Positions 1-64,000 of a stretch of 64,000 nucleotides of DNA are shown here, one piece after another. The stretch's first letter is position 1. The number at the start of each line of letters is the position of its first letter. The stretch comes from Limnohabitans sp. (GTDB lineage Bacteria > Pseudomonadota > Gammaproteobacteria > Burkholderiales > Burkholderiaceae_C). The position numbers and the translations under genes are program-made. Under the pieces are notes generated by a model. That model did not search any database. It saw only the letters and a list, made by a program, of their open reading frames with translations, and had not been told where the DNA came from. The stretch lies in the NCBI RefSeq assembly GCF_023910625.1, contig NZ_JAAVVW010000003.1, positions 1,426,001 to 1,490,000 on the forward strand, written 5' to 3'.

Positions 1-405
1 GGCATGGTGGCCGACGTGGGCACCTTGCAGCGCCTGCCCAAACTGCTGCCCATGGCCTTGGTCAAAGAACTGGCCTACACCGGCAGGCGCCTGAGTGCCG
101 ACAAAGCCCTGGCCCACGGCCTGGTGAACGAGGTGCTGCCCACCCACGAAGCCACCGTGGCCGCTGCCCTGCAAGCCGCCAAAGAAATCGCCAGCAAACC
201 ACCCGTGGCCATCTGGGGCACCAAGCAAGTGCTGCACTACGCCCGCGACCACAGCACCGAAGACAGCCTGCGCCACATGGGCTGGCTGCAAGGCGCGATC
301 TGGAGCAACGCCAACGTGCGCGAGGCCATCAGCGCCATGCAACAAAAACGCGAGGCGAACTTTGCGCCGCTGCCAGCGCTCAAGGGGTTTCGGGAATTTG
401 GCTGA
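1..405 (+). CDS. Crotonase-family dienoyl-CoA isomerase/hydratase, 5' truncated by the window
   Basis: C-terminal 134 residues of a crotonase-superfamily enzyme; the reading frame is open at base 1, so the true start lies outside the window. The sequence ADVGTLQRLPK, then TGRRLSADKALAHGLVNEV, then YARDHSTEDSLRHM, follows the delta(3,5)-delta(2,4)-dienoyl-CoA isomerase (ECH1-type) branch more closely than plain enoyl-CoA hydratase. Such enzymes handle unsaturated acyl-CoA in beta-oxidation in the cytoplasm. Stop is TGA at 403-405. Family assignment is firm; the exact substrate cannot be set from the C-terminal half. Confidence 0.85.
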   Translation, partial: GMVADVGTLQRLPKLLPMALVKELAYTGRRLSADKALAHGLVNEVLPTHEATVAAALQAAKEIASKPPVAIWGTKQVLHYARDHSTEDSLRHMGWLQGAIWSNANVREAISAMQQKREANFAPLPALKGFREFG

Positions 406-441
406 AGCGAGTTGAGCCACAACGCGAGAACACCACCTGCC

Positions 442-514
442 ATGCCCATGACCATTGCACCCGACGATCCCGCTCGGCCAGATGTGTATGCGCTGCTCGA
501 CGAGCACCTGCGCC
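442..514 (+). pseudogene. 5' stub of a GNAT N-acetyltransferase gene, cut by IS3 copy 1
   Basis: From ATG 442 (or ATG 448) the frame reads MTIAPDDPARPDVYALLDEH, which resembles the first strand and helix of small GNAT acetyltransferases (MTI-P-DDP--P-V-ALL-EHL). The frame is broken at 515, the left end of the first IS3-family copy. The rest of the gene is not found right of either IS copy, so its loss involved a deletion as well as the insertion. Only about 24 codons support the assignment, so it is tentative. Confidence 0.5.
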
Positions 515-553
515 TGAACCTGCCCCTGTTTGACGTACCTCTTAGCCGCTTTA

Positions 554-1456
554 TTATGCGGCCTTCAATCGCTGTGCCGCGTCCCAGCGTTTCTCAAACT
601 GCATCGGACTGACGTAGCCCAACGTGGAGTGCAACCGCCGGTGGTTGTAGAACGTCAGCCAGTCAATCACCTCATCCATCGCCTGTCTGCGGGTTGCAAA
701 CCTCTGCCCGTATAGCCTGCCCACTTTGAGTCGGCCCCACAGACTCTCCGTGGGTGCGTTGTCCCAGCAGTTTCCCTTGCGACTCATGGAGCTTCTCATC
801 TTGTAACCCGCCAGCGTGCCCTGGAACTCATGCCCGCAGTATTGGCTGCCTCGGTCCGAATGGAAGATCAGGCCTGGCGCTGGCTGACGCCGGAACCATG
901 CCATCTTTAACGCGTCTGTCACCAGGCTGCTTTGCATGTGCGGCTGCATGCTCCATCCCACCACCTGGCGGCTGAACAGGTCAATGACAGCTGCCAGGTA
1001 CAACCAACCCTCGTCCGTGGCGATGTAGGTGATGTCGCCCGTCCAGACCTGGTTGGGCGCTGTCGGGGTGAAGTTGCGTTTGACCAAGTCAGGCGCAATG
1101 GGCAGATGGTGTTTGCTATCCGTGGTAACGACAAACTTGCGTTTGCACCTGGCACGGATGCCGTGCAACTGCATCAAGCGGCGTACCCGCTCTTTGCCGA
1201 CCCGATGCCCACGCGCCACCAATTCCTTCCACATCTTGGGCCAGCCGTATTCCCCTTTGACTTCTGCATGGATGGCGCGCATGTGCGCCAATAGTGCTTC
1301 GTCGCTCATGCGTTTGTGAGCACCGGGCTTACTGGGTTTGGGGAACTTCTTGCGTCGGCCATGTTCAAAGTAGCCGCTGGCGCTCACGCCAAGCACTTCG
1401 CAGGCCAAGGAGATGGGCCAATGGGCTTTGTTGCTGGCTATCCAGGCGTACTTCAC
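554..1456 (-). CDS. IS3-family transposase OrfB (DDE integrase domain), copy 1
   Basis: 300 residues with an rve/integrase core. The three acidic residues lie in WTGDITYI (first Asp), FHSDRGSQYCG (second Asp) and NAPTESLWGRLK (Glu), with the 35-residue spacing typical of IS3-family DDE enzymes. An N-terminal HTH_21-like part comes before the core. The start is GTG at 1456, overlapping the orfA stop (GTGA). It is probably made mainly as an OrfAB fusion through a -1 frameshift at the A-run at 1486-1492. It would cut and join the element's ends. Confidence 0.95.
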   Translation of the reverse strand: MKYAWIASNKAHWPISLACEVLGVSASGYFEHGRRKKFPKPSKPGAHKRMSDEALLAHMRAIHAEVKGEYGWPKMWKELVARGHRVGKERVRRLMQLHGIRARCKRKFVVTTDSKHHLPIAPDLVKRNFTPTAPNQVWTGDITYIATDEGWLYLAAVIDLFSRQVVGWSMQPHMQSSLVTDALKMAWFRRQPAPGLIFHSDRGSQYCGHEFQGTLAGYKMRSSMSRKGNCWDNAPTESLWGRLKVGRLYGQRFATRRQAMDEVIDWLTFYNHRRLHSTLGYVSPMQFEKRWDAAQRLKAA

Positions 1457-1779
1457 AGTGATTCCCGAGCGAAGTACGCCGTGGCTTTTTTTAGGATGTC
1501 GCGCTCCATGGTCACGCGGGCCAATTGCGCTCTAAGGCGGGCCAGCTCCATTTGCTCCGCACTGACAGGCTTATCCCCCGCGCCTTTAAGTTGGCCCTTG
1601 GCACTGAGCTTGACCCAGTTGTCCAAGCTTGCTTTGGGGATGCCCAACACTTTGGCCGTGACCGATACCGCCTGACCGCCTTTGACCAGCCTGACCGCCT
1701 CCATCTTGAATTCCAGCGTGTACTTGGCCCGTTTTCTCGTTTCACACATTTCGTTCTCCTTGAACTGATTTTTAACCAT
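1453..1779 (-). CDS. IS3-family transposase OrfA (HTH), copy 1
   Basis: 108 residues: a basic helix-turn-helix of the transposase-8 type (EFKMEAVRLVKGG, then VTAKVLGIPKASLDNWVK) and a C-terminal leucine-zipper-like stretch (ELARLRAQLARVTMERDILK). It supplies DNA recognition for the element's ends and, through frameshifting, forms the OrfAB transposase. A good ribosome site (AAGGAG) precedes ATG 1779. Residue 2 is Cys here and Ser in copy 2; the only other difference seen between the copies in this gene is silent. Confidence 0.94.
   Translation of the reverse strand: MVKNQFKENEMCETRKRAKYTLEFKMEAVRLVKGGQAVSVTAKVLGIPKASLDNWVKLSAKGQLKGAGDKPVSAEQMELARLRAQLARVTMERDILKKATAYFARESL
1485..1492 (-). 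other. Programmed -1 frameshift site in IS3 copy 1
   Basis: On the minus strand a run of seven A followed by G sits 30-40 bases before the orfA stop. Read in the orfA frame it is A AAA AAA G, a slippery heptamer of the kind used by IS3-family elements. A -1 slip leads directly into the orfB frame with no stop before the OrfB sequence. The same site is at 3410-3417 in copy 2. Confidence 0.75.
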
Positions 1780-1815
1780 CAGCTAAGCAGTACGTTTTTC
1801 GGGGGCAAGGTCAGG

Positions 1816-2142
1816 TCAGGGTCGCAACACACCATCGGACATGATGATTACGTTTTCAGTACCGAGCGCAGCCCTTACAAGTACCAACACTGTCCGAACC
1901 AAGTTTGACGAGCCTTTATCGTTAAGACTGATCATGAATTCAGAAGCTGCAACAAGACCATGCTCAAGAGCAATCTCTTTTTGAACTTCGTTGGCCTCAG
2001 ACACTTCGTAAACGATGAATCGAGTTTGGCAGGCAGAGGTTCTGGAATAGAAGAGGCCAGGATGCTCGGCTATCAACGAATCAAGCACCTTTGCCACATG
2101 CACTACGGGCAACGACGAATAGCAAAATAGATCAACTGACAT
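1816..2142 (-). CDS. Probable CDI immunity protein (CdiI-like)
   Basis: 108 residues from ATG 2142, which begins one base after the stop of the CdiA-CT-like toxin tail. The start MSVDLFCYSS and the pattern EIALEHGL--ASEFMISLND-G--NL--TVL-LV resemble immunity proteins that accompany tRNase CdiA C-terminal toxins in Burkholderia; that is a memory-based match. Start, length and position all fit an immunity gene. The stop TGA (1816-1818) is three bases from the IS3 end at 1813, so the gene may be complete or may have lost a few codons. No promoter of its own is obvious. It would bind and block the matching toxin in the cytoplasm. Confidence 0.6.
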   Translation of the reverse strand: MSVDLFCYSSLPVVHVAKVLDSLIAEHPGLFYSRTSACQTRFIVYEVSEANEVQKEIALEHGLVAASEFMISLNDKGSSNLVRTVLVLVRAALGTENVIIMSDGVLRP

Positions 2143-2143
2143 A

Positions 2144-2439
2144 TTAGTTCGGCACCTTAACAACAACAACCTTGCCAGCTTGGTCGATGACAACTACTTG
2201 CTTAAGCCCAGGGATTGGATAGCTGGTAAGTTGCGCTTGCAACTGAGCAGGCGTAATTGTCGTATCCGACAAATTGACGACTACATTTTCGGTCTGTCCT
2301 TTGGCAACTTTGCCTTGTATCTCCGACGCAGCATTTCGCGCACTGCTTGTAGAGGGCGCATAGTTATCAAACACTTGCCCATTGACGATGTAGTCGGGAT
2401 TTTTGCCATTCGGCAACGTTGGGGGATTTTGTTGCACCT
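2144..2439 (-). pseudogene. C-terminal remnant of a CDI toxin (CdiA-CT tRNase-like)
   Basis: 98 codons remain, open into the left end of IS3 copy 2 at 2440, so the start and the whole filamentous-haemagglutinin body are gone. The sequence GKNPDYIVNGQVFDNYAPS, then ARNAASEIQGKV--GQTENVVVNL, then LKQVVVIDQAGKVVVVK resembles the CdiA-CT tRNA-nuclease fold in which the D of NPDY and the E of SEIQGK are part of the active site. The conserved junction motif (VENN) that should come before the toxin is absent. The toxin is therefore unlikely to be delivered or made. The immunity gene follows after one base. Confidence 0.65.
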
Positions 2440-2478
2440 TGAACCTGCCCCTGTTTGACGTACCTCTTAGCCGCTTTA

Positions 2479-3381
2479 TTATGCGGCCTTCAATCGCTGT
2501 GCCGCGTCCCAGCGTTTCTCAAACTGCATCGGACTGACGTAGCCCAACGTGGAGTGCAACCGCCGGTGGTTGTAGAACGTCAGCCAGTCAATCACCTCAT
2601 CCATCGCCTGTCTGCGGGTTGCAAACCTCTGCCCGTATAGCCTGCCCACTTTGAGTCGGCCCCACAGACTCTCCGTGGGTGCGTTGTCCCAGCAGTTTCC
2701 CTTGCGACTCATGGAGCTTCTCATCTTGTAACCCGCCAGCGTGCCCTGGAACTCATGCCCGCAGTATTGGCTGCCTCGGTCCGAATGGAAGATCAGGCCT
2801 GGCGCTGGCTGACGCCGGAACCATGCCATCTTTAACGCGTCTGTCACCAGGCTGCTTTGCATGTGCGGCTGCATGCTCCATCCCACCACCTGGCGGCTGA
2901 ACAGGTCAATGACAGCTGCCAGGTACAACCAACCCTCGTCCGTGGCGATGTAGGTGATGTCGCCCGTCCAGACCTGGTTGGGCGCTGTCGGGGTGAAGTT
3001 GCGTTTGACCAAGTCAGGCGCAATGGGCAGATGGTGTTTGCTATCCGTGGTAACGACAAACTTGCGTTTGCACCTGGCACGGATGCCGTGCAACTGCATC
3101 AAGCGGCGTACCCGCTCTTTGCCGACCCGATGCCCACGCGCCACCAATTCCTTCCACATCTTGGGCCAGCCGTATTCCCCTTTGACTTCTGCATGGATGG
3201 CGCGCATGTGCGCCAATAGTGCTTCGTCGCTCATGCGTTTGTGAGCACCGGGCTTACTGGGTTTGGGGAACTTCTTGCGTCGGCCATGTTCAAAGTAGCC
3301 GCTGGCGCTCACGCCAAGCACTTCGCAGGCCAAGGAGATGGGCCAATGGGCTTTGTTGCTGGCTATCCAGGCGTACTTCAC
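2479..3381 (-). CDS. IS3-family transposase OrfB, copy 2
   Basis: Same 300-residue DDE transposase as at 554-1456; no amino-acid difference was found. The GTG start at 3381 overlaps the stop of the orfA copy. Its intact frame suggests that this copy could still be active in trans on both elements. Confidence 0.95.
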   Translation of the reverse strand: MKYAWIASNKAHWPISLACEVLGVSASGYFEHGRRKKFPKPSKPGAHKRMSDEALLAHMRAIHAEVKGEYGWPKMWKELVARGHRVGKERVRRLMQLHGIRARCKRKFVVTTDSKHHLPIAPDLVKRNFTPTAPNQVWTGDITYIATDEGWLYLAAVIDLFSRQVVGWSMQPHMQSSLVTDALKMAWFRRQPAPGLIFHSDRGSQYCGHEFQGTLAGYKMRSSMSRKGNCWDNAPTESLWGRLKVGRLYGQRFATRRQAMDEVIDWLTFYNHRRLHSTLGYVSPMQFEKRWDAAQRLKAA

Positions 3382-3704
3382 AGTGATTCCCGAGCGAAGT
3401 ACGCCGTGGCTTTTTTTAGGATGTCGCGCTCCATGGTCACGCGGGCCAATTGCGCTCTAAGGCGGGCCAGCTCCATTTGCTCCGCACTGACAGGCTTATC
3501 CCCCGCGCCTTTAAGTTGGCCCTTGGCACTGAGCTTGACCCAGTTGTCCAAGCTTGCTTTGGGGATGCCCAACACTTTGGCCGTGACCGATACCGCCTGT
3601 CCGCCTTTGACCAGCCTGACCGCCTCCATCTTGAATTCCAGCGTGTACTTGGCCCGTTTTCTCGTTTCACTCATTTCGTTCTCCTTGAACTGATTTTTAA
3701 CCAT
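3378..3704 (-). CDS. IS3-family transposase OrfA, copy 2
   Basis: 108-residue helix-turn-helix protein with a zipper-like C-terminus. It differs from copy 1 by Ser instead of Cys at residue 2 (base 3670 area) and by one silent change near 3606. The slippery A-run lies at 3411-3417, so the OrfAB fusion frame is preserved. Confidence 0.94.
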   Translation of the reverse strand: MVKNQFKENEMSETRKRAKYTLEFKMEAVRLVKGGQAVSVTAKVLGIPKASLDNWVKLSAKGQLKGAGDKPVSAEQMELARLRAQLARVTMERDILKKATAYFARESL

Positions 3705-3735
3705 CAGCTAAGCAGTACGTTTTTCGGGGGCAAGG

Positions 3736-3993
3736 TCACAGCATCGGCTTTACAGATCGACGCTTGGCTTGCCCGCGTGGCGCAACAACCATGTTAGCGC
3801 GGGTCTGGTCAGAAAGCAGTAGTTCTTTTAAGGAAGGCCGCGCAACCGACTGCAACCGCCGCCACTCTTGTACAGACACCAGCACGGCCGCTTCGGTACC
3901 GTGCCGCGTGACCATTTGGGGCCCTTCAAGCAGGCAAGCATCCAAAAATTCACTGAACCGCTCTTTCGCGTCTTGTACTGGCCATGTCTGCAT
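3736..3993 (-). pseudogene. Phd/YefM-family antitoxin gene, 3' end replaced by IS3 copy 2
   Basis: From ATG 3993, preceded by a strong GGGGGG ribosome site, the frame reads MQTWPVQDAKERFSEFLDAC, then VTRHGTEAAVLVSVQEWRRL: the beta-strand/helix order of Phd/YefM antitoxins. The last codons before the IS are AKRRSVKPML, and the stop TGA is supplied by the terminal bases of IS3 copy 2 (3736-3738). The toxin gene (often a VapC/PIN protein in such pairs) would have lain on the IS side and is missing. The antitoxin may still be made with a nearly normal length of 85 residues. Confidence 0.75.
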
Positions 3994-4221
3994 CTCGCCC
4001 CCCTTCAACTGATCATCTGTCCAATTTGATCGCAATTCCCACGCCTGTCAAACCGGGCGTTAACACCTCTAAATTGGTCTTATTGAGCATAAAAAATACA
4101 CTATAAGTTTATTTTTTAAAGGATGATCACACCCAGGAAGACATCATCAAAAATTGCGGCATAATTTCGTCAACAACTAACCCGAGCTCTTAGCGTGGCA
4201 TGACCATCTGGGGCACGGGGG

Positions 4222-4247
4222 AAAAAGCCGGCGAAAGCCGGTTTTTT
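4222..4247. terminator. Rho-independent terminator between antitoxin and NYN gene
   Basis: Stem with CCGGC-GAAA-GCCGG core extended by A/T pairs (AAAAAG on the left, TTTTTT on the right), so it would work in both directions. It lies 18 bases before the NYN gene start and shields it from upstream transcription, or serves as an attenuator if a promoter lies in 4036-4221. Confidence 0.7.
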
Positions 4248-4264
4248 CGTTTCAGGGGGTCCTT

Positions 4265-5188
4265 TTGCTTCGTACCCGCGTTTACATCGACGGCTACAAC
4301 TTCTATTACGGCTGCCTGAAGGGCACAAGCCACAAATGGCTTGACCTGGTGAAGTTGTTCAAATACAAGGTGCTTCCATCCATCACAGCCCAGTCAAACG
4401 GCGTGCAACTACGGCTTGACCTTGAGAATCTGAGCATCAAGTATTTCACCGCCGAAATTCTGGAAAAAGTAGCCCAAGACCCTGACAGTCGCACCAGCCA
4501 AAGAAGCTACTTGGGGGCTCTTGCCAAGCACTCCCAAGATTCACTTGAAATCATCAAAGGCAACTACGCCTTGAACGAGGCCCACGCCAAACGCGTTGAC
4601 CCTCAAAACCCAGAGCGATGGCCGCGAGACTGTCAAAGAGTGAACATCTGGAAAGTTGAAGAAAAAAAGAGCGATGTCAGCCTGGCATTGCACGCCTTCA
4701 AAGATGCGATCCTAGGCGAGATTGACCATGCCGTGATCGTCACCAATGACACCGACATCCAGCCTGCGCTGGAGATGATCAACACGTTAACCCCCGTGAA
4801 AATTGGACTTGTGGTCCCAACTCGTCATCACCAACGCACCCCCAATCAGGAATTGAACGACCAAGCCCTGTGGGTACGAAGCCACATCACCGAAGATGAG
4901 TTGGCAAGCTGCGAGCTGCCTCGCGTCATCCCCGCCAGACGCCCTTACACCAAGCCCATCTCTTGGTATCCGCGTCCTGATCGCATCGCGCAGGCGCTGC
5001 AAATCAGCAACGCCAACGGCATGAGATCGAGCGACGTTTACAAGTGGCTACAGCAACCCAATGCCTACTGGGGCAACGCACTGCCCCTGGATATGCTCAG
5101 CGACGAAGAAAATGGCCAGAAAGTTCTGGATTTCATGACCCAGTGGCATGGCAGCAGATCAACACCCTTTGACCCATCACCCTCATGA
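4265..5188 (+). CDS. NYN-domain (PIN-like) ribonuclease with MbcA/ParS/Xre-like C-terminal domain
   Basis: 307 residues. The N-terminal 200 residues are a NYN domain: VYIDGYNFYYG near residue 6 (first catalytic Asp), EKKSDVSLALHAF (second) and HAVIVTNDTDIQPAL (third acidic pair). These domains cut RNA. The last 60 residues (SSDVYKWLQQP, then YWGNALPLDMLSDEENGQ) resemble the toxin-binding domain of MbcA/ParS/Xre antitoxins (DUF2384), where a W/F--P----G--P-DLL--EEG pattern is seen. The joining of the two is unusual. The start is TTG 4265 after AGGGGGT. It ends in an ATGA overlap with the next, broken gene. The NYN call is firm; the tail is tentative. Confidence 0.8.
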   Translation: MLRTRVYIDGYNFYYGCLKGTSHKWLDLVKLFKYKVLPSITAQSNGVQLRLDLENLSIKYFTAEILEKVAQDPDSRTSQRSYLGALAKHSQDSLEIIKGNYALNEAHAKRVDPQNPERWPRDCQRVNIWKVEEKKSDVSLALHAFKDAILGEIDHAVIVTNDTDIQPALEMINTLTPVKIGLVVPTRHHQRTPNQELNDQALWVRSHITEDELASCELPRVIPARRPYTKPISWYPRPDRIAQALQISNANGMRSSDVYKWLQQPNAYWGNALPLDMLSDEENGQKVLDFMTQWHGSRSTPFDPSPS

Positions 5189-5618
5189 AAATCTTCCACA
5201 ACACGCACCACGCCCAACACGCAGGCCGCCAGGAAATGTTCCGGGGCCGCTTGGTCGATTGCCATGAAGTGCCCGACCGTTTGCGCTATGTGCTCGATGA
5301 ACTGCAGCGTCGCCCGGTGGGGCAGTTGATGAGCCCCGATGCAGCGCTGGATGTGCACGCCGCCATGGCCCGCGTTCATGCGCCGGACTATCTGGCTTTT
5401 TTGGCGCGGGCCTGGGACGACTGGGTGGCGCAGGACCCAGCCAATGCCGAGCGCGACGCCCTGCCCTCGGTTTGGCCGCTGGCCTCTAAGCACGCTTTTC
5501 GCACCGACTCGCCGCCGCGCAACTGGGGTTGCCCACGGTGTTGACGTTTGAAGGCGGCTACGCAGCGGAAGAGGTGGGCGTGAACACCGTGAATATGCTG
5601 CAAGGTTTGAAAGGCTGA
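5185..5618 (+). pseudogene. Histone-deacetylase/acetylpolyamine-amidohydrolase-like gene with the middle deleted
   Basis: The first 113 codons read as the N-terminus of the class II HDAC-like family (MKIFHNTHHAQHAGRQEMFRG, then HAAMARVHAPDYLAFL). The last 29 codons, in another frame from 5529 (LPTVLTFEGGYAAEEVGVNT), are the C-terminal signature around the conserved EGGY. The roughly 200 residues between them, including all zinc ligands, are missing. The joint lies near 5525. The start overlaps the stop of the NYN gene. No activity is possible. Confidence 0.85.
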
Positions 5619-5632
5619 GCATTCACAGGTTT

Positions 5633-5708
5633 TGTAGGAGCCCACCCCGTGGGCGATGGGCGTGGCACACGCCCCGAAGACCATCGCGCACAGGGGTGCG
5701 CTCCTTGG
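5633..5708. repeat. REP doublet (REPIN-like) in inverted orientation
   Basis: Two imperfect palindromes face each other: 5633-5660 begins TGTAGGAGCCCAC and ends GTGGGCGATGGG, and the complement of 5680-5708 begins AAGGAGCGCAC and ends GTGCGCGATGG. The inner stem bases differ between the two halves but in a matched way (CCCAC/GTGGG against GCGCAC/GTGCGC), which is what selection for hairpins would give. The layout equals the REPINs of pseudomonads (GTAGGAG...GCGATGG). It lies at the joint between two broken genes. No RAYT transposase gene is in the window. Confidence 0.75.
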
Positions 5709-6135
5709 TGCCACAAAAGCACAAGGGGCCATCTTTGAAGACGTCACCGGCACCCCCATCACCGTGAGCCGGGCGCTTTTTACGGCTGGGGCCGACAAAG
5801 AAAACGGCCCGTTCAAATGGCTGGCGTCTTCGGGCAAAGGCGCACGCATTGAAGACCTCAACCTGCTGGCCTACGCGCTGGCCGAACCCGACGAAGTGTG
5901 GTGGCACTGGGCACCTGATTGGTCACCCGAAGGCCGGGCCACCGGCCAGTGGCGTCTGAAGCGCCGCTACATCAAAGTTTTTGAGGTCGATGGCAAAGAA
6001 CAGACTGGGATCGCCATTTTTGAATGGGGCGGTAACGGCTGGACAGGTGCGACCACCTTCACCCCAAACACCATGGGCTACTTGGACAAAGTACGCCTCG
6101 GCAAACTGATTCACCAAAAGAAAACGGCCCCGTGA
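5707..6135 (+). pseudogene. C-terminal remnant of a Mu-like phage head protein with a PBECR2-type nuclease fold
   Basis: About 142 codons after the REP doublet read IFEDVTGTPITVSRALF, then LAYALAEPDEVWWHW, then LKRRYIKVFEVDG and GATTFTP, the pattern of the barnase/EndoU-like domain found at the end of Mu gpF-like minor head proteins. The head-protein part is missing. An ATG at 5656 exists but lies inside the REP element, so it is not a native start. The frame stays open to TGA 6133. The remnant is followed by a gpG-like gene, as in Mu-type phages, which supports the identification. Confidence 0.7.
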
Positions 6136-6143
6136 GGGGCCGT
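6124..6143. terminator. Hairpin after the phage remnant
   Basis: Perfect 8-bp stem ACGGCCCC-GTGA-GGGGCCGT spanning the stop codon of the head-protein remnant. There is no U-run after it, so it is at best a weak terminator or an mRNA-stabilising hairpin in front of the gpG-like gene. Confidence 0.4.
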
Positions 6144-6208
6144 CGTGTGGTGACCGCGTTGTGCAGTACGGTGCATAGCCGAGTCTGGTGCCACCACAAG
6201 GAGATTGT

Positions 6209-6823
6209 ATGCATTATGTGATCGACCTGCAAATTGAACCCTACGCCAACGTCTTGAAGTCGCTGCGCAAGACCATCGCCCAACCCGGCCTCATTTTGTC
6301 CAGCGTGGGCGAGTCGCTGCTCAATGCCAACCAGGACCGCCACGCCAAAGGCCTGGACCCGGACGGCAACCCGTGGGCACCGCTGGCCAAGTCCACGCTG
6401 TACCGTGCGGTCGAAGCCAAACAGCAGCGCGTCACAAGCATCGGCAACAAAAAACGCGGGGCCAGCTCAAACATCGCGGCAGGCCAAAAGATCATGGCCA
6501 ACAAAGCTGCCCGCATCCTCTATCAATATGGGGACTTGCTCCGCTTCAGCTACCAAGTGACCGGCGGCGAGCTGCGAGTCGGCACCAACGACCACAAAGC
6601 CGCCTGGCACCACTTCGGTACCGGCACCCACGGCGAGGGCAAAGGCTCGTACACCATCCGCCCAAAAAACCGAAAAGCGCTGGCGTTTGGTGGCGGCGTA
6701 TTTTCCCGGGTCACACATCCGGGCGTCCCGGCCCGCCGCTTGATCGGTTTTCCGGCCAGCGACCAATCCATTGCCGCCCGCATCGTGGCCGAACACTTGG
6801 CAACTGCGGCCGCCCAAAAATAA
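6209..6823 (+). CDS. Mu gpG-like phage virion morphogenesis (tail completion) protein
   Basis: 204 residues from ATG 6209, chosen because AAGGAG lies 6 bases upstream; an earlier in-frame start at 6188 has no ribosome site. DRHAKGLDPDGNPWAPLAKS near residue 45 and HHFGTGTHG, then HPGVPARRLIGF near residue 170 are the marks of the phage virion morphogenesis family (Mu gene G). In the phage it takes part in tail completion. Gene order with the gpF-like remnant shows an eroded Mu-like prophage; no other phage genes are near. Confidence 0.85.
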   Translation: MHYVIDLQIEPYANVLKSLRKTIAQPGLILSSVGESLLNANQDRHAKGLDPDGNPWAPLAKSTLYRAVEAKQQRVTSIGNKKRGASSNIAAGQKIMANKAARILYQYGDLLRFSYQVTGGELRVGTNDHKAAWHHFGTGTHGEGKGSYTIRPKNRKALAFGGGVFSRVTHPGVPARRLIGFPASDQSIAARIVAEHLATAAAQK

Positions 6824-6842
6824 AGGCCGCACAAGCGGCCTT
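6823..6842. terminator. Terminator-like hairpin after the gpG-like gene
   Basis: Stem AAGGCCGC-ACAA-GCGGCCTT directly at the stop codon, with only a short T-containing tail (TTCTAAC). Confidence 0.55.
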
Positions 6843-6978
6843 CTAACTTCCTTCAAACCCAATTCAAAGACACATCAACTGGGATTTTTCACTCACCCCT
6901 GAAAACAATTTCCCGCTCTTTTCCATCAAAAATCCCCACAGACCTCCCAAAACTGTCCAGAATTCAAGGATTTCATTC

Positions 6979-7010
6979 AAAAGCCGCAATCCTAGTATTC
7001 ATGCGGCTTT
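6979..7010. terminator. Possible terminator downstream of the Fic gene
   Basis: AAAGCCGCA and TGCGGCTTT form a 9-bp stem around a 12-base loop, 80 bases after the stop of the minus-strand Fic gene. The U-run is short. The rest of 6843-7092 shows no gene or clear signal. Confidence 0.4.
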
Positions 7011-7092
7011 GAGGCCAATTTTTCCCTCCAGCCGCCGTCCAGTTTCTCCTGCCTCCCTACTCTCCTGCAAAAGGCATTGGCCAGTCAGCGGC

Positions 7093-8499
7093 TTAACCCT
7101 GAATGCTGCGCCAGCGCTCCAGCTCTTGCGGGCGCAAACCATAGCGGGCCAACACGCCTTCGTGCAAACGGCGCAGCTCTTGCATGACCAAGGCCCGAAC
7201 ATTTTCACGATCCGGGCCAGGCGCGGCCAAATCCACTTGGCTGGCCACCCGCTTCAGCGGGTCTTGCTCGGGGTTTTGCACCACGTCTTTGACGATCTGG
7301 CGAATGGCCTCGCGGTAAGTCAAGCGCAGCACATCGGGCTCGACCACGCTGGACTTGGCCGTCAAATACTCCTTGGTCGATCGCTCATACGCCCACATGA
7401 ACATGTCGCGCAGCAGCTCCACACGGTTCATCTCGTAAATGCCCAGCACCGAGGCGGTGTACCAAGCCTGCGACACGCCCAAAAACGTCAGCGGGCACAA
7501 ATTAGCCCGCAGCAGCGGCCAATTGGCCAGCAGGCGCGACGTGCGCTTGTTGCAGTCGGCAAAAGGCTGCAAATACGGCAAGTGCACCATGGCAAAAAAC
7601 GACTGCTCGAATGGGTCTTCGATGGCGTTGAATTTGGCCAGCGCTTCATCGAGCAAAGTGCTAATGAGCGACTGGCCCGATGGCGGCTGGTATGGGCTTT
7701 GCCCAATTTGCACCGGATGCAAGCGCAGACGGCCTTCGTCCTCGGGGCTTTCAAGCAGGTTTTCTGACAAAGCGCTGTGCAAGTTCATCAACAAATAGCG
7801 GCTGAACTGCGGCGCGGCCACGTTGTCCATCAGCAGCTCGATGGCGGCCTTGTGGTTCAGGATCATCTGCGTTTCGGTCACGCCGTGGCCTTGGGCCTGC
7901 TGCCCGTGCGCGATCAGGGCGCGGGTGTCCAGGCGCGAATAGGTGTTGCCCTCCAGATGGCTGGATGCCCAAGACAAGTCGATCAGCAAACGGTCGAGCA
8001 CGGCACGGCCATAAGTGCCCGCAGGTTGCGGCCCCGGCCCGGTGCGGCCCATGCGGTGCAACTGCGCCCGCACAGGCTGGGGCAAATAAAACGTGGCGTT
8101 GGGTTGGTAGGCCTGCAAAAACTCGGACTGGTAACCCGCCGCCTGGCGCGTGCCCCAGGGCTTGGCCAGATAAGCCCGAATGTCTTTGCTGTCAGGCGAC
8201 AGCGGCCACTGGCCCGTGGAGAGTTCCTCTTCGGCGCGCCAAGCGGACGACTCTGACAAACCCACGGAAGTGGGCAAAGCGTAAGCCAACACTTTTGGCG
8301 CGATTTCTAAATTGGCCACATATCGGGTGGCGCGGGCCTTGCCAATTGGCGCAATTTGACCACCAGCCACCGCTTGCGCCAAGGCCCTTTGCAAGCTGCG
8401 GCGCGGCACATCGGGCCATGCCGCACTGGCTTGCGCAAGCGATAAACCCTCCGGCTGAGCCTGAATGGCGGTTAAAAGTTGATGGTTGAAGTCTGACAT
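7093..8499 (-). CDS. Fic-domain protein with N-terminal HTH; Gln replaces the catalytic His
   Basis: 468 residues. Residues 1-60 look like a winged-helix DNA-binding part (LSLAQASAAWPDVPRRSLQRAL). The Fic core carries the inhibitory helix motif SSHLEGN (179-185, [ST]xxxE[GN]) and an active-site loop QPFADCNKRTSR (311-322). In canonical Fic enzymes the first position is His (HPFxDGNGRxxR); here it is Gln and GNGR is CNKR, a variant known in a large Fic subgroup. AMP-transfer activity is therefore doubtful, although the Arg that holds phosphate is present. A long palindrome carrying its promoter touches the start codon, which points to self-repression. Confidence 0.88.
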   Translation of the reverse strand: MSDFNHQLLTAIQAQPEGLSLAQASAAWPDVPRRSLQRALAQAVAGGQIAPIGKARATRYVANLEIAPKVLAYALPTSVGLSESSAWRAEEELSTGQWPLSPDSKDIRAYLAKPWGTRQAAGYQSEFLQAYQPNATFYLPQPVRAQLHRMGRTGPGPQPAGTYGRAVLDRLLIDLSWASSHLEGNTYSRLDTRALIAHGQQAQGHGVTETQMILNHKAAIELLMDNVAAPQFSRYLLMNLHSALSENLLESPEDEGRLRLHPVQIGQSPYQPPSGQSLISTLLDEALAKFNAIEDPFEQSFFAMVHLPYLQPFADCNKRTSRLLANWPLLRANLCPLTFLGVSQAWYTASVLGIYEMNRVELLRDMFMWAYERSTKEYLTAKSSVVEPDVLRLTYREAIRQIVKDVVQNPEQDPLKRVASQVDLAAPGPDRENVRALVMQELRRLHEGVLARYGLRPQELERWRSIQG

Positions 8500-8536
8500 G
8501 TTGGCGCGATTATAAATAATCGCGCCAACTTTGCAA
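8500..8536 (-). promoter_or_regulatory. Promoter inside a perfect palindrome before the Fic gene
   Basis: Two 14-bp arms, GTTGGCGCGATTAT (8500-8513) and its exact complement (8516-8529), are separated by two bases. On the minus strand TATAAT (8514-8509) and TTGCAA (8536-8531) with 16-bp spacing form a good promoter within and beside it. The -10 box ends 9 bases before ATG 8499, leaving almost no leader. A second small palindrome (8526-8542, CCAACTT/AAGTTGG) overlaps the -35. The HTH part of the Fic protein is the likely repressor. Confidence 0.75.
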
Positions 8537-8612
8537 GTTGGTGCAGCAAGCCACCCTTGATTTGTACATCAACAAACTTGATATCGTGACGGATGCGGTT
8601 TATTGATCAAGT

Positions 8613-8631
8613 TGTAGCGCAAAGCGCTACA
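8613..8631. promoter_or_regulatory. Palindromic operator before the higBA remnant
   Basis: TGTAGCGC-AAA-GCGCTACA is a perfect 8-bp inverted repeat 19 bases before the higB start. HigA-type antitoxins repress their own operons from such sites. Confidence 0.65.
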
Positions 8632-8649
8632 CACTCCAAAGCGCCACAA

Positions 8650-8700
8650 ATGATCATCACAGTTCGTCACAATAGCCTGCAACGCTTTTTTGAGGCCATC
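8650..8700 (+). pseudogene. higB: higB toxin stub (first 17 codons), rest deleted in frame
   Basis: ATG 8650 starts [17 protein letters not shown], which matches the N-terminus of HigB toxins (MI--FRHKGLQKFFE). The remaining 75 or so codons of the RelE-like fold, including the catalytic C-terminus, are missing, and the frame runs straight into the higA ATG at 8701. The result is an in-frame join that could make a HigA with a 17-residue extension. The toxin is dead while the operator and antitoxin remain. Confidence 0.75.
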
Positions 8701-8976
8701 ATGACTCGCATGCACAACCCCCCGCACCCAGGGGAAGTCCTTCGGGAATATCTGGGCAATATCACCATCACCGAGGCCGCCGTCAAGCTGGGCGTCAACC
8801 GAGTCACGCTCTCGCGTGTGGTGTCTGGCGCATCCGGAGTCTCTGCCGACATGGCTTATCGCCTTGCGCAAGCCTTCGGCACCAGTGCCGAAATGTGGGC
8901 AGGCATGCAGATGCAACACGACCTTTATCAAGCGGGCAAGGTCAAGCGCCCCAAGATTGAGCGCTTGGCCGCTTGA
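8701..8976 (+). CDS. higA: HigA-family antitoxin, now without its toxin
   Basis: 91 residues. [15 protein letters not shown] opens the protein as in HigA antidotes, followed by an Xre helix-turn-helix ([22 protein letters not shown], residues about 22-45) and the tail [14 protein letters not shown]. It binds the operon's operator and, in intact systems, HigB. With higB cut to a stub, it may persist as a plain repressor or as protection against HigB from elsewhere. Translation may begin at 8701 or at 8650 as a fusion. Confidence 0.9.
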
Positions 8977-8987
8977 TCCGCAAGAAT

Positions 8988-9007
8988 CCCCGGCCCTCAG
9001 GCCGGGA
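8988..9007. terminator. Hairpin terminator after higA
   Basis: CCCGGCC-CTCA-GGCCGGG stem 13 bases after the higA stop, followed by AAAT; moderate strength. Confidence 0.5.
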
Positions 9008-9096
9008 AATGAGCATGCCGTCACTTCCATAGCGCTACCACCTATAAAAATAAAAAAACTTTCAGTTACGATCCAATCTCACTTTGTGAGTACCAA

Positions 9097-11246
9097 ATGG
9101 GTCTTAACTGGAACGAAATCAAATCCAGGGCATTGCTTTTTAGCAAGACCTGGGCCGACGCCTACAACGAAGACAGCCAGGCCAAGCCCTTTTGGATCGA
9201 CTTCTTTGAAATCTTTGGCATCACCAACAAACGCGTGGCCACCTTCGAGCTGAACGTCAAAAAGCTCGGCGGTGCGCAAGGCTTTGTGGATTTGTTTTGG
9301 CCCGGCGTGCTGCTGGTGGAGCACAAGTCACGCGGCAAAAGCCTTGACGACGCGCTGGACCAGGCCATTGGCTACCTGCACAACCTGCCCGAGCGCGACC
9401 TGCCCCAGTTGGTGGTGGTCTGCGACTTTGCCCGCTTTCGGGTGTGCCGCCTGGCCTCAGGCAAGACCCACGAGACGGTGGAGTTTGAACTCCAGCACCT
9501 GCACAAACACGTCAAGCTCTTTGGCCTGCTGGCGGGCTACAAGGTGCAAGACATCCAGGCCGAAGACCCGGTCAACATCAAGGCCGCCGAACGCATGGGC
9601 CGCCTGCACGACGCCCTGAAAGCCAGCGGCTACAGCGGCCACGCGCTGGAGGTGCTGCTGGTGCGCCTGCTGTTTTGCCTGTTTGCCGACGACACCGGCA
9701 TCTTTCAGCCCGCGCAATCGTTTCGCGACTTTGTCGAAGAACGCACCGCGCCCGACGGCTCGGACCTGGGGCCGCGCCTGGGGCAACTGTTTCAGGTGCT
9801 CAACACGCACGAGGGCCAACGCAGCAAAAACATCGACGAGCAACTGGGCCAGTTTGCGTACATCAACGGCAAACTGTTTGAAGAAACCCTGCCCATGGCC
9901 GACTTCAGCACCGCCATGCGCGAAGCCCTGCTGGACGCCTGTGCGCTCGACTGGTCGGCCATCAGCCCCGCCATCTTTGGCAGCCTGTTCCAAAGCATCA
10001 TGGACGAGAAGGCCCGCCGCAACCTGGGGGCGCACTACACGTCAGAGGCCAACATCCTCAAGCTCATCAAGCCGCTGTTCTTGGACGAGCTGCACGCCGA
10101 GTTTGAACGCGTGAAGGGCCACCGCAACAAGCTGTTTGAGTTTCACAAAAAGCTGCGGCAACTGACGTTTTTTGATCCCGCCTGTGGGTGCGGTAACTTC
10201 TTGGTCATCAGCTACCGCGAACTGCGCGAGCTGGAGCTGAAAGTGCTGCGTGCCAGCCACGAACTGAGCGCCCACAAAGGCCAGATGACGGTGGACGTGC
10301 ACGCCCTGATTGGCGTGAACGTGGACCAGTTTTACGGCATCGAGATCGAAGAGTTTCCGGCGCAGATTGCGCAAGTGGCCCTGTGGCTGGTGGACCACCA
10401 AATGAACCTGCGCGTGAGCGTGGAGTTTGGCCAGTACTTTGCCCGCATCCCGCTCAAAAGCACACCCGGCATCCGCCACGCCAACGCGCTGCGGCTGGAC
10501 TGGAACGAGGTGCTGCCTGCGGAGCGGTGCAGTTATGTGTTGGGCAATCCGCCGTTTCTTGGCAAGCAATACCAAACACCAGAACAAAAAGCCGATGTTG
10601 CACCGATATACCAACCGCTTGAAAGCGGCGGCGTATTGGATTTCGTTGCAGCTTGGTACATCAAGTCGGCCAACTACGCCAAGGCAAATCCAATGCTCAA
10701 CGTTGGTTTTGTATCTACCAACAGCATCGTCCAAGGAGAACAAGTTGGCGTACTTTGGGGCTGGTTGATCGCGCAAGGGATAAAGATCAATTTCGCTCAT
10801 CGCACATTCAAATGGAGCAACGAAGCGTCCGGCAATGCTGCTGTGCACTGCGTCATCCTAGGCTTCTCACTCACCAACTCAACACCTAAAACCATTTATG
10901 AATATGCAATCGTCAATGGTGAGCCTTTGGCAGTCGAGGTGAAAAACATCAACCCATACCTGGTCGATGCACCAGACGTGGTGCTGCCATCTCGTCGTAC
11001 GCCCATCTGTAATGTTGCACCGATCGTGTTTGGCTCCATGGCCAACGACGGGGGTAATTTTTTCCTCACAGATCCAGAAAAAGAACAACTGCTGATCGAA
11101 TGTCCCGACGCTGCGCCTTGGATACGGCCTTTCCTTGGTGCTGAAGAGTTCATCAACAAAATTCCGCGCTGGTGTTTGTGGCTCAAAAATTGTCCACCAG
11201 CCGCATTGCGGAAGATGCCACAGGTGATGGATCGCGTTCAAAGAGT
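9097..11246 (+). pseudogene. MmeI-like restriction-methylation gene, 5' part (split by ISL3 element)
   Basis: 717 codons before the ISL3 insertion. An N-terminal nuclease-like part has D65 in FVDLFWPG and E75-x-K77 in LLVEHKSRG, the D-ExK pattern of MmeI-type enzymes. The adenine methyltransferase part has the AdoMet motif DPACGCGNF (near residue 360) and the catalytic NPPF (near 484). The insertion lies in the target-recognition region, after DRVQRV. Read through, the frame ends four codons into the IS at TGA 11257-11259, so a protein of about 720 residues lacking the end of the recognition domain could be made. Undisrupted, the gene would encode 930 residues. Such single-chain enzymes cut and methylate invading DNA. 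Confidence 0.88.
11239..11246. repeat. Left 8-bp target-site duplication of the ISL3 element
   Basis: CAAAGAGT, repeated exactly at 12574-12581. Removing the element and one copy restores an uninterrupted methyltransferase frame. Confidence 0.9.
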
Positions 11247-12573
11247 GGAGCTTCGTTGAATTCACTGTGATTATTCAAGCCATAGCCAAGTTCAGCTTGC
11301 CACAATGAAACAAAATCCTCGCCCGGTAATTGGTGAAGTTACGAAACCCTCGGGCATTGGCCTTGATCAGTTGGATGGCACTGTTGAAGCCTTCTGCACA
11401 GGCGTTGCTAATTCCATGCTGACTGTAGTTGAGCAGTCCTTCCTCGTGGCGGCGCAGCATCTTGACGACCTTCTTCACAGGCGCCAGACGGCTTCTCATC
11501 GCGTTGCTCGACCAGGCTTTGAAGAATCTTTTGGCAGCGCCCTTGTAGCTGTAGCTCCAGAACTGGCCGAAGTTCTCCTTGATGCGCCAGGCCCTGCTCG
11601 TCTTCAAGTTAAGCTGGTTCAAGACCCGAAACGAAACAGCCTCAGCACTTCGACCATCTGGGTATTTCCTCAACCAGGCCCACTTGCTGCCCTTCAAAGG
11701 CGAGTCACCTGTCTGGGACAGCTTGCGGTGCTCTTGCTTTCTGACCGCATCCACCGCCTCACCGAGGTACTTGGAGACGTGGAACTTGTCATGCACGATG
11801 TCTGCCTGCGGCATGCATTGCCTGGTTGCACTCATGTACGCTGGCCACATGTCCATGGCCACCGCCTTGACCGACGCGCGTTGCGCTGGAGTAAGTGTCT
11901 CCAACAGGCTCACGGCCGCCACCAGTTTCCTCTCAGGCACCAAGTCCAGTACGCGCGAGCGGTCAATGTCGGTCAGGATGCTGGCGTAGGTGTGGCCCTT
12001 CTCAGAGCTCTTCTCATCTATGCCAAGGTACGTAATCTCTTGCTCCGTACGTCGCAACATGCCGCGCTCCACGGCGCTGACCATGATGGCATTGACCGTA
12101 CTCCAGGACAACCGGGTCAGCGTACAGACTGCTTGCGTAGTGGGACAGGCCTCAAGCAGCTTGATAACGAAGGCTGCCATCAAGGTGGTCACACGGCTGT
12201 AGCGCTGTGCCCATGGCACCGTCAGTTCTTCGACCGTACCGTCACTGAACTTAAGTTGGGGAATACGCGCCTTAATGATGGTCTCGAACTGGCAGGTGTC
12301 CAGGTGACGCCACTGGCGCTCGGTCCAGCCATTGATGTGCGCTCTCTTGGTGGCATCGGTGGGGTCGCCCCAGACCTGGCCTTTCTTCAAGACCACTTCA
12401 ACCACCACGCGCTGGTCGGCCAAGGACAGGTCCACCTTCTTGACCGACCATGGGGCCTTCAGTCCGAGAAGATGCTCATACAGTGCGTTATCTTTCATGT
12501 TCAAGTCGGAAATAGTGAATCGCTGGATTGTCCTGCAGCAAGGGGAAAATCACAGTGCAATTGATGAAGAACC
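11247..12573 (-). mobile_element. ISL3-family insertion sequence
   Basis: 1327 bp. Ends were set from the 8-bp duplication CAAAGAGT on both sides. The terminal inverted repeats align without gaps over about 26 bp: left GGAGCTTCGTTG... and right (complement) GGTTCTTCATCA..., both ending in CACTGTGATT. ISL3 elements start with GG and make 8-bp duplications, so all signs agree. It holds one transposase gene on the minus strand. Confidence 0.95.
11275..12498 (-). CDS. ISL3-family transposase
   Basis: 407 residues from ATG 12498 (a TTG two codons earlier is also possible). The DDE core shows YLGIDEKSSEKGHTYASIL (first Asp), VAMDMWPAYM (second Asp, in the DMWxPY-type motif typical of the family) and SNACAEGFNSAIQLIKANARGFRN (Glu). 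An HTH-like region lies near residues 110-140. The frame is intact, so the element may be active. It ends 29 bases inside the left end of the IS. Confidence 0.94.
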   Translation of the reverse strand: MKDNALYEHLLGLKAPWSVKKVDLSLADQRVVVEVVLKKGQVWGDPTDATKRAHINGWTERQWRHLDTCQFETIIKARIPQLKFSDGTVEELTVPWAQRYSRVTTLMAAFVIKLLEACPTTQAVCTLTRLSWSTVNAIMVSAVERGMLRRTEQEITYLGIDEKSSEKGHTYASILTDIDRSRVLDLVPERKLVAAVSLLETLTPAQRASVKAVAMDMWPAYMSATRQCMPQADIVHDKFHVSKYLGEAVDAVRKQEHRKLSQTGDSPLKGSKWAWLRKYPDGRSAEAVSFRVLNQLNLKTSRAWRIKENFGQFWSYSYKGAAKRFFKAWSSNAMRSRLAPVKKVVKMLRRHEEGLLNYSQHGISNACAEGFNSAIQLIKANARGFRNFTNYRARILFHCGKLNLAMA

Positions 12574-12581
12574 CAAAGAGT
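12574..12581. repeat. Right 8-bp target-site duplication of the ISL3 element
   Basis: Second copy of CAAAGAGT; the methyltransferase frame resumes at 12582. Confidence 0.9.
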
Positions 12582-13224
12582 AAAAACACTTCGTTCGGCC
12601 AGCACAAGAAAAGCCACGCAAGATCTGGCAGGTACCCCGACCTTATTTGGTGAGATTCGTCAGCCGGAATACGGTAGCTACCTATTGATTCCCCGCGTTT
12701 CATCGGAGAAAAGAGCCTATTTACCAATCGGATTTATTGAACATTCCACCATCGCCAGCGATGCGACCTTGATCATTCCATCTGCATCGCTGTTTCACTT
12801 CGGCGTCATGACCAGCGCCATGCACAACGCCTTCATGCGCTTCACCTGCGGGCGACTGAAAAGTGATTTCCGGTACTCCAACACTATCGTCTACAACAAC
12901 TACCCTTGGCCCGGCTTCGCAGGTGAGGCACTCAGCGACAAACACCGCAACGCCATCGAACAAGCCGCAAAAGGCGTGCTCGACGCCCGCGCCCAATTTG
13001 CAGACGCGTCCCTCGCCGACCTGTACGACCCACTGACCATGCCCCCGGCCCTGCTCAAGGCCCACCAAAAACTAGACGCCGCAGTAGACGCCGCCTACCA
13101 ACCCAGCGGCGGCAAAAAGACCTACGCCTCCGACGCCGAACGCGTGGCCTTCCTGTTCGAGCTGTACCAACGCGTCACCAGCTTGCTGCCCGCGCCAGCA
13201 GCCAAAAAAACACGAAAACCATAG
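12582..13224 (+). pseudogene. MmeI-like restriction-methylation gene, 3' part
   Basis: Continues the frame as KTLRSASTRKATQDLA, then TPTLFGEIRQPEYGSYLLIP, the end of the recognition region, and YSNTIVYNNYPWPG, then DLYDPLTMPP, a C-terminal pattern conserved in MmeI-like proteins. The first in-frame ATG is 12685, so any separate product would lack the beginning of this part. Both halves have the same high-GC codon use and join without loss, so the insertion is recent. The stop is 10 bases before the OLD-like gene. Confidence 0.85.
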
Positions 13225-13234
13225 GGAGTTAAAA

Positions 13235-14800
13235 GTGGCATTGCAGATACAAAACCTACGTACAACGAAGCAAAAGCTTATGGAGTGTGACGTAATGACA
13301 TTTGATAATCCAAATAAAAGTTTTACTTGGTTTACCCAGTCTATTCACGTTACTCGTTTTCGACATATTGTTAATCTCAATATCGAGTTCACTCATCCAA
13401 TTACAGCTATTGCCGGAGTCAACAGATCAGGCAAAACAAGCCTACTCTTACTAATGGCATGCAGCCACGAAAATTTTCTACGTCCAGATGCAACATCGTC
13501 AAGTATTGGTATACGTGAGCATGGATGGAATGATGTCCTATCCTTCACCTCACATGAAACTATCAACGCTGACTACCAATATGGAATGGAATGGAGGCAC
13601 GCTGCAAGAATTTTTCAAGGTACTGGAAAACGCCTGCATACCTCTCGTGCATGGAGTGGCATCGGAAAAAAGAGTTCAGACAATAAGCGCTCGAATGCAA
13701 AAATCCGTGGTCGTGAAGTACGATTCATTGACTTGGAACGCTTACTACCAGCGCGTGCATTTTCGGACTCACTACTTAGAAAAGCAAACACAGCAGCAGC
13801 CACTCCACTCAGGCAAGACATTGCCCAAGCGTTCTCATACATATTCGACACGCCAGTCACCTCGATTTCTGAGGCTGGGTGGCACCTAAATCGACGTTGT
13901 TTCGTCATTGAGCGTCCTGGAGTGGTGTACTCAACTTACAACGCTGCCACTGGTGAGGAGGCGGTGATCTACTTACTTAAGGATCTAATTGAAAGCCCGA
14001 AGAACAGCCTCATCTTGATTGAGGAAATAGAGGCGGGAATTCATCCTTCTGTTTTGAGAAAGGTGCTAGACATCGTCCATATAGTGTCATGGATCGACAA
14101 AAAACAAATAATTTTTACCACGCATTCACCAACAGCTTTTTCAGCCGTGGATGCAAAATCCCGCCGTTTTATTGAGAGCGTTAATGACCAATGGAGATGC
14201 TCATCTGGGATTTCGATGCAAGCGGCGAGTAGCAAGATGGACTCGGTAGCTCACCCTCTTGTCCAACTCTATTGCGAGGACGATCTCGCTCAATTCTTGA
14301 TCACTAAGCAAATCTTAGCGATTACAGAATCCGAGTCTCATGCACAGCGATTAATTAATGTGATTCCTTCAGGTCCAATTGATCAGGTTAAGAATGACTA
14401 CACAAGGCATCAACGGAACTTTAAACACCTTAGAGCAAAGCTCGGATTCTGTGCAGTCTTTGATGGTGACTACAAAAATGACTCGGCATACTCAAATTTT
14501 CACGAGAATGATAATGAATTTTCGGTGTTCATTTACCCCTACGACAAACCAGAGAAATTTCTAGTTCGTGCCTATTTGTCGACAAATCCAAACGGAAATC
14601 TAGAGGCGGCTCTAAGCCATATTGATCACCACACTCTTTTCAGCACAATGGTAGAACTTGGTCTTGCAGCGGATGCAAATGATGCGAGGAATCGTTGTTT
14701 TGAAGCGTTTAGCAATTCTCCGGAGTATCAAAAGCATTCAGAGGATCTACAGGCTTTAATAAAACGGGCAATTGCCCATTTCACCGCCCTGCCAGACTAG
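13235..14800 (+). CDS. OLD-like AAA ATPase with C-terminal TOPRIM-type domain
   Basis: 521 residues. An SMC/RecF-like ATPase has Walker A GVNRSGKTSLL (61-71), Walker B LILIEEIEAGIHP (about 258-270) and a following TTHSPTAFSA switch. The C-terminal half fits a TOPRIM nuclease: LYCEDDLAQFLI (near 345) for the first Glu and FCAVFDGDYKND (near 405) for the DxD pair. OLD-family proteins are anti-phage nucleases. The start is GTG 13235 after AGGGAGT; ATG 13265 and 13295 are alternatives. It follows the MmeI-like gene by 10 bases, probably as one operon. Base composition is visibly AT-richer than its neighbours, which suggests separate transfer. Confidence 0.75.
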   Translation: MALQIQNLRTTKQKLMECDVMTFDNPNKSFTWFTQSIHVTRFRHIVNLNIEFTHPITAIAGVNRSGKTSLLLLMACSHENFLRPDATSSSIGIREHGWNDVLSFTSHETINADYQYGMEWRHAARIFQGTGKRLHTSRAWSGIGKKSSDNKRSNAKIRGREVRFIDLERLLPARAFSDSLLRKANTAAATPLRQDIAQAFSYIFDTPVTSISEAGWHLNRRCFVIERPGVVYSTYNAATGEEAVIYLLKDLIESPKNSLILIEEIEAGIHPSVLRKVLDIVHIVSWIDKKQIIFTTHSPTAFSAVDAKSRRFIESVNDQWRCSSGISMQAASSKMDSVAHPLVQLYCEDDLAQFLITKQILAITESESHAQRLINVIPSGPIDQVKNDYTRHQRNFKHLRAKLGFCAVFDGDYKNDSAYSNFHENDNEFSVFIYPYDKPEKFLVRAYLSTNPNGNLEAALSHIDHHTLFSTMVELGLAADANDARNRCFEAFSNSPEYQKHSEDLQALIKRAIAHFTALPD

Positions 14801-14962
14801 CTGTCGGATCAGCCATACCCTTGCCCTTACCCTAAATCCAGCCGGTCCATCAGATATCTCACTGAACTTCTTGAATATGGGATTTTCCTATCCCATCCTG
14901 CACTCGCTTGGCAATACCGCATCAAGGGCCCATCACCTTGTCTGGTTAGCAACCTAAACCAT

Positions 14963-15235
14963 TCAGGACAGACACTCATAGGCTGTGCGGTAGCCCCCCA
15001 CCCCCTTCACATAATCCAACAACTCCACAAAAAACGGATGCCTGCAAAGCGTGGACGAATCGCCCACCAGCAGCAGCTTGCGCCGTGCGCGGGTCATGCC
15101 CACGTTCATGCGGCGGATGTCAGACAGGAAGCCGATCTCGCCTTGGGGGTTGCTGCGTGTCAAGGTGATGGCAGAGATGCCGCGCTCTTGGCCCTGAAAC
15201 GAATCGACGGTGCCCACGCTGAGCCTGCGTTGCAG
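14963..15235 (-). repeat. Helicase-tail repeat A (3' end of an SF1 helicase gene)
   Basis: The only copy with an open frame. It reads QRRLSVGTVDSFQGQERG, then GEIGFLSDIRRMNVGMTRAR, then LLLVGDSSTLCRHPFFVELL and ends YRTAYECLS. These are motifs V and VI and the tail of an UPF1/IGHMBP2-like SF1 helicase. Everything before motif V is absent. The right boundary, ...GCCTGCGTTGCAG, is the same base in copies A, B and C. Left of it (14801-14962) no gene is recognised. Confidence 0.85.
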
Positions 15236-15237
15236 GG

Positions 15238-15372
15238 TATTGGCGCAAACTTAAACAGCGGCTCAATGCGGAGGGCGGCCAACCTGTGACGTTTTGTCAC
15301 GGGTCGAAACTGGCGGCCTCAGACATCAGGGATCAGGCAAAGGGCTATCCACAAGCATGGATTGAAAAACGG
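15238..15372 (+). pseudogene. Fragment of a BRO-N/DinD-like antirepressor-type gene
   Basis: The frame from 15238 reads YWRKLKQRLNAEGGQPVT, then CHGSKLAASD, then QAKGYPQAWIEKRL. Both pieces occur in BRO-N/DinD-type phage antirepressor-like proteins but are normally about 60 residues apart, so the middle is deleted. It has no start codon and begins 3 bases after the helicase-tail boundary. It may be what the helicase fragment was joined to. The assignment is from memory of the family and is tentative. Confidence 0.45.
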
Positions 15373-16293
15373 CTATTGCCGTTTGAATCGCTCATCAAGC
15401 GCTTCGCGTTGAAGCTGGAATTTCGCAGGGTTTTTTGACTTCAGTTGGGTCAAATTCTGCAGTTTCCATTGGATGGCAGGCAATTCTTGCAAATGCTTGA
15501 ACGGCAGGAGCGACCAATCCGGTTTGGCTTCCAGCAGCGACAGAAGGAAATTTCTGTGATTTTGCGTGAGCGCCCGAGGAAGTTCGGCCATCAATCGTTG
15601 TTGGGTTTGGAGCAGATCATCCAAGTGGATGGGGTCTGAAGTCATTCCCACAAACTCGTTCTTGAAAGGCGCTTCCATTGGTTGAGCATTGGAAAACAAG
15701 ACCTCGTGCACGGGTCTGTTGTGCCCAGCCAGATAGGCCACAAAGCAGTCCAAAATTTCTTGCGTTAAGCCATGGCTTTCGTACATTTTGAGAACGTCGA
15801 AAAAATCGCGTGGATGCTGTCTGTCCATCGCTGCGACCAGTTTGCTGCCATAGAGTTCAGAGGGGGAGAGGACTGGAACCTGGATATTTTTGGAGAACAG
15901 GGCTTGTGTTTTTTCTGACAGTGAACGTGTCTGTATCGGTAGCACTGTTCCCCGAAAAACGAAGTTCACTTCAACCTTGACTGCAGCTTCTGCGCTGAAG
16001 ATGTCAAGCTTCACTTCGTCACCCCCTTGGACTTTCCTGGTTCGGGTTTCATAACCCATTGCAGCAATTGCTGCCTCAATGCGCTGCAGCTCTTGGGCGA
16101 TTTCTTTCAGTGCGTTGTCCCTGTCGGCTTGGTGGTTGATGAAGACGACGTCGATATCTACTGACAGTCGTGGCAAGTCCTGAACGAACAAGTTCAGTGC
16201 CGTGCCTCCCTTCATCGCAAATCGCGGGGTTTGAAACACGGCGGGTGCGATGTCCAGCAGCAGGTTGACCGTTTGTACGTAGGCGGGGTTCAT
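15373..16293 (-). CDS. abiEii: AbiEii-family nucleotidyltransferase toxin
   Basis: 306 residues of the AbiEii/AbiGii (DUF1814) family. The nucleotidyltransferase signature is KGGTALNLFVQDLPRLSVDIDVVF (about residues 28-51): a GG-T motif then D-x-D in the SxDID strand. A later conserved stretch is LSPSELYGSKLVAAMDRQHPRDFFDVLKMYE. Homologues act as toxins by adding nucleotides to RNA, and AbiE pairs stop phage growth. ATGA overlap with abiEi shows coupled translation. Confidence 0.92.
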   Translation of the reverse strand: MNPAYVQTVNLLLDIAPAVFQTPRFAMKGGTALNLFVQDLPRLSVDIDVVFINHQADRDNALKEIAQELQRIEAAIAAMGYETRTRKVQGGDEVKLDIFSAEAAVKVEVNFVFRGTVLPIQTRSLSEKTQALFSKNIQVPVLSPSELYGSKLVAAMDRQHPRDFFDVLKMYESHGLTQEILDCFVAYLAGHNRPVHEVLFSNAQPMEAPFKNEFVGMTSDPIHLDDLLQTQQRLMAELPRALTQNHRNFLLSLLEAKPDWSLLPFKHLQELPAIQWKLQNLTQLKSKNPAKFQLQREALDERFKRQ

Positions 16294-17030
16294 TTTTTGA
16301 GGTGAAGAATTTTTTTGTCCCTGGTCACAGCAACCCAGCGGCTTGCACTTCCGAGCCGTTCGTTGTGTTTCTTGGCGATCTCAAGCCAAGGTAAATCAAG
16401 GCTTTCGGCCAAGGCCTTGGCCAGTCGCACCACCTTGACACGTTTGGTGTGGGTCAGCAATGTGTCCATAACTTCCGGGCGCAGGTGCCGAGCGCTTTCA
16501 GCGACGTTCAAGGTTTCTTCCAGAGACTGGAGCTTGCCCGTGTCACTGAAGAGTTCCAGCAACGCTCTCTCCGGAACAGAAACCATCACTTTGGGGTGTC
16601 CTGCGGGTAGGGGTGCCAGGCCGAACCCTTTGGGCAGTGCGTCGTCAAAAATCCGGGTTGACTGGTAGTTGGCGTTGAACAGTTCTGTGAACCATGCGGG
16701 TAGCCGTGCCGCTTTGTGGCCCCATAAGTTCAAGCGCTCCTGATGGGCGAGGTTGTGGCGTGTTCCGCGCCAGGCCAAAGCGGTTTTGCCGCCAACATGC
16801 AATTGCGGAACCTCAAGCGACAGGTGCGCCAGTGTTTTGTTCATGTCCAATTTGGCGTTGGGCACTTGGTACACGCCGCGTCCCAATCTTTTGAGCCAGC
16901 CTGCCTGGGCCAAACGGGCCGCAGCCGTCGAATCCAAGCCCAGCGTCTGCAACTCGCGGGAACTGTATGGCGTGTCCCATTCGAGTTGGCTCAGCAGCTC
17001 TTTGATTGAAATATTTTTAGAAACTCTCAT
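16290..17030 (-). CDS. abiEi: AbiEi-family antitoxin/transcriptional repressor
   Basis: 246 residues. An N-terminal winged helix (SSRELQTLGLDSTAAARLAQAGWLKRLGRGVYQ, residues 22-55) is followed by the AbiEi antitoxin domain (HVGGKTALAWRG, RHNLAHQERLNLWG) and a C-terminal AbiEi_3-type region. AbiEi represses its own operon and neutralises AbiEii without needing a tight complex (type IV system). The start is ATG 17030. An inverted repeat lies just upstream. Confidence 0.92.
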   Translation of the reverse strand: MRVSKNISIKELLSQLEWDTPYSSRELQTLGLDSTAAARLAQAGWLKRLGRGVYQVPNAKLDMNKTLAHLSLEVPQLHVGGKTALAWRGTRHNLAHQERLNLWGHKAARLPAWFTELFNANYQSTRIFDDALPKGFGLAPLPAGHPKVMVSVPERALLELFSDTGKLQSLEETLNVAESARHLRPEVMDTLLTHTKRVKVVRLAKALAESLDLPWLEIAKKHNERLGSASRWVAVTRDKKILHLKK

Positions 17031-17047
17031 TTAAAGTGAACTATCTC

Positions 17048-17099
17048 AAATATTTCAAACATCGGCAAGAGTTCTGCAGGACATTTGTTTGAAATATTT
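17048..17099. promoter_or_regulatory. Inverted-repeat operator before abiEi
   Basis: AAATATTTCAAACA (17048-17061) and its exact complement TGTTTGAAATATTT (17086-17099) lie 24 bases apart, 18-69 bases upstream of the abiEi start. A related half-site (TTGAAGTATCTCAAACAT, 17130-17147) follows. AbiEi is known to bind paired inverted repeats before its own gene. Confidence 0.75.
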
Positions 17100-17191
17100 T
17101 AGAAAAACATCATTAGAAGTGAATTTCTTGAAGTATCTCAAACATCTGATGTCGAGTCTGCATTCAACCAGGCCAGTCTGTCTGGCTTCCT

Positions 17192-17481
17192 TCAGATCCG
17201 TTTGACCATCTCAACTGCCGTCCGGTAGCCCCCCCACGCCCTTCACATAAGCCAACAACTCCCCAAAAAACGGATGCCTGCAAAGCGTGGACGAATCGCC
17301 CACCAGCAGCAGCTTGCGCCGTGCGCGGGTCACGCCCACGTTCATGCGGCAGATGTCAGACAGGAAGCCAATCTCGGCCGATTTCGCCTTGGGGGTTGCT
17401 GCGCGTCAAGGTGATGGCAGAGATGCCGCGCTCTTGGCCCTGAAACGAATCGACGGTGCCCACGCTGAGCCTGCGTTTCAG
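17192..17481 (-). repeat. Helicase-tail repeat B
   Basis: Same fragment as repeat A, with the last codons YRTAVEMVKRI. It has a short extra stretch (about 10 bases, near 17374-17384) that breaks the frame and is shared with copy C but not with A. The right end is ...CCTGCGTTTCAG. The brnT promoter starts about 15 bases further right. Confidence 0.85.
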
Positions 17482-17495
17482 AATCAGGATATCAG

Positions 17496-17542
17496 CCATA
17501 CGAACGTATGGTTTTTTTTATGGCTTAATGCTACGATGAATC
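17496..17542 (+). promoter_or_regulatory. Operator and probable leaderless promoter of brnTA
   Basis: CCATACG-AA-CGTATGG (17496-17511) is a perfect palindrome suited to BrnA binding. A -10-like TACGAT (17532-17537) lies 5 bases before the brnT ATG, so a transcript would start at or near the AUG. No Shine-Dalgarno sequence is seen. Confidence 0.6.
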
Positions 17543-17833
17543 ATGACTGCAGCTCAATTCGAATGGGATGACATCAAGGATGCTGAAAACCAGGCCAAGC
17601 ATCAGGTGTCATTCCGGGACGCGCAGGCGGCATTTGCTGATCCGCACCGCGTGATCGCAAAAGACTTGGCGCACAGTGAAACCGAAGAGCGTTTTTACTG
17701 CATCGGCAAAGCGGGTGGCGGCATCTTGACGGTGCGCTTCACCTACAGACGCAAAGTCATTCGAATCATTGGGGCAGGCTATTGGCGTAAAGGAAAGGCA
17801 ATTTATGAAAAAGAAGATCGTTTACACGGATGA
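17543..17833 (+). CDS. brnT: BrnT-family ribonuclease toxin
   Basis: 96 residues, the usual length. FEWDDIKDAENQAKHQVSF near the start, then ERFYCIGKAGGGILTVRFTYR and a C-terminal IRIIGAGYWRKGKAIYE, are the strands of the RelE-like BrnT fold (DUF497). It cuts RNA and halts growth until bound by BrnA. The gene ends inside brnA, so the pair is translationally coupled. Confidence 0.93.
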   Translation: MTAAQFEWDDIKDAENQAKHQVSFRDAQAAFADPHRVIAKDLAHSETEERFYCIGKAGGGILTVRFTYRRKVIRIIGAGYWRKGKAIYEKEDRLHG

Positions 17834-18083
17834 GCCCATGGGCGATGTTGAGGTGGTTGCGGATTTTCTGCCGTCACCTGCCGAGCTGGCGTTCAAGGAA
17901 GATGGCGTGAAAGTCACGCTGGCCCTGAGCAAGAGCAGCGTGGAGTTTTTCAAGTCTGAGGCGACCAAGCACCACACCCAGTACCAGCGCATGATCCGCC
18001 GGTTGCTGGATTCATACGTCGAAGCTCAGGGCACCGCTGCAAGCAAGGCGAAACGCACAGTGCACAAGCGCGCAGCGATCTAG
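17805..18083 (+). CDS. brnA: BrnA-family antitoxin
   Basis: 92 residues from ATG 17805, preceded by AAAGGAAAGG; it overlaps brnT by 29 bases. MKKKIVYTDEPMGDVEVVADFLPSP opens the protein, followed by a ribbon-helix-helix part (VKVTLALSKSSVEFFKSEATKH, then YQRMIRRLLDSYVE). BrnA binds BrnT and represses the operon. The 3' end overlaps an antisense antitoxin-like gene by 72 bases, a sign of an untidy joint. Confidence 0.92.
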   Translation: MKKKIVYTDEPMGDVEVVADFLPSPAELAFKEDGVKVTLALSKSSVEFFKSEATKHHTQYQRMIRRLLDSYVEAQGTAASKAKRTVHKRAAI

Positions 18084-18437
18084 GTTTAACGAATCGCCCA
18101 CCGCACTGGCAAAACGTTGGACTGTTCGCATGGATGGCGTGCCCCTGCCACTTTCGATGCGTGCCACCACGCTTTGGGTCGTGCCCATGCGTGCGGCCAC
18201 ATCGCCTTGCGTCAGGCCGGCTTGCATGCGCGCTGCAATCAGTTCATGGGCCAGCTCATTCTCGGGCGCTTGTTCGTCATAGGCTTGGCGAACGGCGGGG
18301 TTGGCCAGCAGTTCGGCTTTCAGGTCTTTGATTGAAAGCCCCGCTTGGTCCATGCGGAACTTGATGGCTTCTACGGGGTCGGGCAAATCAATCGGATGGT
18401 GCTTGCGCTCATAGGCCTCAGTTAGATCCACTTTCAA
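18012..18437 (-). pseudogene. Mosaic Xre antitoxin gene (two antitoxin pieces joined), 3' end disrupted
   Basis: Starts at TTG 18437, overlapping the Fic stop. Residues 1-37 (LTEAYERKHHPIDLPDPVEA, then FRMDQAGLSIKDL) look like the N-terminus of a HigA-type protein. From residue 38 (KAELLANPAVRQAYDEQAPE, then GLTQGDVAARMGTTQSVVARIESGRG) it reads as a different short Xre antitoxin. After FASAVGDSLNL the sequence runs into the complement of brnA. A relative with the same second half is at 21005-21358. It might still act as a repressor, but the structure suggests a recombination product. Confidence 0.65.
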
Positions 18438-19639
18438 TCAACCGGTCTGTCGGCTGCCATGCTGGCTTTGCCCAACTTGGCATCGTCCTCGGCCCAGCCT
18501 TCCATCGCGGGGTAATACCGTGTTGATCGACCATCACCGTACCGGGTGAGCAGCCCCAGCCGTTCCAGATCGATGAGGTCTCGGGCGGCGGTGGGTGTTG
18601 AGGTTTGCGCAATCCGCTCGTGCTTGCGCGTCGTCATGCCGCCTTCGTAACCCTTGGGGCCAGCATCCAGCAGCTTCTTCATGGTTTTTTGCTGACGCTC
18701 ATTGAGCGAGACCGATGACATTTGGGTCTGAAACCGAATGCGCTGAATGGCCGAATCGATGGTGCGGTTGGCGAACTCACTGGCCAGCGTGACTTGCTCC
18801 AGCATCCATTCGACCCAAGCCGTCACGTCCATGCTTTTGGAGCGTTGTGCCCGCTCTAGCTCGCGGTAATACTGGTCTTTGCACGACTCGATTTGCCTGG
18901 ACAGCGTCACGATGCGTCCGGGCTGGCCCATGTCTTGGCCCAGTGCCAGTTGCAAGATGGCCCGGCCTAGACGACCGTTGCCATCGTCAAACGGGTGCAG
19001 CGTCTCGAACCACAGATGCGAGACAGCGGCACGCACCAAGCCGTCCATGGGCTGCGGCCCGACTTTGGGCTGGGTTTGGTTGAACCATTTCAAAAAAGCG
19101 TCCACTTGGCTAGCCAGGCCTTCAGCGGGTGGTGCGGCGTAATGCACCTTGCTGTGGCCCACGGCGCCGCTGACGATTTCCATGGGCACAGAGCGCAGTT
19201 CGCCCACATCAATGCGCTGCATGCCCGAAAACCCTGTCGGGAAAAGCGCCCCGTGCCAACTGCACAGCCTCTCCAGCGTCAATGGCGCGTCGGTGTTGAG
19301 GGTGGCGTCTTGCAGCACATCGATCAGTCCCTCGATGTTGCGCCAGCCTTCGCGCACGGGGGCACCAGACGTATCCAGCCCCAAGCGCCGGGCCACGGAT
19401 GAACGAACACTTTCGGGGTCCAGCTTCTCGCCTTCAATCGCTGAAGTGGTCAATGCCTCTTGTGTCAGAGAGTCGCGGATGTGGGGCTGTAAGCCTTCCA
19501 GGCCAATCGCCTCGGCTTTGCCAAGAAGAATTCCTTGGGATGTTCTTGCGGCCGCCAATGCCGCCTGGATTCGATGCGCGTCGAACGCCAATGCTGGCCA
19601 CTCTGGCAGCTGCCAAATCCAACGTTGATATGATTTCAT
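18434..19639 (-). CDS. Fic-family AMP-transferase-type protein with C-terminal winged helix
   Basis: 401 residues. N-terminal DUF4172-like region, then inhibitory motif TSAIEG (65-70), a complete Fic loop HPFDDGNGRLGR (215-226), and a C-terminal winged helix (ARDLIDLERLGLLTRYGDGRSTRYYP). All catalytic residues are present, so transfer of AMP or another nucleotide part to a protein is possible, held back by the built-in inhibitory helix. Unlike the Fic protein at 7093-8499 it keeps the catalytic His. It overlaps the following antitoxin-like gene. Confidence 0.93.
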   Translation of the reverse strand: MKSYQRWIWQLPEWPALAFDAHRIQAALAAARTSQGILLGKAEAIGLEGLQPHIRDSLTQEALTTSAIEGEKLDPESVRSSVARRLGLDTSGAPVREGWRNIEGLIDVLQDATLNTDAPLTLERLCSWHGALFPTGFSGMQRIDVGELRSVPMEIVSGAVGHSKVHYAAPPAEGLASQVDAFLKWFNQTQPKVGPQPMDGLVRAAVSHLWFETLHPFDDGNGRLGRAILQLALGQDMGQPGRIVTLSRQIESCKDQYYRELERAQRSKSMDVTAWVEWMLEQVTLASEFANRTIDSAIQRIRFQTQMSSVSLNERQQKTMKKLLDAGPKGYEGGMTTRKHERIAQTSTPTAARDLIDLERLGLLTRYGDGRSTRYYPAMEGWAEDDAKLGKASMAADRPVD

Positions 19640-19664
19640 GGCTTAATCATATCAATATATGATT
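19640..19664 (-). promoter_or_regulatory. Palindrome and near-leaderless promoter before the second Fic gene
   Basis: AATCATAT-CAAT-ATATGATT (19645-19664) is a perfect 8-bp inverted repeat. On the minus strand a TATGAT -10 box within this region ends 6 bases before ATG 19639, and no ribosome site is seen. The winged helix of the Fic protein or the adjoining Xre protein may bind here. Confidence 0.55.
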
Positions 19665-19747
19665 TGAATGGAATAAAAATCGTATCGTGCACGGTGTCAA
19701 GATCAATTCAGCTGTGGGTTTTTGTCTTGGACTGAATCAATTGCTGG

Positions 19748-20155
19748 GTGATCAAGTTTTTGGTCGACACCAACATCTTGGGCTACTTTGCGCGCAACAG
19801 CTCTGCCGCGCTGCAAAAGCGCATGTTGACGGCGCTCAAAAAGCAAGAAGTGGCTATCTCCGCCATCACCCGCGCCGAAACACGGTTTGGGCTGGCACTG
19901 CTGCAAGTCGATGACAAACGACGCCGAACCATCGATTTGCTGCTCAATGAGATTCCCGTGTTGCCATGGACACTGGAGGCCGCAGACCGCTATGGAGACA
20001 TTGCCGCCCACCTGCAGCAAACCGGGCAGCCCATTTGCGAAATGGACACCCAAATCGCCGCGCATGCATTGGCGCTGGGCCTGCCCTTGGTGACCCACAA
20101 CACACGGCACTTCAAGCGGGTGGCGGGTTTGAAGCTGGAAGACTGGATGGCTTGA
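19748..20155 (+). CDS. Orphan VapC-type PIN-domain ribonuclease
   Basis: 135 residues from GTG 19748. The PIN acidic residues are D7 (VDTNIL), E44 (ITRAETRFG) and D100 (CEMDTQIAAHAL), followed by THNTRHFKRV: a complete VapC set. No VapB is found upstream (19665-19747 holds no recognisable antitoxin) and none downstream. It is either controlled by an antitoxin elsewhere or weakly expressed. No clear ribosome site is seen at the GTG. Confidence 0.88.
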   Translation: MIKFLVDTNILGYFARNSSAALQKRMLTALKKQEVAISAITRAETRFGLALLQVDDKRRRTIDLLLNEIPVLPWTLEAADRYGDIAAHLQQTGQPICEMDTQIAAHALALGLPLVTHNTRHFKRVAGLKLEDWMA

Positions 20156-20167
20156 TCTTTAACCTAT

Positions 20168-20195
20168 TTGCCAAATAAACCTACTTGGTTATAAT
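20168..20195 (+). promoter_or_regulatory. mqsRA promoter and operator
   Basis: TTGCCA (20168-20173) and TATAAT (20190-20195) with 16-bp spacing. AACC-TACTT-GGTT (20178-20190) between them resembles the MqsA operator (AACCT-N-AGGTT). The -10 ends 5 bases before the codon where MqsR homology begins, so the mRNA would be leaderless or nearly so. Confidence 0.65.
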
Positions 20196-20200
20196 TTGCC

Positions 20201-20503
20201 ATAGAGAAAAGTACCCCTCACTGCAAGCTGGCCGTTGTCCATGCGTTGGTCGAGGGTGGTCATGTCAGGGCGACAACAAGCGCGTTCGGTGGTGCTCTTG
20301 AGCTTGGCATCAGCGACTTGGCCGGAATGTGTGCAGTCGTCATGTCTCTGACCTCTGCCAACTTCTACAAGAGCATGACGACACATGCGGATCACCGGAT
20401 TTGGCAGGACGTGTACCACGCCAAGACCCCCAACGGCGCTGAGGTGTATCTCAAGCTGACTGTTATCGACGACGTTTTAATTGTTTCATTCAAGGAGCTG
20501 TGA
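20201..20503 (+). CDS. mqsR: MqsR-family mRNA interferase toxin, non-standard start codon
   Basis: The frame reads (I)EKSTPHCKLAVVHALVEGG, then TSANFYKSMTTHADHRIWQD and DVLIVSFKEL, a full-length match to MqsR (about 100 residues). The codon at the homologous start is ATA (20201-20203), not ATG. A TTG at 20246 could start a shorter form lacking 15 residues. Either the start was lost, which would silence the toxin, or the leaderless message starts at AUA. MqsR cuts mRNA mainly at GCU. It overlaps nothing; mqsA begins 3 bases after its stop. Confidence 0.85.
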   Translation: MEKSTPHCKLAVVHALVEGGHVRATTSAFGGALELGISDLAGMCAVVMSLTSANFYKSMTTHADHRIWQDVYHAKTPNGAEVYLKLTVIDDVLIVSFKEL

Positions 20504-20505
20504 CC

Positions 20506-20907
20506 ATGAAATGCCCATGCTGTGGAGCGGCTGAACTGATCCACGATACCCGCGACATACCCTATGTCTACAAGGGCGAAAGCACCGCCATTCCCGACGT
20601 GACGGGTGATTTTTGTCCTGCCTGCGGCGAAGTCGTCTTGAACCGCGAACACGGTGACCGATACAGCGAGTTGCTTGCGGTGCATCAAAGGCAAGTGAAC
20701 GCTGCTTATGTTGACCCCAGCTACATTGCCAAAGTGCGCAAGAAGCTCGACTTGGACCAACGTGAAGCGGCCGATATTTTTGGCGGTGGCGTGAATGCGT
20801 TTTCTCGCTACGAGAACGGCAAGACCAAACCACCGCTGGCCTTGGTTAAGTTGCTCAAGGTACTGGATCGCCACCCCGATTTGCTAAACGAAGTCAGAGC
20901 GGCGTAA
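20506..20907 (+). CDS. mqsA: MqsA-family antitoxin/repressor
   Basis: 133 residues from ATG 20506 behind AAGGAG. An N-terminal zinc-binding part has CPCC (residues 3-6) and CPAC; the C-terminal Xre domain has VRKKLDLDQREAADIFGGGV, then NAFSRYENGKTKPP, the MqsA DNA-binding signature. It binds MqsR and represses the operon through AACC/GGTT sites. Gene order toxin-antitoxin is normal for this family. Confidence 0.95.
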   Translation: MKCPCCGAAELIHDTRDIPYVYKGESTAIPDVTGDFCPACGEVVLNREHGDRYSELLAVHQRQVNAAYVDPSYIAKVRKKLDLDQREAADIFGGGVNAFSRYENGKTKPPLALVKLLKVLDRHPDLLNEVRAA

Positions 20908-21004
20908 CGCCCTTCATTGATCTGGCAGAGGATTTGCGCACTGGTGGATTGGCGCAGCACCGCACGGATCAAGATGTTGTCGATCCTGAACGATCGCTCA
21001 AAAC

Positions 21005-21358
21005 TCATGTTGCTTTGGATTTGGGATTCTTGGGGGTTTGGGCACGTTGTCGTGCCGCATTGAAATCAGCAACGACGGCGTCCACATCAACACCCTTAAC
21101 CGCAAGCAGACGATCCAGCGTTTTGCTCGCTTTTTGAATCGAGGCAACATCGGTATCGCCTTGCATCAGGTCTCCTTGCGTGCGTGCTGCAATCAGTTCA
21201 CGGGCCAGCTCAAACTCGGACGCTTGTGCGTCATAGGCTTGGCGAACGGCGGGGTTGGCCAGCCGTTCGGCTTTCAGGTCTTTCAGGCTTTTCACGTCGA
21301 CTCCTCCTTTGTCTGACGAATCAATCGCATGGTGCTTTTGCTCATAGGCCTCAATCAA
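21005..21358 (-). pseudogene. Degenerate Xre/HigA-like antitoxin mosaic
   Basis: From TTG 21358 it reads LIEAYEQKHHAID, then a damaged part, then SLKDLKAERLANPAVRQAYD and FELARELIAARTQGD. It is a close relative of 18012-18437 (both DNA and protein are clearly similar over about 110 bp), but the helix-turn-helix that should follow is replaced by DVASIQKASKTLDRLLAVKG and a basic tail. Upstream it is fused to the end of the relE fragment. It is probably not functional. Confidence 0.55.
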
Positions 21359-21395
21359 GGTCGAGAGCACATCTAGGCGTGCGCCTTCGGGTGAG

Positions 21396-21503
21396 TCAGG
21401 CGATGCGCTCGTCCATGAAGTCAACGATGCGCCGCGCCGTCTGTTTGTCGAGCTTGCGCAGCTGACCTTTGGCCGTATCGGCGTATTCAATTGTCCAGGC
21501 CAA
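21396..21503 (-). pseudogene. Truncated RelE/ParE toxin (first 35 codons)
   Basis: Starts TTG 21503, overlapping the antitoxin's end, and reads AWTIEYADTAKGQLRKLDKQ, then ARRIVDFMDERIA, the opening strand and helix pair of RelE toxins. TGA at 21396-21398 ends it; the catalytic C-terminal half is gone. The deletion joint leads into the antitoxin mosaic at 21005-21358. Confidence 0.8.
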
Positions 21504-21714
21504 GGTCTCGTCTCACATCGGGAGCGGAATGGACCGGTTCTTTCCCTTGACGGACACGAGCAAGCACATCGGCAGCGAGGTAGTAGTCTTCCATTTCTTG
21601 GATGCCCTGCTCGATGATTTCGCGCAGGTAAAAGGCCTTGGTGCGACCAGTTTGGGATGCGAGGTAGTCAAGCCTTTGCTCGGTCTCTGGGGCAAGACGA
21701 ATTGAAGTTGCCAT
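21487..21714 (-). CDS. RelB/StbD-type ribbon-helix-helix antitoxin
   Basis: 75 residues: MATSIRLAPETEQRLDYLA, then GRTKAFYLREIIEQGIQEME is the ribbon-helix-helix; the C-terminus (EDYYLAADVLARVRQGKEPV, then RRDLGLDN) is the toxin-binding arm. AAGGA before ATG 21714 and a palindromic operator upstream are intact, but the toxin it guards against is cut short. Coupling to the toxin by overlapping stop and start is still visible. Confidence 0.9.
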   Translation of the reverse strand: MATSIRLAPETEQRLDYLASQTGRTKAFYLREIIEQGIQEMEDYYLAADVLARVRQGKEPVHSAPDVRRDLGLDN

Positions 21715-21728
21715 ATCAAATCCTTCAC

Positions 21729-21744
21729 TGAATACATGTATTCA
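21729..21744. promoter_or_regulatory. Palindromic operator before the RelB-type antitoxin
   Basis: TGAATACATGTATTCA is a perfect 16-bp palindrome ending 15 bases upstream of the antitoxin start. Confidence 0.7.
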
Positions 21745-21749
21745 ATGTA

Positions 21750-22043
21750 TCACAGCGGGCTTATTTTGGCCATCTCACGCGCCGTACGGTAGCCCCCACC
21801 CCCTTCACATACGTCAGCATCTCCACAAAAAACGGATGCCTGCAAAGCGTGGACGAGTCGCCCACCTGCAGCAGCTTGCGCCGTGCGCGGGTCATGCCCA
21901 CGTTCATGCGGCGGATGTCAGACAGGAAGCCAATCTCGGCCGATTTCGCCTTGGGGGTTGCTGCGCGTCAAGGTGATGGCAGAGATGCCGCGCTCTTGGC
22001 CCTGAAACGAATCGACGGTGCCCACGCTGAGCCTGCGTTGCAG
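21750..22043 (-). repeat. Helicase-tail repeat C
   Basis: Same fragment as A and B with the frame-breaking 10-base insert of B, but with single-base features shared with D (GTCAGCATCTCC, GAGTCGCCCACCTGCAG). The right end is again ...GCCTGCGTTGCAG. The left end comes within 6 bases of the RelB operator. Confidence 0.85.
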
Positions 22044-22113
22044 CAGCGGGTCAGCACACAGCCGTCAAATGTATTGACCCAGCGGAAAGTTCTGTTTGCC
22101 GCTCAAGATGGAT

Positions 22114-22142
22114 TTGACACCATATGTCTTTAAGTCCATAAT
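22114..22142 (+). promoter_or_regulatory. Strong promoter with leaderless start before the RelE/Xre pair
   Basis: TTGACA (22114-22119), 17-bp spacer, CATAAT (22137-22142). The toxin ATG is at 22149, seven bases after the -10 box begins to end, which is where transcription should start. The message would have no leader and no ribosome site is present. Confidence 0.75.
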
Positions 22143-22148
22143 TTTGCA

Positions 22149-22538
22149 ATGACTTGGACTGTTCTGTTTCACGACGCCTTCGACGCTGAGTTCGAAGCTT
22201 TGGTCGAGGAGCTTCAAGACGAACTTTTGGCACATGCCAAGTTGCTGGCTGCGTTTGGTCCTGATTTGGGGAGGCCTACTGTCGATACCCTGAAGGGTTC
22301 ACGACACAGCAACATGAAGGAACTTCGGTTTTCCTGGAATGGTCAGGTTTGGCGAGTGGCCTTTGCCTTCGATCCCCGCCGACAAGCCATCTTGCTTGTG
22401 GGTGGAGATAAAGGTGGGGCAGATCAGCGCAGGTTTTACAAGCGCTTACTCATGGTGGCCGATGCGCGTTACGACGATCATCTGGGCACTTTGAGTCAAT
22501 CAACCAAGGAGTCCAAAAATGGCAAGAAAACTCGATGA
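22149..22538 (+). CDS. RelE/HigB-superfamily toxin (phage Gp49-like)
   Basis: 129 residues. FHDAFDAEFEALVEELQDEL, then GRPTVDTLKGSRHSNMKELR, then WRVAFAFDPRRQAILLVGGDKGG and FYKRLLMVADARYDDHL match the Gp49-like HigB branch of RelE toxins, which cut mRNA on ribosomes. Basic residues R84, R88 and K100-type positions expected for cleavage are present. It overlaps the antitoxin gene by 20 bases. Confidence 0.92.
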   Translation: MTWTVLFHDAFDAEFEALVEELQDELLAHAKLLAAFGPDLGRPTVDTLKGSRHSNMKELRFSWNGQVWRVAFAFDPRRQAILLVGGDKGGADQRRFYKRLLMVADARYDDHLGTLSQSTKESKNGKKTR

Positions 22539-22872
22539 CGTGATGGCTGCGCTGCCCAAAGATCGCAAAAAACGGGTAGAGGATCGGGCCATGGAGTTGG
22601 CGACACTCAAAGACCTTCGCCATGCAGCTCAGCAAACACAAGAGCAAATGGCTGCCGCCTTGGGGGTGCGTCAGGACACCATTTCTCGTTTGGAAAAGCG
22701 CAGCGACATGCTGCTTTCAACGATGCGCCACTATGTGGAGAGCATGGGCGGTAAGCTGGAACTGGTGGCCAAGTTTCCTGATCGCCCGTCCGTGGTGATC
22801 GACCACTTGGGAGGTGAAGTCACCCTCAACAAGCGCGCAGGTGCTGCTCGCCGATCACGGGCAGCGGCCTAG
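22519..22872 (+). CDS. Xre-family antitoxin of the RelE/HigB pair
   Basis: 117 residues. After a charged N-terminal helix (LPKDRKKRVEDRAMEL) comes a helix-turn-helix (TQEQMAAALGVRQDTISRLEKRSD, about 40-63) and a short tail (MGGKLELVAKFPDRPSVVID) typical of antitoxins paired with Gp49-like toxins. It neutralises the toxin and represses the operon. The start ATG 22519 has AAGGAG upstream within the toxin gene. Confidence 0.92.
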   Translation: MARKLDDVMAALPKDRKKRVEDRAMELATLKDLRHAAQQTQEQMAAALGVRQDTISRLEKRSDMLLSTMRHYVESMGGKLELVAKFPDRPSVVIDHLGGEVTLNKRAGAARRSRAAA

Positions 22873-22948
22873 TTGCCAACTGGGGTACAACTTGTACCCC
22901 CCTTGCGCTGCAAGCCTCTGACGGCAAACAGCTCGAAAGCGGGCACCT

Positions 22949-23104
22949 TTAGGCCATCTCATGCGCCGTACGGTAGCCCCCCACCCCCTTCACATACGTC
23001 AGCATCTCCACAAAAAACGGATGCCTGCAAAGCGTGGACGAGTCGCCCACCTGCAGCAGCTTGCGCCGTGCGCGGGTCATGCCCACGTTCATGCGGCGGA
23101 TGTC
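22949..23104 (-). repeat. Helicase-tail repeat D (short)
   Basis: Starts like C (codons YRTAHEMA and stop) but ends at 23104 within SDIRRMNVG, about 130 bases earlier than the others, where unrelated sequence follows (reading GKNACVFSNAPGYSGTHSA in the same frame). The frame is open. MazEF lies to its right. Confidence 0.85.
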
Positions 23105-23280
23105 TGATGCCGAATGTGTGCCCGAATAGCCGGGCGCATTGCTGAACACGCAAGCGTTTTTGCCCACCTGAAACAAGTGCAGGGACTTTTTCGTCACAAT
23201 GATGTGGTCACATTGTTACAACGCTAGGTCTTGCCCATCCACTTCGCATGGATTAACATTGTTGCAACTGGAGGATTATC

Positions 23281-23535
23281 ATGGAAATTGCAATTCGGAA
23301 CATCGGAAACAGCAAAGGCGTGGTGTTGCCTAAGCCGTTTCTAGCCCAGGTCGGGCTGGACGGACAGGCCACAGCCACCATCGAAGTGGAAAACGGCTCC
23401 ATCGTGTTGCGAAAGCCGGCCAAGTCCGTGCGTGCTGGCTGGGCAGCGGCTGCCGCAGCCGTTTCCGCCAAAGGTGGTGATGCGCTTTTGATGGGTGAGT
23501 TCGGCAACTTGGACGATGAGGAGTTGGGCTGGTGA
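23281..23535 (+). CDS. mazE: MazE-family antitoxin
   Basis: 84 residues. The AbrB/MazE swapped-hairpin DNA-binding domain is MEIAIRNIGNSKGVVLPKPF, then GQATATIEVENGSIVLRKP; the C-terminal arm is acidic (DALLMGEFGNLDDEELGW) and binds MazF. GGAGG lies 6 bases before ATG 23281, so unlike the other modules here this one has a strong ribosome site. It overlaps mazF by 4 bases. Confidence 0.94.
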   Translation: MEIAIRNIGNSKGVVLPKPFLAQVGLDGQATATIEVENGSIVLRKPAKSVRAGWAAAAAAVSAKGGDALLMGEFGNLDDEELGW

Positions 23536-23849
23536 AGCGCGGCGACATTTGGCTGGTGAACCTGGACCCGACCGTGGGCAGCGAAATCAAGAAGTCGCGG
23601 CCCTGCGTTGTGATGTCACCGGCGGAGTTGAATGACAACCTGCGAACCGTGATGGTGGCACCCATGACCTCCAAGGGTTTTGCCGCGCCGTTCCGGGTGC
23701 CTGTCACCCACGCTGGAACCAAGGGTTTGATCGTGTTGGATCAGCTTCGGACGGTTGACAAGCTGCGCTTGGTCAAGCGGCTGGGCGCTGTGTCAGCCAA
23801 GACGTTGACTGCCGCATTGACCACGCTGCAAGAAGTGTTTGCGGAGTAA
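23532..23849 (+). CDS. mazF: MazF-family mRNA interferase
   Basis: 105 residues from GTG 23532. KRGDIWLVNLDPTVGSEIKK, then RPCVVMSP, then MVAPMTSKG and GLIVLDQLRTVDKLRLVKRL give the complete MazF/PemK fold, including the Arg in RPCVV and the Thr in VAPMT used in RNA cutting. The 3' end abuts a broken transporter gene on the other strand. Confidence 0.95.
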   Translation: MKRGDIWLVNLDPTVGSEIKKSRPCVVMSPAELNDNLRTVMVAPMTSKGFAAPFRVPVTHAGTKGLIVLDQLRTVDKLRLVKRLGAVSAKTLTAALTTLQEVFAE

Positions 23850-24133
23850 GAGGGCAACAGAATGATGACCAAACCGCCTTCAAAACCGGCCCCGTGGGCC
23901 AGCCGCCGGACAAAGGAACGGCCGCGCACCGATTGGCGCGACTCCCAGCGCTCAAAGAGCCAGTTGAATGCGTAATTCCACGTCAGCGCAATGCTCGACA
24001 AAACAACCGCCAGGCCCAATGTGGAAGCGGGCGACTTGTCAAAGGCCAGGCTCAACACGGGTCCGACCACGGCGATGGCGATGGCCTCTTACAAAAGGGC
24101 CTGAAGAACACGGCGGGTGGTGGGGGTCATCAT
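23850..24133 (-). pseudogene. PACE-family (BTP-domain) efflux transporter, nonsense mutation and lost 3' half
   Basis: From ATG 24133 the minus strand reads MMTPTTRRVLQALL, then TAA, then EAIAIAVVGPVLSLAFDKSP, LTWNYAFNWLFERWE and FEGGLVIILLP. This is the first bacterial transmembrane pair of a PACE/chlorhexidine-type exporter with a stop in place of a Tyr codon (LLYEA) at codon 15. The second half is missing where it meets mazF. No function expected. Confidence 0.8.
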
Positions 24134-24183
24134 GGGGAACGCGGTGGAGAGTGCGGTGAGGTGGGCGGCAAGGCGTGCAGGCC

Positions 24184-24435
24184 TCAAGAAGGCAACACGT
24201 CCTGCTCTTCAGGCGCTTGCCCGCCTTGACGGCTTAAGAATGCCAATGCGGCATTCACATCGCCACGTTGGGCACGTTGGGCAAAGTAGTCGGCTGTTTT
24301 CATGGCCGAGAGTTTTTCTGCCACGGCACTGACAATGAATTGGTTCAAGGTTGTGCCGTCTTCACGGGCTAGTTGCTCTGCCCCTGCCTTTAACGACAGC
24401 GGCAAACGCAGGGCGTAATTGCTTTGAGTTCCCAT
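24184..24435 (-). CDS. Arc/HicB-like ribbon-helix-helix antitoxin-type protein
   Basis: 83 residues: NYALRLPLSLKAGAEQLA, then DGTTLNQFIVSAVAEKLSAM is a ribbon-helix-helix; the C-terminus (FLSRQGGQAPEEQDVLPS) is short and acidic. AAGGAG precedes ATG 24435. Such proteins usually pair with a VapC or HicA toxin, but the next gene on this strand is the broken transporter, so it is another orphan. Confidence 0.8.
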   Translation of the reverse strand: MGTQSNYALRLPLSLKAGAEQLAREDGTTLNQFIVSAVAEKLSAMKTADYFAQRAQRGDVNAALAFLSRQGGQAPEEQDVLPS

Positions 24436-24522
24436 ATCAGGCTCCTTGAAAAAATTGCCGTGGTGTCATGACACCGATTCCGAACTTGGTCAAATGCTGG
24501 CCCGTGTCCATGAATCCCGAGT

Positions 24523-25368
24523 TCACTGCCGCGCCGTGCGCACATTGGGTGGCAACTTGCCCGGGGCGCTGGTACGCCAGGGGTTGATGTCCAGCCCGCC
24601 GCGCCGGGTGTAGCGGGCATACACCGTGAGCTGGGTGGGTTTGCAGCGCGTCCAGATGTCCATGAAGATGCGCTCGACGCATTGCTCATGAAACTCGTTG
24701 TGGTTGCGGAAACTCACGATGTATTGCAGCAAGCCCGCTTGCTCGATCTGCGGGCCGCTGTAGGTGATTTGCACGCTGCCCCAGTCAGGCTGGCCGGTGA
24801 CCAGGCAATTGCTTTTGAGCAAGTGGCTGACCAGGGTTTCGCTCACGGGCAGTTCGTCGGTCTTGGCGCTCAAAAGGTCCGGCGCAGGCTCGTAACGGGT
24901 GCACTCGATGTCCATGCGGTCCAGGTTCAGGCCGTCGAGCTCGTGCACAGGTTCGGCGTCAAATTGCTCTTGCAACAGCAGCTTCACCCCCACGCTGGCT
25001 TGCACCGCGCCGCCGTGCCAGATGGCGGCGCTGATGTCGCGGCGGATCATGTCGCGCACCACGTCGGCACTGTCCAAGCGGGTGTTGTTGAAGCTGTTCA
25101 GATACAGCTTGAAGGACTTGCTCTCCACGATGTGCGTGCTCTCGGCAGGCACGGTGATGTGCGCCAGCGCCACCTGCGGCTTGCCTTTGGTGTTGAGCCA
25201 GGACAGCTCAAACGCGGTCCACAAGTCGGCCCCAAAAAACACGGGCTGGCCGGTGACGCCGATCTCGGCGCGTTTGGTGGCGCGGGGAATGGGGAACAGC
25301 AAACCCGCATCGTACTGGTCTACATAGGCGCTGGACTTGCCCAGTTGCGATTGCTCTGGAGAGTTCAT
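24523..25368 (-). CDS. queF: NADPH-dependent 7-cyano-7-deazaguanine reductase, long form
   Basis: 281 residues, the two-domain form. [20 protein letters not shown] and the QueF motif [17 protein letters not shown] lie in the first half; the catalytic Cys is in [18 protein letters not shown] in the second half, with [13 protein letters not shown] near the end. It reduces preQ0 to preQ1 for queuosine in tRNA. Coupled to yaaA by an ATGA overlap. Confidence 0.96.
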
Positions 25369-26141
25369 GCTTGTACTTTTCTGCGAAATACCAAACGGTC
25401 CGGCTCGGACACAGCCGCGTCATGCGCGTAGCCTTCCAGGTCAAAGCCCAGCAAGCCTTCGGGATGGGTGATCTTGTTTTGGATGGCGAACCGCGCCATC
25501 AGGCCCCGCGCCCGCTTGGCGTTGAAGCTGATGATTTTGTATTGGCCGCCTTTGAAGTCTTCAAACACGCATTCGATGACCCGCGCCTTGAGGGTTTTGC
25601 GGTCCACCGATTTGAAGTACTCCTGCGAGGCCAGGTTGACGATGACCGGGGTTTTGTCTTTGGCCAGCTGGACGTTCAGGTACTCGGCAATTTGCGGCCC
25701 CCAAAACTTGTACAGGTTGCTGCCCTTGTCGGTTTGCAGCGTGGTGCCCATTTCCAGGCGGTAGGGTTGCATCCAGTCCAGCGGGCGCAACACGCCATAC
25801 AAGCCACTCAAAATGCCCACATGGGTTTGCGCCCAGTCCAGGTCTTGCGCCGACAAGGTCTTGGCGTCCAGCCCTTCGTACACATCGCCATTGAAGGCCA
25901 GCACGGCTTGCTTGGCGTTTTGGGCGGTGAACTTGGGCGTCCAGGCTTCGTAGCGGGCCACGTTCAGGGCCGACAGCGCGTCCGACAGGTCCATCAGCTC
26001 GGCGATTTGCTGGGGCGACTTTTGACGCAGCACCTCAATCAGGGCCTGCGATTGCGGCACGAACTGGGGCAGCGTGTGCGGCACGCCTGCTGCGGGGGTT
26101 TCGTAGTCCAGAGATTTGGCGGGTGACAATAAGAACAACAT
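25365..26141 (-). CDS. yaaA: Peroxide stress protein YaaA (DUF328/UPF0246)
   Basis: 258 residues from ATG 26141, chosen by family alignment ([16 protein letters not shown]); ATG 26150 is an alternative. [22 protein letters not shown] and [13 protein letters not shown], then [13 protein letters not shown] are family hallmarks. YaaA lowers intracellular iron damage during hydrogen peroxide stress and binds DNA. Its ATG overlaps in antiparallel the ATG of the truncated truC-like gene (CATG at 26139-26142). Confidence 0.95.
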
Positions 26142-26280
26142 GCTCGACATCCTTTACTTGGACGATTATCTCGCCATCGTCAACAAGCCCGCCGGCTGGT
26201 TGGTGCATCGCACCCCACTGGACAAGGGCGAAACCCGCTTTGTGCTGCAAACCCTGCGCGACCAAATTGGGCAACACGTC
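26140..26280 (+). pseudogene. truC: 5' fragment of a tRNA pseudouridine synthase (TruC-like) gene
   Basis: [21 protein letters not shown], then VHRTPLDKGETRFVLQTLRD, QIGQHV is the opening of the RluA-family TruC enzyme. The next conserved part (P-HRLDRxTSG, with the catalytic Asp) is missing; after codon 47 the sequence is unrelated and ends at a terminator. The product would be inactive. Confidence 0.85.
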
Positions 26281-26376
26281 TGGAATGCCCGAGTTAGGGC
26301 AGTGATGGTTGTCGCCCACCGAGCTGAGCCTGATCGACATCGCGCAAATCAAGGTCGCGAACATCAAGCTGGATCG

Positions 26377-26407
26377 AAAAAAGCCCCGAAAGTGCAGGGC
26401 TTTTTTT
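26377..26407. terminator. Bidirectional rho-independent terminator
   Basis: AAAAAAGCCC and GGGCTTTTTT form a stem with a 10-base loop; T-rich on both strands. It ends the truC remnant and the minus-strand hydrolase gene, whose stop codon lies in it. Confidence 0.85.
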
Positions 26408-27272
26408 AAGCAGAGATCAACTGCTGGGCCAATGCATTCAGGCGAGTGCCTGGCCGCGTCAGATCGGTGACGATGCTGAAATGGTTGAGGCCCGCCAAGT
26501 CTTCGCACACGGGCACGGTTTTGGGGCCCCAAGCTTGGTGAATCAAGCGGTTGTGGCGCAAAAATTCGGGGCTCTCGTCACACCCGGCAACGGTGTACAA
26601 AATGCCCTGCCTTGGGCGCTGCCATTGGGCGGGGCTGGCCATGCGCACGTGGGCCGGGGTGATGCGCAGATCAGCCTGTAAAAAAGGTGTCTTGCGCAGC
26701 GGGGCCAAATCAAACAGCCCCGAAATGGACAGCGCTTTGCGCACCAGCCCTGCTGGCAAGTCACGGCCTGCTTTTTTCCAATCGCAGCCCAGCATCATGG
26801 CTGCCAAGTGCCCGCCTGCCGAGTGGCCCATCACGGTGATGCGACTGCGGTCCCCGCCATGCTCGGCAATGTGCCGCCAGACCCAGGCGGTGGCTTTGGT
26901 CATCTGCAAGGCGATGTCGGGGATGGTGACGGGTTGCTCGGGTGTGCCGGGGCACAAGGCGTAATTGACGACGACCACGCAAGCCCCCATGGCGCGCAAA
27001 GCCGGGGCCACAAAAGAGTGGTCTGACTTGTCCAGGCTGCGCCAATAACCGCCGTGGATGAAGATCACCACTGGCGCATCGGCACGCGCAGCCGGAAAGA
27101 TGTCCAGGGTTTCGTTCGGGCCATGGCCATACCGAACATTGAGCAGCGCCTTGAGGCTTTGGCGAGCTTGCTCAGAGGCGTTTTGCCAATGCGCAAAATG
27201 CTCGGCAAAGTCGGGGACCAGCGCCCGGTTGTTGTACATCCGGTCATGCCATGCAGCGTCTTGGATAGGCAT
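26406..27272 (-). CDS. Alpha/beta hydrolase (esterase/arylformamidase-like)
   Basis: 288 residues from ATG 27272; an upstream start would overlap the receptor gene. The oxyanion motif FIHGGYWRSLDKSDHSF (near 70), nucleophile GHSAGGHLAA (Ser in GHSAGG, about 145), an Asp region (LFDLAPL...) and a late His in NHFSIVTDL make up the triad. The HGGYW type groups with kynurenine formamidases and small esterases. Substrate unknown; it follows the TonB-receptor gene by 14 bases, perhaps in one transcript. Confidence 0.85.
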   Translation of the reverse strand: MPIQDAAWHDRMYNNRALVPDFAEHFAHWQNASEQARQSLKALLNVRYGHGPNETLDIFPAARADAPVVIFIHGGYWRSLDKSDHSFVAPALRAMGACVVVVNYALCPGTPEQPVTIPDIALQMTKATAWVWRHIAEHGGDRSRITVMGHSAGGHLAAMMLGCDWKKAGRDLPAGLVRKALSISGLFDLAPLRKTPFLQADLRITPAHVRMASPAQWQRPRQGILYTVAGCDESPEFLRHNRLIHQAWGPKTVPVCEDLAGLNHFSIVTDLTRPGTRLNALAQQLISA

Positions 27273-27286
27273 ATGGTTGGTGGCTT

Positions 27287-29494
27287 TCAGATTTTGAGCT
27301 CCAGGCGCAACTGAACATTGCGCCAATTGCGGTCGGTGTTGCGCGATGCCTCCCTGAACGTGCCATTGTCAAAGGTGCTGGCGGTGATGTAGTCGCGCGG
27401 CTGCAAATTGCTCACGGTCAGCCGCACGGCACTGGCAGGCGAGATGCGCCAAAGTCCATAGATGTCAGCGACCCGTTTGATGCCTTGGTAAAACATTTGC
27501 TGTTCGGTGCGGCGGGTGTCGTAATCGGGGTTCCAGTTGAGGTTGCCTCCCAAGGTCAAGGGGATCTGCCGAATTCGGTAATCAGCGCCCAGGTTGGCGG
27601 TCATGTCAGGCTGTTGGTCTAGGCGGTTGTTGGGGCCTGGCACTTGCTTGACTCGCGAGCTGAAGAAACTGACGTTGCTGCGGATGTCGATGGGCAAGGC
27701 GTCGGTCAAGGCCTGGTCGAGCCGGAACTTTGCTTCCAACTCCAAACCCTGGGTAGAGGCATCGCCAAGGTTGATGGGCGAAGACACCCAACGGGTTTGT
27801 TTCGGTGCCCAGACAGGACCGATTTGCTCGCTCACGGTGTAGCGAATCAGGTCGGTGATTTCCCTGCGGAAAATATTTGCACTGAGCAAACCGCCACCCG
27901 TCAGATAGCGCTCAAAAGCGACATCGATGCCGGTGGCCAACTCGGGCCTGAGGTTGGGGTTGCCAATGCGATCAGGCCGTGTGGGTCGACTGTTGACCTC
28001 ACCTGAACTGATCGGGCGTGCCATCAGGTTGTGCAGCGTCGGGGTTTTGTAGCTGCGCGTCAAGCTCATGCGCACCTGATCGCGCTTGGCGGGGTCAGGC
28101 TTCCACAAAGCGTGCAACAAAGGCGTCCAGACCGAACTGTTGTTGGTTTTGAGGCCTGTCAGATCGGTGGCCTCGGTGGAAATGGCCTCATGGCGCAAAC
28201 CGGCATAGGCTGACCAATGGCGATTGATCTTGAACTCGTCTTGGGCGTATGCGGCCCATCTGAGGGTGCGTGCACTCAAGTCCCCAGCGCTGTCGTTCAG
28301 CACCCCCCGGGCCTCTTCCAGTCGACGCACGCTCTCCAACTCCAAGCCGCTCACCACTTGGTGGCCGTTGGCCATGGCGCGTGTCCATTTGCCATTGAGG
28401 CTGCCAGACCGATCCACAAAATTTTGAAACTGGGTGTTGTTGGTCAACAAAGGGCTGGACCCGCTCGACATGGTCACAGTCTGGTCCAGCCTGTCATCGA
28501 ACTCTGACTGGCCCAGACCAAAACGCAGCTCCAGGCGATCATCCGCCGACAAGCGTTGTGTCCACTGCCCGTTGAGACGGGCCATGGCAAATCGACTTTG
28601 ATTGCGGGTTTGCGCGCTGTCGGACGGGGGGGCGATGCCCATGAGTCGATTGGCTTGAATCAGGCCAGTACCTGCGGAATCCGAATAAACCACAAAGGGA
28701 GTCAGCGTGAGGGTCTTGCCTTGTTCACCCCGCCATTGCAGGCGGGCATTGGCATGCATGGCTTGCCGTCGTCCGAGCGACTCGTTGCGACGGGTGCTGT
28801 CGCCCATCTGGCTAGACGAGACCACCGTGCTGCTTTCATCGGGCCTGTATTGGTCGGTCACAGACAAGGTCAGTGTGCCTGTCATGGGCTTTAACTGGAG
28901 GTTGTGGACCCAGTTGAGCAGGGTTGACGGGTGCCCGTTCTCTTGAGAATGCGTGATTTTCAAATCGTCAGGGGTGGCTCTTTGGCCTTCGCGCAACACA
29001 ATGTTGATGGTGCCCGCAATGGCACGCGCTCCGGTTTCGGCGGTGGGTGCACGCAGGATTTCGATGCGCTCGACCTGTTCGGGCGTCAGGGTATCGATCG
29101 AAAAACCGGGGGGCAATCGCTCGCCATCCAGCAAAATTTGGGTATATCCCCCACCCAAACCCCGCATGCGGATGGCGCCACCTCGACCCGGCACGCCTTG
29201 GACGGTCACACCGGGCAAACGCTTGAGCACTTCGCCCAAATTGGCATCTCCTTGCTTTTGGATTTCTTCGCGTCCAATGATGATCTTGGATGCCGAGGAG
29301 TCTCGACGCATTTCCGTATCGTTGCTGCGGATACCGCGAACTTCCACCCGACCCAGGTCTGTGGTTCCGGTGGGTCCAACGGGGTTATTGGTGTTTTGTG
29401 CCCAAACACTCAAAGGCAAAAACACAAGGCCGCAAAGCGCCCATGGACGGCCCAGGCCAAGAGGGGTCTCACAATCGCAGGGTTTGATTTGCAT
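27287..29494 (-). CDS. TonB-dependent outer-membrane receptor
   Basis: 735 residues. A signal peptide (ALCGLVFLPLSVWAQN) comes after a long polar start, so the real start may be a later codon. The plug domain has VEVRG (TonB-box-like), GEVLKRLPGVTVQG, RMRGLGGGYTQILLDGERLP and ERIEILRAPTAETGARAIAGTINIVLR. A 22-strand barrel follows, with HNLMARP, then NPNLRPELATGIDVAFERYL. The final residues are LRLELKI, not the usual aromatic end. It imports a scarce nutrient such as an iron chelate; the ligand is not evident. The neighbour hydrolase could process it. Confidence 0.93.
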   Translation of the reverse strand: MQIKPCDCETPLGLGRPWALCGLVFLPLSVWAQNTNNPVGPTGTTDLGRVEVRGIRSNDTEMRRDSSASKIIIGREEIQKQGDANLGEVLKRLPGVTVQGVPGRGGAIRMRGLGGGYTQILLDGERLPPGFSIDTLTPEQVERIEILRAPTAETGARAIAGTINIVLREGQRATPDDLKITHSQENGHPSTLLNWVHNLQLKPMTGTLTLSVTDQYRPDESSTVVSSSQMGDSTRRNESLGRRQAMHANARLQWRGEQGKTLTLTPFVVYSDSAGTGLIQANRLMGIAPPSDSAQTRNQSRFAMARLNGQWTQRLSADDRLELRFGLGQSEFDDRLDQTVTMSSGSSPLLTNNTQFQNFVDRSGSLNGKWTRAMANGHQVVSGLELESVRRLEEARGVLNDSAGDLSARTLRWAAYAQDEFKINRHWSAYAGLRHEAISTEATDLTGLKTNNSSVWTPLLHALWKPDPAKRDQVRMSLTRSYKTPTLHNLMARPISSGEVNSRPTRPDRIGNPNLRPELATGIDVAFERYLTGGGLLSANIFRREITDLIRYTVSEQIGPVWAPKQTRWVSSPINLGDASTQGLELEAKFRLDQALTDALPIDIRSNVSFFSSRVKQVPGPNNRLDQQPDMTANLGADYRIRQIPLTLGGNLNWNPDYDTRRTEQQMFYQGIKRVADIYGLWRISPASAVRLTVSNLQPRDYITASTFDNGTFREASRNTDRNWRNVQLRLELKI

Positions 29495-29561
29495 CGTGCG
29501 ATTTTGACAGCGCCCGGCCAGTTCTGTGTGTCGCCCGTGTAAAACCCAGGGCGGTCAGTGA

Positions 29562-31001
29562 TCAGTCCACAGACTTGAACAAGGCCGCCACCTTGCGTTT
29601 GGGCTTGATGTTGGCCGAGATGGAAGACCTCGCTGCACGAGGCGCGGTAGGCTCCCAGGTGGGTGAAGCATCCTGGGCTTGTGCTTCATAGGGCTTCTCA
29701 AAGAATGGATCACGGTTGACCGGAGCCGGACGAAAGCCACCTCGGCGCTCGTGGGGGGTATCCAGGACATCGCGAGGATCTTGGTCTTCACGGCGTCGGC
29801 TGCGGGGGCGGTCTTCGGCGCGCGCACCCCATTTTTCTGGCGCAGGGCCCGATGGCCGAGTGTCCATCTGCGGGGTTTCGACCTCGATCTTTTTCTTGAT
29901 GAGCTTTTCAATGTCTGCGACCAGCCGCGTGTCAGACGGGCTGACCAAGGTGACGGCCAAACCCGAAGCCCCGGCACGACCCGTGCGACCAATGCGGTGC
30001 ACATAGTCTTCGGCATTGAAGGGCACATCGAAGTTGAACACCGCAGGGACATCCTTGATGTCCAGACCACGCGCCGCCACGTCGGTGCAGACCAGCAAAT
30101 CGACTTCGCCTTGTTTGAAGGCCTCCAGCGCTTTCAGCCGTTCGTCCTGGCTCTTGTCACCGTGCAAAGCGGCAGTGCGCAGACCCTCACGCTCCAAGGA
30201 GCGAGCCAAACGACCACAACCGAGCTTGCTGTTGACAAAAACAAAGGCCTGCTTGATGCCCCGTTCGTTCAGCACTTTGCGGATCACGCTGCGCTTGTCG
30301 TCATCTTGGGCGGCATAAAAGCGCTGCTCCACCGTCGATGCGGTCTCGTTGGGACGGGCCACTTCGATCGTGATGGGGTTTTGCAGGTAACTGCTCGCCA
30401 GACGCTTGATTTCGGGCGAGAAGGTGGCCGAAAACAGCAAGGTCGTGCGCTGTTTGGGCAAATAGCTCAGGATGCGCTGCAAGTCGGGCAAAAAACCGAT
30501 GTCCAGCATGCGGTCGGCTTCATCCAGCACCACATACTCGACCTGATTGAGCACGGCGGTTTTGGCTTCGATGTGGTCCAGCAGACGGCCCGGGGTGGCC
30601 ACCAGAACCTCCACGCCTTTTTTGAGCTCCAGAGTCTGGGGCTTCATGTCCATGCCGCCAAACACCACCGCGCTGCGCAACTGGGTGTACTTGGCGTACA
30701 TCTTGATTTGCTGGGCCACTTGGTCGGCCAGTTCGCGCGTGGGCAAAAGCACCAAGGCGCGGACCGGGTGGCGGGCGGGTGAGGTGGAGGGGTTTTCGTG
30801 CTTGAGCAAGCGCTGCAGCAAGGGCAAAGAAAAAGCAGCCGTCTTGCCCGTGCCCGTTTGGGCTGCCCCCATGACATCCTGCCCCGTCAGAACCACGGGG
30901 ATGGCCTGGGCCTGGATGGGGGTCATGGATTCGTAGCCCATTTCGGCTACGGCGCGTGCGAGCGTAGGCGCAAGCGATAAATTGGAAAAAGAGTCGGTCA
31001 T
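29562..31001 (-). CDS. rhlE: DEAD-box RNA helicase, RhlE type
   Basis: 479 residues with every DEAD motif in order: Q-motif GYESMTPIQAQAIP (22-35), AQTGTGKT, PTRELA, TPGRLLD, VLDEADRML, SATF, then LVCTDVAARGLDI and HRIGRTGRAG. The C-terminal 110 residues are polar and basic, ending KPKRKVAALFKSVD, as in RhlE. It unwinds RNA duplexes in ribosome assembly and decay. Monocistronic. Confidence 0.94.
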   Translation of the reverse strand: MTDSFSNLSLAPTLARAVAEMGYESMTPIQAQAIPVVLTGQDVMGAAQTGTGKTAAFSLPLLQRLLKHENPSTSPARHPVRALVLLPTRELADQVAQQIKMYAKYTQLRSAVVFGGMDMKPQTLELKKGVEVLVATPGRLLDHIEAKTAVLNQVEYVVLDEADRMLDIGFLPDLQRILSYLPKQRTTLLFSATFSPEIKRLASSYLQNPITIEVARPNETASTVEQRFYAAQDDDKRSVIRKVLNERGIKQAFVFVNSKLGCGRLARSLEREGLRTAALHGDKSQDERLKALEAFKQGEVDLLVCTDVAARGLDIKDVPAVFNFDVPFNAEDYVHRIGRTGRAGASGLAVTLVSPSDTRLVADIEKLIKKKIEVETPQMDTRPSGPAPEKWGARAEDRPRSRRREDQDPRDVLDTPHERRGGFRPAPVNRDPFFEKPYEAQAQDASPTWEPTAPRAARSSISANIKPKRKVAALFKSVD

Positions 31002-31052
31002 TAACTCGTTATTGTCGCATTTTGAGCTGATGCCCCTTGGAACAGGGGCAGC

Positions 31053-31623
31053 TCAGGTTTTGGGCAGCGTCACGCCGACCTGGCCCTGGTACTTGCCTCC
31101 GCGGTCCTTGTAGCTGGTTTCGCAAACTTCATCGCTCTCCAGAAACAGGACCTGAGCGCAACCCTCACCCGCATAAATTTTGGCGGGCAGCGGCGTGGTG
31201 TTGCTGAATTCGAGGGTCACATAACCCTCCCACTCCGGCTCGAACGGGGTCACGTTGACGATGATGCCGCAGCGGGCGTAAGGTGCTTTTGCCTAGGCAA
31301 ATGGTCAGCACGTTGCGCGGTATGCGGAAATACTCCATGGTGCGGGCCAGCGCGAAGCTGTTGGGCGGGATGATGCAGACATCGCTGTGGATGTCCACAA
31401 AGCTGCGTTCATCGAAGTTTTTAGGGTCCACCACCGTGCTGTAGATGTTGGTAAACACCTTGAACTCAGGGGCGCAGCGGATGTCGTAGCCATAACTGCT
31501 GGTGCCGTAGCTGACGATTTTTTGGCCATCCGCGTTGTGCCTGATCTGCCCGGGCTCAAACGGCTCGATCATGCCGTGCTCTTGCGCCATGCGGCGGATC
31601 CATTTGTCGCTCTTGATGCTCAT
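31053..31623 (-). pseudogene. dcd: dCTP deaminase gene with one-base frameshift
   Basis: The first 115 or so codons ([47 protein letters not shown]) and the last 66 ([20 protein letters not shown], then [16 protein letters not shown] residues and GVTLPKT) are both normal Dcd sequence but in different frames. One extra A/T pair near 31280 turns ACC-TAC-GCC into ACC-TTA-CGC. Removing it restores the usual 188 residues. Dcd makes dUTP for dTMP synthesis. The shift hits the active region and would inactivate the enzyme, but a sequencing error is equally likely. Confidence 0.88.
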
Positions 31624-31718
31624 GGTGTGCCTTTAAGTCAATCTGTACATTTTAAAGTCTCCGCCAGGCCCGGACTGAGGGCTGCCAGCCTCACCCGTCG
31701 TTTGCCAGGGCGGCAGGC

Positions 31719-32804
31719 TCAGCGGCTGACACGTCCCAACACGCCCTGCACCAGGTAGTTCATGTTCAGGATCTGGGCATCGCTCAGACTTTGGCCTGCG
31801 GGCAAAACCAGTTTGCCTTCGTTGTCCGAGATCGGGCCTGTGAACGGCCGCAATTGGCCCGAGCCAACAGCCTTTTGCTTGGCTGAAATTTCATCCTGAA
31901 CCTTCTTGGGCACCTTGGAGCCAAAGTCGCCCACGCGGATCATGCCTTCCTTGACACCGCCCCACACGCTGCCTGAAGTCCAGCTGCCATTCATGGCCGC
32001 CTTGACGCGTGCGGTGTAGTAATCACCCCACTGGTGAGTCACGGCAATGATCTGGGCATCCGGCCCCACTTTGCGCATGTCGGAGTGGTAAGCCACGGCC
32101 ATCTTGCCGCGCTCTTGCGCCGCCGCCATCACGGCCGTGGAGGCGGTGTGGAACGCGATCACATCCACATCCTGGTTGAACAGCGCCATGGCCGCTTCCC
32201 GCTCTTTGGGTGGGTCAAACCAGGCGTTGAGCCAAACCACTTTCACGCTCGCCTTAGGGTTGACCGAACGCATGCCCAAGGTGAAGGCATTGATGCCCTG
32301 CAGCACCTCAGGAATCGGGAAACCCGCCACATAACCCGCCACGTTGGACTTCGTCATGCGCCCGGCGGCGATGCCCGCCAAGTAACGGCCTTCGTAATAA
32401 CGGGCGTTGGACGCGGCCACATTGGGGGCCGTTTTGAAGCCAGTGACCGACTCGAATTTCACATTCGGAAACTCTTTGGCCACCTTGAGCGTGGGCTCCA
32501 TGTAACCAAAGCTGGGGGTGAAGATGATCTGGTTGCCCTGTTGGGCCAAATCGCGGATCACGCGCTCGGCGTCAGCGCCCTCCGCCACATCGGCCACAAA
32601 AGTGGTCTTGACCTGGTCGCCCAAAGCCCGCTCAACGGCCTTGCGGCCCTCGTCATGCTGCTTGGTCCAGCCCGCCTCGGTGATGGGCGAGACATAGACA
32701 AAACCGGCCTTGATGGGCTCGGTGATTTTGGTGGGAGATTGCGCCTGAACGGCGGGAAAGAAAAAGCAGGCGGCCACGAACGTGGCAGCGAGGTTTTTAT
32801 ACAT
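31719..32804 (-). CDS. Bmp-family ABC transporter substrate-binding protein (first copy, unlinked)
   Basis: 361 residues with a signal peptide (NLAATFVAACFFFPAVQAQ) and the Bmp/PnrA fold: VSPITEAGWTKQHDEGRKAV, VTGFKTAPNVAASNARYYEG and DMRKVGPDAQIIAVTHQWGDYY. These periplasmic proteins capture nucleosides or purine derivatives for import. It lacks the lipobox of the related protein at 39816-40952 and has no permease genes beside it; it may feed the same importer. Own promoter region follows the hom terminator. Confidence 0.92.
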   Translation of the reverse strand: MYKNLAATFVAACFFFPAVQAQSPTKITEPIKAGFVYVSPITEAGWTKQHDEGRKAVERALGDQVKTTFVADVAEGADAERVIRDLAQQGNQIIFTPSFGYMEPTLKVAKEFPNVKFESVTGFKTAPNVAASNARYYEGRYLAGIAAGRMTKSNVAGYVAGFPIPEVLQGINAFTLGMRSVNPKASVKVVWLNAWFDPPKEREAAMALFNQDVDVIAFHTASTAVMAAAQERGKMAVAYHSDMRKVGPDAQIIAVTHQWGDYYTARVKAAMNGSWTSGSVWGGVKEGMIRVGDFGSKVPKKVQDEISAKQKAVGSGQLRPFTGPISDNEGKLVLPAGQSLSDAQILNMNYLVQGVLGRVSR

Positions 32805-32839
32805 GGTAGTCCTCTACATGGCCCCGGTGATACACAAAA

Positions 32840-32866
32840 CGAAGCCCGCCGGGGCAGCGGGCTTCG
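32840..32866. terminator. Terminator between hom and the Bmp gene
   Basis: Perfect 10-bp stem CGAAGCCCGC / GCGGGCTTCG with a 7-base loop; downstream of homoserine dehydrogenase on the minus strand. The U-run is weak. Confidence 0.6.
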
Positions 32867-32949
32867 GGGGAGGATTCTAACTGGCGCATGAAGGCCTTGT
32901 TCTGCCCTTTCATTGGGCCTCATGCCGATCCATCACCCACAAGAACAGC

Positions 32950-34326
32950 TCAAGCCAAATCTTCCACCCGATACATTGCAGCGGCTGCGGGGCCGCCTGT
33001 CCCCTGTGACAGCGAGGCCAAAGCGCGGGGCAAATCGTCTCCCCGCACACTTGACGTCAATGCCACCCAGGACTTTCGTTGGGGTTGATCCGTGTGTGGC
33101 ACTTGCAACAGGTGTTGCACCTCTACGCCATGCGCCTGCAGCCACCTGGGCCATTCAGCTTGAAGCGCCGGATCATCCACCCACTCAAACCGCAGGTAAT
33201 GCCTGGAGGCTACCTGGCCAATGGGTTGAATGGGCCAGCGCCGAACCGCACCTGCTTGCACCGAACGGTGCGGCACCCGCAACGCTGCCCTCCCGGCGTC
33301 ACCCGCAGCACCGCAACGGGCCACATCGATCAAATCGGCCACCACAGCAGACGCCGTGGTCTGCGAACCCGCACCGGCACCGTAATGAAAGGTCGGTCCT
33401 GCCGCATCGGTGTTCACCCAGATGCCGTTCATTGAACCTTGCACCTGCGCCAGCCAATGCGTCTGCGGCACCAAGGTCGGATGCACCCGCACCTCAATGG
33501 TATCCACCCCTTGCCGGGCAATGCCCAGCAATTTGATGCGGTAACCCAGCGCTTGGGAGCACACCATGTCCCAAGGGTCCAAAGCCGTGATGCCCTGCGC
33601 GTGCACCTGGCCAAATGGCACATCGGCCCCAAATGCATTGGCCGCCAGCAAGGCGGTTTTGTGGGCCGCATCAATGCCCTCGACATCGAAAGACGGATCG
33701 GCCTCGGCATAACCCAGTTCGGTGGCTTGGCGCAAGGACGCTTCAAAGGTCAAGCCTTCTTCCTGCATTTTGGACAGGATGAAATTGCTCGTGCCGTTCA
33801 CAATGCCCACCACCTCGTGGATGCGGTTGGCGGCCAAACCCTCGCGTAAAGCCTTGATGATGGGGATGCTCACCGCCACCGCAGCTTCATAGGCCACCAC
33901 CACGCCACGGGCATCTGCGGCTGCAAAAATTTCGGCCCCATGCTCGGCCAGCAAGGCCTTGTTGGCCGTGACCACATGCTTGCCTTGGGCGATGGCTTCC
34001 AGCACCAAGTCTTTGGCCAGACCCACACCGCCCATGACCTCCACCACCACATCGATGTCCGGGTGCCGCACCAAAACCCAGGGGTCACTCACCAGGGCCA
34101 CATCTGGCCCGACCACCTGCGCGGCCTTGTGCAAGTTGCGCGCAGAGGCCATGACCAGGCGGATGGACCGCCCGGCACGCTGGGCGATCAATTCGGCATT
34201 GCGTGCGAGCACCTGACAAGTGCCCGAGCCCACCACGCCAGTGCCGATCAAGCCCACACGCAAAGCGCCAAGGCACGATGCATCCGAAGCGTGAGGCGAT
34301 ACAGAAAGACAAGAATTTTGAAACAT
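32950..34326 (-). CDS. hom: Homoserine dehydrogenase
   Basis: 458 residues from ATG 34326, which has GGAG six bases upstream. NAD(P)-binding GLIGTGVVGSGT (26-37), VVEVMGGV, VTANKALLAEHG, and the catalytic region GTSNFILSKMQEEGLTFEAS, then DPSFDVEGIDAAHKTALLA. A C-terminal ACT-like region (HYLRFEWVDDPALQAEW) would bind threonine for feedback inhibition, though it is worn. It reduces aspartate semialdehyde to homoserine, the branch to threonine and methionine. A threonine-rich leader peptide lies upstream. Confidence 0.95.
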   Translation of the reverse strand: MFQNSCLSVSPHASDASCLGALRVGLIGTGVVGSGTCQVLARNAELIAQRAGRSIRLVMASARNLHKAAQVVGPDVALVSDPWVLVRHPDIDVVVEVMGGVGLAKDLVLEAIAQGKHVVTANKALLAEHGAEIFAAADARGVVVAYEAAVAVSIPIIKALREGLAANRIHEVVGIVNGTSNFILSKMQEEGLTFEASLRQATELGYAEADPSFDVEGIDAAHKTALLAANAFGADVPFGQVHAQGITALDPWDMVCSQALGYRIKLLGIARQGVDTIEVRVHPTLVPQTHWLAQVQGSMNGIWVNTDAAGPTFHYGAGAGSQTTASAVVADLIDVARCGAAGDAGRAALRVPHRSVQAGAVRRWPIQPIGQVASRHYLRFEWVDDPALQAEWPRWLQAHGVEVQHLLQVPHTDQPQRKSWVALTSSVRGDDLPRALASLSQGTGGPAAAAMYRVEDLA

Positions 34327-34334
34327 GCAAATCT

Positions 34335-34374
34335 CCAAACAGTAGAAGCCAGCTGCCGGGGCTGGTTTGTTTGG
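34335..34374 (-). promoter_or_regulatory. Hairpin covering the hom ribosome site
   Basis: On the minus strand CCAAACA (34374-34368) pairs with TGTTTGG (34341-34335), and inside it CCAGC pairs with GCTGG. The lower stem includes the first two bases of the GGAG ribosome site (34336-34333), so folding would hinder hom translation. A second stem, GGCCACC/GGTGGCC (34425-34400), overlaps the end of the leader peptide. Together they form a plausible translation-dependent switch. Confidence 0.5.
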
Positions 34375-34415
34375 AAATCCACCAGGGGGCAGCCAGGAAG
34401 GCCACCCGCGCGAAC

Positions 34416-34448
34416 TCAGGTGGCCGCGTTGGTTGTGGTGGTAATCAT
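34416..34448 (-). CDS. Threonine-rich leader peptide upstream of hom
   Basis: Ten codons from ATG 34448: M-I-T-T-T-T-N-A-A-T then TGA. Five of ten residues are Thr, four in a row, plus one Ile, as in the leader of the E. coli threonine operon. It ends 90 bases before the hom start. Ribosome stalling when charged threonyl-tRNA is scarce could melt the stem at 34400-34425 and affect the downstream hairpin. No clear ribosome site is seen before it. Confidence 0.55.
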   Translation of the reverse strand: MITTTTNAAT

Positions 34449-34592
34449 GCTGAACTGCTTTTGCAAACAAGTCCACGAAGACAGGCCGCGCGCAGATGGC
34501 GCGACAGCGATGCCTACGGGATGGATGACTACAAAAAAATTCAACATGACTTGGAGTTTATCGCACACGATCGTCCATCCACTGTCAAGACC

Positions 34593-34886
34593 TCAGACCA
34601 ACACCTGCTGGTCCAGCGCTTTGCTCCAATGCAAAACTTCCACGCTCTGGCGCAGCCCGCAAGTCCAGAAAGGGTCGGTCTGCATCAATTGATGGACGCT
34701 TTCTTTGGACTCGGACTCAACGATCCACAAGCCACCTTTGGGCACCTGCCCAAGCTGCTCGCGCAAACTGCCGGCCACGCGCACCTGCGCCTGATGTGCA
34801 GCTACCCAATCAATGTGGGCTTGCAAATGGGTGGCACGCAAAGCGCCCTGATCGGATCGATCGGTGAATAGAACTGCAAACAACAT
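34593..34886 (-). CDS. YciI-family protein
   Basis: 97 residues of the YCII ferredoxin-like fold: MLFAVLFTDRSD, then LQAHIDWVAAHQAQVRVAGSL (with the conserved His), then GGLWIVESESKESVHQLMQTDPF. Function is not established for most members; some have dehalogenase-like or hydrolase activity. It lies alone between hom and a phosphoesterase gene. Confidence 0.9.
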   Translation of the reverse strand: MLFAVLFTDRSDQGALRATHLQAHIDWVAAHQAQVRVAGSLREQLGQVPKGGLWIVESESKESVHQLMQTDPFWTCGLRQSVEVLHWSKALDQQVLV

Positions 34887-34903
34887 GATCAGTCCTCCTC
34901 AAT

Positions 34904-35707
34904 TCAAACCCTGAGCATCCACCCAGTTCTCAATGCATGCGCCCAATCAGGACGGTCGCGCTTTTCTGCCAAAAGCGCCATGGATTCATGGTCATAGGGC
35001 ACACTGATCAAATCACAACGCCAGTGCCCATTCGATTTTTCGACCACCGCATAACGTGCATCGGGGCTGCCGTTCTCTATGCGATGGAACGGGGAAAAGG
35101 GGTAAGGATGGTCGTCATCGTATGCAGGTAAGCCAACACTGCCCGGGTTGATGATGAGCAACTTAGAACTCAAGCGAACCACCCTGGGCACATGGCTGTG
35201 ACCGCAGGCCAGCAAGCTGATGTGTTCGGGTATTCGTCCTTCCAAACGCTCTTCAATCTCTGTCTCGCTTGCCAAGCGGGCCGCTTCGCCTTCGGGTGTT
35301 TCCAACAAATATTCGATGTCGCTGCGAGGACTGCCATGGCACAGCGCCACATCATGGCCCAATTGTTCAGGCCAAATTTGTGCCGTGTGCAGCCGGGGGT
35401 CCACCGAGTCAGCATGCAACGCCAACCAATTTTTGACCAACGGATTCAATTGACCTGATGTGTAGGCATCCGAAAAATTCTGACGCTCGATCGGCAAGCT
35501 CAATAACTGGCGCTCATGGTTACCTGCGACATGCAGCCATGGCAAATTTTGAAGTCGGGCTGCGGTCTCAAGGGGAAGCAATGGGCCACTCAAGCTGTCA
35601 CCCAAATTCACCACACACTGAATTTCCCGGTGACTCATGTCGGCAATCACGGCGTCTAAAGCCGCCAAATTGCCATGAATATCTGAAACAAATGCCAAAC
35701 GCATCAC
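34904..35707 (-). CDS. Metallophosphoesterase (calcineurin-like, YfcE/MJ0936 type)
   Basis: 267 residues. Metal-binding motifs are in order: SDIHGN (D9, H11), NLGDSLSGP, HVAGNHERQ, CHGSPRS and ACGHSHVPRVV. The C-terminus has NPGSVGLPAYD, as in the phosphodiesterase branch of the family. It hydrolyses phosphate esters in the cytoplasm; the substrate is unknown. Confidence 0.92.
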   Translation of the reverse strand: MMRLAFVSDIHGNLAALDAVIADMSHREIQCVVNLGDSLSGPLLPLETAARLQNLPWLHVAGNHERQLLSLPIERQNFSDAYTSGQLNPLVKNWLALHADSVDPRLHTAQIWPEQLGHDVALCHGSPRSDIEYLLETPEGEAARLASETEIEERLEGRIPEHISLLACGHSHVPRVVRLSSKLLIINPGSVGLPAYDDDHPYPFSPFHRIENGSPDARYAVVEKSNGHWRCDLISVPYDHESMALLAEKRDRPDWAHALRTGWMLRV

Positions 35708-35725
35708 GCCCCCTCTTGTTATGGT

Positions 35726-37156
35726 TTAACCCCGTCCGGCAACCCAACCATGACCGGCTTGCGTCAGTCTGTATTTTTGCAAGCGGCTGTTGGGTTTATC
35801 GGGCACTGTCATCTCCAGCACACCCAAAGCCAACGCCACTTGCTGGTAATGCGTACGGAAATGTTTCTCATCTTTCAGACCCAAAGCGCTCATCAACTCA
35901 ACGCGACTCATCTCGCCCTTGAGCAACTTCAACATACGCACCACTTCGGGGGTGACTTCGGGGGTGACTTCGGGGGTGACTTGGGCCTCGACTTGTTCGG
36001 TCTGTCCCTGTCCCGCCCTGAGCACCTTCAAATAGGCCGGGTCAAACGGGAACTCCAGCCACATGTCGTAAGGGTCATAGCGCAGCACAGGTTTGGGCGT
36101 GCCCGCCGCTTCGCAAGCCGCAAAAATCCGCTCCACCCCACGGCCCCAGGCCTCAATCTCGCCCGCTCTGAAAAAAGCATTCGCAATCGCCGGGTTGTAT
36201 GGGCTGGACGAATGCGCGCCCAGCAGCGTGTCCAGCGTCCAGCCCTCGGGCAACACAGCGGGGTTCCACATGCGCAAGCGGTCTTCGTACACCCGAATCT
36301 GCACGGGCGCGGCCACCGCATAGTCGCGGTGCACCAGTGCATTCAGCAGTGCTTCGCGCAGCGCCGCACGCGGCACCGGAAAGGTCTCCACCCGCACAAT
36401 GCCGTCGTACGAGATCACCGCCTTCAGGTATTTGGTCAGCAACAAATCCAGCGTGTTCTTGACTTGGTGGAACAAATCGCCCTCCACCTCGTCGTGGTAC
36501 AGCAGCTCGGTCTCAGACTCAAAAAAACCCACCTTCACAAAGGCCCCGGTCACAAAGCGCTGCGGGTCGGCCGCAAACAACAAGGCCGTGGCACGTTTGA
36601 AATACGCGCCTTCTTTCAGCCGCAACTTGTCCAGCAAATGGGCATCGCTGTCCGCAGAGGTATAGGCCAGCGTCTCGGCATCGAGCCGCCCGCTGCGCTG
36701 GGCCAACTGGCGAAACCGCGCCATGGCCGGGGCCGAAACATCGTCCAGGCTGAACTGGGGCAGCGGCACGCCGTCCCAAGTGCGGCCATGGCGACCTAAC
36801 AAAAACCGGTCCAGCGCCGCACCTTTGAGTTCTTGCAGCGTACTGCCGCTGCGCATGTAGTAATGGCCCCGGTAGCTGATCGGGTTGGGGTAAGCCTGCA
36901 CCACCACCTCTAGGTAAGGCAAGTCAGCTTCGGTGTGCAGATTCACATCCACCACGATCCCCAGCAGGTCGCGCACCTTGTTGGGCAAGTCTTCCAGCAG
37001 CTTGGCGGCATCAGGCGCGCCGACCACTTGGCCCTTGTCGTTCACCCCCAGCAGCAAGCGCCCGCCTTGCGCATTGGCAAAGCCGCACACCCAACGCAGA
37101 TAGTCATCGCGCCAGGTTTCTTTCCATTCGGTGTGCTGAGATTCTTGCTTGAACAT
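35726..37156 (-). CDS. AlbA_2 (Schlafen-like)-domain ATP-binding regulator-type protein
   Basis: 476 residues from ATG 37156; an upstream ATG 37198 has weaker support. The N-terminal AlbA_2/Schlafen domain begins HTEWKETWRDDYLRWVCGFA and GGRLLLGVNDKGQVVG; a GHKL-like C-terminal part has PRAALREALLNALVHRDY and GRGVERIFAACE. It ends in a winged helix (LMSALGLKDEKHFRTHYQQV). A run of 12-base repeats gives TPEV three times (near 35942-35978). Such proteins are often found by defence or stress genes, with unclear function. Confidence 0.85.
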   Translation of the reverse strand: MFKQESQHTEWKETWRDDYLRWVCGFANAQGGRLLLGVNDKGQVVGAPDAAKLLEDLPNKVRDLLGIVVDVNLHTEADLPYLEVVVQAYPNPISYRGHYYMRSGSTLQELKGAALDRFLLGRHGRTWDGVPLPQFSLDDVSAPAMARFRQLAQRSGRLDAETLAYTSADSDAHLLDKLRLKEGAYFKRATALLFAADPQRFVTGAFVKVGFFESETELLYHDEVEGDLFHQVKNTLDLLLTKYLKAVISYDGIVRVETFPVPRAALREALLNALVHRDYAVAAPVQIRVYEDRLRMWNPAVLPEGWTLDTLLGAHSSSPYNPAIANAFFRAGEIEAWGRGVERIFAACEAAGTPKPVLRYDPYDMWLEFPFDPAYLKVLRAGQGQTEQVEAQVTPEVTPEVTPEVVRMLKLLKGEMSRVELMSALGLKDEKHFRTHYQQVALALGVLEMTVPDKPNSRLQKYRLTQAGHGWVAGRG

Positions 37157-37181
37157 CGCGCCATTTTGACAGGCAACGCTT

Positions 37182-38237
37182 TCAATCCTGCTCCGCAAAC
37201 CCCTGAAAACACGCTTTCAGTTCATGCATCCAGCGGTGCTTGTCTTCTTCTGCCGCGAAGCTCGCCTCAATGCTGTTGGCGGCCAATTTGTAGGCTTGCT
37301 GGGCGTTCAGGTGCAGCGCGGCAAAAGTCTGCAGGTAGTTGTCGTTCAGGTAGCCCCCAAAGTAAGCCGGGTCATCCGAATTGATGGTCACGCACAGACC
37401 AGCGTCCAGCATCTGCCCCAGGTTGTGATCGGCCAGGTTTTTGAACACACACAGCTTGAGGTTGGACAGCGGGCACACCGTGAGCGGCATCTGTTCTTCA
37501 GCCAGTCGCTTCATCAGCGCAGCATCGTGGATGGCTTGCACGCCGTGGTCGATGCGCTCGACTTTCAGCACGTCCAAGGCGCTCCAGATGTAGGCGGGTG
37601 GACCTTCTTCGCCCGCGTGGGCCACGACATGCAGGCCCAGTTCACGGGCACGGGCGAAGGCGCGGGCAAACTTTTCGGGCGGGTGGCCCAGCTCGCTCGA
37701 ATCCAGCCCCACGCCGATGAAGTGTTCGCGCCAGGGCATGGCTTCTTCGAGTGTGGCCAAAGCGTCGTCTTCAGGCAGGTGGCGCAAGAAACACAAGATC
37801 AAATCGGCGCTGATGTTCAGTCGTGTGCGCGCATCGCGGCAGGCGCGGTGCAGGCCTTCGATGACCGCGCCCATGGCCACGCCGCGTGCGGTGTGGGTTT
37901 GCGGGTCAAAAAACAGCTCGGCCCTCACCACATGGTCGGCGGCGGCTTTTTCAAAATACGCCCAGGCCATGTCGTAAAAGTCTTGCTCGTGCAGCAGCAC
38001 GCTGGCCCCGGCGTAATACAGGTCCAGAAAACTTTGCAGGTTGGTGAAGGCATAGGCGCTGCGCAAGGCGGCCACGTCGGCATAAGGCAGTTGCACACCG
38101 TTGCGCTTGGCCAGCACAAAAATCAGCTCGGGCTCCAAAGAGCCTTCGATGTGGATGTGCAGCTCGGCCTTGGGCATGGCGCGCAGCAACTCGGGCAAAC
38201 GCGAATGGGAAACCGCGTGGACTTTGAACATGCTCAT
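37182..38237 (-). CDS. Adenosine-deaminase-superfamily enzyme, probable adenine deaminase
   Basis: 351 residues. Zinc ligands and catalytic residues are in PKAELHIHIEGS (22-33), HAGEEGPP (His and Glu), ERIDHGVQAI (His) and TINSDDPAYFGGYLNDNY (Asp pair). The SDDPAYFGGY form is typical of the adenine deaminase branch (yeast Aah1 type), while adenosine deaminases usually have NTDDP. It would turn adenine into hypoxanthine for XdhAB. It overlaps the upstream small gene by ATGA. Confidence 0.9.
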   Translation of the reverse strand: MSMFKVHAVSHSRLPELLRAMPKAELHIHIEGSLEPELIFVLAKRNGVQLPYADVAALRSAYAFTNLQSFLDLYYAGASVLLHEQDFYDMAWAYFEKAAADHVVRAELFFDPQTHTARGVAMGAVIEGLHRACRDARTRLNISADLILCFLRHLPEDDALATLEEAMPWREHFIGVGLDSSELGHPPEKFARAFARARELGLHVVAHAGEEGPPAYIWSALDVLKVERIDHGVQAIHDAALMKRLAEEQMPLTVCPLSNLKLCVFKNLADHNLGQMLDAGLCVTINSDDPAYFGGYLNDNYLQTFAALHLNAQQAYKLAANSIEASFAAEEDKHRWMHELKACFQGFAEQD

Positions 38238-38458
38238 TCCTCCTTGAAAAACGCTGCCCGAATCAGGGATTCGTCCAGTTGGTCAAACGTGGTGTTGTGC
38301 CGATCGGTCAAAGGGCCACCGCCGGGCATCACCTGACCCGACGGCCCGTAACCCACAGCCTTGAACTTCCACTGGCCTTGGATCCACTTGAAGTTGCCCA
38401 GATGCAGGCCGGCGGGGTTGTGCAGGGCGTAAACGCCTTGGTTGACTTTCTCGATCAT
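38234..38458 (-). CDS. Small conserved protein of unknown function, coupled to adenine deaminase
   Basis: 74 residues from ATG 38458: MIEKVNQGVYALHNPAGLHL, then GNFKWIQGQWKFKAVGYG and GGGPLTDRHNTTFDQLDE. No known motif recognised; it is soluble and lacks Cys. Overlap with the deaminase start and 25-base distance from the BenE-like gene suggest one operon with a purine role. Confidence 0.7.
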   Translation of the reverse strand: MIEKVNQGVYALHNPAGLHLGNFKWIQGQWKFKAVGYGPSGQVMPGGGPLTDRHNTTFDQLDESLIRAAFFKEE

Positions 38459-38483
38459 GCGTCCATCCATCCGTATCTGCCCA

Positions 38484-39710
38484 TCAGGCCTTGCGAAAGT
38501 CGCCCCGTTCCATCCACCACGACACCGCAAACCCGACCACCAAACCCCAGAAGGCCGCGCCGATGTTGAACAGGCCGATATCGGCCACCGTGACCAGCAG
38601 GCTGACCAAAGCGCCCAGTGAGAACTTGCCCGCACCAAACGAGGCCACAAACGCGCCTTGCAGCACCCGCAACATGGCCAGACCACCCAGCACCATGATG
38701 AATTCTTTGGGTGCGGCCAGCATCAAGCCGGTGAAGGTGGGCGCCATCAGGCCGAACATCAGCGCCAGCGCGCCGAACATCAGTGCCCCGGTGTAGTGGC
38801 GCGGTTTCTCGCCAGAAGAAGTGAGCAAGCCATTGGTCGGACCCGTCAGGCAAGTGCTAACGGCACCGAACACTGCACTCACGGCTGCGCCCACACCGCA
38901 GGCCACGGCAATGGCGTTCACAGGTGGCTCATGCCCCGCGTTTTTGAGCACCGCCACGCCCTGCCCGTTTTGCACCACCAGCACCGTGATGGCCAAGGGC
39001 ACCACCAACTCCAGCATAGCCGCCCACGACCACACCGGGGCCTGGATGACGGGCTGCGCCAAAGTCAATTGCCCCACAGCAGCGGCGTCCAGCCTGCCAG
39101 ACAGTGCCACGGCCAAAGCCCCCACCAACAAAGCCCCAATAACGGGAGGCAAGCGCTTGCCCCAATCAGCCTTGGCCGAGAGCAACAAAAATACGGCCAC
39201 CATCGGGGCCGCAATCGCCACATCGCTTTGCAGCGCCCGCACGATATCGAGGCCAAAGCGCAAGAACACCCCGGCCACCATGCCCATGACAATCGGCATG
39301 GGCAGCGCCGCCATGACGCGCTTGACCCAGCCCGTCAGCCCCAACACCAGCACCAAAGCGCTGGTCACATAAAAGGCACCGATCACCTCGGGAAAGGTCA
39401 GGTGCTGCAAGGCCGGGCCGACCAGCACAGTGCCCGGAATCGTCCAGCCAAACGCCAGCGGCGTGGTATAGCGCCAACTCATGAACAAGGTGACCAGGCC
39501 GTTGACAAAGAACACCCCGAACACCCAGGACGCCAGCTCTTGGGGCGAGAGGCCTCCCCCGGTGCCCACCGACAAAATGATGGCCACCGGGCCGGTGGCG
39601 GCAAAGATAAAACCGATCAGCGCGTTGGCGGCATAGGTGCTGCCAAAGTCAGACACGATTTGCCGCCAGCTTCTGCGGGCGGCGGTGGGGGCTTCGAGGT
39701 GGTTGAACAA
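38484..39710 (-). CDS. BenE-family inner-membrane transporter
   Basis: 408 residues with about 11-12 membrane segments. FGSTYAANALIGFIFAATGP near the start, FVNGLVTLFMSWRYTTPLAF and CGVGAAVSAVFGAVSTCLTGPTNG are family hallmarks of the benzoate/H+ symporter (BenE) group, related to purine/xanthine permeases. The operon with the adenine-deaminase-type gene makes a purine or related base a possible substrate; benzoate cannot be excluded. Confidence 0.88.
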   Translation of the reverse strand: MFNHLEAPTAARRSWRQIVSDFGSTYAANALIGFIFAATGPVAIILSVGTGGGLSPQELASWVFGVFFVNGLVTLFMSWRYTTPLAFGWTIPGTVLVGPALQHLTFPEVIGAFYVTSALVLVLGLTGWVKRVMAALPMPIVMGMVAGVFLRFGLDIVRALQSDVAIAAPMVAVFLLLSAKADWGKRLPPVIGALLVGALAVALSGRLDAAAVGQLTLAQPVIQAPVWSWAAMLELVVPLAITVLVVQNGQGVAVLKNAGHEPPVNAIAVACGVGAAVSAVFGAVSTCLTGPTNGLLTSSGEKPRHYTGALMFGALALMFGLMAPTFTGLMLAAPKEFIMVLGGLAMLRVLQGAFVASFGAGKFSLGALVSLLVTVADIGLFNIGAAFWGLVVGFAVSWWMERGDFRKA

Positions 39711-39751
39711 AGCTTGGGCCTTGGTGGTGTAGGCAAGGGGCTCAGGGTATC

Positions 39752-39784
39752 AAAAAAAAGCCGCCCGTTTTGCAACGGGCGGCC
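39752..39784 (-). terminator. Strong terminator of the Bmp importer operon
   Basis: GGCCGCCCGTT-GCAA-AACGGGCGGC then eight U on the minus strand, 30 bases after the stop of the Bmp lipoprotein gene. Confidence 0.92.
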
Positions 39785-39815
39785 AGTCAGATCACTTCAA
39801 AGTGAAGGGGGCAGC

Positions 39816-40952
39816 TCACTTCTTGCCCGGGATCTTGCCTTCCACGCCCTTGACGTAGAACATCACGCCGCCCAAGAACTTGTCGTCGGCGACCGCGTCT
39901 TTGGCCAGCATTTCCTTACCGGCCTGGTCCACGATCGGGCCTTTCCAGATGGAGAATGTGCCGTCTTTCAGACCGGCTTTGATCTCAGCGATGCGCTTTT
40001 TGGTGTCTTCTGGCACGTCAGCGGCCACGTTGACCATCTCGATCGCGCCTTCTTTCACGCCCCACCAGCTCGAACCGGTGCTCCACTTGCCTTCCAGGGC
40101 TTCACCCACGGCCTTGACGTAGTAGGGGCCCCAGTTGATCACGGCCGAGCCCAAGTGGGCTTTGGGGCCGTAGGCGGTCATGTCCGAATCCCAGCCAAAG
40201 CCACGCTTGCCCATTTTTTCGGCGGTCTGCAGCACAGCCGACGAGTCGGTGTTTTGCATCAGCACGTCCGCGCCGCCGTTGATCAGCGAGGTGGCGGCTT
40301 CGGACTCTTTCGGTGGGTTGAACCACTCATTGACCCAGACCACTTTGGTCTTGATTTTGGGGTTCACCGACTGCGCGCCCATGGTGTAGCTGTTGATGTT
40401 GCGAATCACCTCGGGGATTGGGATGGAAGCCACCACGCCCAAAACGTTGGTCTTGGTCATCTTGCCGGCAATCACGCCAGCCATGTAAGCGCCTTCGTAG
40501 GTGCGGCTGTCGTAAGTGCGCATGTTCTCGGCGGTTTTGTAGCCGGTGGCGTGCTCAAACTTGACGCCCTTGTTGTCTGCAGCGACTTTGAGCATGGGCT
40601 CCATGTAGCCGAACGTGGTGCCAAAAATCAGCTTGTTGCCTTGGGCCGCCATGTCGCGGATCACGCGCTCGGCATCAGCGCTTTCTGGCACTTTTTCAAC
40701 GAAGGTGGTGACCACTTTGTCGCCGAAGGCTTTTTCGATTTCTTTGCGACCGTTGTCGTGCGCAAAAGTCCAGCCGCCGTCGCCCACAGGGCCGACATAG
40801 GCAAACGCGATCTTCAAAGGCTCAGGCTTGGCCGCAGCGGGTGCTTCAGCTTTGGGAGCTTCTTCTTTTTTGCCACAGCCGACCAGTGCGGCGGCGGCCA
40901 CAGCGGTCAGGGCCACCATCTTGACGATGGATCGCTTGGAGAGGTCTGTCAT
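39816..40952 (-). CDS. Bmp-family substrate-binding lipoprotein of the purine/nucleoside importer
   Basis: 378 residues with a lipoprotein signal (ALTAVAAAALVGC, lipid on Cys26). Mature fold: FAYVGPVGDGGWTFAHDNGR, ATGYKTAENMRTYDSRTYEG, VWVNEWFNPPKESEAA and QNTDSSAVLQTAEKMGKRGF. It hands nucleosides or purine bases to the two permeases encoded upstream (40998-43006). It differs from 31719-32804 mainly in being lipid-anchored; the two are clearly paralogous. Confidence 0.94.
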   Translation of the reverse strand: MTDLSKRSIVKMVALTAVAAAALVGCGKKEEAPKAEAPAAAKPEPLKIAFAYVGPVGDGGWTFAHDNGRKEIEKAFGDKVVTTFVEKVPESADAERVIRDMAAQGNKLIFGTTFGYMEPMLKVAADNKGVKFEHATGYKTAENMRTYDSRTYEGAYMAGVIAGKMTKTNVLGVVASIPIPEVIRNINSYTMGAQSVNPKIKTKVVWVNEWFNPPKESEAATSLINGGADVLMQNTDSSAVLQTAEKMGKRGFGWDSDMTAYGPKAHLGSAVINWGPYYVKAVGEALEGKWSTGSSWWGVKEGAIEMVNVAADVPEDTKKRIAEIKAGLKDGTFSIWKGPIVDQAGKEMLAKDAVADDKFLGGVMFYVKGVEGKIPGKK

Positions 40953-40997
40953 GTCATGTCCTTTGGAACAGGGTTACGGGGGGTTGAAAAAAAGCAA

Positions 40998-41921
40998 TTA
41001 TGAACCGGGATAAAAGGGCTTGCCCAGCGAGGCTGGCATGTTCACGCGAATCCAGGTGGGGTTGCGCGAGATCAGGGCCAGCACCACGATGGTGGCGATG
41101 TAGGGCAGCGCCGTGAGCAACTGGCTGGGCACTTGCACGCCCACGCCCTGCAAATGGAACTGCAGCATGGTCACGCCACCAAACAGGTAAGCCCCAAGCA
41201 ATACACGTGCCGGACGCCAGGTGGCAAAGGTGGTCAAAGCCAAGGCGATCCAGCCCTTGCCCGCCACCATGCCCTCGACCCACAGCGGGGTGTAGATCAC
41301 CGAGATGTAGGCCCCGGCCAAACCACACAAAGCGCCCCCGGCCACCACCGCCGCCAAACGGATGCGGCGCACCGGGTAGCCCAAAGCGTGCGCCGAAGCG
41401 GGCGACTCGCCCACGGCGCGCAGCACCAAACCGGTGCGGCTTTTGTACAGGAACCAAATCAGGGCCAAAACCAGCGCCATCGCCCCATAAACGAGCGGGT
41501 GCTGCTTGAACAAAGCAGGCCCCACCAGCGGGATGTCGGCCAGATAAGGCACCGCAAAATGGGGCCGGTCCGGCAGCTTTTCCTTCACATAACCAATGCC
41601 CACAAAGGCCGAAAAACCCACGCCAAACAAACTCAGCGCCAGACCCGTGGCGTACTGGTTGGTGTTCAGCCAAATCACCAGCACCCCAAAAATGGCCGCC
41701 AGCACCGCGCCCGCGCCCATTCCCGCCGCAAAGCCCAGCCAGTCGTTGCCAGTGTGTACCACGGCCGCAAAACCGGCAATCGCCGCGCACAGCATCAGGC
41801 CCTCAGCGCCCAGGTTCACCACCCCGGCTTTTTCATTGATCAGCAAACCCAAAGCGGCAATGGCCAGCACCGTACCCGCATTCAGGGTGGCGGCGATCAG
41901 CAATGCATACGACTCCATCAC
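40998..41921 (-). CDS. ABC importer permease (NupQ/YufQ-like), second subunit
   Basis: 307 residues with about eight membrane segments of the BPD_transp_2 type: GLLINEKAGVVNLGAEGLML near the start, LNTNQYATGLALSLFGVGF and SPASAHALGYPVRRIRLAAV. It forms the channel with the product of 41918-43006. ATGA-type overlap with that gene. Confidence 0.94.
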   Translation of the reverse strand: MMESYALLIAATLNAGTVLAIAALGLLINEKAGVVNLGAEGLMLCAAIAGFAAVVHTGNDWLGFAAGMGAGAVLAAIFGVLVIWLNTNQYATGLALSLFGVGFSAFVGIGYVKEKLPDRPHFAVPYLADIPLVGPALFKQHPLVYGAMALVLALIWFLYKSRTGLVLRAVGESPASAHALGYPVRRIRLAAVVAGGALCGLAGAYISVIYTPLWVEGMVAGKGWIALALTTFATWRPARVLLGAYLFGGVTMLQFHLQGVGVQVPSQLLTALPYIATIVVLALISRNPTWIRVNMPASLGKPFYPGS

Positions 41922-43006
41922 ACGCCCCCTTTCTTGGGCGCTGACACATTGGCAGCCACCCAGCGCAAGCGGTAGGCCACCAGCGTGTCACACGCCAACA
42001 AACAAAACAGCAGCAAGCCCTGGAACACGCCGGTGATCGACTTGGGCAGCCCCAAGCGCGATTGGGCCAACTCGCCGCCGATGTAGAACATGCTCATCAG
42101 CACCGCCGACAGCACCATGCCCGCCGGGTGCAAGCGCCCGACAAAGGCCACGATGATCGCGGCAAACCCGTAGCCCGCAGGCACATAGGGCGTCAGTTGC
42201 CCGATGGGGCCCGCCACTTCCAAAGCGCCCGCCAAACCTGCCGCACCGCCTGAGGTGAGCAAGGCCACCCACAGCGCCTTGCGCGAAGAAAAGCCGGCAT
42301 AGCGCGCCGCCGCCGGGGCCAGCCCGCCCACCTGCTGGGCAAACCCGGCACGGGTGCGAAACAAGAACACCCACAACAAGCCCGCGCCCACCAGCGCCAT
42401 CAACAAGCCCACGCTGACGCGTGAGCCGTCCATCAAACGCGGGATCTGCGTCACCGCCTCGAAGGTTTTGGTCTGCGGAAAGTTAAATCCCGCCGGGTCT
42501 TTCCAGGGGCCATAGACCAAATAGCCCAGCACCATGTCGGCCACATACACCAGCATCAGGCTGACCAGGATTTCGTTGGCGTTGAAGCGGTCGCGCAGCA
42601 ACGCCGTGAGGCCCGCCCACAACATGCCCCCCAGCACGCCCGCCAGCAACACGGCCAGCACGATCCAGCGGCCCGTGTCTTTGTCGGCCAACAGCGCCAT
42701 GCCCCCGGCGCACACCGCGCCAATCACAAACTGCCCCTCAGCCCCGATGTTCCACACGTTGGACCGGAAGCACACCGACAAACCCAGCGCAATGATCAGC
42801 AAAGGCGTGGCCTTGACCATCAACTCGCCCAAGGCATAGCCACTTTTGATGGGCTCCCAAAAGAACATTTGCAGTCCGCGCACCGGGTCTTTGCCCAGCG
42901 CCATGAACAGCGCCACACCCAGCAGCACCGTCAGCACCAGCGCCAGCACGGGCGAGGCATAAGTCCACAGCCGCGAGGCCTGGGGCCGCATTTCAAGCTT
43001 GAGCAT
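41918..43006 (-). CDS. ABC importer permease (NupP/YufP-like), first subunit
   Basis: 362 residues from ATG 43006, overlapping the ATPase gene's last codons. Eight or nine membrane segments; KATPLLIIALGLSVCFRSNV, WNIGAEGQFVIGAVCAGG and NANEILVSLMLVYVADMVLG mark this permease group. Partner of 40998-41921 in nucleoside/purine import. Confidence 0.94.
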   Translation of the reverse strand: MLKLEMRPQASRLWTYASPVLALVLTVLLGVALFMALGKDPVRGLQMFFWEPIKSGYALGELMVKATPLLIIALGLSVCFRSNVWNIGAEGQFVIGAVCAGGMALLADKDTGRWIVLAVLLAGVLGGMLWAGLTALLRDRFNANEILVSLMLVYVADMVLGYLVYGPWKDPAGFNFPQTKTFEAVTQIPRLMDGSRVSVGLLMALVGAGLLWVFLFRTRAGFAQQVGGLAPAAARYAGFSSRKALWVALLTSGGAAGLAGALEVAGPIGQLTPYVPAGYGFAAIIVAFVGRLHPAGMVLSAVLMSMFYIGGELAQSRLGLPKSITGVFQGLLLFCLLACDTLVAYRLRWVAANVSAPKKGGV

Positions 43007-44543
43007 GCTGCGCCTCCTGTGCTTTGGCAGCGGCGTCGGGCCACAGGCCACTCATCCACTCGCCAATGCGTTCTACCGTGGCCTCGGCCCGTACCACCGA
43101 GGGCGATAAACGCCCCTTGGCGATCACATGCAATCGGTCAGACAGCTCAAACAATTCTTCCAACTCCTCACTCACCACCAACACGGCACAACCCGCGTCG
43201 CGCAGCGCCAAAATCTCGGCGCGAATCTGCGCCGCCGCGCCCACGTCCACGCCCCAAGTGGGTTGCGAGACGATGAGCAGCTTCGGGGTCGCGCTGATCT
43301 CGCGCCCCACAATGAACTTTTGCAAATTGCCACCGGACAGCGACTGCGCTGCGGCATCCGGGCCAGACGCCTTGACCTTGAAGCGCTCAATGACGCTGCG
43401 GGCCTGATCGGCCAGCGCGCCCATGCGCACCCAGCCGCCCGCGCCGACGGCCTCGCTGCGCGTGAGCAGCAGGTTTTGCGACAAGCTGAGCGAGGGCACA
43501 GCGCCCCGGCCCAGCCGCTCCTCGGGCACAAAATGCAGGCCCATCTGCCTGCGCGGCACCGGCCCCAGGGCCGCCACCGGCAGGCCCAACAAGCTCACGC
43601 TGGCCGCGCCGCACTGCACGCCCGCGCGGGTGTCTTCCCCCGACAAGGCCCACATCAATTCTTTCTGGCCGTTGCCCGACACGCCCGCCAGGCCCACCAC
43701 CTCACCCGCACGCACCTGCAAATCAATGCCGTCCAGGTCCACCCCAAACGGGTCTTGGCGCGTCAAGCTCAAACCTTTGACCGACAAAACCACCGCACCC
43801 GGCTCGCGCGCCACATGCTTCAAAGCGGGTGGCTCGGCCCCGATCATCAAGCGGCTGAGCGAGGCGTTGGACTCTTCACGCGGATCGCACACGCCCGTCA
43901 GCTTGCCGCCGCGCAGCACGGTGCAAGCGCTGCACAGCGCCCGAATCTCATGCAGCTTGTGCGAGATGTACAAAATGCTGACGCCCTGGCTGACCAGCTT
44001 GTGCAGCACCACAAAGAGTTTTTCGACCGCTTGAGGCGTCAGCACCGAAGTCGGCTCGTCCAAAATCAACAACTTGGGCTCGGTCAACAAGGCGCGGATG
44101 ATTTCCACCCGCTGCATCTCGCCCACACTCAAGGTGTGCACCGGGCGCTCGGGCTCCAGGTCCAAGCCGTACTCGCTGGCCTTGGCCACGATGCGCTCGG
44201 TCACCTCGGCCAAGCTCAGGGTTTTGTCCAGCCCCAGCCAGACGTTTTCGGCCACGGTGAGCGTGTCAAACAGGCTGAAGTGCTGAAACACCATGCTGAT
44301 GCCCAGCTTGCGCGCTTCTTGCGGGTTGCGGATGCTGACCGGCTGGCCCTTGAAAAACACCTGGCCCTCGTCGGGCTTGACCGAGCCGTAGATGATTTTC
44401 ATCAGCGTGGACTTGCCCGCGCCGTTTTCGCCCAGCACGGCATGGGCCTGGCCCGGCATCACGGTCAACGACACGTCCTGGTTGGCCACCACGCCGGGGT
44501 AGCGTTTGGTGATGCCCTGTAAAGACAAAAGGGGGGTGGTCAT
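42993..44543 (-). CDS. ABC importer ATPase with two nucleotide-binding domains (NupO/YufO-like)
   Basis: 516 residues from ATG 44543. The first domain has GENGAGKSTLMK (Walker A), LSVGEMQRVEIIRALL (signature) and LLILDEPTSVLTPQ (Walker B). The second has GVSGNGQKELMWAL, LSGGNLQKFIVGREI and LLIVSQPTWGVDVG, where Q replaces the usual catalytic Glu, as is common in sugar/nucleoside importers. It drives the importer made by the next three genes on this strand. It diverges from guaD. Confidence 0.95.
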   Translation of the reverse strand: MTTPLLSLQGITKRYPGVVANQDVSLTVMPGQAHAVLGENGAGKSTLMKIIYGSVKPDEGQVFFKGQPVSIRNPQEARKLGISMVFQHFSLFDTLTVAENVWLGLDKTLSLAEVTERIVAKASEYGLDLEPERPVHTLSVGEMQRVEIIRALLTEPKLLILDEPTSVLTPQAVEKLFVVLHKLVSQGVSILYISHKLHEIRALCSACTVLRGGKLTGVCDPREESNASLSRLMIGAEPPALKHVAREPGAVVLSVKGLSLTRQDPFGVDLDGIDLQVRAGEVVGLAGVSGNGQKELMWALSGEDTRAGVQCGAASVSLLGLPVAALGPVPRRQMGLHFVPEERLGRGAVPSLSLSQNLLLTRSEAVGAGGWVRMGALADQARSVIERFKVKASGPDAAAQSLSGGNLQKFIVGREISATPKLLIVSQPTWGVDVGAAAQIRAEILALRDAGCAVLVVSEELEELFELSDRLHVIAKGRLSPSVVRAEATVERIGEWMSGLWPDAAAKAQEAQHAQA

Positions 44544-44574
44544 GTCGGGTGCGATGGAGGGGTCTGATAAGCCA

Positions 44575-44617
44575 CTTGCAAAGTCCGTGCCCAAAGCGGC
44601 GATCTGAGCTTTGCAAG
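44575..44617. promoter_or_regulatory. Inverted repeat between the importer and guaD
   Basis: CTTGCAAAG (44575-44583) and CTTTGCAAG (44609-44617), exact complements 25 bases apart, in the 156-bp divergent control region. Possible regulator site or RNA stem; no known riboswitch pattern was confirmed. Confidence 0.45.
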
Positions 44618-44648
44618 CCAAGAGATTGCCGCACAATGTACCACTGCC

Positions 44649-44671
44649 AACACCCGCTTTTCCCGGGTGTT
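44649..44671 (+). other. Hairpin in the guaD leader
   Basis: AACACCCG and CGGGTGTT form an 8-bp stem with a 7-base loop. It covers a possible GTG start at 44667, which supports ATG 44700 as the guaD start. No U-run follows. Confidence 0.4.
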
Positions 44672-44699
44672 TATCCCCGTATTCAGACTCACCCGCACC

Positions 44700-46034
44700 A
44701 TGCGCCACGACGCCCAACTGACCGAACACCAAGCTTGGCGAGCGAGCTTGCTCTGGTTCGCCGACCCTGCCCAGCCCAAAGCCCGCCTCGAAGCCGACGG
44801 CCTGCTGGTCACCTCCCGTGAAGCCGATGGCATCGTGCGCATCCAGGCGATCGGCCCCTACCGCGAGCTGTCCAAGCAGTACCCCGGCCTGCCCGTGACC
44901 CACTGGCCCGGCCTGTGCATCGCGCCTGGCTTTGTTGATCTGCACATCCACTACCCTCAAACCGATGTCATTGGCTCGCCTGCCGAGGGCCTGCTGCCAT
45001 GGCTGGAGCACTACACCTTTCCACACGAAAAGCAGTTTTCAGAGCCCGCCTACGCCCATGAAGTGACCTCGTTTTTCATGGACGAACTGATGCGCCACGG
45101 CGTGACCACCGCCCTGTGCTTCGCCACCGCCCACCCCGAATCGGTCGATGTGTTCATGGCCGAGGCGCTAAAACGCCGTCTGCGCATGGTCACCGGCAAA
45201 GTGCTGCAAGACCGCCACAGCCCCGACGGCCTGCGCGACACCGACACCAACTTGAGCCTGCGCCAGACCGAAGCCCTGATTCGCCGCTGGCACGGCGTGG
45301 ACCGCCTGGGCTACGCCATCACGCCGCGCTTTGCCCCCACCAGCACACAGGCCCAGTTGCACGGTGCGGGTGAGATCGCGCAGCAATTCCCCGACGTGTG
45401 GATTCAATCGCACGTGGCCGAAAACCTCGATGAAATTCGCTGGGTGCACGAACTGTTTCCCGATGCGCGCAGCTACCTCGATGTGTACGACTGCGCCGGT
45501 CTCCTGCGCCAGCGCTCGGTGTATGCGCACTGCATTTATTTGGACGAAGCCGACCGCCGTCGGATGGCCGAAGTCGGTGCAACGGCTGCCGTCAGCCCCA
45601 CCAGCAACCTGTTTTTGGGCAGCGGCTTTTTTGACTACACCGCGTCAGACGAGGCAGGTCTGCGCTACGGATTGGCCAGCGATGTGGGCGGCGGCACCAG
45701 TTTCTGCCCCTTTCACACCATGCACGCGGCCTACACCGTGGCCAGGCAAAGTGTGGGCCGCCCCGGCATCAGCCTCGCGCCAGAGCACCTGTGGTGGCAG
45801 CACACGGCGGGGGCCGCCGATGCGCTTGGTCTGAGCGGGAAAGTGGGCAACCTGCTGCCCGGCTGCGAAGCCGACTTTGTGGTGCTCAACCCCCAAGCCA
45901 CGCCGCTGCTGGCGCGCCGAACCGCACAAACCGAGACGCTGGCCGAATGGCTGTTTGCGCTGATCGTGCTGGGCGATGAACGCTTGATTGCGCACACGGT
46001 GGTGCAGGGGCAGCCCGTGAACATCGGTCGATAG
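44700..46034 (+). CDS. guaD: Guanine deaminase
   Basis: 444 residues from ATG 44700; a GTG at 44667 would add 11 residues. Zinc site PGFVDLHIHYPQTDVIGSPA (HxH), then HVAENLDEI, YAHCIYLDEAD and GLASDVGGGTSFCPFHTM (Asp), all as in guanine deaminases. PWLEHYTFPHEKQF is a further hallmark. It turns guanine into xanthine and ammonia, feeding XdhAB. It is divergent from the purine importer. Confidence 0.95.
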   Translation: MRHDAQLTEHQAWRASLLWFADPAQPKARLEADGLLVTSREADGIVRIQAIGPYRELSKQYPGLPVTHWPGLCIAPGFVDLHIHYPQTDVIGSPAEGLLPWLEHYTFPHEKQFSEPAYAHEVTSFFMDELMRHGVTTALCFATAHPESVDVFMAEALKRRLRMVTGKVLQDRHSPDGLRDTDTNLSLRQTEALIRRWHGVDRLGYAITPRFAPTSTQAQLHGAGEIAQQFPDVWIQSHVAENLDEIRWVHELFPDARSYLDVYDCAGLLRQRSVYAHCIYLDEADRRRMAEVGATAAVSPTSNLFLGSGFFDYTASDEAGLRYGLASDVGGGTSFCPFHTMHAAYTVARQSVGRPGISLAPEHLWWQHTAGAADALGLSGKVGNLLPGCEADFVVLNPQATPLLARRTAQTETLAEWLFALIVLGDERLIAHTVVQGQPVNIGR

Positions 46035-46058
46035 CAACACGCTGACCGACAATCGGGC

Positions 46059-46295
46059 ATGACCTCGAACGAAGAGCACCCCGTCATCGACCCGTCCATG
46101 TCCCAGCGCGCATCCGTGCGCCGGGGCATTGCGCAGTATCAAGAACGCCTGCAAGCTGCAGGCCACGACTTCCGCGAACCGCCACCCGAGCCCACTTCAT
46201 GCTGCGGGCGCGGCTGCAATGGCTGTGTGTGGGAAAGCTACGACGCCGCGCTGATGTTCTGGTACGAAGATGCGGGAGCTTTGCTGGCCGGATAA
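46059..46295 (+). CDS. Small Cys-rich oxidoreductase-like-domain protein
   Basis: 78 residues. REPPPEPTSCCGRGCNGCVW, then ESYDAALMFWYEDA matches the short 'oxidoreductase-like' domain (PF09791), with four Cys in CC-x3-C-x2-C spacing. A metal or Fe-S role is possible but not proven. It follows guaD by 24 bases. Confidence 0.85.
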   Translation: MTSNEEHPVIDPSMSQRASVRRGIAQYQERLQAAGHDFREPPPEPTSCCGRGCNGCVWESYDAALMFWYEDAGALLAG

Positions 46296-46310
46296 GCCAC
46301 CGAGCAAGTC

Positions 46311-46640
46311 TCAAACGGACAAAGCGACCAGCAACTCCTGCACATTTGTGGGCCGAACCAACCTCCCCACTTCTTGCCCATCTTGCAACAGCACCAGCGT
46401 AGGCCAGAGCTTGACCCGGTAACTGCGGCCCAGCGCTTTGCCTGGGCCGTCTTCAATTTTCAGATACTGCCATTGCGGGTGCTGTGCAAGCGCTTCCTCC
46501 AAAAAGGGTTTTGCGGCGCGGCAGTGCCCGCACCAATCGGTGCCGAATTCCAACAGGGTCAGGCCACGCAAAGCGTCCAGATCGGCACGCCTGGGCAGTT
46601 CAATGTCACTGAGATAAGGTTTGTTTGTCACCATCGCCAA
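46311..46640 (-). CDS. Thioredoxin-like protein with CGHC active site
   Basis: 109 residues (ATG 46640, or ATG 46634). LLEFGTDWCGHCRAAKPFLE holds the CGHC pair and KLWPTLVLLQDGQEVGRLVR the cis-Pro loop. CGHC is the protein-disulfide-isomerase type rather than CGPC. No signal peptide, so cytoplasmic. Confidence 0.92.
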   Translation of the reverse strand: MAMVTNKPYLSDIELPRRADLDALRGLTLLEFGTDWCGHCRAAKPFLEEALAQHPQWQYLKIEDGPGKALGRSYRVKLWPTLVLLQDGQEVGRLVRPTNVQELLVALSV

Positions 46641-46668
46641 GTTGTCTTCAGATGTAGTACCGAACCCG

Positions 46669-47295
46669 TCACACCCCGGCCAAGTCCCGAAGGGCTTGCG
46701 GGTTGGGTAAGCCTAGCACGCGGCCGCTGCCACTGATGAGCTGGCGCTCGCGCAAGTGGCGCAGCACACGCGAAAAGGTTTCAGGGGCGATGCCCAGTTG
46801 CGCTGCGATGGTGCGTTTGCGCTCTGTCAGCTTCACGGCCAAACTGCCCGACTGATCGGTGGTTTGGGCGTGTCGCAGCAGCCATTCGGCGCATCGCGCA
46901 TCGGCGTCTTTGGCCACTCGACTGACGGCCAGTTCGCTTTGTTGGCGCTGCGAACGCGCCATGTCCATGAGCAGGTTCTGCGAGGCCTCGGGCAAAGCCT
47001 GCACTTCGGCCACAAAGTCGGGCACGCTCACGTACTGCACATGCACCTCGGTCTCGGCCACCGCGTCAACCGCGTGCGGCAAGCCCAGCAAGCCCGATGC
47101 GGCCTCTAGCCAGAAGGGTCCTTCCACCACGCCCAACTGGTGCGCCATGTGGCCATCCGCCATCACCCCCAGCACCACGCGCCCCTGCATGACATGCACG
47201 ATGCGGTCTACCGCGTCACCTCGGTGCAGCAACACAGTGCCTGCTAACACGGGGTCTGCGGGTTCGGACAAAGGGGGCAAAGAGGTATCCAACAT
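46669..47295 (-). CDS. Crp/Fnr-family transcriptional regulator
   Basis: 208 residues from ATG 47295 (ATG 47307 possible). Cyclic-nucleotide-binding-like N-terminal barrel (LAGTVLLHRGDAVDRIVHVM, QGRVVLGV) and a C-terminal winged helix (ERKRTIAAQLGIAPETFSRVLRHLRE), where ETFSRVLR is the recognition helix. No Cys cluster of Fnr type. A target next to it is likely but not shown. Confidence 0.9.
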   Translation of the reverse strand: MLDTSLPPLSEPADPVLAGTVLLHRGDAVDRIVHVMQGRVVLGVMADGHMAHQLGVVEGPFWLEAASGLLGLPHAVDAVAETEVHVQYVSVPDFVAEVQALPEASQNLLMDMARSQRQQSELAVSRVAKDADARCAEWLLRHAQTTDQSGSLAVKLTERKRTIAAQLGIAPETFSRVLRHLRERQLISGSGRVLGLPNPQALRDLAGV

Positions 47296-47357
47296 GGTGG
47301 AGCCCAATGTGCCAGAGCCCCAGCCTGTGGGCTTTGACGCAAATCAATGAGGCCCCA

Positions 47358-48698
47358 TCATCTCACCAGGATCGCCCGAAAGTCGTTCACATTGGTGTGC
47401 GTAGGCCCGGTGATGACCAGGTCGCCCAGCGGCTCAAAGAAGCCGTAAGCATCGTTGCGCTGCAAGTGTTCGCTCACTTTTAGCCCTTTTTCGGCAGCAC
47501 GTGCCAGCGTATCAGGGGTCACTTGCGCGCCGGCGTTGTCTTCGATACCGTCGATGCCGTCGGTGTCGGCCGCCAGCGCCCAGACGCCCGGCTGGCCTTG
47601 CAAGGCCTCCGCCAAGCCCATGCAAAACTCGCCCGCCCGCCCACCGCGCCCACGGGGCGTGCCCGCTGGCTGGGGCTTGATGGTCACCGTGGTTTCGCCG
47701 CCGCTCAAAATCACGCAAGGCTTGGTAAAAGGCCCCAGCCCCTTGGCCGCCGCACGCGCCAGCGCCGCGTGCACCTTGGCCACCTCGCGTGACTCGCCCT
47801 CAATCTCGTCACTCAGGATGTAGGCGTTCAGCCCCATCTCACGCGCTGCAGCGGCTGCCGCCTCGAGCGACTGCTGAGGCGTGGCGATCATGTGCACGCT
47901 GTGGCCCACAAACACGGGCGAGCCAGGTTTGGGCGTTTCCCAAACGCCCGACTGCAAGGCCTGCAGCACCGAGTCGGGCACGTTGATCGCATAGCGCTTG
48001 AGAATGGCCAGCGCATCGGCGCAGGTGCTGGCATCGGGCACGGTGGGGCCGCTGGCGATGATGGACGGGTCGTCGCCCGGCACATCGCTGATCGTGAGCG
48101 TGACCACCCGCGCAGGCGCGCAAGCGGCCGCCAGACGCCCGCCCTTGATGCGCGAGAGGTGTTTGCGCAGACAGTTCATCTCAGAAATATTGGCCCCGCT
48201 GGCGAGCAGTTGGCGATTGATGTCTTGCTTGAGCTGCAAGCTGATGCCATCGGCGGGCAAAGTCAGCAAAGACGAGCCGCCGCCCGAAATCAGGCACAGC
48301 ACCAGGTCGTCGGCGGTCAGGCCTTTGGTGAGTTCCAAAATCCGCTCAGCCGCTAGCAACCCTGCAGCATCGGGCACCGGATGCGAGGCCTCGACCACCT
48401 CGATGCGCGCTGGCAAGCCCGCCGGACGCGGCGGGGTGTGGCCATAGCGCGTGACGACCAGACCCGACAGTGGCGCGTCCTGGGGCCACAGGGCCTCGAC
48501 CGCTTGCGCCATCGCCCCGCCCGCCTTGCCAGCGCCCAGCACCAGGGTGCGGCCCTTGGCAGGATCTGGCGGAGCAGGCAAATGGGCCGCCGTGTTGTGC
48601 AGCGGCAAGGCACGTTGCACCGCCACGTCGTAAAGCGCTTTCAAAAAGGCAGAGGGATCTTGGGTCAAGCTGGAGATGTGGGGCTGGGCGTCTTGCAT
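47358..48698 (-). CDS. Glycerate 2-kinase / MOFRL-domain protein (TtuD type)
   Basis: 446 residues from ATG 48698. GRTLVLGAGKAGGAMAQAVE near the start, ISGGGSSLLTLPADGISL, NCLRKHLSRIKGGRLA and the MOFRL region VILSGGETTVTI, GGRAGEFCMGLAEAL, ADTDGIDG. These enzymes phosphorylate glycerate, the product of glyoxylate use, which fits the end of urate/allantoin breakdown. Divergent from the deaminase gene at 48736. Confidence 0.92.
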   Translation of the reverse strand: MQDAQPHISSLTQDPSAFLKALYDVAVQRALPLHNTAAHLPAPPDPAKGRTLVLGAGKAGGAMAQAVEALWPQDAPLSGLVVTRYGHTPPRPAGLPARIEVVEASHPVPDAAGLLAAERILELTKGLTADDLVLCLISGGGSSLLTLPADGISLQLKQDINRQLLASGANISEMNCLRKHLSRIKGGRLAAACAPARVVTLTISDVPGDDPSIIASGPTVPDASTCADALAILKRYAINVPDSVLQALQSGVWETPKPGSPVFVGHSVHMIATPQQSLEAAAAAAREMGLNAYILSDEIEGESREVAKVHAALARAAAKGLGPFTKPCVILSGGETTVTIKPQPAGTPRGRGGRAGEFCMGLAEALQGQPGVWALAADTDGIDGIEDNAGAQVTPDTLARAAEKGLKVSEHLQRNDAYGFFEPLGDLVITGPTHTNVNDFRAILVR

Positions 48699-48735
48699 GG
48701 GCAAATTGTGCCCCACGGCAGGTAAAGTTCGTCCC

Positions 48736-50166
48736 ATGACCACGCTGCTCATCCACCGCGCCCGCTGCATCGCCACCATGGACGATGCGAACACCGAACT
48801 CCAAGACGCCTCGCTCCTGATACGCGATGGCCGCATCGAGCGAATCATTTCCGCCACTGAAAACACCGACGAACTGGTCAAGCAAGTCGACGAAGTGATC
48901 GACGCCCGCCGCCATGTGGTGGTGCCGGGCTTGATCAACACGCACCACCACATGGTCCAGTCGCTCACGCGGGCGATTCCGGGGGTGCAAAACGCCGAGT
49001 TGTTTTCTTGGCTGCAGGGCCTTTATCCGATCTGGGTGGGCCTCACGCCTGAAATGGTGCGTGTCTCAGGCCAGGTGACCATGGCCGAGCTGCAGCTGAG
49101 CGGCTGCACCACCAGCTCTGACCACCTCTACATCTACCCCAACGGCGTGCGGCTGGACGACAGCATCGAAGCGGCGCACACCATGGGCATGCGCTTCACC
49201 GCCACACGCGGCAGCATGAGCGTGGGGCAGTCGCAAGGTGGCCTGCCGCCCGACAGCGTGGTCGAAAAAGAACCCGCCATCTTGAAAGAAACCCAGCGCC
49301 TGATTGAGACTTGGCACGACGCCAGCTACGGATCGATGACGCATGTGGCCGTGGCCCCCTGCTCACCCTTCAGCGTGAGTCAGGACCTGATGCGCGAATC
49401 TGCCAAATTGGCCCGCACCCACGGCGTGCGCCTGCACACCCACCTGGCCGAAAACGACCACGACGTCGCATATACGAAAGAAAAATTCAACTGCACGCCG
49501 GCGCAATACGCCGAGAACCTGGGCTGGGTGGGTCACGACGTGTGGCACGCCCACGGCGTGAAGCTGGACGACCAAGGCACGTATTTGTTTGCCCGAACAC
49601 GCACCGGCATCGCCCACTGCCCCTGCAGCAACATGCGCCTGGCCAGCGGCATCTTGCCGCTGCGCAAAATGCTCGATGCAGGCGTGCCCATTGGTCTGGG
49701 CGTGGACGGCAGCGCGAGCAACGACGCGGCGCACCTGCTGAACGAAGCCCGCCAAGCCATGCTGCTGGCCCGCGTGGGCAGGGCCATGGAGCCACCGCGC
49801 GTTGAAGACGGGCGCACCGTGTACGGCTGTGACCGAGGCCCCGCCGAAATGACACCCCGCGACGCCCTGCGCCTGGCCACACGCGGCGGCGCCGAAGTGC
49901 TGGGTCGCGCCCACGAACTGGGGCAAATCAAGGCAGGCTATTGCGCCGACATCGCCCTGTTCCGCACCGACACCCTCAGCATGGCGGGCGGCGCGGTGCA
50001 CGACCCGGTGGGCGCGCTGCTGTTGTGCGCCAGCGACAACGCCGACTACACCATCGTCAACGGGCGCGTGGTGGTGCGCCAGGGCGAGATTGCCACGGTG
50101 GACATGGGGCCGCTGATTGAGCGGCACAACCAACTGGCGATGCAGTTGGTGTTGGGGGCAGCTTAA
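48736..50166 (+). CDS. 8-oxoguanine deaminase-type amidohydrolase
   Basis: 476 residues from ATG 48736. Metal site PGLINTHHHMVQSLTRAIPG (HxH), THLAENDHD (His), HCPCSNMRLASGI and GLGVDGSASNDAAHLLNEAR (Asp). The group was long called hydroxydechloroatrazine ethylaminohydrolase; members with this SSDHLYIYPNG pattern deaminate 8-oxoguanine to urate. It would feed PuuD directly. Confidence 0.9.
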   Translation: MTTLLIHRARCIATMDDANTELQDASLLIRDGRIERIISATENTDELVKQVDEVIDARRHVVVPGLINTHHHMVQSLTRAIPGVQNAELFSWLQGLYPIWVGLTPEMVRVSGQVTMAELQLSGCTTSSDHLYIYPNGVRLDDSIEAAHTMGMRFTATRGSMSVGQSQGGLPPDSVVEKEPAILKETQRLIETWHDASYGSMTHVAVAPCSPFSVSQDLMRESAKLARTHGVRLHTHLAENDHDVAYTKEKFNCTPAQYAENLGWVGHDVWHAHGVKLDDQGTYLFARTRTGIAHCPCSNMRLASGILPLRKMLDAGVPIGLGVDGSASNDAAHLLNEARQAMLLARVGRAMEPPRVEDGRTVYGCDRGPAEMTPRDALRLATRGGAEVLGRAHELGQIKAGYCADIALFRTDTLSMAGGAVHDPVGALLLCASDNADYTIVNGRVVVRQGEIATVDMGPLIERHNQLAMQLVLGAA

Positions 50167-50220
50167 GTTTCCAATCTCTGGACGCCTTTAGCTAAAATAG
50201 CCATCCATCAGGAGCCCGCC

Positions 50221-50490
50221 ATGCAAATCACCGCCACCGAAGCAAAAAACCGTTTTGGCAGCATTTGCGCCCTTGCCAAGCGCGAACCCGTATTTGTAGA
50301 AAAAGCGGGGCAAATAGACACCGTCATCTTGTCGGCTGAGCAATACCGGGCTTTACAAGCCAATCAAAACAGCAGCAGTCTGGCTGCACGCAAGAAGAAG
50401 TTTGAAACTGAATTTGGCGACTGGATTGCCGCGCAGAACACTTGGGTAGAAAAGCAAGGCATCCCCGGTGCCGACTTGCGGCCTTGGTAA
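50221..50490 (+). CDS. Phd/YefM-family antitoxin
   Basis: 89 residues. MQITATEAKNRFGSICALAK, then EPVFVEKAGQIDTVILSAEQ is the Phd fold; the C-terminal arm (FETEFGDWIAAQNTWVEKQG) is acidic. AGGAG lies 6 bases before ATG 50221. It is followed after 6 bases by a CcdB-type toxin, an uncommon partner for Phd. Confidence 0.92.
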   Translation: MQITATEAKNRFGSICALAKREPVFVEKAGQIDTVILSAEQYRALQANQNSSSLAARKKKFETEFGDWIAAQNTWVEKQGIPGADLRPW

Positions 50491-50496
50491 AACGCC

Positions 50497-50811
50497 ATGG
50501 CGCAGTTTGATGTTTACGCCAATCCCAGCGAGAGCGCTGCGCACGGCATTCCCTATGTGGTGGTCGTGCAGAGTGACTTGCTGGATGCATTGGCCACACG
50601 CATGACCATTCCTTTGGCCACTCTTGAATTTGCAGAAAAGTCACCTGACAAACTTTGCCCCGTGGTTACAGTCAGCGGCCAGCGCCTGCGCGCACTGGCC
50701 CATTACACGGCACCCTTGCCCACGCGCAGCTTGCGGCAAGTGGAGGGCAATTTGGCAGCGCAAGCCAGCACACTGATTGCGGCGATGGACGTGGTGGTTT
50801 CAGGGGTTTAG
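50497..50811 (+). CDS. CcdB-family toxin
   Basis: 104 residues, the normal length. AQFDVYANPSESAAHGIPYV, then VVVQSDLLDALATRMTIPL and PLPTRSLRQVEGNLAAQAST match CcdB, a gyrase poison. The last residues are ASTLIAAMDVVVSGV; CcdB usually needs a Trp-Gly-Ile end, which is VSGV here, so gyrase poisoning may be weaker. Confidence 0.9.
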   Translation: MAQFDVYANPSESAAHGIPYVVVVQSDLLDALATRMTIPLATLEFAEKSPDKLCPVVTVSGQRLRALAHYTAPLPTRSLRQVEGNLAAQASTLIAAMDVVVSGV

Positions 50812-50927
50812 CCACCGAACGCCTTTGGCGTAGCACTTTTCAGCGTCAGAAACCCCGCCGATATCCTCGCACTCAGATCACAAGTCTTTCGCCCCCAACG
50901 CCAACGCAAGCTGTCTACACTGTGGCC

Positions 50928-51266
50928 ATGATCCAAGGCCTCGTTCAACTCTTCATCTTCCAAGCCCTGGGCGAGCTGCTCTCCAAGTTCGCCCTGCCCT
51001 TCATCCCCGGCCCGGTGCTGGGTCTGGTGTTGTTGCTGGCGTTTTTGGCGCTGCGTGGCCATGTGCCCGCGTCCATGGACCTGGTGGGCAGCAGCATCTT
51101 GCAGCACTTGGGGCTGTTGTTCATTCCGGCGTCGGTGGGGGTGGTGCTTTATTTGCCGGTGCTGCGGGCCCATGCCTGGGCCATCAGCGCGGCGCTGGTG
51201 ATCAGCGTGCTGGCCACGGTGGCGGTGACGGCACTTGTGCTCAAGCTGCTGGCACCCAAGGACTGA
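50928..51266 (+). CDS. LrgA/CidA-family holin-like membrane protein
   Basis: 112 residues with four membrane segments. FQALGELLSKFALPFIPGPV, then LGLVLLLAFLALRG and FIPASVGVVLYLPVL are LrgA/CidA features. With LrgB it influences murein hydrolase activity and pyruvate or small-acid movement. The start is ATG 50928; LrgB follows after 4 bases. Confidence 0.92.
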   Translation: MIQGLVQLFIFQALGELLSKFALPFIPGPVLGLVLLLAFLALRGHVPASMDLVGSSILQHLGLLFIPASVGVVLYLPVLRAHAWAISAALVISVLATVAVTALVLKLLAPKD

Positions 51267-51270
51267 GGCC

Positions 51271-52011
51271 ATGAACCCCATGACACGCTCCGACCTGCCC
51301 GCCATCTCCGAGATTTGGGTTTACCTCTCGGGCAGCCCGCTGCTGGCTTTGGTGCTCACGCTCAGCGCTTACCTGATCGGCCTCACCCTATACGAGCGCA
51401 GCCAGCGCAACCCGCTGGCCAACCCGGTGTTGATCGCGGTGGTGCTGGTGTGCCTGAGCATCAGCGTGCTCGACATGCCGTATGCCCAGTACTTTGAAGG
51501 CGCGCAGTTTGTGCACTTCTTGCTCGGCACGGCCACGGTGTCGCTGGCCATTCCCATCTACAAAGGTTTTGCCTCGCTCAAGGGGCGAATGGGTGTGCTG
51601 ATGCTGTCGCTGGTGGCGGGCGGCGTGACCTCGGTGATCACGGCCGTGGGCGTGGCGCGCTGGCTGGGGGTGGACGAAGCCTTGGTGCGCGGTCTGGTGG
51701 CCAAGTCGGTCACCGCGCCGATTGCCATGGGCATTGCCGAACGCGTGCTGGCCTCGCCCACCCTGACCGCCATCTTTGCGGTGAGCACCGGCATTTTGGG
51801 CGCGGTGCTGGGCCGCTATGTGCTGGACGCCTTGCGCATCACGGCCTGGTGGCAGCGCGGTTTTGCTTTGGGTGTGGCCGCCCACGGCATTGGCACCTCT
51901 CGCGCTTTCAGCGTCAATGCCGAAGCCGGGGCCTATGCCAGCCTGGGCATGGGGCTGCACGGCATTGCGGGGGCGGTGCTGATTCCGTATGCAGTGGGTG
52001 GGTGGTTTTGA
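51271..52011 (+). CDS. LrgB/CidB-family membrane protein
   Basis: 246 residues with about seven membrane segments. FLLGTATVSLAIPIYKGFAS, then LVAKSVTAPIAMGIAERV and FALGVAAHGIGTSRAFSVNA are strict LrgB motifs. ATG 51271 has GAGG upstream. Partner of the LrgA-like protein. Confidence 0.94.
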   Translation: MNPMTRSDLPAISEIWVYLSGSPLLALVLTLSAYLIGLTLYERSQRNPLANPVLIAVVLVCLSISVLDMPYAQYFEGAQFVHFLLGTATVSLAIPIYKGFASLKGRMGVLMLSLVAGGVTSVITAVGVARWLGVDEALVRGLVAKSVTAPIAMGIAERVLASPTLTAIFAVSTGILGAVLGRYVLDALRITAWWQRGFALGVAAHGIGTSRAFSVNAEAGAYASLGMGLHGIAGAVLIPYAVGGWF

Positions 52012-52115
52012 TCTTGGATGCGAACTCAGAAGTTGGCCCAATGGATCAAATTTGACAGACATAATCAGTGCTCCCCGAGACACCTTCGCCAATTTCCGTT
52101 GACCGTCCGTGCGCC

Positions 52116-52721
52116 ATGCACCACACCATTTTTGACACCCCCATCGTCAACACCGCCTTGCGCGGTTTCTCGTTGGCATTTCTCAAAGTCACAGGCTGGA
52201 AGGTCGATGGCAGTTTGCCTGCGGGTGTCACCAAATGCGTGGTCATTGCTGCGCCGCACACCAGCAATTGGGATCTGCCCTACACCCTGATGGTGGCGTA
52301 TGTGTTGCGCTTGCAGATTTACTGGATGGGCAAAAGCAGCATCTTCTCGTTTCCCTTTGGTCCGGTCATGCGCTGGCTGGGCGGCATCGCCGTCAACCGT
52401 TCCCAAGCGTCCAACTTGGTGGACTCGTGCGCCCAAGCATTGGTCCAAGCCGAAGGCTCGGTGCACCTGGTGGTGCCCCCCGAAGGCACGCGCAGCAAAA
52501 CGCGCTATTGGAAAACCGGCTTTTATTACATCGCGCTGCAAGCGCAGGTGCCCATCGTGATGGCCTACATGGACTATTCGCGCAAAGTCAGTGGCCTGGG
52601 CCCCCTGTTCTACCCCACGGGCGACATAGATGAGGACATGGTCGCCATCAAGGCGTTTTATGCGCCCTTCAAAGGCAAGAACGCAGAGCAGTTTGAAGCA
52701 CCGCCAGACAAACCAGCTTGA
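52116..52721 (+). CDS. PlsC-like 1-acylglycerol-3-phosphate acyltransferase
   Basis: 201 residues from ATG 52116. APHTSNWD (the HxxxxD acyltransferase motif) near residue 50, GGIAVNR (second motif), VPPEGTRSK (third) and an IVMAYMDYS region (fourth). A single short membrane-associated segment at the start. It transfers acyl chains to a lysolipid; the specific lipid is not known. Confidence 0.9.
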   Translation: MHHTIFDTPIVNTALRGFSLAFLKVTGWKVDGSLPAGVTKCVVIAAPHTSNWDLPYTLMVAYVLRLQIYWMGKSSIFSFPFGPVMRWLGGIAVNRSQASNLVDSCAQALVQAEGSVHLVVPPEGTRSKTRYWKTGFYYIALQAQVPIVMAYMDYSRKVSGLGPLFYPTGDIDEDMVAIKAFYAPFKGKNAEQFEAPPDKPA

Positions 52722-52799
52722 ACTGCGGCAGGGTTGGGGGTTGCCGCTGCGGGTCGGGTGACGGCTGCTCGGCATGAACCGATCAAGAGTCCCAGCCCT

Positions 52800-54011
52800 T
52801 CAGTCCAGCTTGGCCCCCGCCACAAACCAGCGCCCGATCATGGCGCGCTCTTCTTCGGTCAGGCCGGTGGCATTGCCCATGGGCATTTGTTTGGTCACCG
52901 CCACTTGTTGGTAGACGTTTTGCGCGTGTAGCTTGATCTGTTCAGGGCTGTCCAAGCGGACGTTTTTCATTTGCACCTGAGCGTTGTGGCACGACAGACA
53001 ATGCTGACTGACGAGGCTTTGCACCTGGGCAAAGCTCACCGGCTGGACAGGCACTGCAGAGACCTTGGGCGGCGCAGGCCGCAAGGCCACGATCACACCC
53101 AAAATCATCACCACGCCCACCGCCGCAAAAGGCCAGGGGTTGGCCGCGCGGCCCAGGTGGAAGGCATGGCGCTGCACAAAGAACTGGCGAATCAAAGCAC
53201 CCGCCAACATCATCACAAACAGCAGCACCCAGCGGTGTTCGTGCGTGTACAAAAAGCTGTAATGGTTGCTCAGCATCGCAAAGATGACGGGCAGCGTGAA
53301 ATAAGTGTTGTGCACGCTGCGTTGCTTGCCGCGCTTGCCGTGGATGGCCAGCGCATTGGCGTCATAGGATTCACCGGACGTCATGGCGGCCACCACCTTG
53401 CGCTGGCCGGGGATGATCCAGAAGAACACGTTGGCGCTCATGGCGGTCGCGATCATCGCGCCCACCAGCAAAAAGGCGGCGCGCCCTGCAAACAGCTCGT
53501 TGGCCAGCCAGGCACAAAACGCCACGACCACGATCATCAAGCCCGCCACGATCAGCTCGCCGTTTTTTCGGAAGCCAAACACGCGGCAAATGATGTCGTA
53601 AACAAACCAAAAGGCCACCAGCATGCCCACAGCGGCCGAGCCCGCCATAACCGGGGTCCAGTCCATCAGCGACTTGTCGATCAGGAAAGTGCCCGCGTTG
53701 TAAAGATAGAGCACCGTGAACAGCGCGAAACCGGTCAGCCAAGTGGAATAACTTTCCCAATAAAACCAGTGCAGCTTGGTGTGAATGATCTTGGGGGCGA
53801 CCATGTACTTTTGCGGGTTGTAAAAACCGCCGCCGTGCACCGCCCACATGGCGCCGCCTACGCCTTTTTCGAGCAAGTCGGGCGAGTTGGGTTTTTGCAG
53901 GTTGTTGTCCAGAAAGACAAAGTAAAACGAAGAGCCAATCCAGGCGATGGCGGTGATGACGTGCACCCATCGCAGCAACAAATTGGCCCATTCCAGAAAA
54001 TACGATTCCAT
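52800..54011 (-). CDS. puuD: Urate hydroxylase PuuD with cytochrome c domain
   Basis: 403 residues from ATG 54011. N-terminal membrane part (seven to nine segments: WVHVITAIAWIGSSFYFVFL, VHGGGFYNPQKYMVAPK, LHWFYWESYSTWLTGFAL) of the urate oxidase N-terminal type, then a C-terminal cytochrome c domain with heme motif CLSCH and a late Met ligand (QMPMGN). It oxidises urate to 5-hydroxyisourate and passes electrons to the respiratory chain. Next to xdhC. Confidence 0.95.
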   Translation of the reverse strand: MESYFLEWANLLLRWVHVITAIAWIGSSFYFVFLDNNLQKPNSPDLLEKGVGGAMWAVHGGGFYNPQKYMVAPKIIHTKLHWFYWESYSTWLTGFALFTVLYLYNAGTFLIDKSLMDWTPVMAGSAAVGMLVAFWFVYDIICRVFGFRKNGELIVAGLMIVVVAFCAWLANELFAGRAAFLLVGAMIATAMSANVFFWIIPGQRKVVAAMTSGESYDANALAIHGKRGKQRSVHNTYFTLPVIFAMLSNHYSFLYTHEHRWVLLFVMMLAGALIRQFFVQRHAFHLGRAANPWPFAAVGVVMILGVIVALRPAPPKVSAVPVQPVSFAQVQSLVSQHCLSCHNAQVQMKNVRLDSPEQIKLHAQNVYQQVAVTKQMPMGNATGLTEEERAMIGRWFVAGAKLD

Positions 54012-54220
54012 GAAGGATTCTCCAACCTGCTCACCACCGCGGGCCCTGTGAGCGGGTATGCGGTCGCGAACATGTTCCAAGAGGAACCTGCGCCGCTGCG
54101 ACCAGTGCACCGAAGTGTATACAGTTTAAGCTCGCCGATCCAGTTTTGATCAGCGGGCCAATATCGGCGAAAACCAACACCCCTTGACCGCCCCAATGCA
54201 CCTGACATCAGCCATAGCTT

Positions 54221-55048
54221 TCACAGCGTTTGCAAGAGTTGCGCCGCCACGGCCACCGCAATGACCTCTGGCTCCTTGCCGGTGATTCCTGGCACGCCAA
54301 TCGGACAGGTGATGTGCCCGAGTTCATCGGCAGTGAACCCCCGGTCTTGCAATCGGTGCCTGAAGGTGGCCCATTTGGTTTGGCTGCCGATCAGGCCCAC
54401 AAAAGGCAGATCACCCCGCTCGCGCTGACGCCTGAGGCAAGCGACCACGATGTCGAGGTCTTCTGCATGGCTGAAGCTCATGATCAGCACCCTGCTGCCT
54501 GCGGCCAGATCGGCCACGGCCGCTTGCACCGGGTTGGAGTGTTCGCATTCCACACCCTCGGGTACATCAACCGGAAAAATCTCGTCGCGACTGTCCACCC
54601 AGCGCACGGCAAAGGGCAAGGGCACCAGAGTATGGACCAGGGCCTTTCCCACATGTCCACCGCCAAACAGCGTGAGCGGGGTGCGCGCAGGCATCAACTG
54701 CGTTCGCAAGCGCGGCACGTCGGCAGCCTCGACCCGCTCGAAAGCCAACTCGACCACGCCACCGCAACACTGCCCCAAACTGGGGCCCAAAACCTGACGC
54801 AAAACCGTTTTTTCGGTCTGCCCAAGCAGCAAACGCTGCGCATGCGCGATCGCCTGCATCTCCAGGTGCCCACCCCCAATGGTGCCCTCCATGCCCTGGG
54901 CAGACACCATCATGTGCGTGCCTGGCCCTCGCGGCACGGATCCCTGCGTGGCCTGCACACTGACCAACACGGCTTTGTCGGAAGCAAGCAGCTTCAATGC
55001 TTTTTCAATCCAATTCACACTATGGGGTCCATTCAAAGTTAAGGCCAT
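54221..55048 (-). CDS. xdhC: Xanthine dehydrogenase accessory factor XdhC
   Basis: 275 residues from ATG 55048. ATQGSVPRGPGTHMMVSAQG, then EGTIGGGHLEMQAI, GQCCGGVVELAFE, and a Rossmann part LTLFGGGHVGKALVHTL and LIGSQTKWATFRHRL. It loads sulfurated molybdenum cofactor onto XdhB. It is split from xdhAB by two transporter genes. No gene was seen in 54012-54220. Confidence 0.94.
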   Translation of the reverse strand: MALTLNGPHSVNWIEKALKLLASDKAVLVSVQATQGSVPRGPGTHMMVSAQGMEGTIGGGHLEMQAIAHAQRLLLGQTEKTVLRQVLGPSLGQCCGGVVELAFERVEAADVPRLRTQLMPARTPLTLFGGGHVGKALVHTLVPLPFAVRWVDSRDEIFPVDVPEGVECEHSNPVQAAVADLAAGSRVLIMSFSHAEDLDIVVACLRRQRERGDLPFVGLIGSQTKWATFRHRLQDRGFTADELGHITCPIGVPGITGKEPEVIAVAVAAQLLQTL

Positions 55049-55125
55049 TGGCTGACTTGCCCGCTCAAGCCTGTCAATGCCACAATCAACAGCCACGAAG
55101 AGTATGCCAAGGACAAAGGCTCACC

Positions 55126-55659
55126 ATGACGCAACGTTCGAGTCAGATGCACAAGCAAGTCAAAAGCTTTTTTTCGGTGCTGGGTACTGCAGCTTTGGGG
55201 GTCTTGATCGGATGCAGCACACCACCCCCAGCCGTTACTACACCGCCGCCGCTACCAGCAGCACCGCCTTCGCCGGTCGTACAGGTTCCAGAGCCTATCA
55301 TCCCACCTGCCGGTCCCACATCACTGGCCCGCAGCAGCAGGGAGTACCGCAAGGACGCTGCTGGCCATTTGTACGGCCTGCATGCACAACGCATCTACAA
55401 AGGCCGCATGCCCCCCTTGCTCGAAGCCGTGGGGGTGCTGAATGTGGACATCGACCAAAAAGGTTCGGTGAAAGCGGTCCACTGGATGCGAGCGCCCAAG
55501 CATGCGCCGCACGTCATGGCAGAGATCGAGCGCATGGTCAATTCCTCTGCACCTTACCCGGTGCCCAAGTACATGAGCCAGGTCACCTACACCGATGTAT
55601 GGCTTTGGCACAAAAGCGGCAAGTTTCAGCTCGACACACTGACCGAGGGACAGGACTGA
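55126..55659 (+). CDS. Proline-rich lipoprotein, possible TonB-C-like fold
   Basis: 177 residues from ATG 55126. Lipoprotein signal VLGTAALGVLIGC (Cys about 27), then a Pro-rich spacer (PPPAVTTPPPLPAAPPSP) and a 110-residue domain (YRKDAAGHLYGLHAQRIYKG, then LNVDIDQKGSVKAVHWMRAP) that recalls the TonB C-terminal fold. Function unknown; an envelope role is likely. Confidence 0.8.
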   Translation: MTQRSSQMHKQVKSFFSVLGTAALGVLIGCSTPPPAVTTPPPLPAAPPSPVVQVPEPIIPPAGPTSLARSSREYRKDAAGHLYGLHAQRIYKGRMPPLLEAVGVLNVDIDQKGSVKAVHWMRAPKHAPHVMAEIERMVNSSAPYPVPKYMSQVTYTDVWLWHKSGKFQLDTLTEGQD

Positions 55660-55711
55660 TCAGAACCCTTGGGTGCGCTGAGGTCTGGCACTCTCCGGCT
55701 GAAGGCAAGGC

Positions 55712-56944
55712 TCAGGCCGGCGTCGTCTGCTCGTGCGACGCGCCGGGCAGCAAAGTCAAAATGAGCGTGGTGGCCACCGAAAACCCCGCCAGCAGCAAGA
55801 GCGAGTTGCCAAACCCCATGGCCTTGACGACCGGCCCCAAAGCCCAGACCGACAAAGAGCTGACCGCGAATGACACGCCCAGACGCATGCCCGACACGCG
55901 CGAACGCAAGCGATCGTCCACATACCGGGCGATCATGTAATCGGTGAAAGGAATGGCGCCAAAGATGAACACCATCACGCCCGTCAATGCCACAAACAAC
56001 CACCAGCCTTGGGCCTGAGAGGCCAAGATCAGCATGGGAATCTGCGCCAAGACCATGAACATGAAAAAGTGTTTGAGCGGAAAACGGTTGATCAGGTGCC
56101 CCACCACCACCTGGGCCACCGAGGCCACGGCGTAGACCAGCGCCAGCAACAGGCCCAAGCTGGCGGGGTCTTCCATGACGCCCACAAAGCGCTCGGTGAT
56201 CAAAGGTCCGTTGCCGTTGGTGGTGAAGTTGAACAGCACGCTGCTGGTGATAGCCGCTGCCGTCATGACCACCAGCGCACGCGCCAACATGGGCGCGGGC
56301 AGGCTGACCTTGGCGCCGCCCTTGCGCTTGGCAGGAGAGGATAACTCTTGCGGGCAAGTGCGGGCAAACACCCAGCCGCAGACCAAGGCCACCACACCGG
56401 GCAGAACAAAAGCCGCCCGCCAGCCGAACCACTGGATCAAAAAACCGGTGAGCAAGGCAGCCACCGCCACGCCCAGATTGCCTGAGAGCCCATTGAAGCC
56501 AATGGTTGCGCCCGGGTTGGACGAGCGTTCCAGGAGCATCGGAATGCCCACCGGGTGGTAAATCGAAGCGAACACGCCGATCAGCGTGAGGCTTGTGGCC
56601 AGTTGCCAAGGCGTTTGGGTGAACGCCGTGAGGATAGACGCTGCGCCAATGCCAAAAAAGAAAATCAGCATCATGCTGCGGCGGCCCCACAAATCCCCCA
56701 AGCGACCGGCGGGCAAAGAACCCAGACCGAACATGAAAAACGCCCCTGCGCCGTAAGGCATCAGGTCTTGCCATTGGGCCAGGCCCATGTCGGTCGCGAT
56801 GGTGCTGACCGCCGCCGCAAAAATCAGCAAGAACAAATGGTCCAAGGCGTGCGCGATGTTGAGCAGGCCCCGCACCACGCGGGGGTGGTCAGCGGGTGGT
56901 TCTGGCACAGTGGCCGCAGAAGAGGTCAAGGTCGTCATGGTCAA
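55712..56944 (-). CDS. Major-facilitator-superfamily transporter (FSR-like)
   Basis: 410 residues with 12 membrane segments; the MFS loop motif is GRLGDLWGRRS (about 80-90). HALDHLFLLIFAAAVSTIAT and ASIYHPVGIPMLLERS resemble the fosmidomycin-resistance-like group. It lies between xdhC and xdhAB, so purine or drug export is possible; no substrate shown. Confidence 0.88.
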   Translation of the reverse strand: MTMTTLTSSAATVPEPPADHPRVVRGLLNIAHALDHLFLLIFAAAVSTIATDMGLAQWQDLMPYGAGAFFMFGLGSLPAGRLGDLWGRRSMMLIFFFGIGAASILTAFTQTPWQLATSLTLIGVFASIYHPVGIPMLLERSSNPGATIGFNGLSGNLGVAVAALLTGFLIQWFGWRAAFVLPGVVALVCGWVFARTCPQELSSPAKRKGGAKVSLPAPMLARALVVMTAAAITSSVLFNFTTNGNGPLITERFVGVMEDPASLGLLLALVYAVASVAQVVVGHLINRFPLKHFFMFMVLAQIPMLILASQAQGWWLFVALTGVMVFIFGAIPFTDYMIARYVDDRLRSRVSGMRLGVSFAVSSLSVWALGPVVKAMGFGNSLLLLAGFSVATTLILTLLPGASHEQTTPA

Positions 56945-57057
56945 TTTCAGCTTTCAGACACAGGCGTATTGACCCGGGCCAGGATGCACCAGCACTGTGC
57001 GCCCACGGCCGATTGGACGCTGTCGCTTTGGTCACAGCAGGGCTCATCGTGCTCGCG

Positions 57058-58332
57058 TCACAAAGGTGCATTGGCCGGGGCTTTGCGGTCCCAAATGTGC
57101 GCACGCCAATACACCGCCATGGCCCCAGTGAACAGCAAGCCCAAGACCGAATACATGCCGGCTGTGGCGGCATAGCCCCAGCGGTCAATCAGCGGCCCAG
57201 ACATCAACAGGCCCAATGGCAAACCCCAGATGGCCAGCATGCGCATGCCCATCACACGGCCCCGGTAGGCGGGCTCTGTGGCGCGCAGCATCACGGCGGC
57301 CAGTGGCGTCATGGTCAGGCTTTGTGCCAGGCCGGCCAACCACAGCAAGGCCATGCCCATGCCCAGATGCGTGCTGAAGGCGAACAGCACATCCACCGCA
57401 AACCAAACCGCCCCGGCCAGCACCATGGTTTGCGCAGCGCGAAACGCAAAGCGGTGCGAACTGAGCACCACCGAGCCCACCAGACCGCCAAAAGCAAAGC
57501 TGGCACCCAGCCAGCCCAGCCCCGTCTGGTCGGTCAGGTAAATGTTTTTGGCGACATAGGGCAGCAAGCCCAAAGAGAAGGGAAAGGCCAGCAGGTTGGC
57601 CAAAAACGCCAAGGCCATGGCGGCCATCAGCACCGGGCGAGTCCACACATAGCCAAAGGCCAGCTGCAAGTCGCGCACGGGCGACAGGCGCGGGGCATCT
57701 TTGACGGCTGTTTGTGCAGGTCCATCCGAGACGCCGCGCGACAGCACAAAACTGAGGGTGTAAAGCGCTGTGATCAGCGCGTAAGCCCAAGTCATGCCCA
57801 GCCAGGCGACCACACCCGCACCGGCCAATGCACCCGCAATGCGGGCCGAATCCGAGGTGATGCGCGAAATGCCCAGTGTGCCCAGCAAATGCCGGGGCGG
57901 CAAAGTCTGCGCAATCAAGGCGTTGCGCATCATCATGTCCGACGGCCGCACCAGTCCAGCCAAAGCGGCCATGAACAGCACGATCATGGGGGTGAGGGCC
58001 TGCAACCAGGCCAGCAGCATGAAGGTGGCGGCCAGCGCCGCATACAGGGCACGCGACCAATACAGCATGCGGCGGTAACCCAGCCGATCGCCCACCACGC
58101 CAAACATGGGAGAAACCAAAGAACCCAAGTATTGCAACGAGCCAAACACCACCAGCATCATCACCGAGCCCGACTCGACCAGGATGAACCAGCCCAGCAC
58201 GATGGTCTCCATCTCAAATGCCCAGGATGTGGCCAGATCGGCAGGCCACTGGAAGCGAAAACTCCGCACCCGGAAAGGGTCGCGCCAGTGCATGGCGGTT
58301 GGGGTTTCAGCCGTCGGCGTGCCCTGGCTCAC
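57058..58332 (-). CDS. Major-facilitator-superfamily transporter (MFS_3/EntS-like)
   Basis: 424 residues, 12 membrane segments: RSFRFQWPADLATSWAFEME, GVVGDRLGYRRMLYWSRAL, then RVMGMRMLAIWGLPLGLLMSG in the second half. This layout matches EntS-type exporters. Substrate unknown. Confidence 0.88.
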   Translation of the reverse strand: MSQGTPTAETPTAMHWRDPFRVRSFRFQWPADLATSWAFEMETIVLGWFILVESGSVMMLVVFGSLQYLGSLVSPMFGVVGDRLGYRRMLYWSRALYAALAATFMLLAWLQALTPMIVLFMAALAGLVRPSDMMMRNALIAQTLPPRHLLGTLGISRITSDSARIAGALAGAGVVAWLGMTWAYALITALYTLSFVLSRGVSDGPAQTAVKDAPRLSPVRDLQLAFGYVWTRPVLMAAMALAFLANLLAFPFSLGLLPYVAKNIYLTDQTGLGWLGASFAFGGLVGSVVLSSHRFAFRAAQTMVLAGAVWFAVDVLFAFSTHLGMGMALLWLAGLAQSLTMTPLAAVMLRATEPAYRGRVMGMRMLAIWGLPLGLLMSGPLIDRWGYAATAGMYSVLGLLFTGAMAVYWRAHIWDRKAPANAPL

Positions 58333-58410
58333 AGCCGTGGCCCTGCGCAGAACAAAGTGAGGGGAAACAGCGCACAGTGGCCGGGGCGCGGGCGCAGGCC
58401 ACTCATGCGC

Positions 58411-58593
58411 TCAGTCCTGCCCGGCGCGCAGTGACTGCGGGGTGGTGTCGCTCTTGGCAAGGCGGTCTGGCTGCGCCGCAGGCTCGGGCATGAAGCACAT
58501 CTTCTCGCCATCCCAGCGCTGGCCGCACCAGCACAGGCCTTCGGCGTTGATGATGCAAGTGCCGGTGCCGCAGCACCGTGGATCGTCTGACAT
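58411..58593 (-). CDS. Small Cys-rich protein downstream of xdhB
   Basis: 60 residues from ATG 58593: MSDDPRCCGTGTCIINAEG, then LCWCGQRWDGEKMCF, with seven Cys in CC-x3-C and CxC arrangements. A metal-binding role is likely. It follows xdhB by 25 bases in the same operon. No function known. Confidence 0.75.
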   Translation of the reverse strand: MSDDPRCCGTGTCIINAEGLCWCGQRWDGEKMCFMPEPAAQPDRLAKSDTTPQSLRAGQD

Positions 58594-58618
58594 GGGGCTG
58601 CTCCTAAAAATCAAGACC

Positions 58619-60979
58619 TCACAGCCCTGCAGTGGCCTTGGCTTTTTCGCAAGCCATCAGGATGCGTTCGGGCGTAGCTGGGGCGTCCATGTAGACCACG
58701 GCTTTGTGGTCGGCGCTGGCCGCCACAGCATCGCGCAAGGCGAAGAATGCCGAAAGACCCAACATCAAAGGCGGCTCGCCGGTGGCCTTGCTGTTGAAAG
58801 GCGTGGGTTTCAAGTTGGCGTTGTCGAACAAGCTCACATTGAAATGCTCTGGAATGTCGCCCGCCACCGGAATCTTGTAAGTGCTGGGGCCGTGGGTGAG
58901 CAGCTTGCCCTTTTTGTCCCAAATGCACTCTTCCATGGTCAGCCAACCCATGCCTTGCACATAAGCGCCTTCGATCTGGCCCCTGTCCAATGCGGGGTTG
59001 ATGCTGCGGCCCACGTCGTGCACGATGTCCACGGCTTTGAGCCACCACTCGCCGGTGCGGGTGTCGATTTCGACTTCGCTCACGGCCGCGCCGTAGCAGT
59101 AGTAATAAAACGCACGGCCATTCAGGGTCGCGAAGTCGTATTTGATTTCGGGCGTCATGTAGAAACCCGTGACCGACAAGCCCACACGTTCCATGTACGC
59201 TTGTTTGGTCAAATCGGCCCACTTGACGGATTTGCTGCCACCATGGACTTCGTTATTCGCGAAAGTCACATCACCTTCAGCACAGCCCAACATGCGGGCC
59301 GCCACGGGCTTCAAGCGCTCACGCATTTGCATCGTCGCATTCATGATGGCCGCGCCGTTGATGTCGGCACCGCTCGAAGCCGAAGTGGCCGAAGCGTTGG
59401 GCACTTTTTGTGAATCGGTGGCGGTGATGCGCACATGGTCCACGCTGATGCCCAAACCATCGGCACACACCTGCGCCATCTTGGTGTTGAGGCCTTGGCC
59501 CATTTCGGTGCCGCCGTGGTTGCAGCTGACCGAGCCGTCCATGTAAATCACCAGCAGCGCGCCGCCTTGGTTCAGGTGCGTGGCGGTGAAGCTGATGCCG
59601 AACTTCAAAGGCACGAGCGCCATGCCGCGCTTGCGGGTTTTGCTCCTGGCGTTGAAGGCTTGCACCTCGGCGCGACGCTCGGCGTATTTCGATTCCTGCT
59701 CCACCTGATCGATCACCTGGTCACCCACCCAGTCTTCAATCAACTGGTTGTATTGGGTGGTCATGGTGTCGGGCGTGCCGCTGATGGCGGGGTCTTTGTA
59801 GAGGTTGAGCTTGCGCACTTCCAAAGGGTCTTTGCCCAAAGTCATCGCAATCTCGTCCATCACCGTCTCGATCCCGAACATGCCTTGTGGCCCGCCAAAG
59901 CCACGGAAAGCGGTGGCGCTTTGCGTGTTGGTTTTGCAGCGGTGGCTGACCAGCTTGAGCGCGGGCAGGTGGTAAGTGTTGTCGATGTGCAAGCAAGCAC
60001 GGTCGTTCACCGGGCCCGAATAGTCGGTGCTGTAACCGCAGCGCGACATGAGCGTGATGTTGGCACCCAAAACGCGGCCGTTGTCGTCAAAGCCCACTTC
60101 GTAATCGATGCGGAAATCGTGGCGCTTGCCGGTGATGGTCATGTCGTCATCGCGGTTCACGCGCAGCTTGACGGGCTTTTGCAGTTTGAACGCGGCCAAT
60201 GCAGCGCTTTGGCTGAAGATGCTGGCGTTGCCTTCTTTGCCGCCAAAGCCGCCACCCATGCGGCGGCAAATTACCTCCACATCGTTGGTGTGCAGGTTCA
60301 GGGCGTGTGCGGCTTCGCGCTGGTTGCCATCGGGGTGCTGGGTCGACACGTACAGCGTGAGCTGACCGTCTTCCTTGGGCACCGCGTAAGTGATTTGACC
60401 TTCCAGGTAAAACTGCTCTTGTTGGCCGGTGCGGGTGCTGCCTTTGATTGTGTGCGGTGCATTGGCAATCGCCGCTGCTGCGTCACCGCGTGTGATGCCC
60501 TTGGGCGGCATGATGAAACTGTTGGCCGCCATCGCCTCTTCGATCGTCAAGATGGGCGTGAGTTCTTTCACCAGCACCTTGGCTTTGTGGGCGGCTTCGC
60601 GGGCATAGAGCATGTCGCGCGCCACGACCACAGCCACGGCCTGCCCCACAAACTCGACCTTGCCAGCGGCCAGGAACGGGTCGTCATGGACGATGGGGCC
60701 GCAGTTGTTTTCACCGGGGATGTCTTTGGCGGTGTAGACCGCCACAACGCCGTGCTCTTTCAAAATCGCTGCGCGGTCGATGCCGTCGCCGATCAACTCG
60801 CCATGCGCCACGGGCGACAAGATGAGCGCGGCGTACAAAGTGCCTGCGTGCTCAGGAATGTCGTCGATGTAGGTGGCCGAGCCGGTCACATGCAGGTGCG
60901 CGGACTCGTGAACGATGTCAGTGCCTTGCTGAACGCCCGAAACAGGCAACAGGTTTTTGAGTGCGGTAGGAGCGTTCAT
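58619..60979 (-). CDS. xdhB: Xanthine dehydrogenase molybdopterin-binding subunit
   Basis: 786 residues from ATG 60979. Molybdenum-site motifs: RRMGGGFGGKEGN, TATAFRGFGGPQGMF-type (SATAFRGFGGPQGM here), NHGGTEMGQGLNTKMAQVCA, and ATGEPPLMLGLSAFFALRDA, where the late Glu is part of the GEPP catalytic motif. It oxidises hypoxanthine and xanthine to urate with XdhA. The gene follows xdhA by 64 bases. Confidence 0.96.
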   Translation of the reverse strand: MNAPTALKNLLPVSGVQQGTDIVHESAHLHVTGSATYIDDIPEHAGTLYAALILSPVAHGELIGDGIDRAAILKEHGVVAVYTAKDIPGENNCGPIVHDDPFLAAGKVEFVGQAVAVVVARDMLYAREAAHKAKVLVKELTPILTIEEAMAANSFIMPPKGITRGDAAAAIANAPHTIKGSTRTGQQEQFYLEGQITYAVPKEDGQLTLYVSTQHPDGNQREAAHALNLHTNDVEVICRRMGGGFGGKEGNASIFSQSAALAAFKLQKPVKLRVNRDDDMTITGKRHDFRIDYEVGFDDNGRVLGANITLMSRCGYSTDYSGPVNDRACLHIDNTYHLPALKLVSHRCKTNTQSATAFRGFGGPQGMFGIETVMDEIAMTLGKDPLEVRKLNLYKDPAISGTPDTMTTQYNQLIEDWVGDQVIDQVEQESKYAERRAEVQAFNARSKTRKRGMALVPLKFGISFTATHLNQGGALLVIYMDGSVSCNHGGTEMGQGLNTKMAQVCADGLGISVDHVRITATDSQKVPNASATSASSGADINGAAIMNATMQMRERLKPVAARMLGCAEGDVTFANNEVHGGSKSVKWADLTKQAYMERVGLSVTGFYMTPEIKYDFATLNGRAFYYYCYGAAVSEVEIDTRTGEWWLKAVDIVHDVGRSINPALDRGQIEGAYVQGMGWLTMEECIWDKKGKLLTHGPSTYKIPVAGDIPEHFNVSLFDNANLKPTPFNSKATGEPPLMLGLSAFFALRDAVAASADHKAVVYMDAPATPERILMACEKAKATAGL

Positions 60980-61043
60980 TCTTGCCTCTAGAGTGAGGGG
61001 GCAGAGCAAATTTGCTGCGCAAATATTGGTCTATCCCCAGGTT

Positions 61044-62507
61044 TCAAGATTGTTCTTCGATGAATTCAAGGGCCAGATTGCGGGCCACCAAAGCACGGTA
61101 AGCCCAAGTGGCGCGCAAACCGTCACGGGCAGTGAAGCTGGCGGCAATCGCTGCATCCAACTCGACGGCTTTCACCTCGGATGGGACGCGGCCTTCCAGC
61201 ACGGCTTCGAGCTTGGGCGGGCGGCAAGGCGATGGCGCCAAGCCGTTGTAGGCCAGCTTCACACCGCTCAACTTGCCGCCTTTCAGCGTGTAGCTGATGG
61301 CGGCGCAGGTGGCCGAAATGTCTTGTTCAAAACGCTTGCTCACCTTGTGGGCACGGAAAACTTGGGCCTCTACGGGCTTGGGCAACTCCACCGCTTCGAT
61401 GAACTCACCGGGCTCCATCACGTTTTTCTTCATGCCGGTGTAGAAGTTGTCCAGCAGCACTTTGCGGGTCTTCTCGCCCCGGCGCAGCAACAAGCTGGCA
61501 CCCAGCACCATCAGGCAAGGCATGGTGTCGCCAATGGGCGAGCCGTTGGCGATGTTGCCCGCCAGCGTGGCAGTCGACCGGATGGGGGGTGAGCCAAAGC
61601 GGCGCAGCACTTCGGCGAAGTCGGGGTAAGCCTGGGCCACCAGCGCTTCGACTTGCGTGAGAGACACGGCCGCGCCAATGCGCCAGGCTTTGTCGGTCTC
61701 TTGGATCTGCCGCAACTCGGCCACATTGCCCAAATACATGATGTGGTCGGGGCGGCTGAACTGCTTGTTCACCTGCAGACCGATTTCGGTGCTGCCTGCC
61801 AGCAGTGTGGTCGTGGGGTGCTTTGCCAAATAGTCGGCGACTTCGGCCAGGGTGGCGGGCGAGACAAACTCGTTGCCCTTCTTGGTGCGCACCACGGGCT
61901 GCACGATGATGTCACCGTCCAGGCTCAGCGTGGGCACGCTGGAGCGCTTGATTTCCTTGAGCAAAGGCACATCGGCGCTGTCGTCGAGCTTGAGCCCCGC
62001 GGGCTTGGCGCAGGCCTTGGTGGCCGACTCAATGATCGGCTTGTAGCCGGTGCAACGGCACAGGTTGCCGCTGAGCGAGTCGGTGATTTGCTGGCGGTTG
62101 GGGGTGGGCAAGACCTGCACCAGGTTCACCAAACTCATCACGATGCCGGGCGTACAAAACCCGCACTGCGAGCCATGGCACTTGACCATCTCTTCTTGCA
62201 CCGGGTGCATGCTGCCATCGGCTTTTTTCAAGCTCTCGATGGTTTTCACCGATTTGCCGTCCAGCGACGGCAGCAGCTGAATGCAGGCGTTGGTGGCCAC
62301 ATAGTCCACCCCGGTGCCGGCCGCATTGAGCTCACCCACCATGACCACACAAGCGCCGCAATCGCCTTCGGCGCAGCCCTCTTTGGTGCCGGTGCGGTGC
62401 ATTTGCTCGCGCAAATAGTCCAGAACGGTGGTGGTGCGGCGCTCGCCTTGGGCTTCGACGATGCGGCCGTCGAGCACAAAACGCACGGTGTTGGTGACTT
62501 GGGTCAT
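61044..62507 (-). CDS. xdhA: Xanthine dehydrogenase small subunit (2Fe-2S and FAD domains)
   Basis: 487 residues from ATG 62507, the start fitted to the family. Plant-type 2Fe-2S site CAEGDCGACVV (about 43-53), second cluster CGFCTPG and CRCTGY, then the FAD domain with LAGSTEIGLQVNKQF and GSPIGDTMPCLMVL-type motifs. It passes electrons from XdhB to NAD+. First gene of the xdhAB operon. Confidence 0.96.
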   Translation of the reverse strand: MTQVTNTVRFVLDGRIVEAQGERRTTTVLDYLREQMHRTGTKEGCAEGDCGACVVMVGELNAAGTGVDYVATNACIQLLPSLDGKSVKTIESLKKADGSMHPVQEEMVKCHGSQCGFCTPGIVMSLVNLVQVLPTPNRQQITDSLSGNLCRCTGYKPIIESATKACAKPAGLKLDDSADVPLLKEIKRSSVPTLSLDGDIIVQPVVRTKKGNEFVSPATLAEVADYLAKHPTTTLLAGSTEIGLQVNKQFSRPDHIMYLGNVAELRQIQETDKAWRIGAAVSLTQVEALVAQAYPDFAEVLRRFGSPPIRSTATLAGNIANGSPIGDTMPCLMVLGASLLLRRGEKTRKVLLDNFYTGMKKNVMEPGEFIEAVELPKPVEAQVFRAHKVSKRFEQDISATCAAISYTLKGGKLSGVKLAYNGLAPSPCRPPKLEAVLEGRVPSEVKAVELDAAIAASFTARDGLRATWAYRALVARNLALEFIEEQS

Positions 62508-62602
62508 GGGAGGAGGGGGTATGTAATCGGGAAAGCCTGATTTTAGAGAGGGAAAACCCGCTGTGGATGGCTTTTTCAAAGAGAACGGGCAAATACGCCC
62601 AT

Positions 62603-62666
62603 TTACAACGAGGCCGCATCCCCATTCGGGCAGCTGAATTAATTGGGGTCAGATCCCAATTAATTC
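62603..62666. repeat. Perfect 12-bp palindrome with a duplicated gene tail beside it
   Basis: GAATTAATTGGG (62636-62647) and its exact complement (62655-62666) with a 7-base loop GTCAGAT: the GGGGTCAGA-type palindromes seen in many beta-proteobacteria next to RAYT-like elements. Left of it (62603-62635, minus strand) lies a second copy of the last codons of the thermonuclease gene (SCPNGDAASL and stop), similar to the true end SCPKGDAASI on the right. Confidence 0.7.
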
Positions 62667-62667
62667 G

Positions 62668-63249
62668 TTAGATCGAAGCTGCATCGCCCTTCGGACAGCT
62701 TGCAGGCACTTTGGCCTCTACCCCGTTGCGGTACACCCAAGGGGCCACAGGATTGTCCGACCGTGACCATAGGCCCCTTGAGGTAGCTTTAGCCTCAGCT
62801 TGTGCGGTCGCATAGGCCGTTCGTTGGCGAATGTCGATCTCGCATTTGTAAGCCTCGTAATACCAAGCTGCGCCCTCTTCGACCATCTTCCGGTTGACGT
62901 TGGTGCAATCGGTCTTGAAAACGGTGCCCACCACCCGATCGAAGCGGTCTTTTTCCGAATAGGTGACGGTGACCGTCTGGTTCAAAACCATGACGGCCAA
63001 ATCCGCCCGAGATTGTTGGTCATAGGCTTGGCGCCACTCCGGGGCATCGATGCTGGCCAGCCTAACCCGCTCCCCTGCAACGAAGATGGTGTCACCGTCC
63101 TCCACCAACATGACCGTTCCGGTGAGGCGCTTGTCACCCACATTGACCCCGCAATGCGTTGCAGCCGTCGGTGGCGCAAAACTGGCGCCATCACCCCCGC
63201 CACATGCCGACAAGGCACTCGTCAAAATGAGTAATAAAAGCCGCACCAT
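62668..63249 (-). CDS. Thermonuclease-family (SNase) lipoprotein
   Basis: 193 residues with a lipoprotein signal (LLLLILTSALSAC, lipid Cys near 16). The SNase fold follows: VEDGDTIFVAGERVRLASID, APEWRQAYDQQSRADLAVMV, EKDRFDRVVGTVF. Catalytic Arg in ERVRL and DRFDR and the acidic DGD are present. It cuts DNA or RNA outside the inner membrane. Its last codons appear twice (see the palindrome). Confidence 0.9.
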   Translation of the reverse strand: MVRLLLLILTSALSACGGGDGASFAPPTAATHCGVNVGDKRLTGTVMLVEDGDTIFVAGERVRLASIDAPEWRQAYDQQSRADLAVMVLNQTVTVTYSEKDRFDRVVGTVFKTDCTNVNRKMVEEGAAWYYEAYKCEIDIRQRTAYATAQAEAKATSRGLWSRSDNPVAPWVYRNGVEAKVPASCPKGDAASI

Positions 63250-63392
63250 GGCATCAGCTTAGCCGAGCGAGGCTTGAACGCAAAGACAAAAAGTAGGTCT
63301 CAGCCCAATTTAAGTTGGCCCAGACCCATGCCCCAAAAAGTCCGATGTACCAACGGATGGGCTTATGTTGACCGAGCGCCTACACTGTCCTC

Positions 63393-64000
63393 ATGCCCAT
63401 CACAGACTACGTCCCTTGGTATGTTTTGCCCAAGCGCAAATGTCAACTTTCTGACTTTGACACCGAGCCCCCGGCCGAAGGGCAACTCTCTGGTGACGAA
63501 TTGGATGAGCACTTGGCAGACATGGGCGAAAAGCTCGACAAACTGCAAAGCACCCTGCATGCAGCCAAAACCCGTGGCTTGTTGGTCGTGTTTCAGGGCA
63601 TGGACACATCGGGCAAAGACGGCGTGATTCGCAGTGTTTTCACCCACGTCAGCCCCTTGGGCGTGCGGGCCGAGGCCTTTGGCGTGCCCACCGAGTTGGA
63701 AAGCCGCCATGACTTTTTGTGGCGCATCCATGCCAAAGCGCCTGCGCGGGGCGAAATGGTGATTTTCAACCGAAGCCACTACGAAGATGTGCTGGTCACC
63801 CGCGTGCGGGGCATGATTGACGAGGAAACCTGCCAACAACGGTACGACCACATCCTGCACTTCGAGTCTTTGCTGCACAACGCGGGCATCAGCGTTTTGA
63901 AGTGCTATTTGCACATTTCCAAATCTGAGCAAAAGAAACGCCTGCAAGCCCGGATGGATGACCCACGCAAACATTGGAAGCTGCAGCCCTCGGATTTTGA
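63393..64000 (+). CDS. Polyphosphate kinase 2 (PPK2), 3' truncated by the window
   Basis: First 202 residues. PPK2 motifs: VVFQGMDTSGKDGVIRSVF (Walker A, near 68-86), AFGVPTELESRHDFLWRIH, and IFNRSHYEDVLVTRV (Walker B with the catalytic Asp), then a lid RLQARMDDPRKHWKLQPSDF. PPK2 enzymes move phosphate between polyphosphate and nucleotides. The gene continues past base 64000. Confidence 0.95.
   Translation, partial: MPITDYVPWYVLPKRKCQLSDFDTEPPAEGQLSGDELDEHLADMGEKLDKLQSTLHAAKTRGLLVVFQGMDTSGKDGVIRSVFTHVSPLGVRAEAFGVPTELESRHDFLWRIHAKAPARGEMVIFNRSHYEDVLVTRVRGMIDEETCQQRYDHILHFESLLHNAGISVLKCYLHISKSEQKKRLQARMDDPRKHWKLQPSDF

What the first reader, a model, noticed from the sequence alone, without database searches (positions are those of the whole stretch)
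14963..23104. Four copies of one helicase gene tail separate toxin-antitoxin cassettes
The last 150-290 bp of an SF1 helicase gene (motifs V-VI to the stop) occur at 14963-15235, 17192-17481, 21750-22043 and 22949-23104, all in the same orientation, while the helicase body is absent. Between or beside them sit AbiE; BrnTA plus Fic, VapC, MqsRA and RelBE remains; a RelE/Xre pair; and MazEF. Copies A, B and C share exactly the same inner boundary (...GCCTGCGTTGCAG). B and C share a 10-base frame-breaking insert, while C and D share other changes, so the copies did not arise by one simple tandem duplication. A gene 3' end used repeatedly as a joining point for toxin cassettes would be a cassette-collecting hotspot without an integrase in view. 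Mechanism is inference.
Basis: partly seen in the sequence, partly recalled or inferred. Interest (0 to 1): 0.88.

Follow-up and report, generated by a model that had tools for sequence, protein, structure and literature searches.

The report
Helicase-tail repeats shuffle toxin-antitoxin cassettes
In freshwater Limnohabitans bacteria, copies of the end of one helicase gene separate toxin-antitoxin genes in an array whose contents and order differ from strain to strain, which looks like gene-cassette shuffling by ordinary homologous recombination instead of by an integrase.

Summary
In detail: four same-strand copies of an SF1 helicase 3' end lie at 14963-23104, with no other match in this genome. 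It is not a one-genome oddity: 33 of 59 same-genus relatives match the tail, 16 of 59 two or more times. The usual layout is a full helicase gene between queF and an enoyl-CoA hydratase gene, followed by partial tails separated by mostly toxin-antitoxin (TA) cassettes. About a dozen cargo types recur in shuffled order: 25 distinct neighbour pairs across a tail, 4 in both orders. Copy D is the helicase itself with its body deleted. Copy C is a mosaic of B-like and D-like parts, so crossovers occur inside the tail. Joins of cargo to tail recur identically in many strains. No tyrosine-recombinase match lies within about 80 kb, as far as contigs reach, in 12 of 12 genomes. Best reading: an integrase-independent TA cassette array in which a helicase tail serves as homology adapter for RecA-type recombination between strains. 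Eight literature searches listed no such description. New variant of a known kind: like Rhs/MafB/T6SS orphan arrays in geometry, like integrons in behaviour.

The parts
22949..23191 (-). Copy D: relic of the helicase gene itself; N-terminal remnant (about 23121-23191) next to the C-terminal tail (22949-23107), body deleted
   Evidence: blastn/tblastx against full helicases; tail match 99% to copy C over 143 bases
21750..22043 (-). Copy C of the helicase tail; mosaic of a B-like 5' part and a D-like 3' part; homology starts at -257
17192..17481 (-). Copy B of the helicase tail, 10-base insert shared with C; starts at -253
14963..15235 (-). Copy A of the helicase tail, open frame of 84 aa (AAA_12); starts at -253
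22149..22872 (+). Cassette gamma: Gp49/RelE-type toxin and HTH antitoxin, between tails D and C
   Evidence: Pfam PF05973; PF13560, with PF13744 just below its cut-off; recurs at 96-98% in other Limnohabitans arrays
21005..21714 (-). Degraded cassette pieces: antitoxin-sized ORF (21487-21714) and HigA/Xre-like remnant related to the alpha cassette (21005-21490)
   Evidence: no Pfam hit; matches other arrays; repeat families D3/D5; names by eye
20246..20907 (+). MqsRA pair
   Evidence: PF15723, PF15731; also in L110, L135, L170
19748..20155 (+). PIN/VapC toxin = half of cassette beta (the antitoxin half is missing here)
   Evidence: PF01850; 408 of 821 bases of beta
18012..19639 (-). Xre-type HTH protein (18012-18437) and Fic protein with DUF4172 (18434-19639)
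   Evidence: PF01381, PF13776, PF02661
17543..18083 (+). Cassette zeta: BrnT toxin and partner antitoxin-sized ORF (the partner has no Pfam hit)
   Evidence: PF04365; recurs in L040, L057, L109, L119
15373..17030 (-). Cassette eta: AbiEi/AbiEii between tails B and A
   Evidence: PF11459/PF17194, PF08843; recurs in L097, L103
23281..23849 (+). MazEF, upstream of the helicase relic in gene direction, not bounded by two tails
   Evidence: PF04014 (below cut-off), PF02452; similar position in other loci
405..24523 (.). Whole variable island between the enoyl-CoA hydratase gene (4-405) and queF (24523-25368); in five relatives the matches to these two genes are about 12-30 bases apart
   Evidence: queF named from its sequence (recalled, not from a family search)

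Best explanation
This is a toxin-antitoxin cassette array maintained and shuffled by homologous recombination between copies of the last about 260 bases of a helicase gene (plus its short 3' flank). In Limnohabitans a full, selected SMUBP2/HCS1-like SF1 helicase gene sits in the queF-enoyl-CoA-hydratase hotspot. Early on, a piece of its 3' end became joined downstream of a neighbouring TA pair (probably the alpha/HigBA-like pair), giving helicase-TA-tail. From then on, any [cargo + tail] unit could enter the array by one crossover in a tail (a circle) or by crossovers in two flanking tails (linear donor DNA), always leaving an intact helicase end in front. It could leave again by crossover between two tails. 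Further TA cargo was added by rare illegitimate joins and then travelled with its join. TA addiction presumably slows loss. In the present genome the helicase body was later deleted. Shown: array, shared cargo, shuffled order, in-tail mosaic, cross-strain similarity, recurring joins, no integrase match nearby. Inferred: RecA, natural transformation as the route, order of founding events, TA stabilisation.
For: Full helicase followed by partial same-strand tails with cargo between. 33 of 59 same-genus relatives match the tail, 16 of 59 two or more times (at most 7 candidates scored per genome; a few matches are short or weak). 25 distinct ordered neighbour pairs across a tail in 30 occurrences, four pairs in both orders. 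Beta: 15 of 15 matches in 80 genomes lie in a helicase/tail locus; gamma: 6 of 6 near-full-length copies do (at most 6 candidates scored per genome). Cassettes are more alike between strains than queF in 21 of the 24 comparisons that had queF, and than the helicase body in 21 of the 24 that had it (31 comparisons in all). Copy C agrees with B in its 5' part (18/19, 60/60, 59/60 columns and the shared 10-base insert) and with D in its 3' part (17/18, 60/60, 58/58, 18/19), where B-C falls to 57/60 and 52/58; the insert was found only in this genome. The left cassette predicts the tail only at -160..-121 (p 0.01, not corrected for eight tests) and not further in (0.82, 0.57, 0.40), as expected if crossovers fall throughout the tail. 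The tail has the lowest correlation with the rest of the helicase gene of eight windows (rho 0.675 against 0.725-0.878). PF00589: no match within about 80 kb of the array in 12 of 12 genomes, as far as contigs reach; PF00239: no match in G000, G501, G055, G007, and none within about 170 kb of the array on the same contig in the other 8. Helicase median dN/dS 0.13 over 540 pairs of 36 genes. ComEC-type competence gene present in this genome.
Against: RecA dependence and DNA uptake are untested; ComEC is common (10 of 14 control genomes) and weak evidence. No right-cassette linkage was found in any segment (p 0.28, 0.15, 0.85, 0.45), so only one side of the linkage prediction is seen, and the one positive p of 0.01 would not survive a strict correction. 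Partial tails are somewhat closer than average to their own genome's helicase (mean rank 0.29; 2 of 22 strictly closest); this fits import plus some local exchange but is not decisive. Three of six beta comparisons were not more similar than queF. Several different cargo ends meet the tail within a few bases of -257/-253, and no cassette-bounding tail in the set reaches beyond -275; a founder junction plus derivatives can explain this, but I did not prove it. One locus (L056) has a longer, about 600-base helicase 3' piece near a contig end, preceded by what reads by eye as a transposase end; I take it as an interrupted helicase gene.
Confidence: 0.7

Rival explanations
1. Site-specific cassette system: an unseen recombinase acting in trans recognises the helicase 3' end (or the -257 edge) as an attachment site, as IntI does with attC, and inserts cargo plus tail.
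For: Left joins fall in a narrow zone around the stop codon (0 to about +52, read by eye) for many cargo types, and several right joins fall near -257. Usually one tail per cassette, same orientation.
Against: Left joins are not one nucleotide (0, +13, +16, +25, about +52); right joins at -257, -228, -161 and others. The mosaic copy C crosses over inside the tail. A fixed crossover at the 3' edge predicts left-cassette linkage through the whole tail, which is not seen. No PF00589 match near the array, no PF00239 match in this genome.
Confidence: 0.13
2. Homology-facilitated illegitimate recombination at every addition: incoming DNA pairs with the helicase on one side and joins illegitimately on the other, displacing the recipient's helicase 3' end each time (as proposed for V. 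cholerae T6SS arrays).
For: Gives exactly helicase - new cargo - displaced tail; explains variable right joins and clean helicase ends. The model is described in PMC5361080 (passages read).
Against: The same right join recurs in many strains (beta|-161, epsilon|-228, alpha|-257), so many moves re-used existing units. In the set no cassette-bounding tail reaches more than 275 bases in from the end of the 2 kb gene, which is not expected of many independent joins. It probably made the first units but not most of the shuffling.
Confidence: 0.12
3. Tandem duplication of the helicase followed by decay, with TA genes inserted later by chance in a defence island.
For: Copy D is a decayed full gene. 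The locus is a hotspot that also holds restriction and other defence-like genes.
Against: Cassette-bounding copies do not extend beyond about -275, the same cargo-tail joins recur, and only 2 of 22 tails are closest to the helicase of their own genome.
Confidence: 0.03
4. Tandem accretion of degenerate integrative elements that target the helicase 3' end and have lost their integrases.
For: Repeats in direct orientation at a gene 3' end are typical of such elements (recalled family knowledge).
Against: No mobility gene among the cassette proteins run against Pfam; the cargo is mostly single TA operons; no match of the tail-plus-gamma query in 50,697 phage records, and only the TA part, without tail, in 9 of 72,556 plasmid records; no helicase relative in the viral contigs scanned.
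Confidence: 0.04

Closest known systems
Orphan effector/immunity arrays of V. cholerae T6SS, and Rhs / CdiA / MafB C-terminal cassette arrays (PMC5361080 and PMC4287609: passages read; PMC3967940 and PMC3150448: seen only in a search listing)
   Same: Full gene followed by displaced 3'-end pieces with small toxin-related genes between; exchange between strains by homologous recombination without a dedicated integrase
   Different: There the repeated gene is the toxin or effector and its variable end is the cargo. Here the repeated piece is the conserved end of a helicase and the cargo is mostly complete, unrelated TA operons in either orientation
Sedentary chromosomal integrons with TA cassettes (PMC11023631: passages read; PMC11551772: search listing)
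   Same: A recombination sequence per cassette, same orientation, shuffled order, TA-rich cargo
   Different: No integrase match next to the array; the repeat is up to about 260 bases of a protein-coding gene; right joins vary; crossovers appear to spread through the repeat
Integrase-less recombination hotspots between core genes (PMC5635113: abstract and passages read)
   Same: Hotspot between two core genes, high turnover, homologous recombination suggested
   Different: Recombination there is proposed in flanking core genes; here the homology is carried inside the island as a repeated adapter
Repeat-bordered merodiploids formed by transformation in S. pneumoniae (PMC3784515: abstract and section list read)
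   Same: Repeats plus incoming DNA with the repeat give duplications by unequal crossing-over
   Different: Those are 100-900 kb duplications, not a cassette array

Membership tests
Integron / gene-cassette array | Integrase IntI next to the array | tested here: not met
   No PF00589 match within about 80 kb of the array in 12 of 12 genomes, as far as contigs reach
Integron / gene-cassette array | attC sites as the repeat | tested here: inconclusive
   The repeat is the coding end of an SF1 helicase of variable length, unlike attC; no attC model was run
Integron / gene-cassette array | A recombination sequence per cassette, shuffled order | tested here: met
   some intervals hold several cargo types (works like, not membership)
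Rhs/MafB/T6SS-type orphan 3'-end array | Full-length gene followed by displaced 3' fragments in the same orientation | tested here: met
Rhs/MafB/T6SS-type orphan 3'-end array | Displaced fragments encode alternative toxic C-termini with immunity genes | tested here: not met
   Fragments are the conserved helicase end; cargo is independent, mostly TA genes
Homologous-recombination hotspot (Oliveira type) | Variable interval between two core genes that adjoin in other genomes | tested here: met
   queF and enoyl-CoA hydratase matches about 12-30 bases apart in G001, G006, G012, G020, G424; 24.1 kb apart in the window
Homologous-recombination hotspot (Oliveira type) | Raised recombination at the homology used | tested here: inconclusive
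   The tail has the weakest correlation with the rest of the helicase gene and copy C is mosaic; flanking core genes were not tested
Tandem integrative elements at a gene 3' end | Integrase carried by at least one element | tested here: not met
   (12 genomes); cassette proteins
Mokosh defence system (MkoA helicase) | Full-length MkoA | tested here: not met
   The 679-aa helicase matches MkoA positions 560-1081 of 1112 in the best model
Mokosh defence system (MkoA helicase) | Partner gene next to the helicase | not tested
   No search for a partner was made

The most novel reading that the evidence does not exclude
The helicase tail is a true attachment site of a so far unknown cassette-capture system, perhaps served by a trans-acting recombinase or by the helicase itself, so that Limnohabitans has an integron-like platform evolved independently of IntI/attC.
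Probability: 0.1. Interest if true: 0.93.

Novelty: new variant of a known kind. Interest (0 to 1): 0.7.

Why it matters
If right, it shows how a gene-cassette reservoir can form with housekeeping recombination alone: one accidental duplication of a gene end makes a homology adapter, and TA modules then accumulate and circulate through a genus. It makes a general question testable: can TA islands and integrase-less hotspots be driven by internal repeats? Limnohabitans isolates with different arrays at one locus are already sequenced.

Tried and rejected
Plain tandem duplication: rejected because cassette-bounding tails stop at about -275 and the same cargo-tail joins recur across strains. One precise left joint at ..ACGGC|: seemed so at first, but more loci gave joins at 0, +13, +16, +25 and about +52, so it was dropped. 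Independent origin of all joins near -257: weakened after seeing that alpha, gamma, one delta and the baeRF cassette share the end of the alpha antitoxin gene just before the tail; the zeta end looks similar by eye only, and the AbiE join remains unexplained. Within-genome homogenisation of tails as a rule: not seen, though copy C is a clear local case. Phage or plasmid carriage: no tail unit found. Cargo names: delta is a Bro-N protein (PF02498) and one cargo is a baeRF family 3 protein; neither is a known TA pair to my knowledge, so 'TA array' is not true of every cassette. Calling the alpha pair HigBA-like rests on its HTH hit and on my reading of the toxin ORF; the HigBA-like pair of L116 was named by eye. 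Greek names are mine.

Limits of the counts. The loci are partly redundant and partly chosen because they hold a tail or a cassette; I dropped duplicates by hand (8 loci). The 27 of 76 loci with at least one partial tail is therefore not a population frequency; use for that. Three tail matches on other contigs (in G022, G039, G046) were not fetched. L056 was fetched but not in the set; it was looked at. L146 holds a helicase piece that begins at a contig edge. One search timed out and was replaced. Literature searches showed only the top of longer lists (10 listed of 27, 142, 56 and 52 papers).
Full report
CHECK OF THE OBSERVATION. The four tails are present at the stated places, all on the minus strand. 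A search of the window's own genome (3,168,237 bases, 3 contigs; 40 of 48 candidates scored) with copy C finds exactly these four places. Copy A matches AAA_12 (PF13087, E 3.5e-19). Against a full helicase gene, copy D has two aligned blocks: gene bases about 241-312, then about 1872-2026. D is thus the helicase gene with most of its body deleted, and A-C are partial tails.

WHERE IT LIES. A helicase search of named genomes gave 63 loci; 28 of the 63 titles name Limnohabitans (isolates include II-B4, 15K, II-D5, 2KL-1, G3-2, Bal53, WS1, DM1, T6-5, 2KL-51, Jir72, B9-3, Rim28), and many others are unplaced Burkholderiales or Comamonadaceae MAGs. Unnamed same-genus genomes have contigs of the same length as these isolates (for example G035:C5 and L. 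parvus II-B4, 439,744 bases), so I infer that the window is Limnohabitans. In the window, queF (24523-25368, named from its sequence) and an enoyl-CoA hydratase gene (4-405; PF00378) bracket 24.1 kb. In five same-genus genomes without the helicase (G001, G006, G012, G020, G424) the matches to the two genes lie about 12-30 bases apart, and in three closer ones (G361, G037, G021) about 2.9-4.5 kb apart. Of 16 relatives given to, 15 have no helicase match; G017 has a contig piece covering residues 1-588.

THE GENUS-WIDE ARRAY. With the 266-base tail as query, 33 of 59 same-genus relatives have matches, 16 of 59 two or more; a few are short or weak (G024, G031, G050). Five of 40 other-family genomes have only 26-43-base pieces (at most 7 candidates scored per genome). 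In the family, the tail peptide finds 8 of 399 genomes, all of other genera, with a 73-91% relative, one copy each, besides 3 same-genus ones; 10 more match at 42-48%, as other helicases would. In 21 of the 33 stretches fetched a reading frame of 664-762 codons, counted stop to stop, ends in the tail. Downstream, where further tails exist, they follow in the same direction, 0.2-4.7 kb apart. The helicase is SMUBP-2-like (PF13086, PF13087; best solved relative SMUBP-2, 4b3g) and under purifying selection (median dN/dS 0.13, 540 pairs among 36 genes).

THE CARGO. Recurrent cassettes: alpha (toxin-like ORF plus Xre antitoxin), beta (PIN toxin plus MazE/AbrB-like antitoxin, the latter below its Pfam cut-off), gamma (Gp49 plus HTH), delta (Bro-N protein), epsilon and zeta (BrnT pairs), AbiE, MqsRA, Fic, a HigBA-like pair, an RHH-like piece and a baeRF family 3 protein. 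Example orders in helicase direction (H helicase, t tail): DM1 (L107) H gamma t beta t alpha t; T6-5 (L109) H zeta t gamma t baeRF t; L126 H delta t gamma t beta Fic; L168, a single-contig genome, H epsilon t Fic t beta t baeRF t; L116 H epsilon t HigBA-like alpha t; L040 t delta t alpha t zeta t. Over the set, 30 neighbour relations across a tail comprise 25 distinct ordered pairs, four in both orders.

THE CARGO BELONGS TO THE ARRAY. In 80 same-genus genomes, beta gave 15 matches and all 15 lie in a helicase or tail locus. Gamma gave 15 matches: 6 of 6 near-full-length copies lie in such loci, as do two partial ones (G044, G513). Five weaker partial matches (77-87%) were fetched and have no tail, and two (G508, G052) were not fetched (at most 6 candidates scored per genome). 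In plasmids only the TA part of the gamma query matches, without tail, in 9 of 72,556 records; in phages nothing matches; in viral contigs no helicase relative was confirmed. The TA genes themselves thus have relatives in the common pool, and the tail unit looks like a Limnohabitans feature.

HOW IT MOVES. (a) Cassettes are more alike between strains than queF in 21 of 24 comparisons that had queF; the three exceptions are all beta. Seven more had no queF. Against the helicase body the count is also 21 of 24. (b) Copy C of the window agrees with B in its 5' part, including a 10-base insert, and with D in its 3' part. The insert is found in no other genome held, by exact string, so the exchange probably happened in this lineage. 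(c) Across 43 partial tails and 49 full ends, tails with the same left cassette are more alike only in the 5'-most segment tested, -160..-121 (p 0.01), not at -120..-81, -80..-41 or -40..0 (0.82, 0.57, 0.40); the right cassette predicts nothing (0.28, 0.15, 0.85, 0.45) (eight tests, uncorrected). A fixed crossover at either edge would keep the whole tail linked to one neighbour, so this favours crossovers spread over the tail. The power on the right side is unknown. (d) Among eight windows (two overlap) along 41 full genes, the last 255 bases have the lowest rank correlation with the rest (0.675; others 0.725-0.878). (e) Only 2 of 22 partial tails are strictly closest to their own genome's helicase (mean rank 0.29, where 0.5 is random). 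(f) Joins of cargo to tail recur: beta at -161 in L057, L107/L171, L137, L168, L170, L179; epsilon at about -228 in L046, L106, L116, L168; alpha near -257 in many; alpha without tail in L143, L119, L117 and L174 shows what can lie beyond the join.

NO RECOMBINASE IN VIEW. Tyrosine recombinases (PF00589) occur in all 12 genomes tested but none lies within about 80 kb of the array on the same contig (nearest: G055; in G025 the array is 1.5 kb from a contig end). Serine recombinases (PF00239) gave no match in G000, G501, G055 and G007 and none within about 170 kb of the array on the same contig in the other 8. A trans-acting enzyme is not excluded. The genome has a ComEC-type gene, which permits but does not show natural transformation.

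WHAT IS SHOWN AND WHAT IS INFERRED. Shown: repeat, helicase parent, empty site, shuffled cargo, inter-strain sharing, mosaic tail, no recombinase match nearby. Inferred: RecA as agent, DNA uptake as route, alpha as founder, TA addiction as stabiliser. Open: why several cargo ends meet the tail within a few bases of -257/-253 and no cassette-bounding tail in the set exceeds about -275; a single founder tail with later deletions would explain most of it. L056 (G059) has a longer helicase 3' piece, about 600 bases, near a contig end and next to what reads as a transposase end; I take it as an interrupted gene.

LITERATURE. Eight searches listed no description of this array; the two Limnohabitans searches returned 3 and 6 papers, unrelated by title. 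Four of the searches had longer hit lists of which I saw only the top 10. Nearest models: T6SS immunity arrays with homologous and homology-facilitated illegitimate recombination (PMC5361080, passages), MafB cassettes (PMC4287609, passages), integrase-less hotspots (PMC5635113, passages), TA cassettes in integrons (PMC11023631, passages), merodiploids by transformation (PMC3784515, abstract). The library holds open-licence papers only, so absence there is weak evidence of novelty.

Noticed in passing
window 9097-13224: A type IIG (MmeI-like) restriction-methylation gene is interrupted by an ISL3-family insertion (transposase 11275-12504); both halves remain in view.
   Followed up: partly
window 17001-17146: Two 63-base imperfect copies (75% direct, also partly inverted) just upstream of AbiEi, possibly its operator.
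   Followed up: no
window 18201-18420 and 21155-21353: Second repeat family: pieces related to the alpha HTH antitoxin occur twice in the same orientation and could serve as a further homology adapter.
   Followed up: partly
L109:14500-15666, L168:7313-8533: A baeRF family 3 protein (archaeo-eukaryotic release-factor-like) rides as cargo among TA cassettes; a possible clue to a translation-related toxin or defence role.
   Followed up: no
L126:12076-12999: A Bro-N domain protein of 307 aa recurs as a cassette (delta) without an evident partner.
   Followed up: no
L102 and L103: Two genomes with identical helicase bodies (1680 bases compared) carry different arrays; a natural pair for studying recent exchange.
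   Followed up: no
L110, L152: Records titled Akkermansia muciniphila MAG carry this Limnohabitans-type locus, so the label is probably wrong.
   Followed up: no
window 3736-4035 and 7093-8499: Further TA-like genes in the same island: Phd/YefM antitoxin and a second Fic protein.
   Followed up: no
L056, helicase direction, first 730 bases: About 600 bases of helicase 3' end follow what reads as the end of a transposase near a contig end; probably an interrupted helicase gene.
   Followed up: partly
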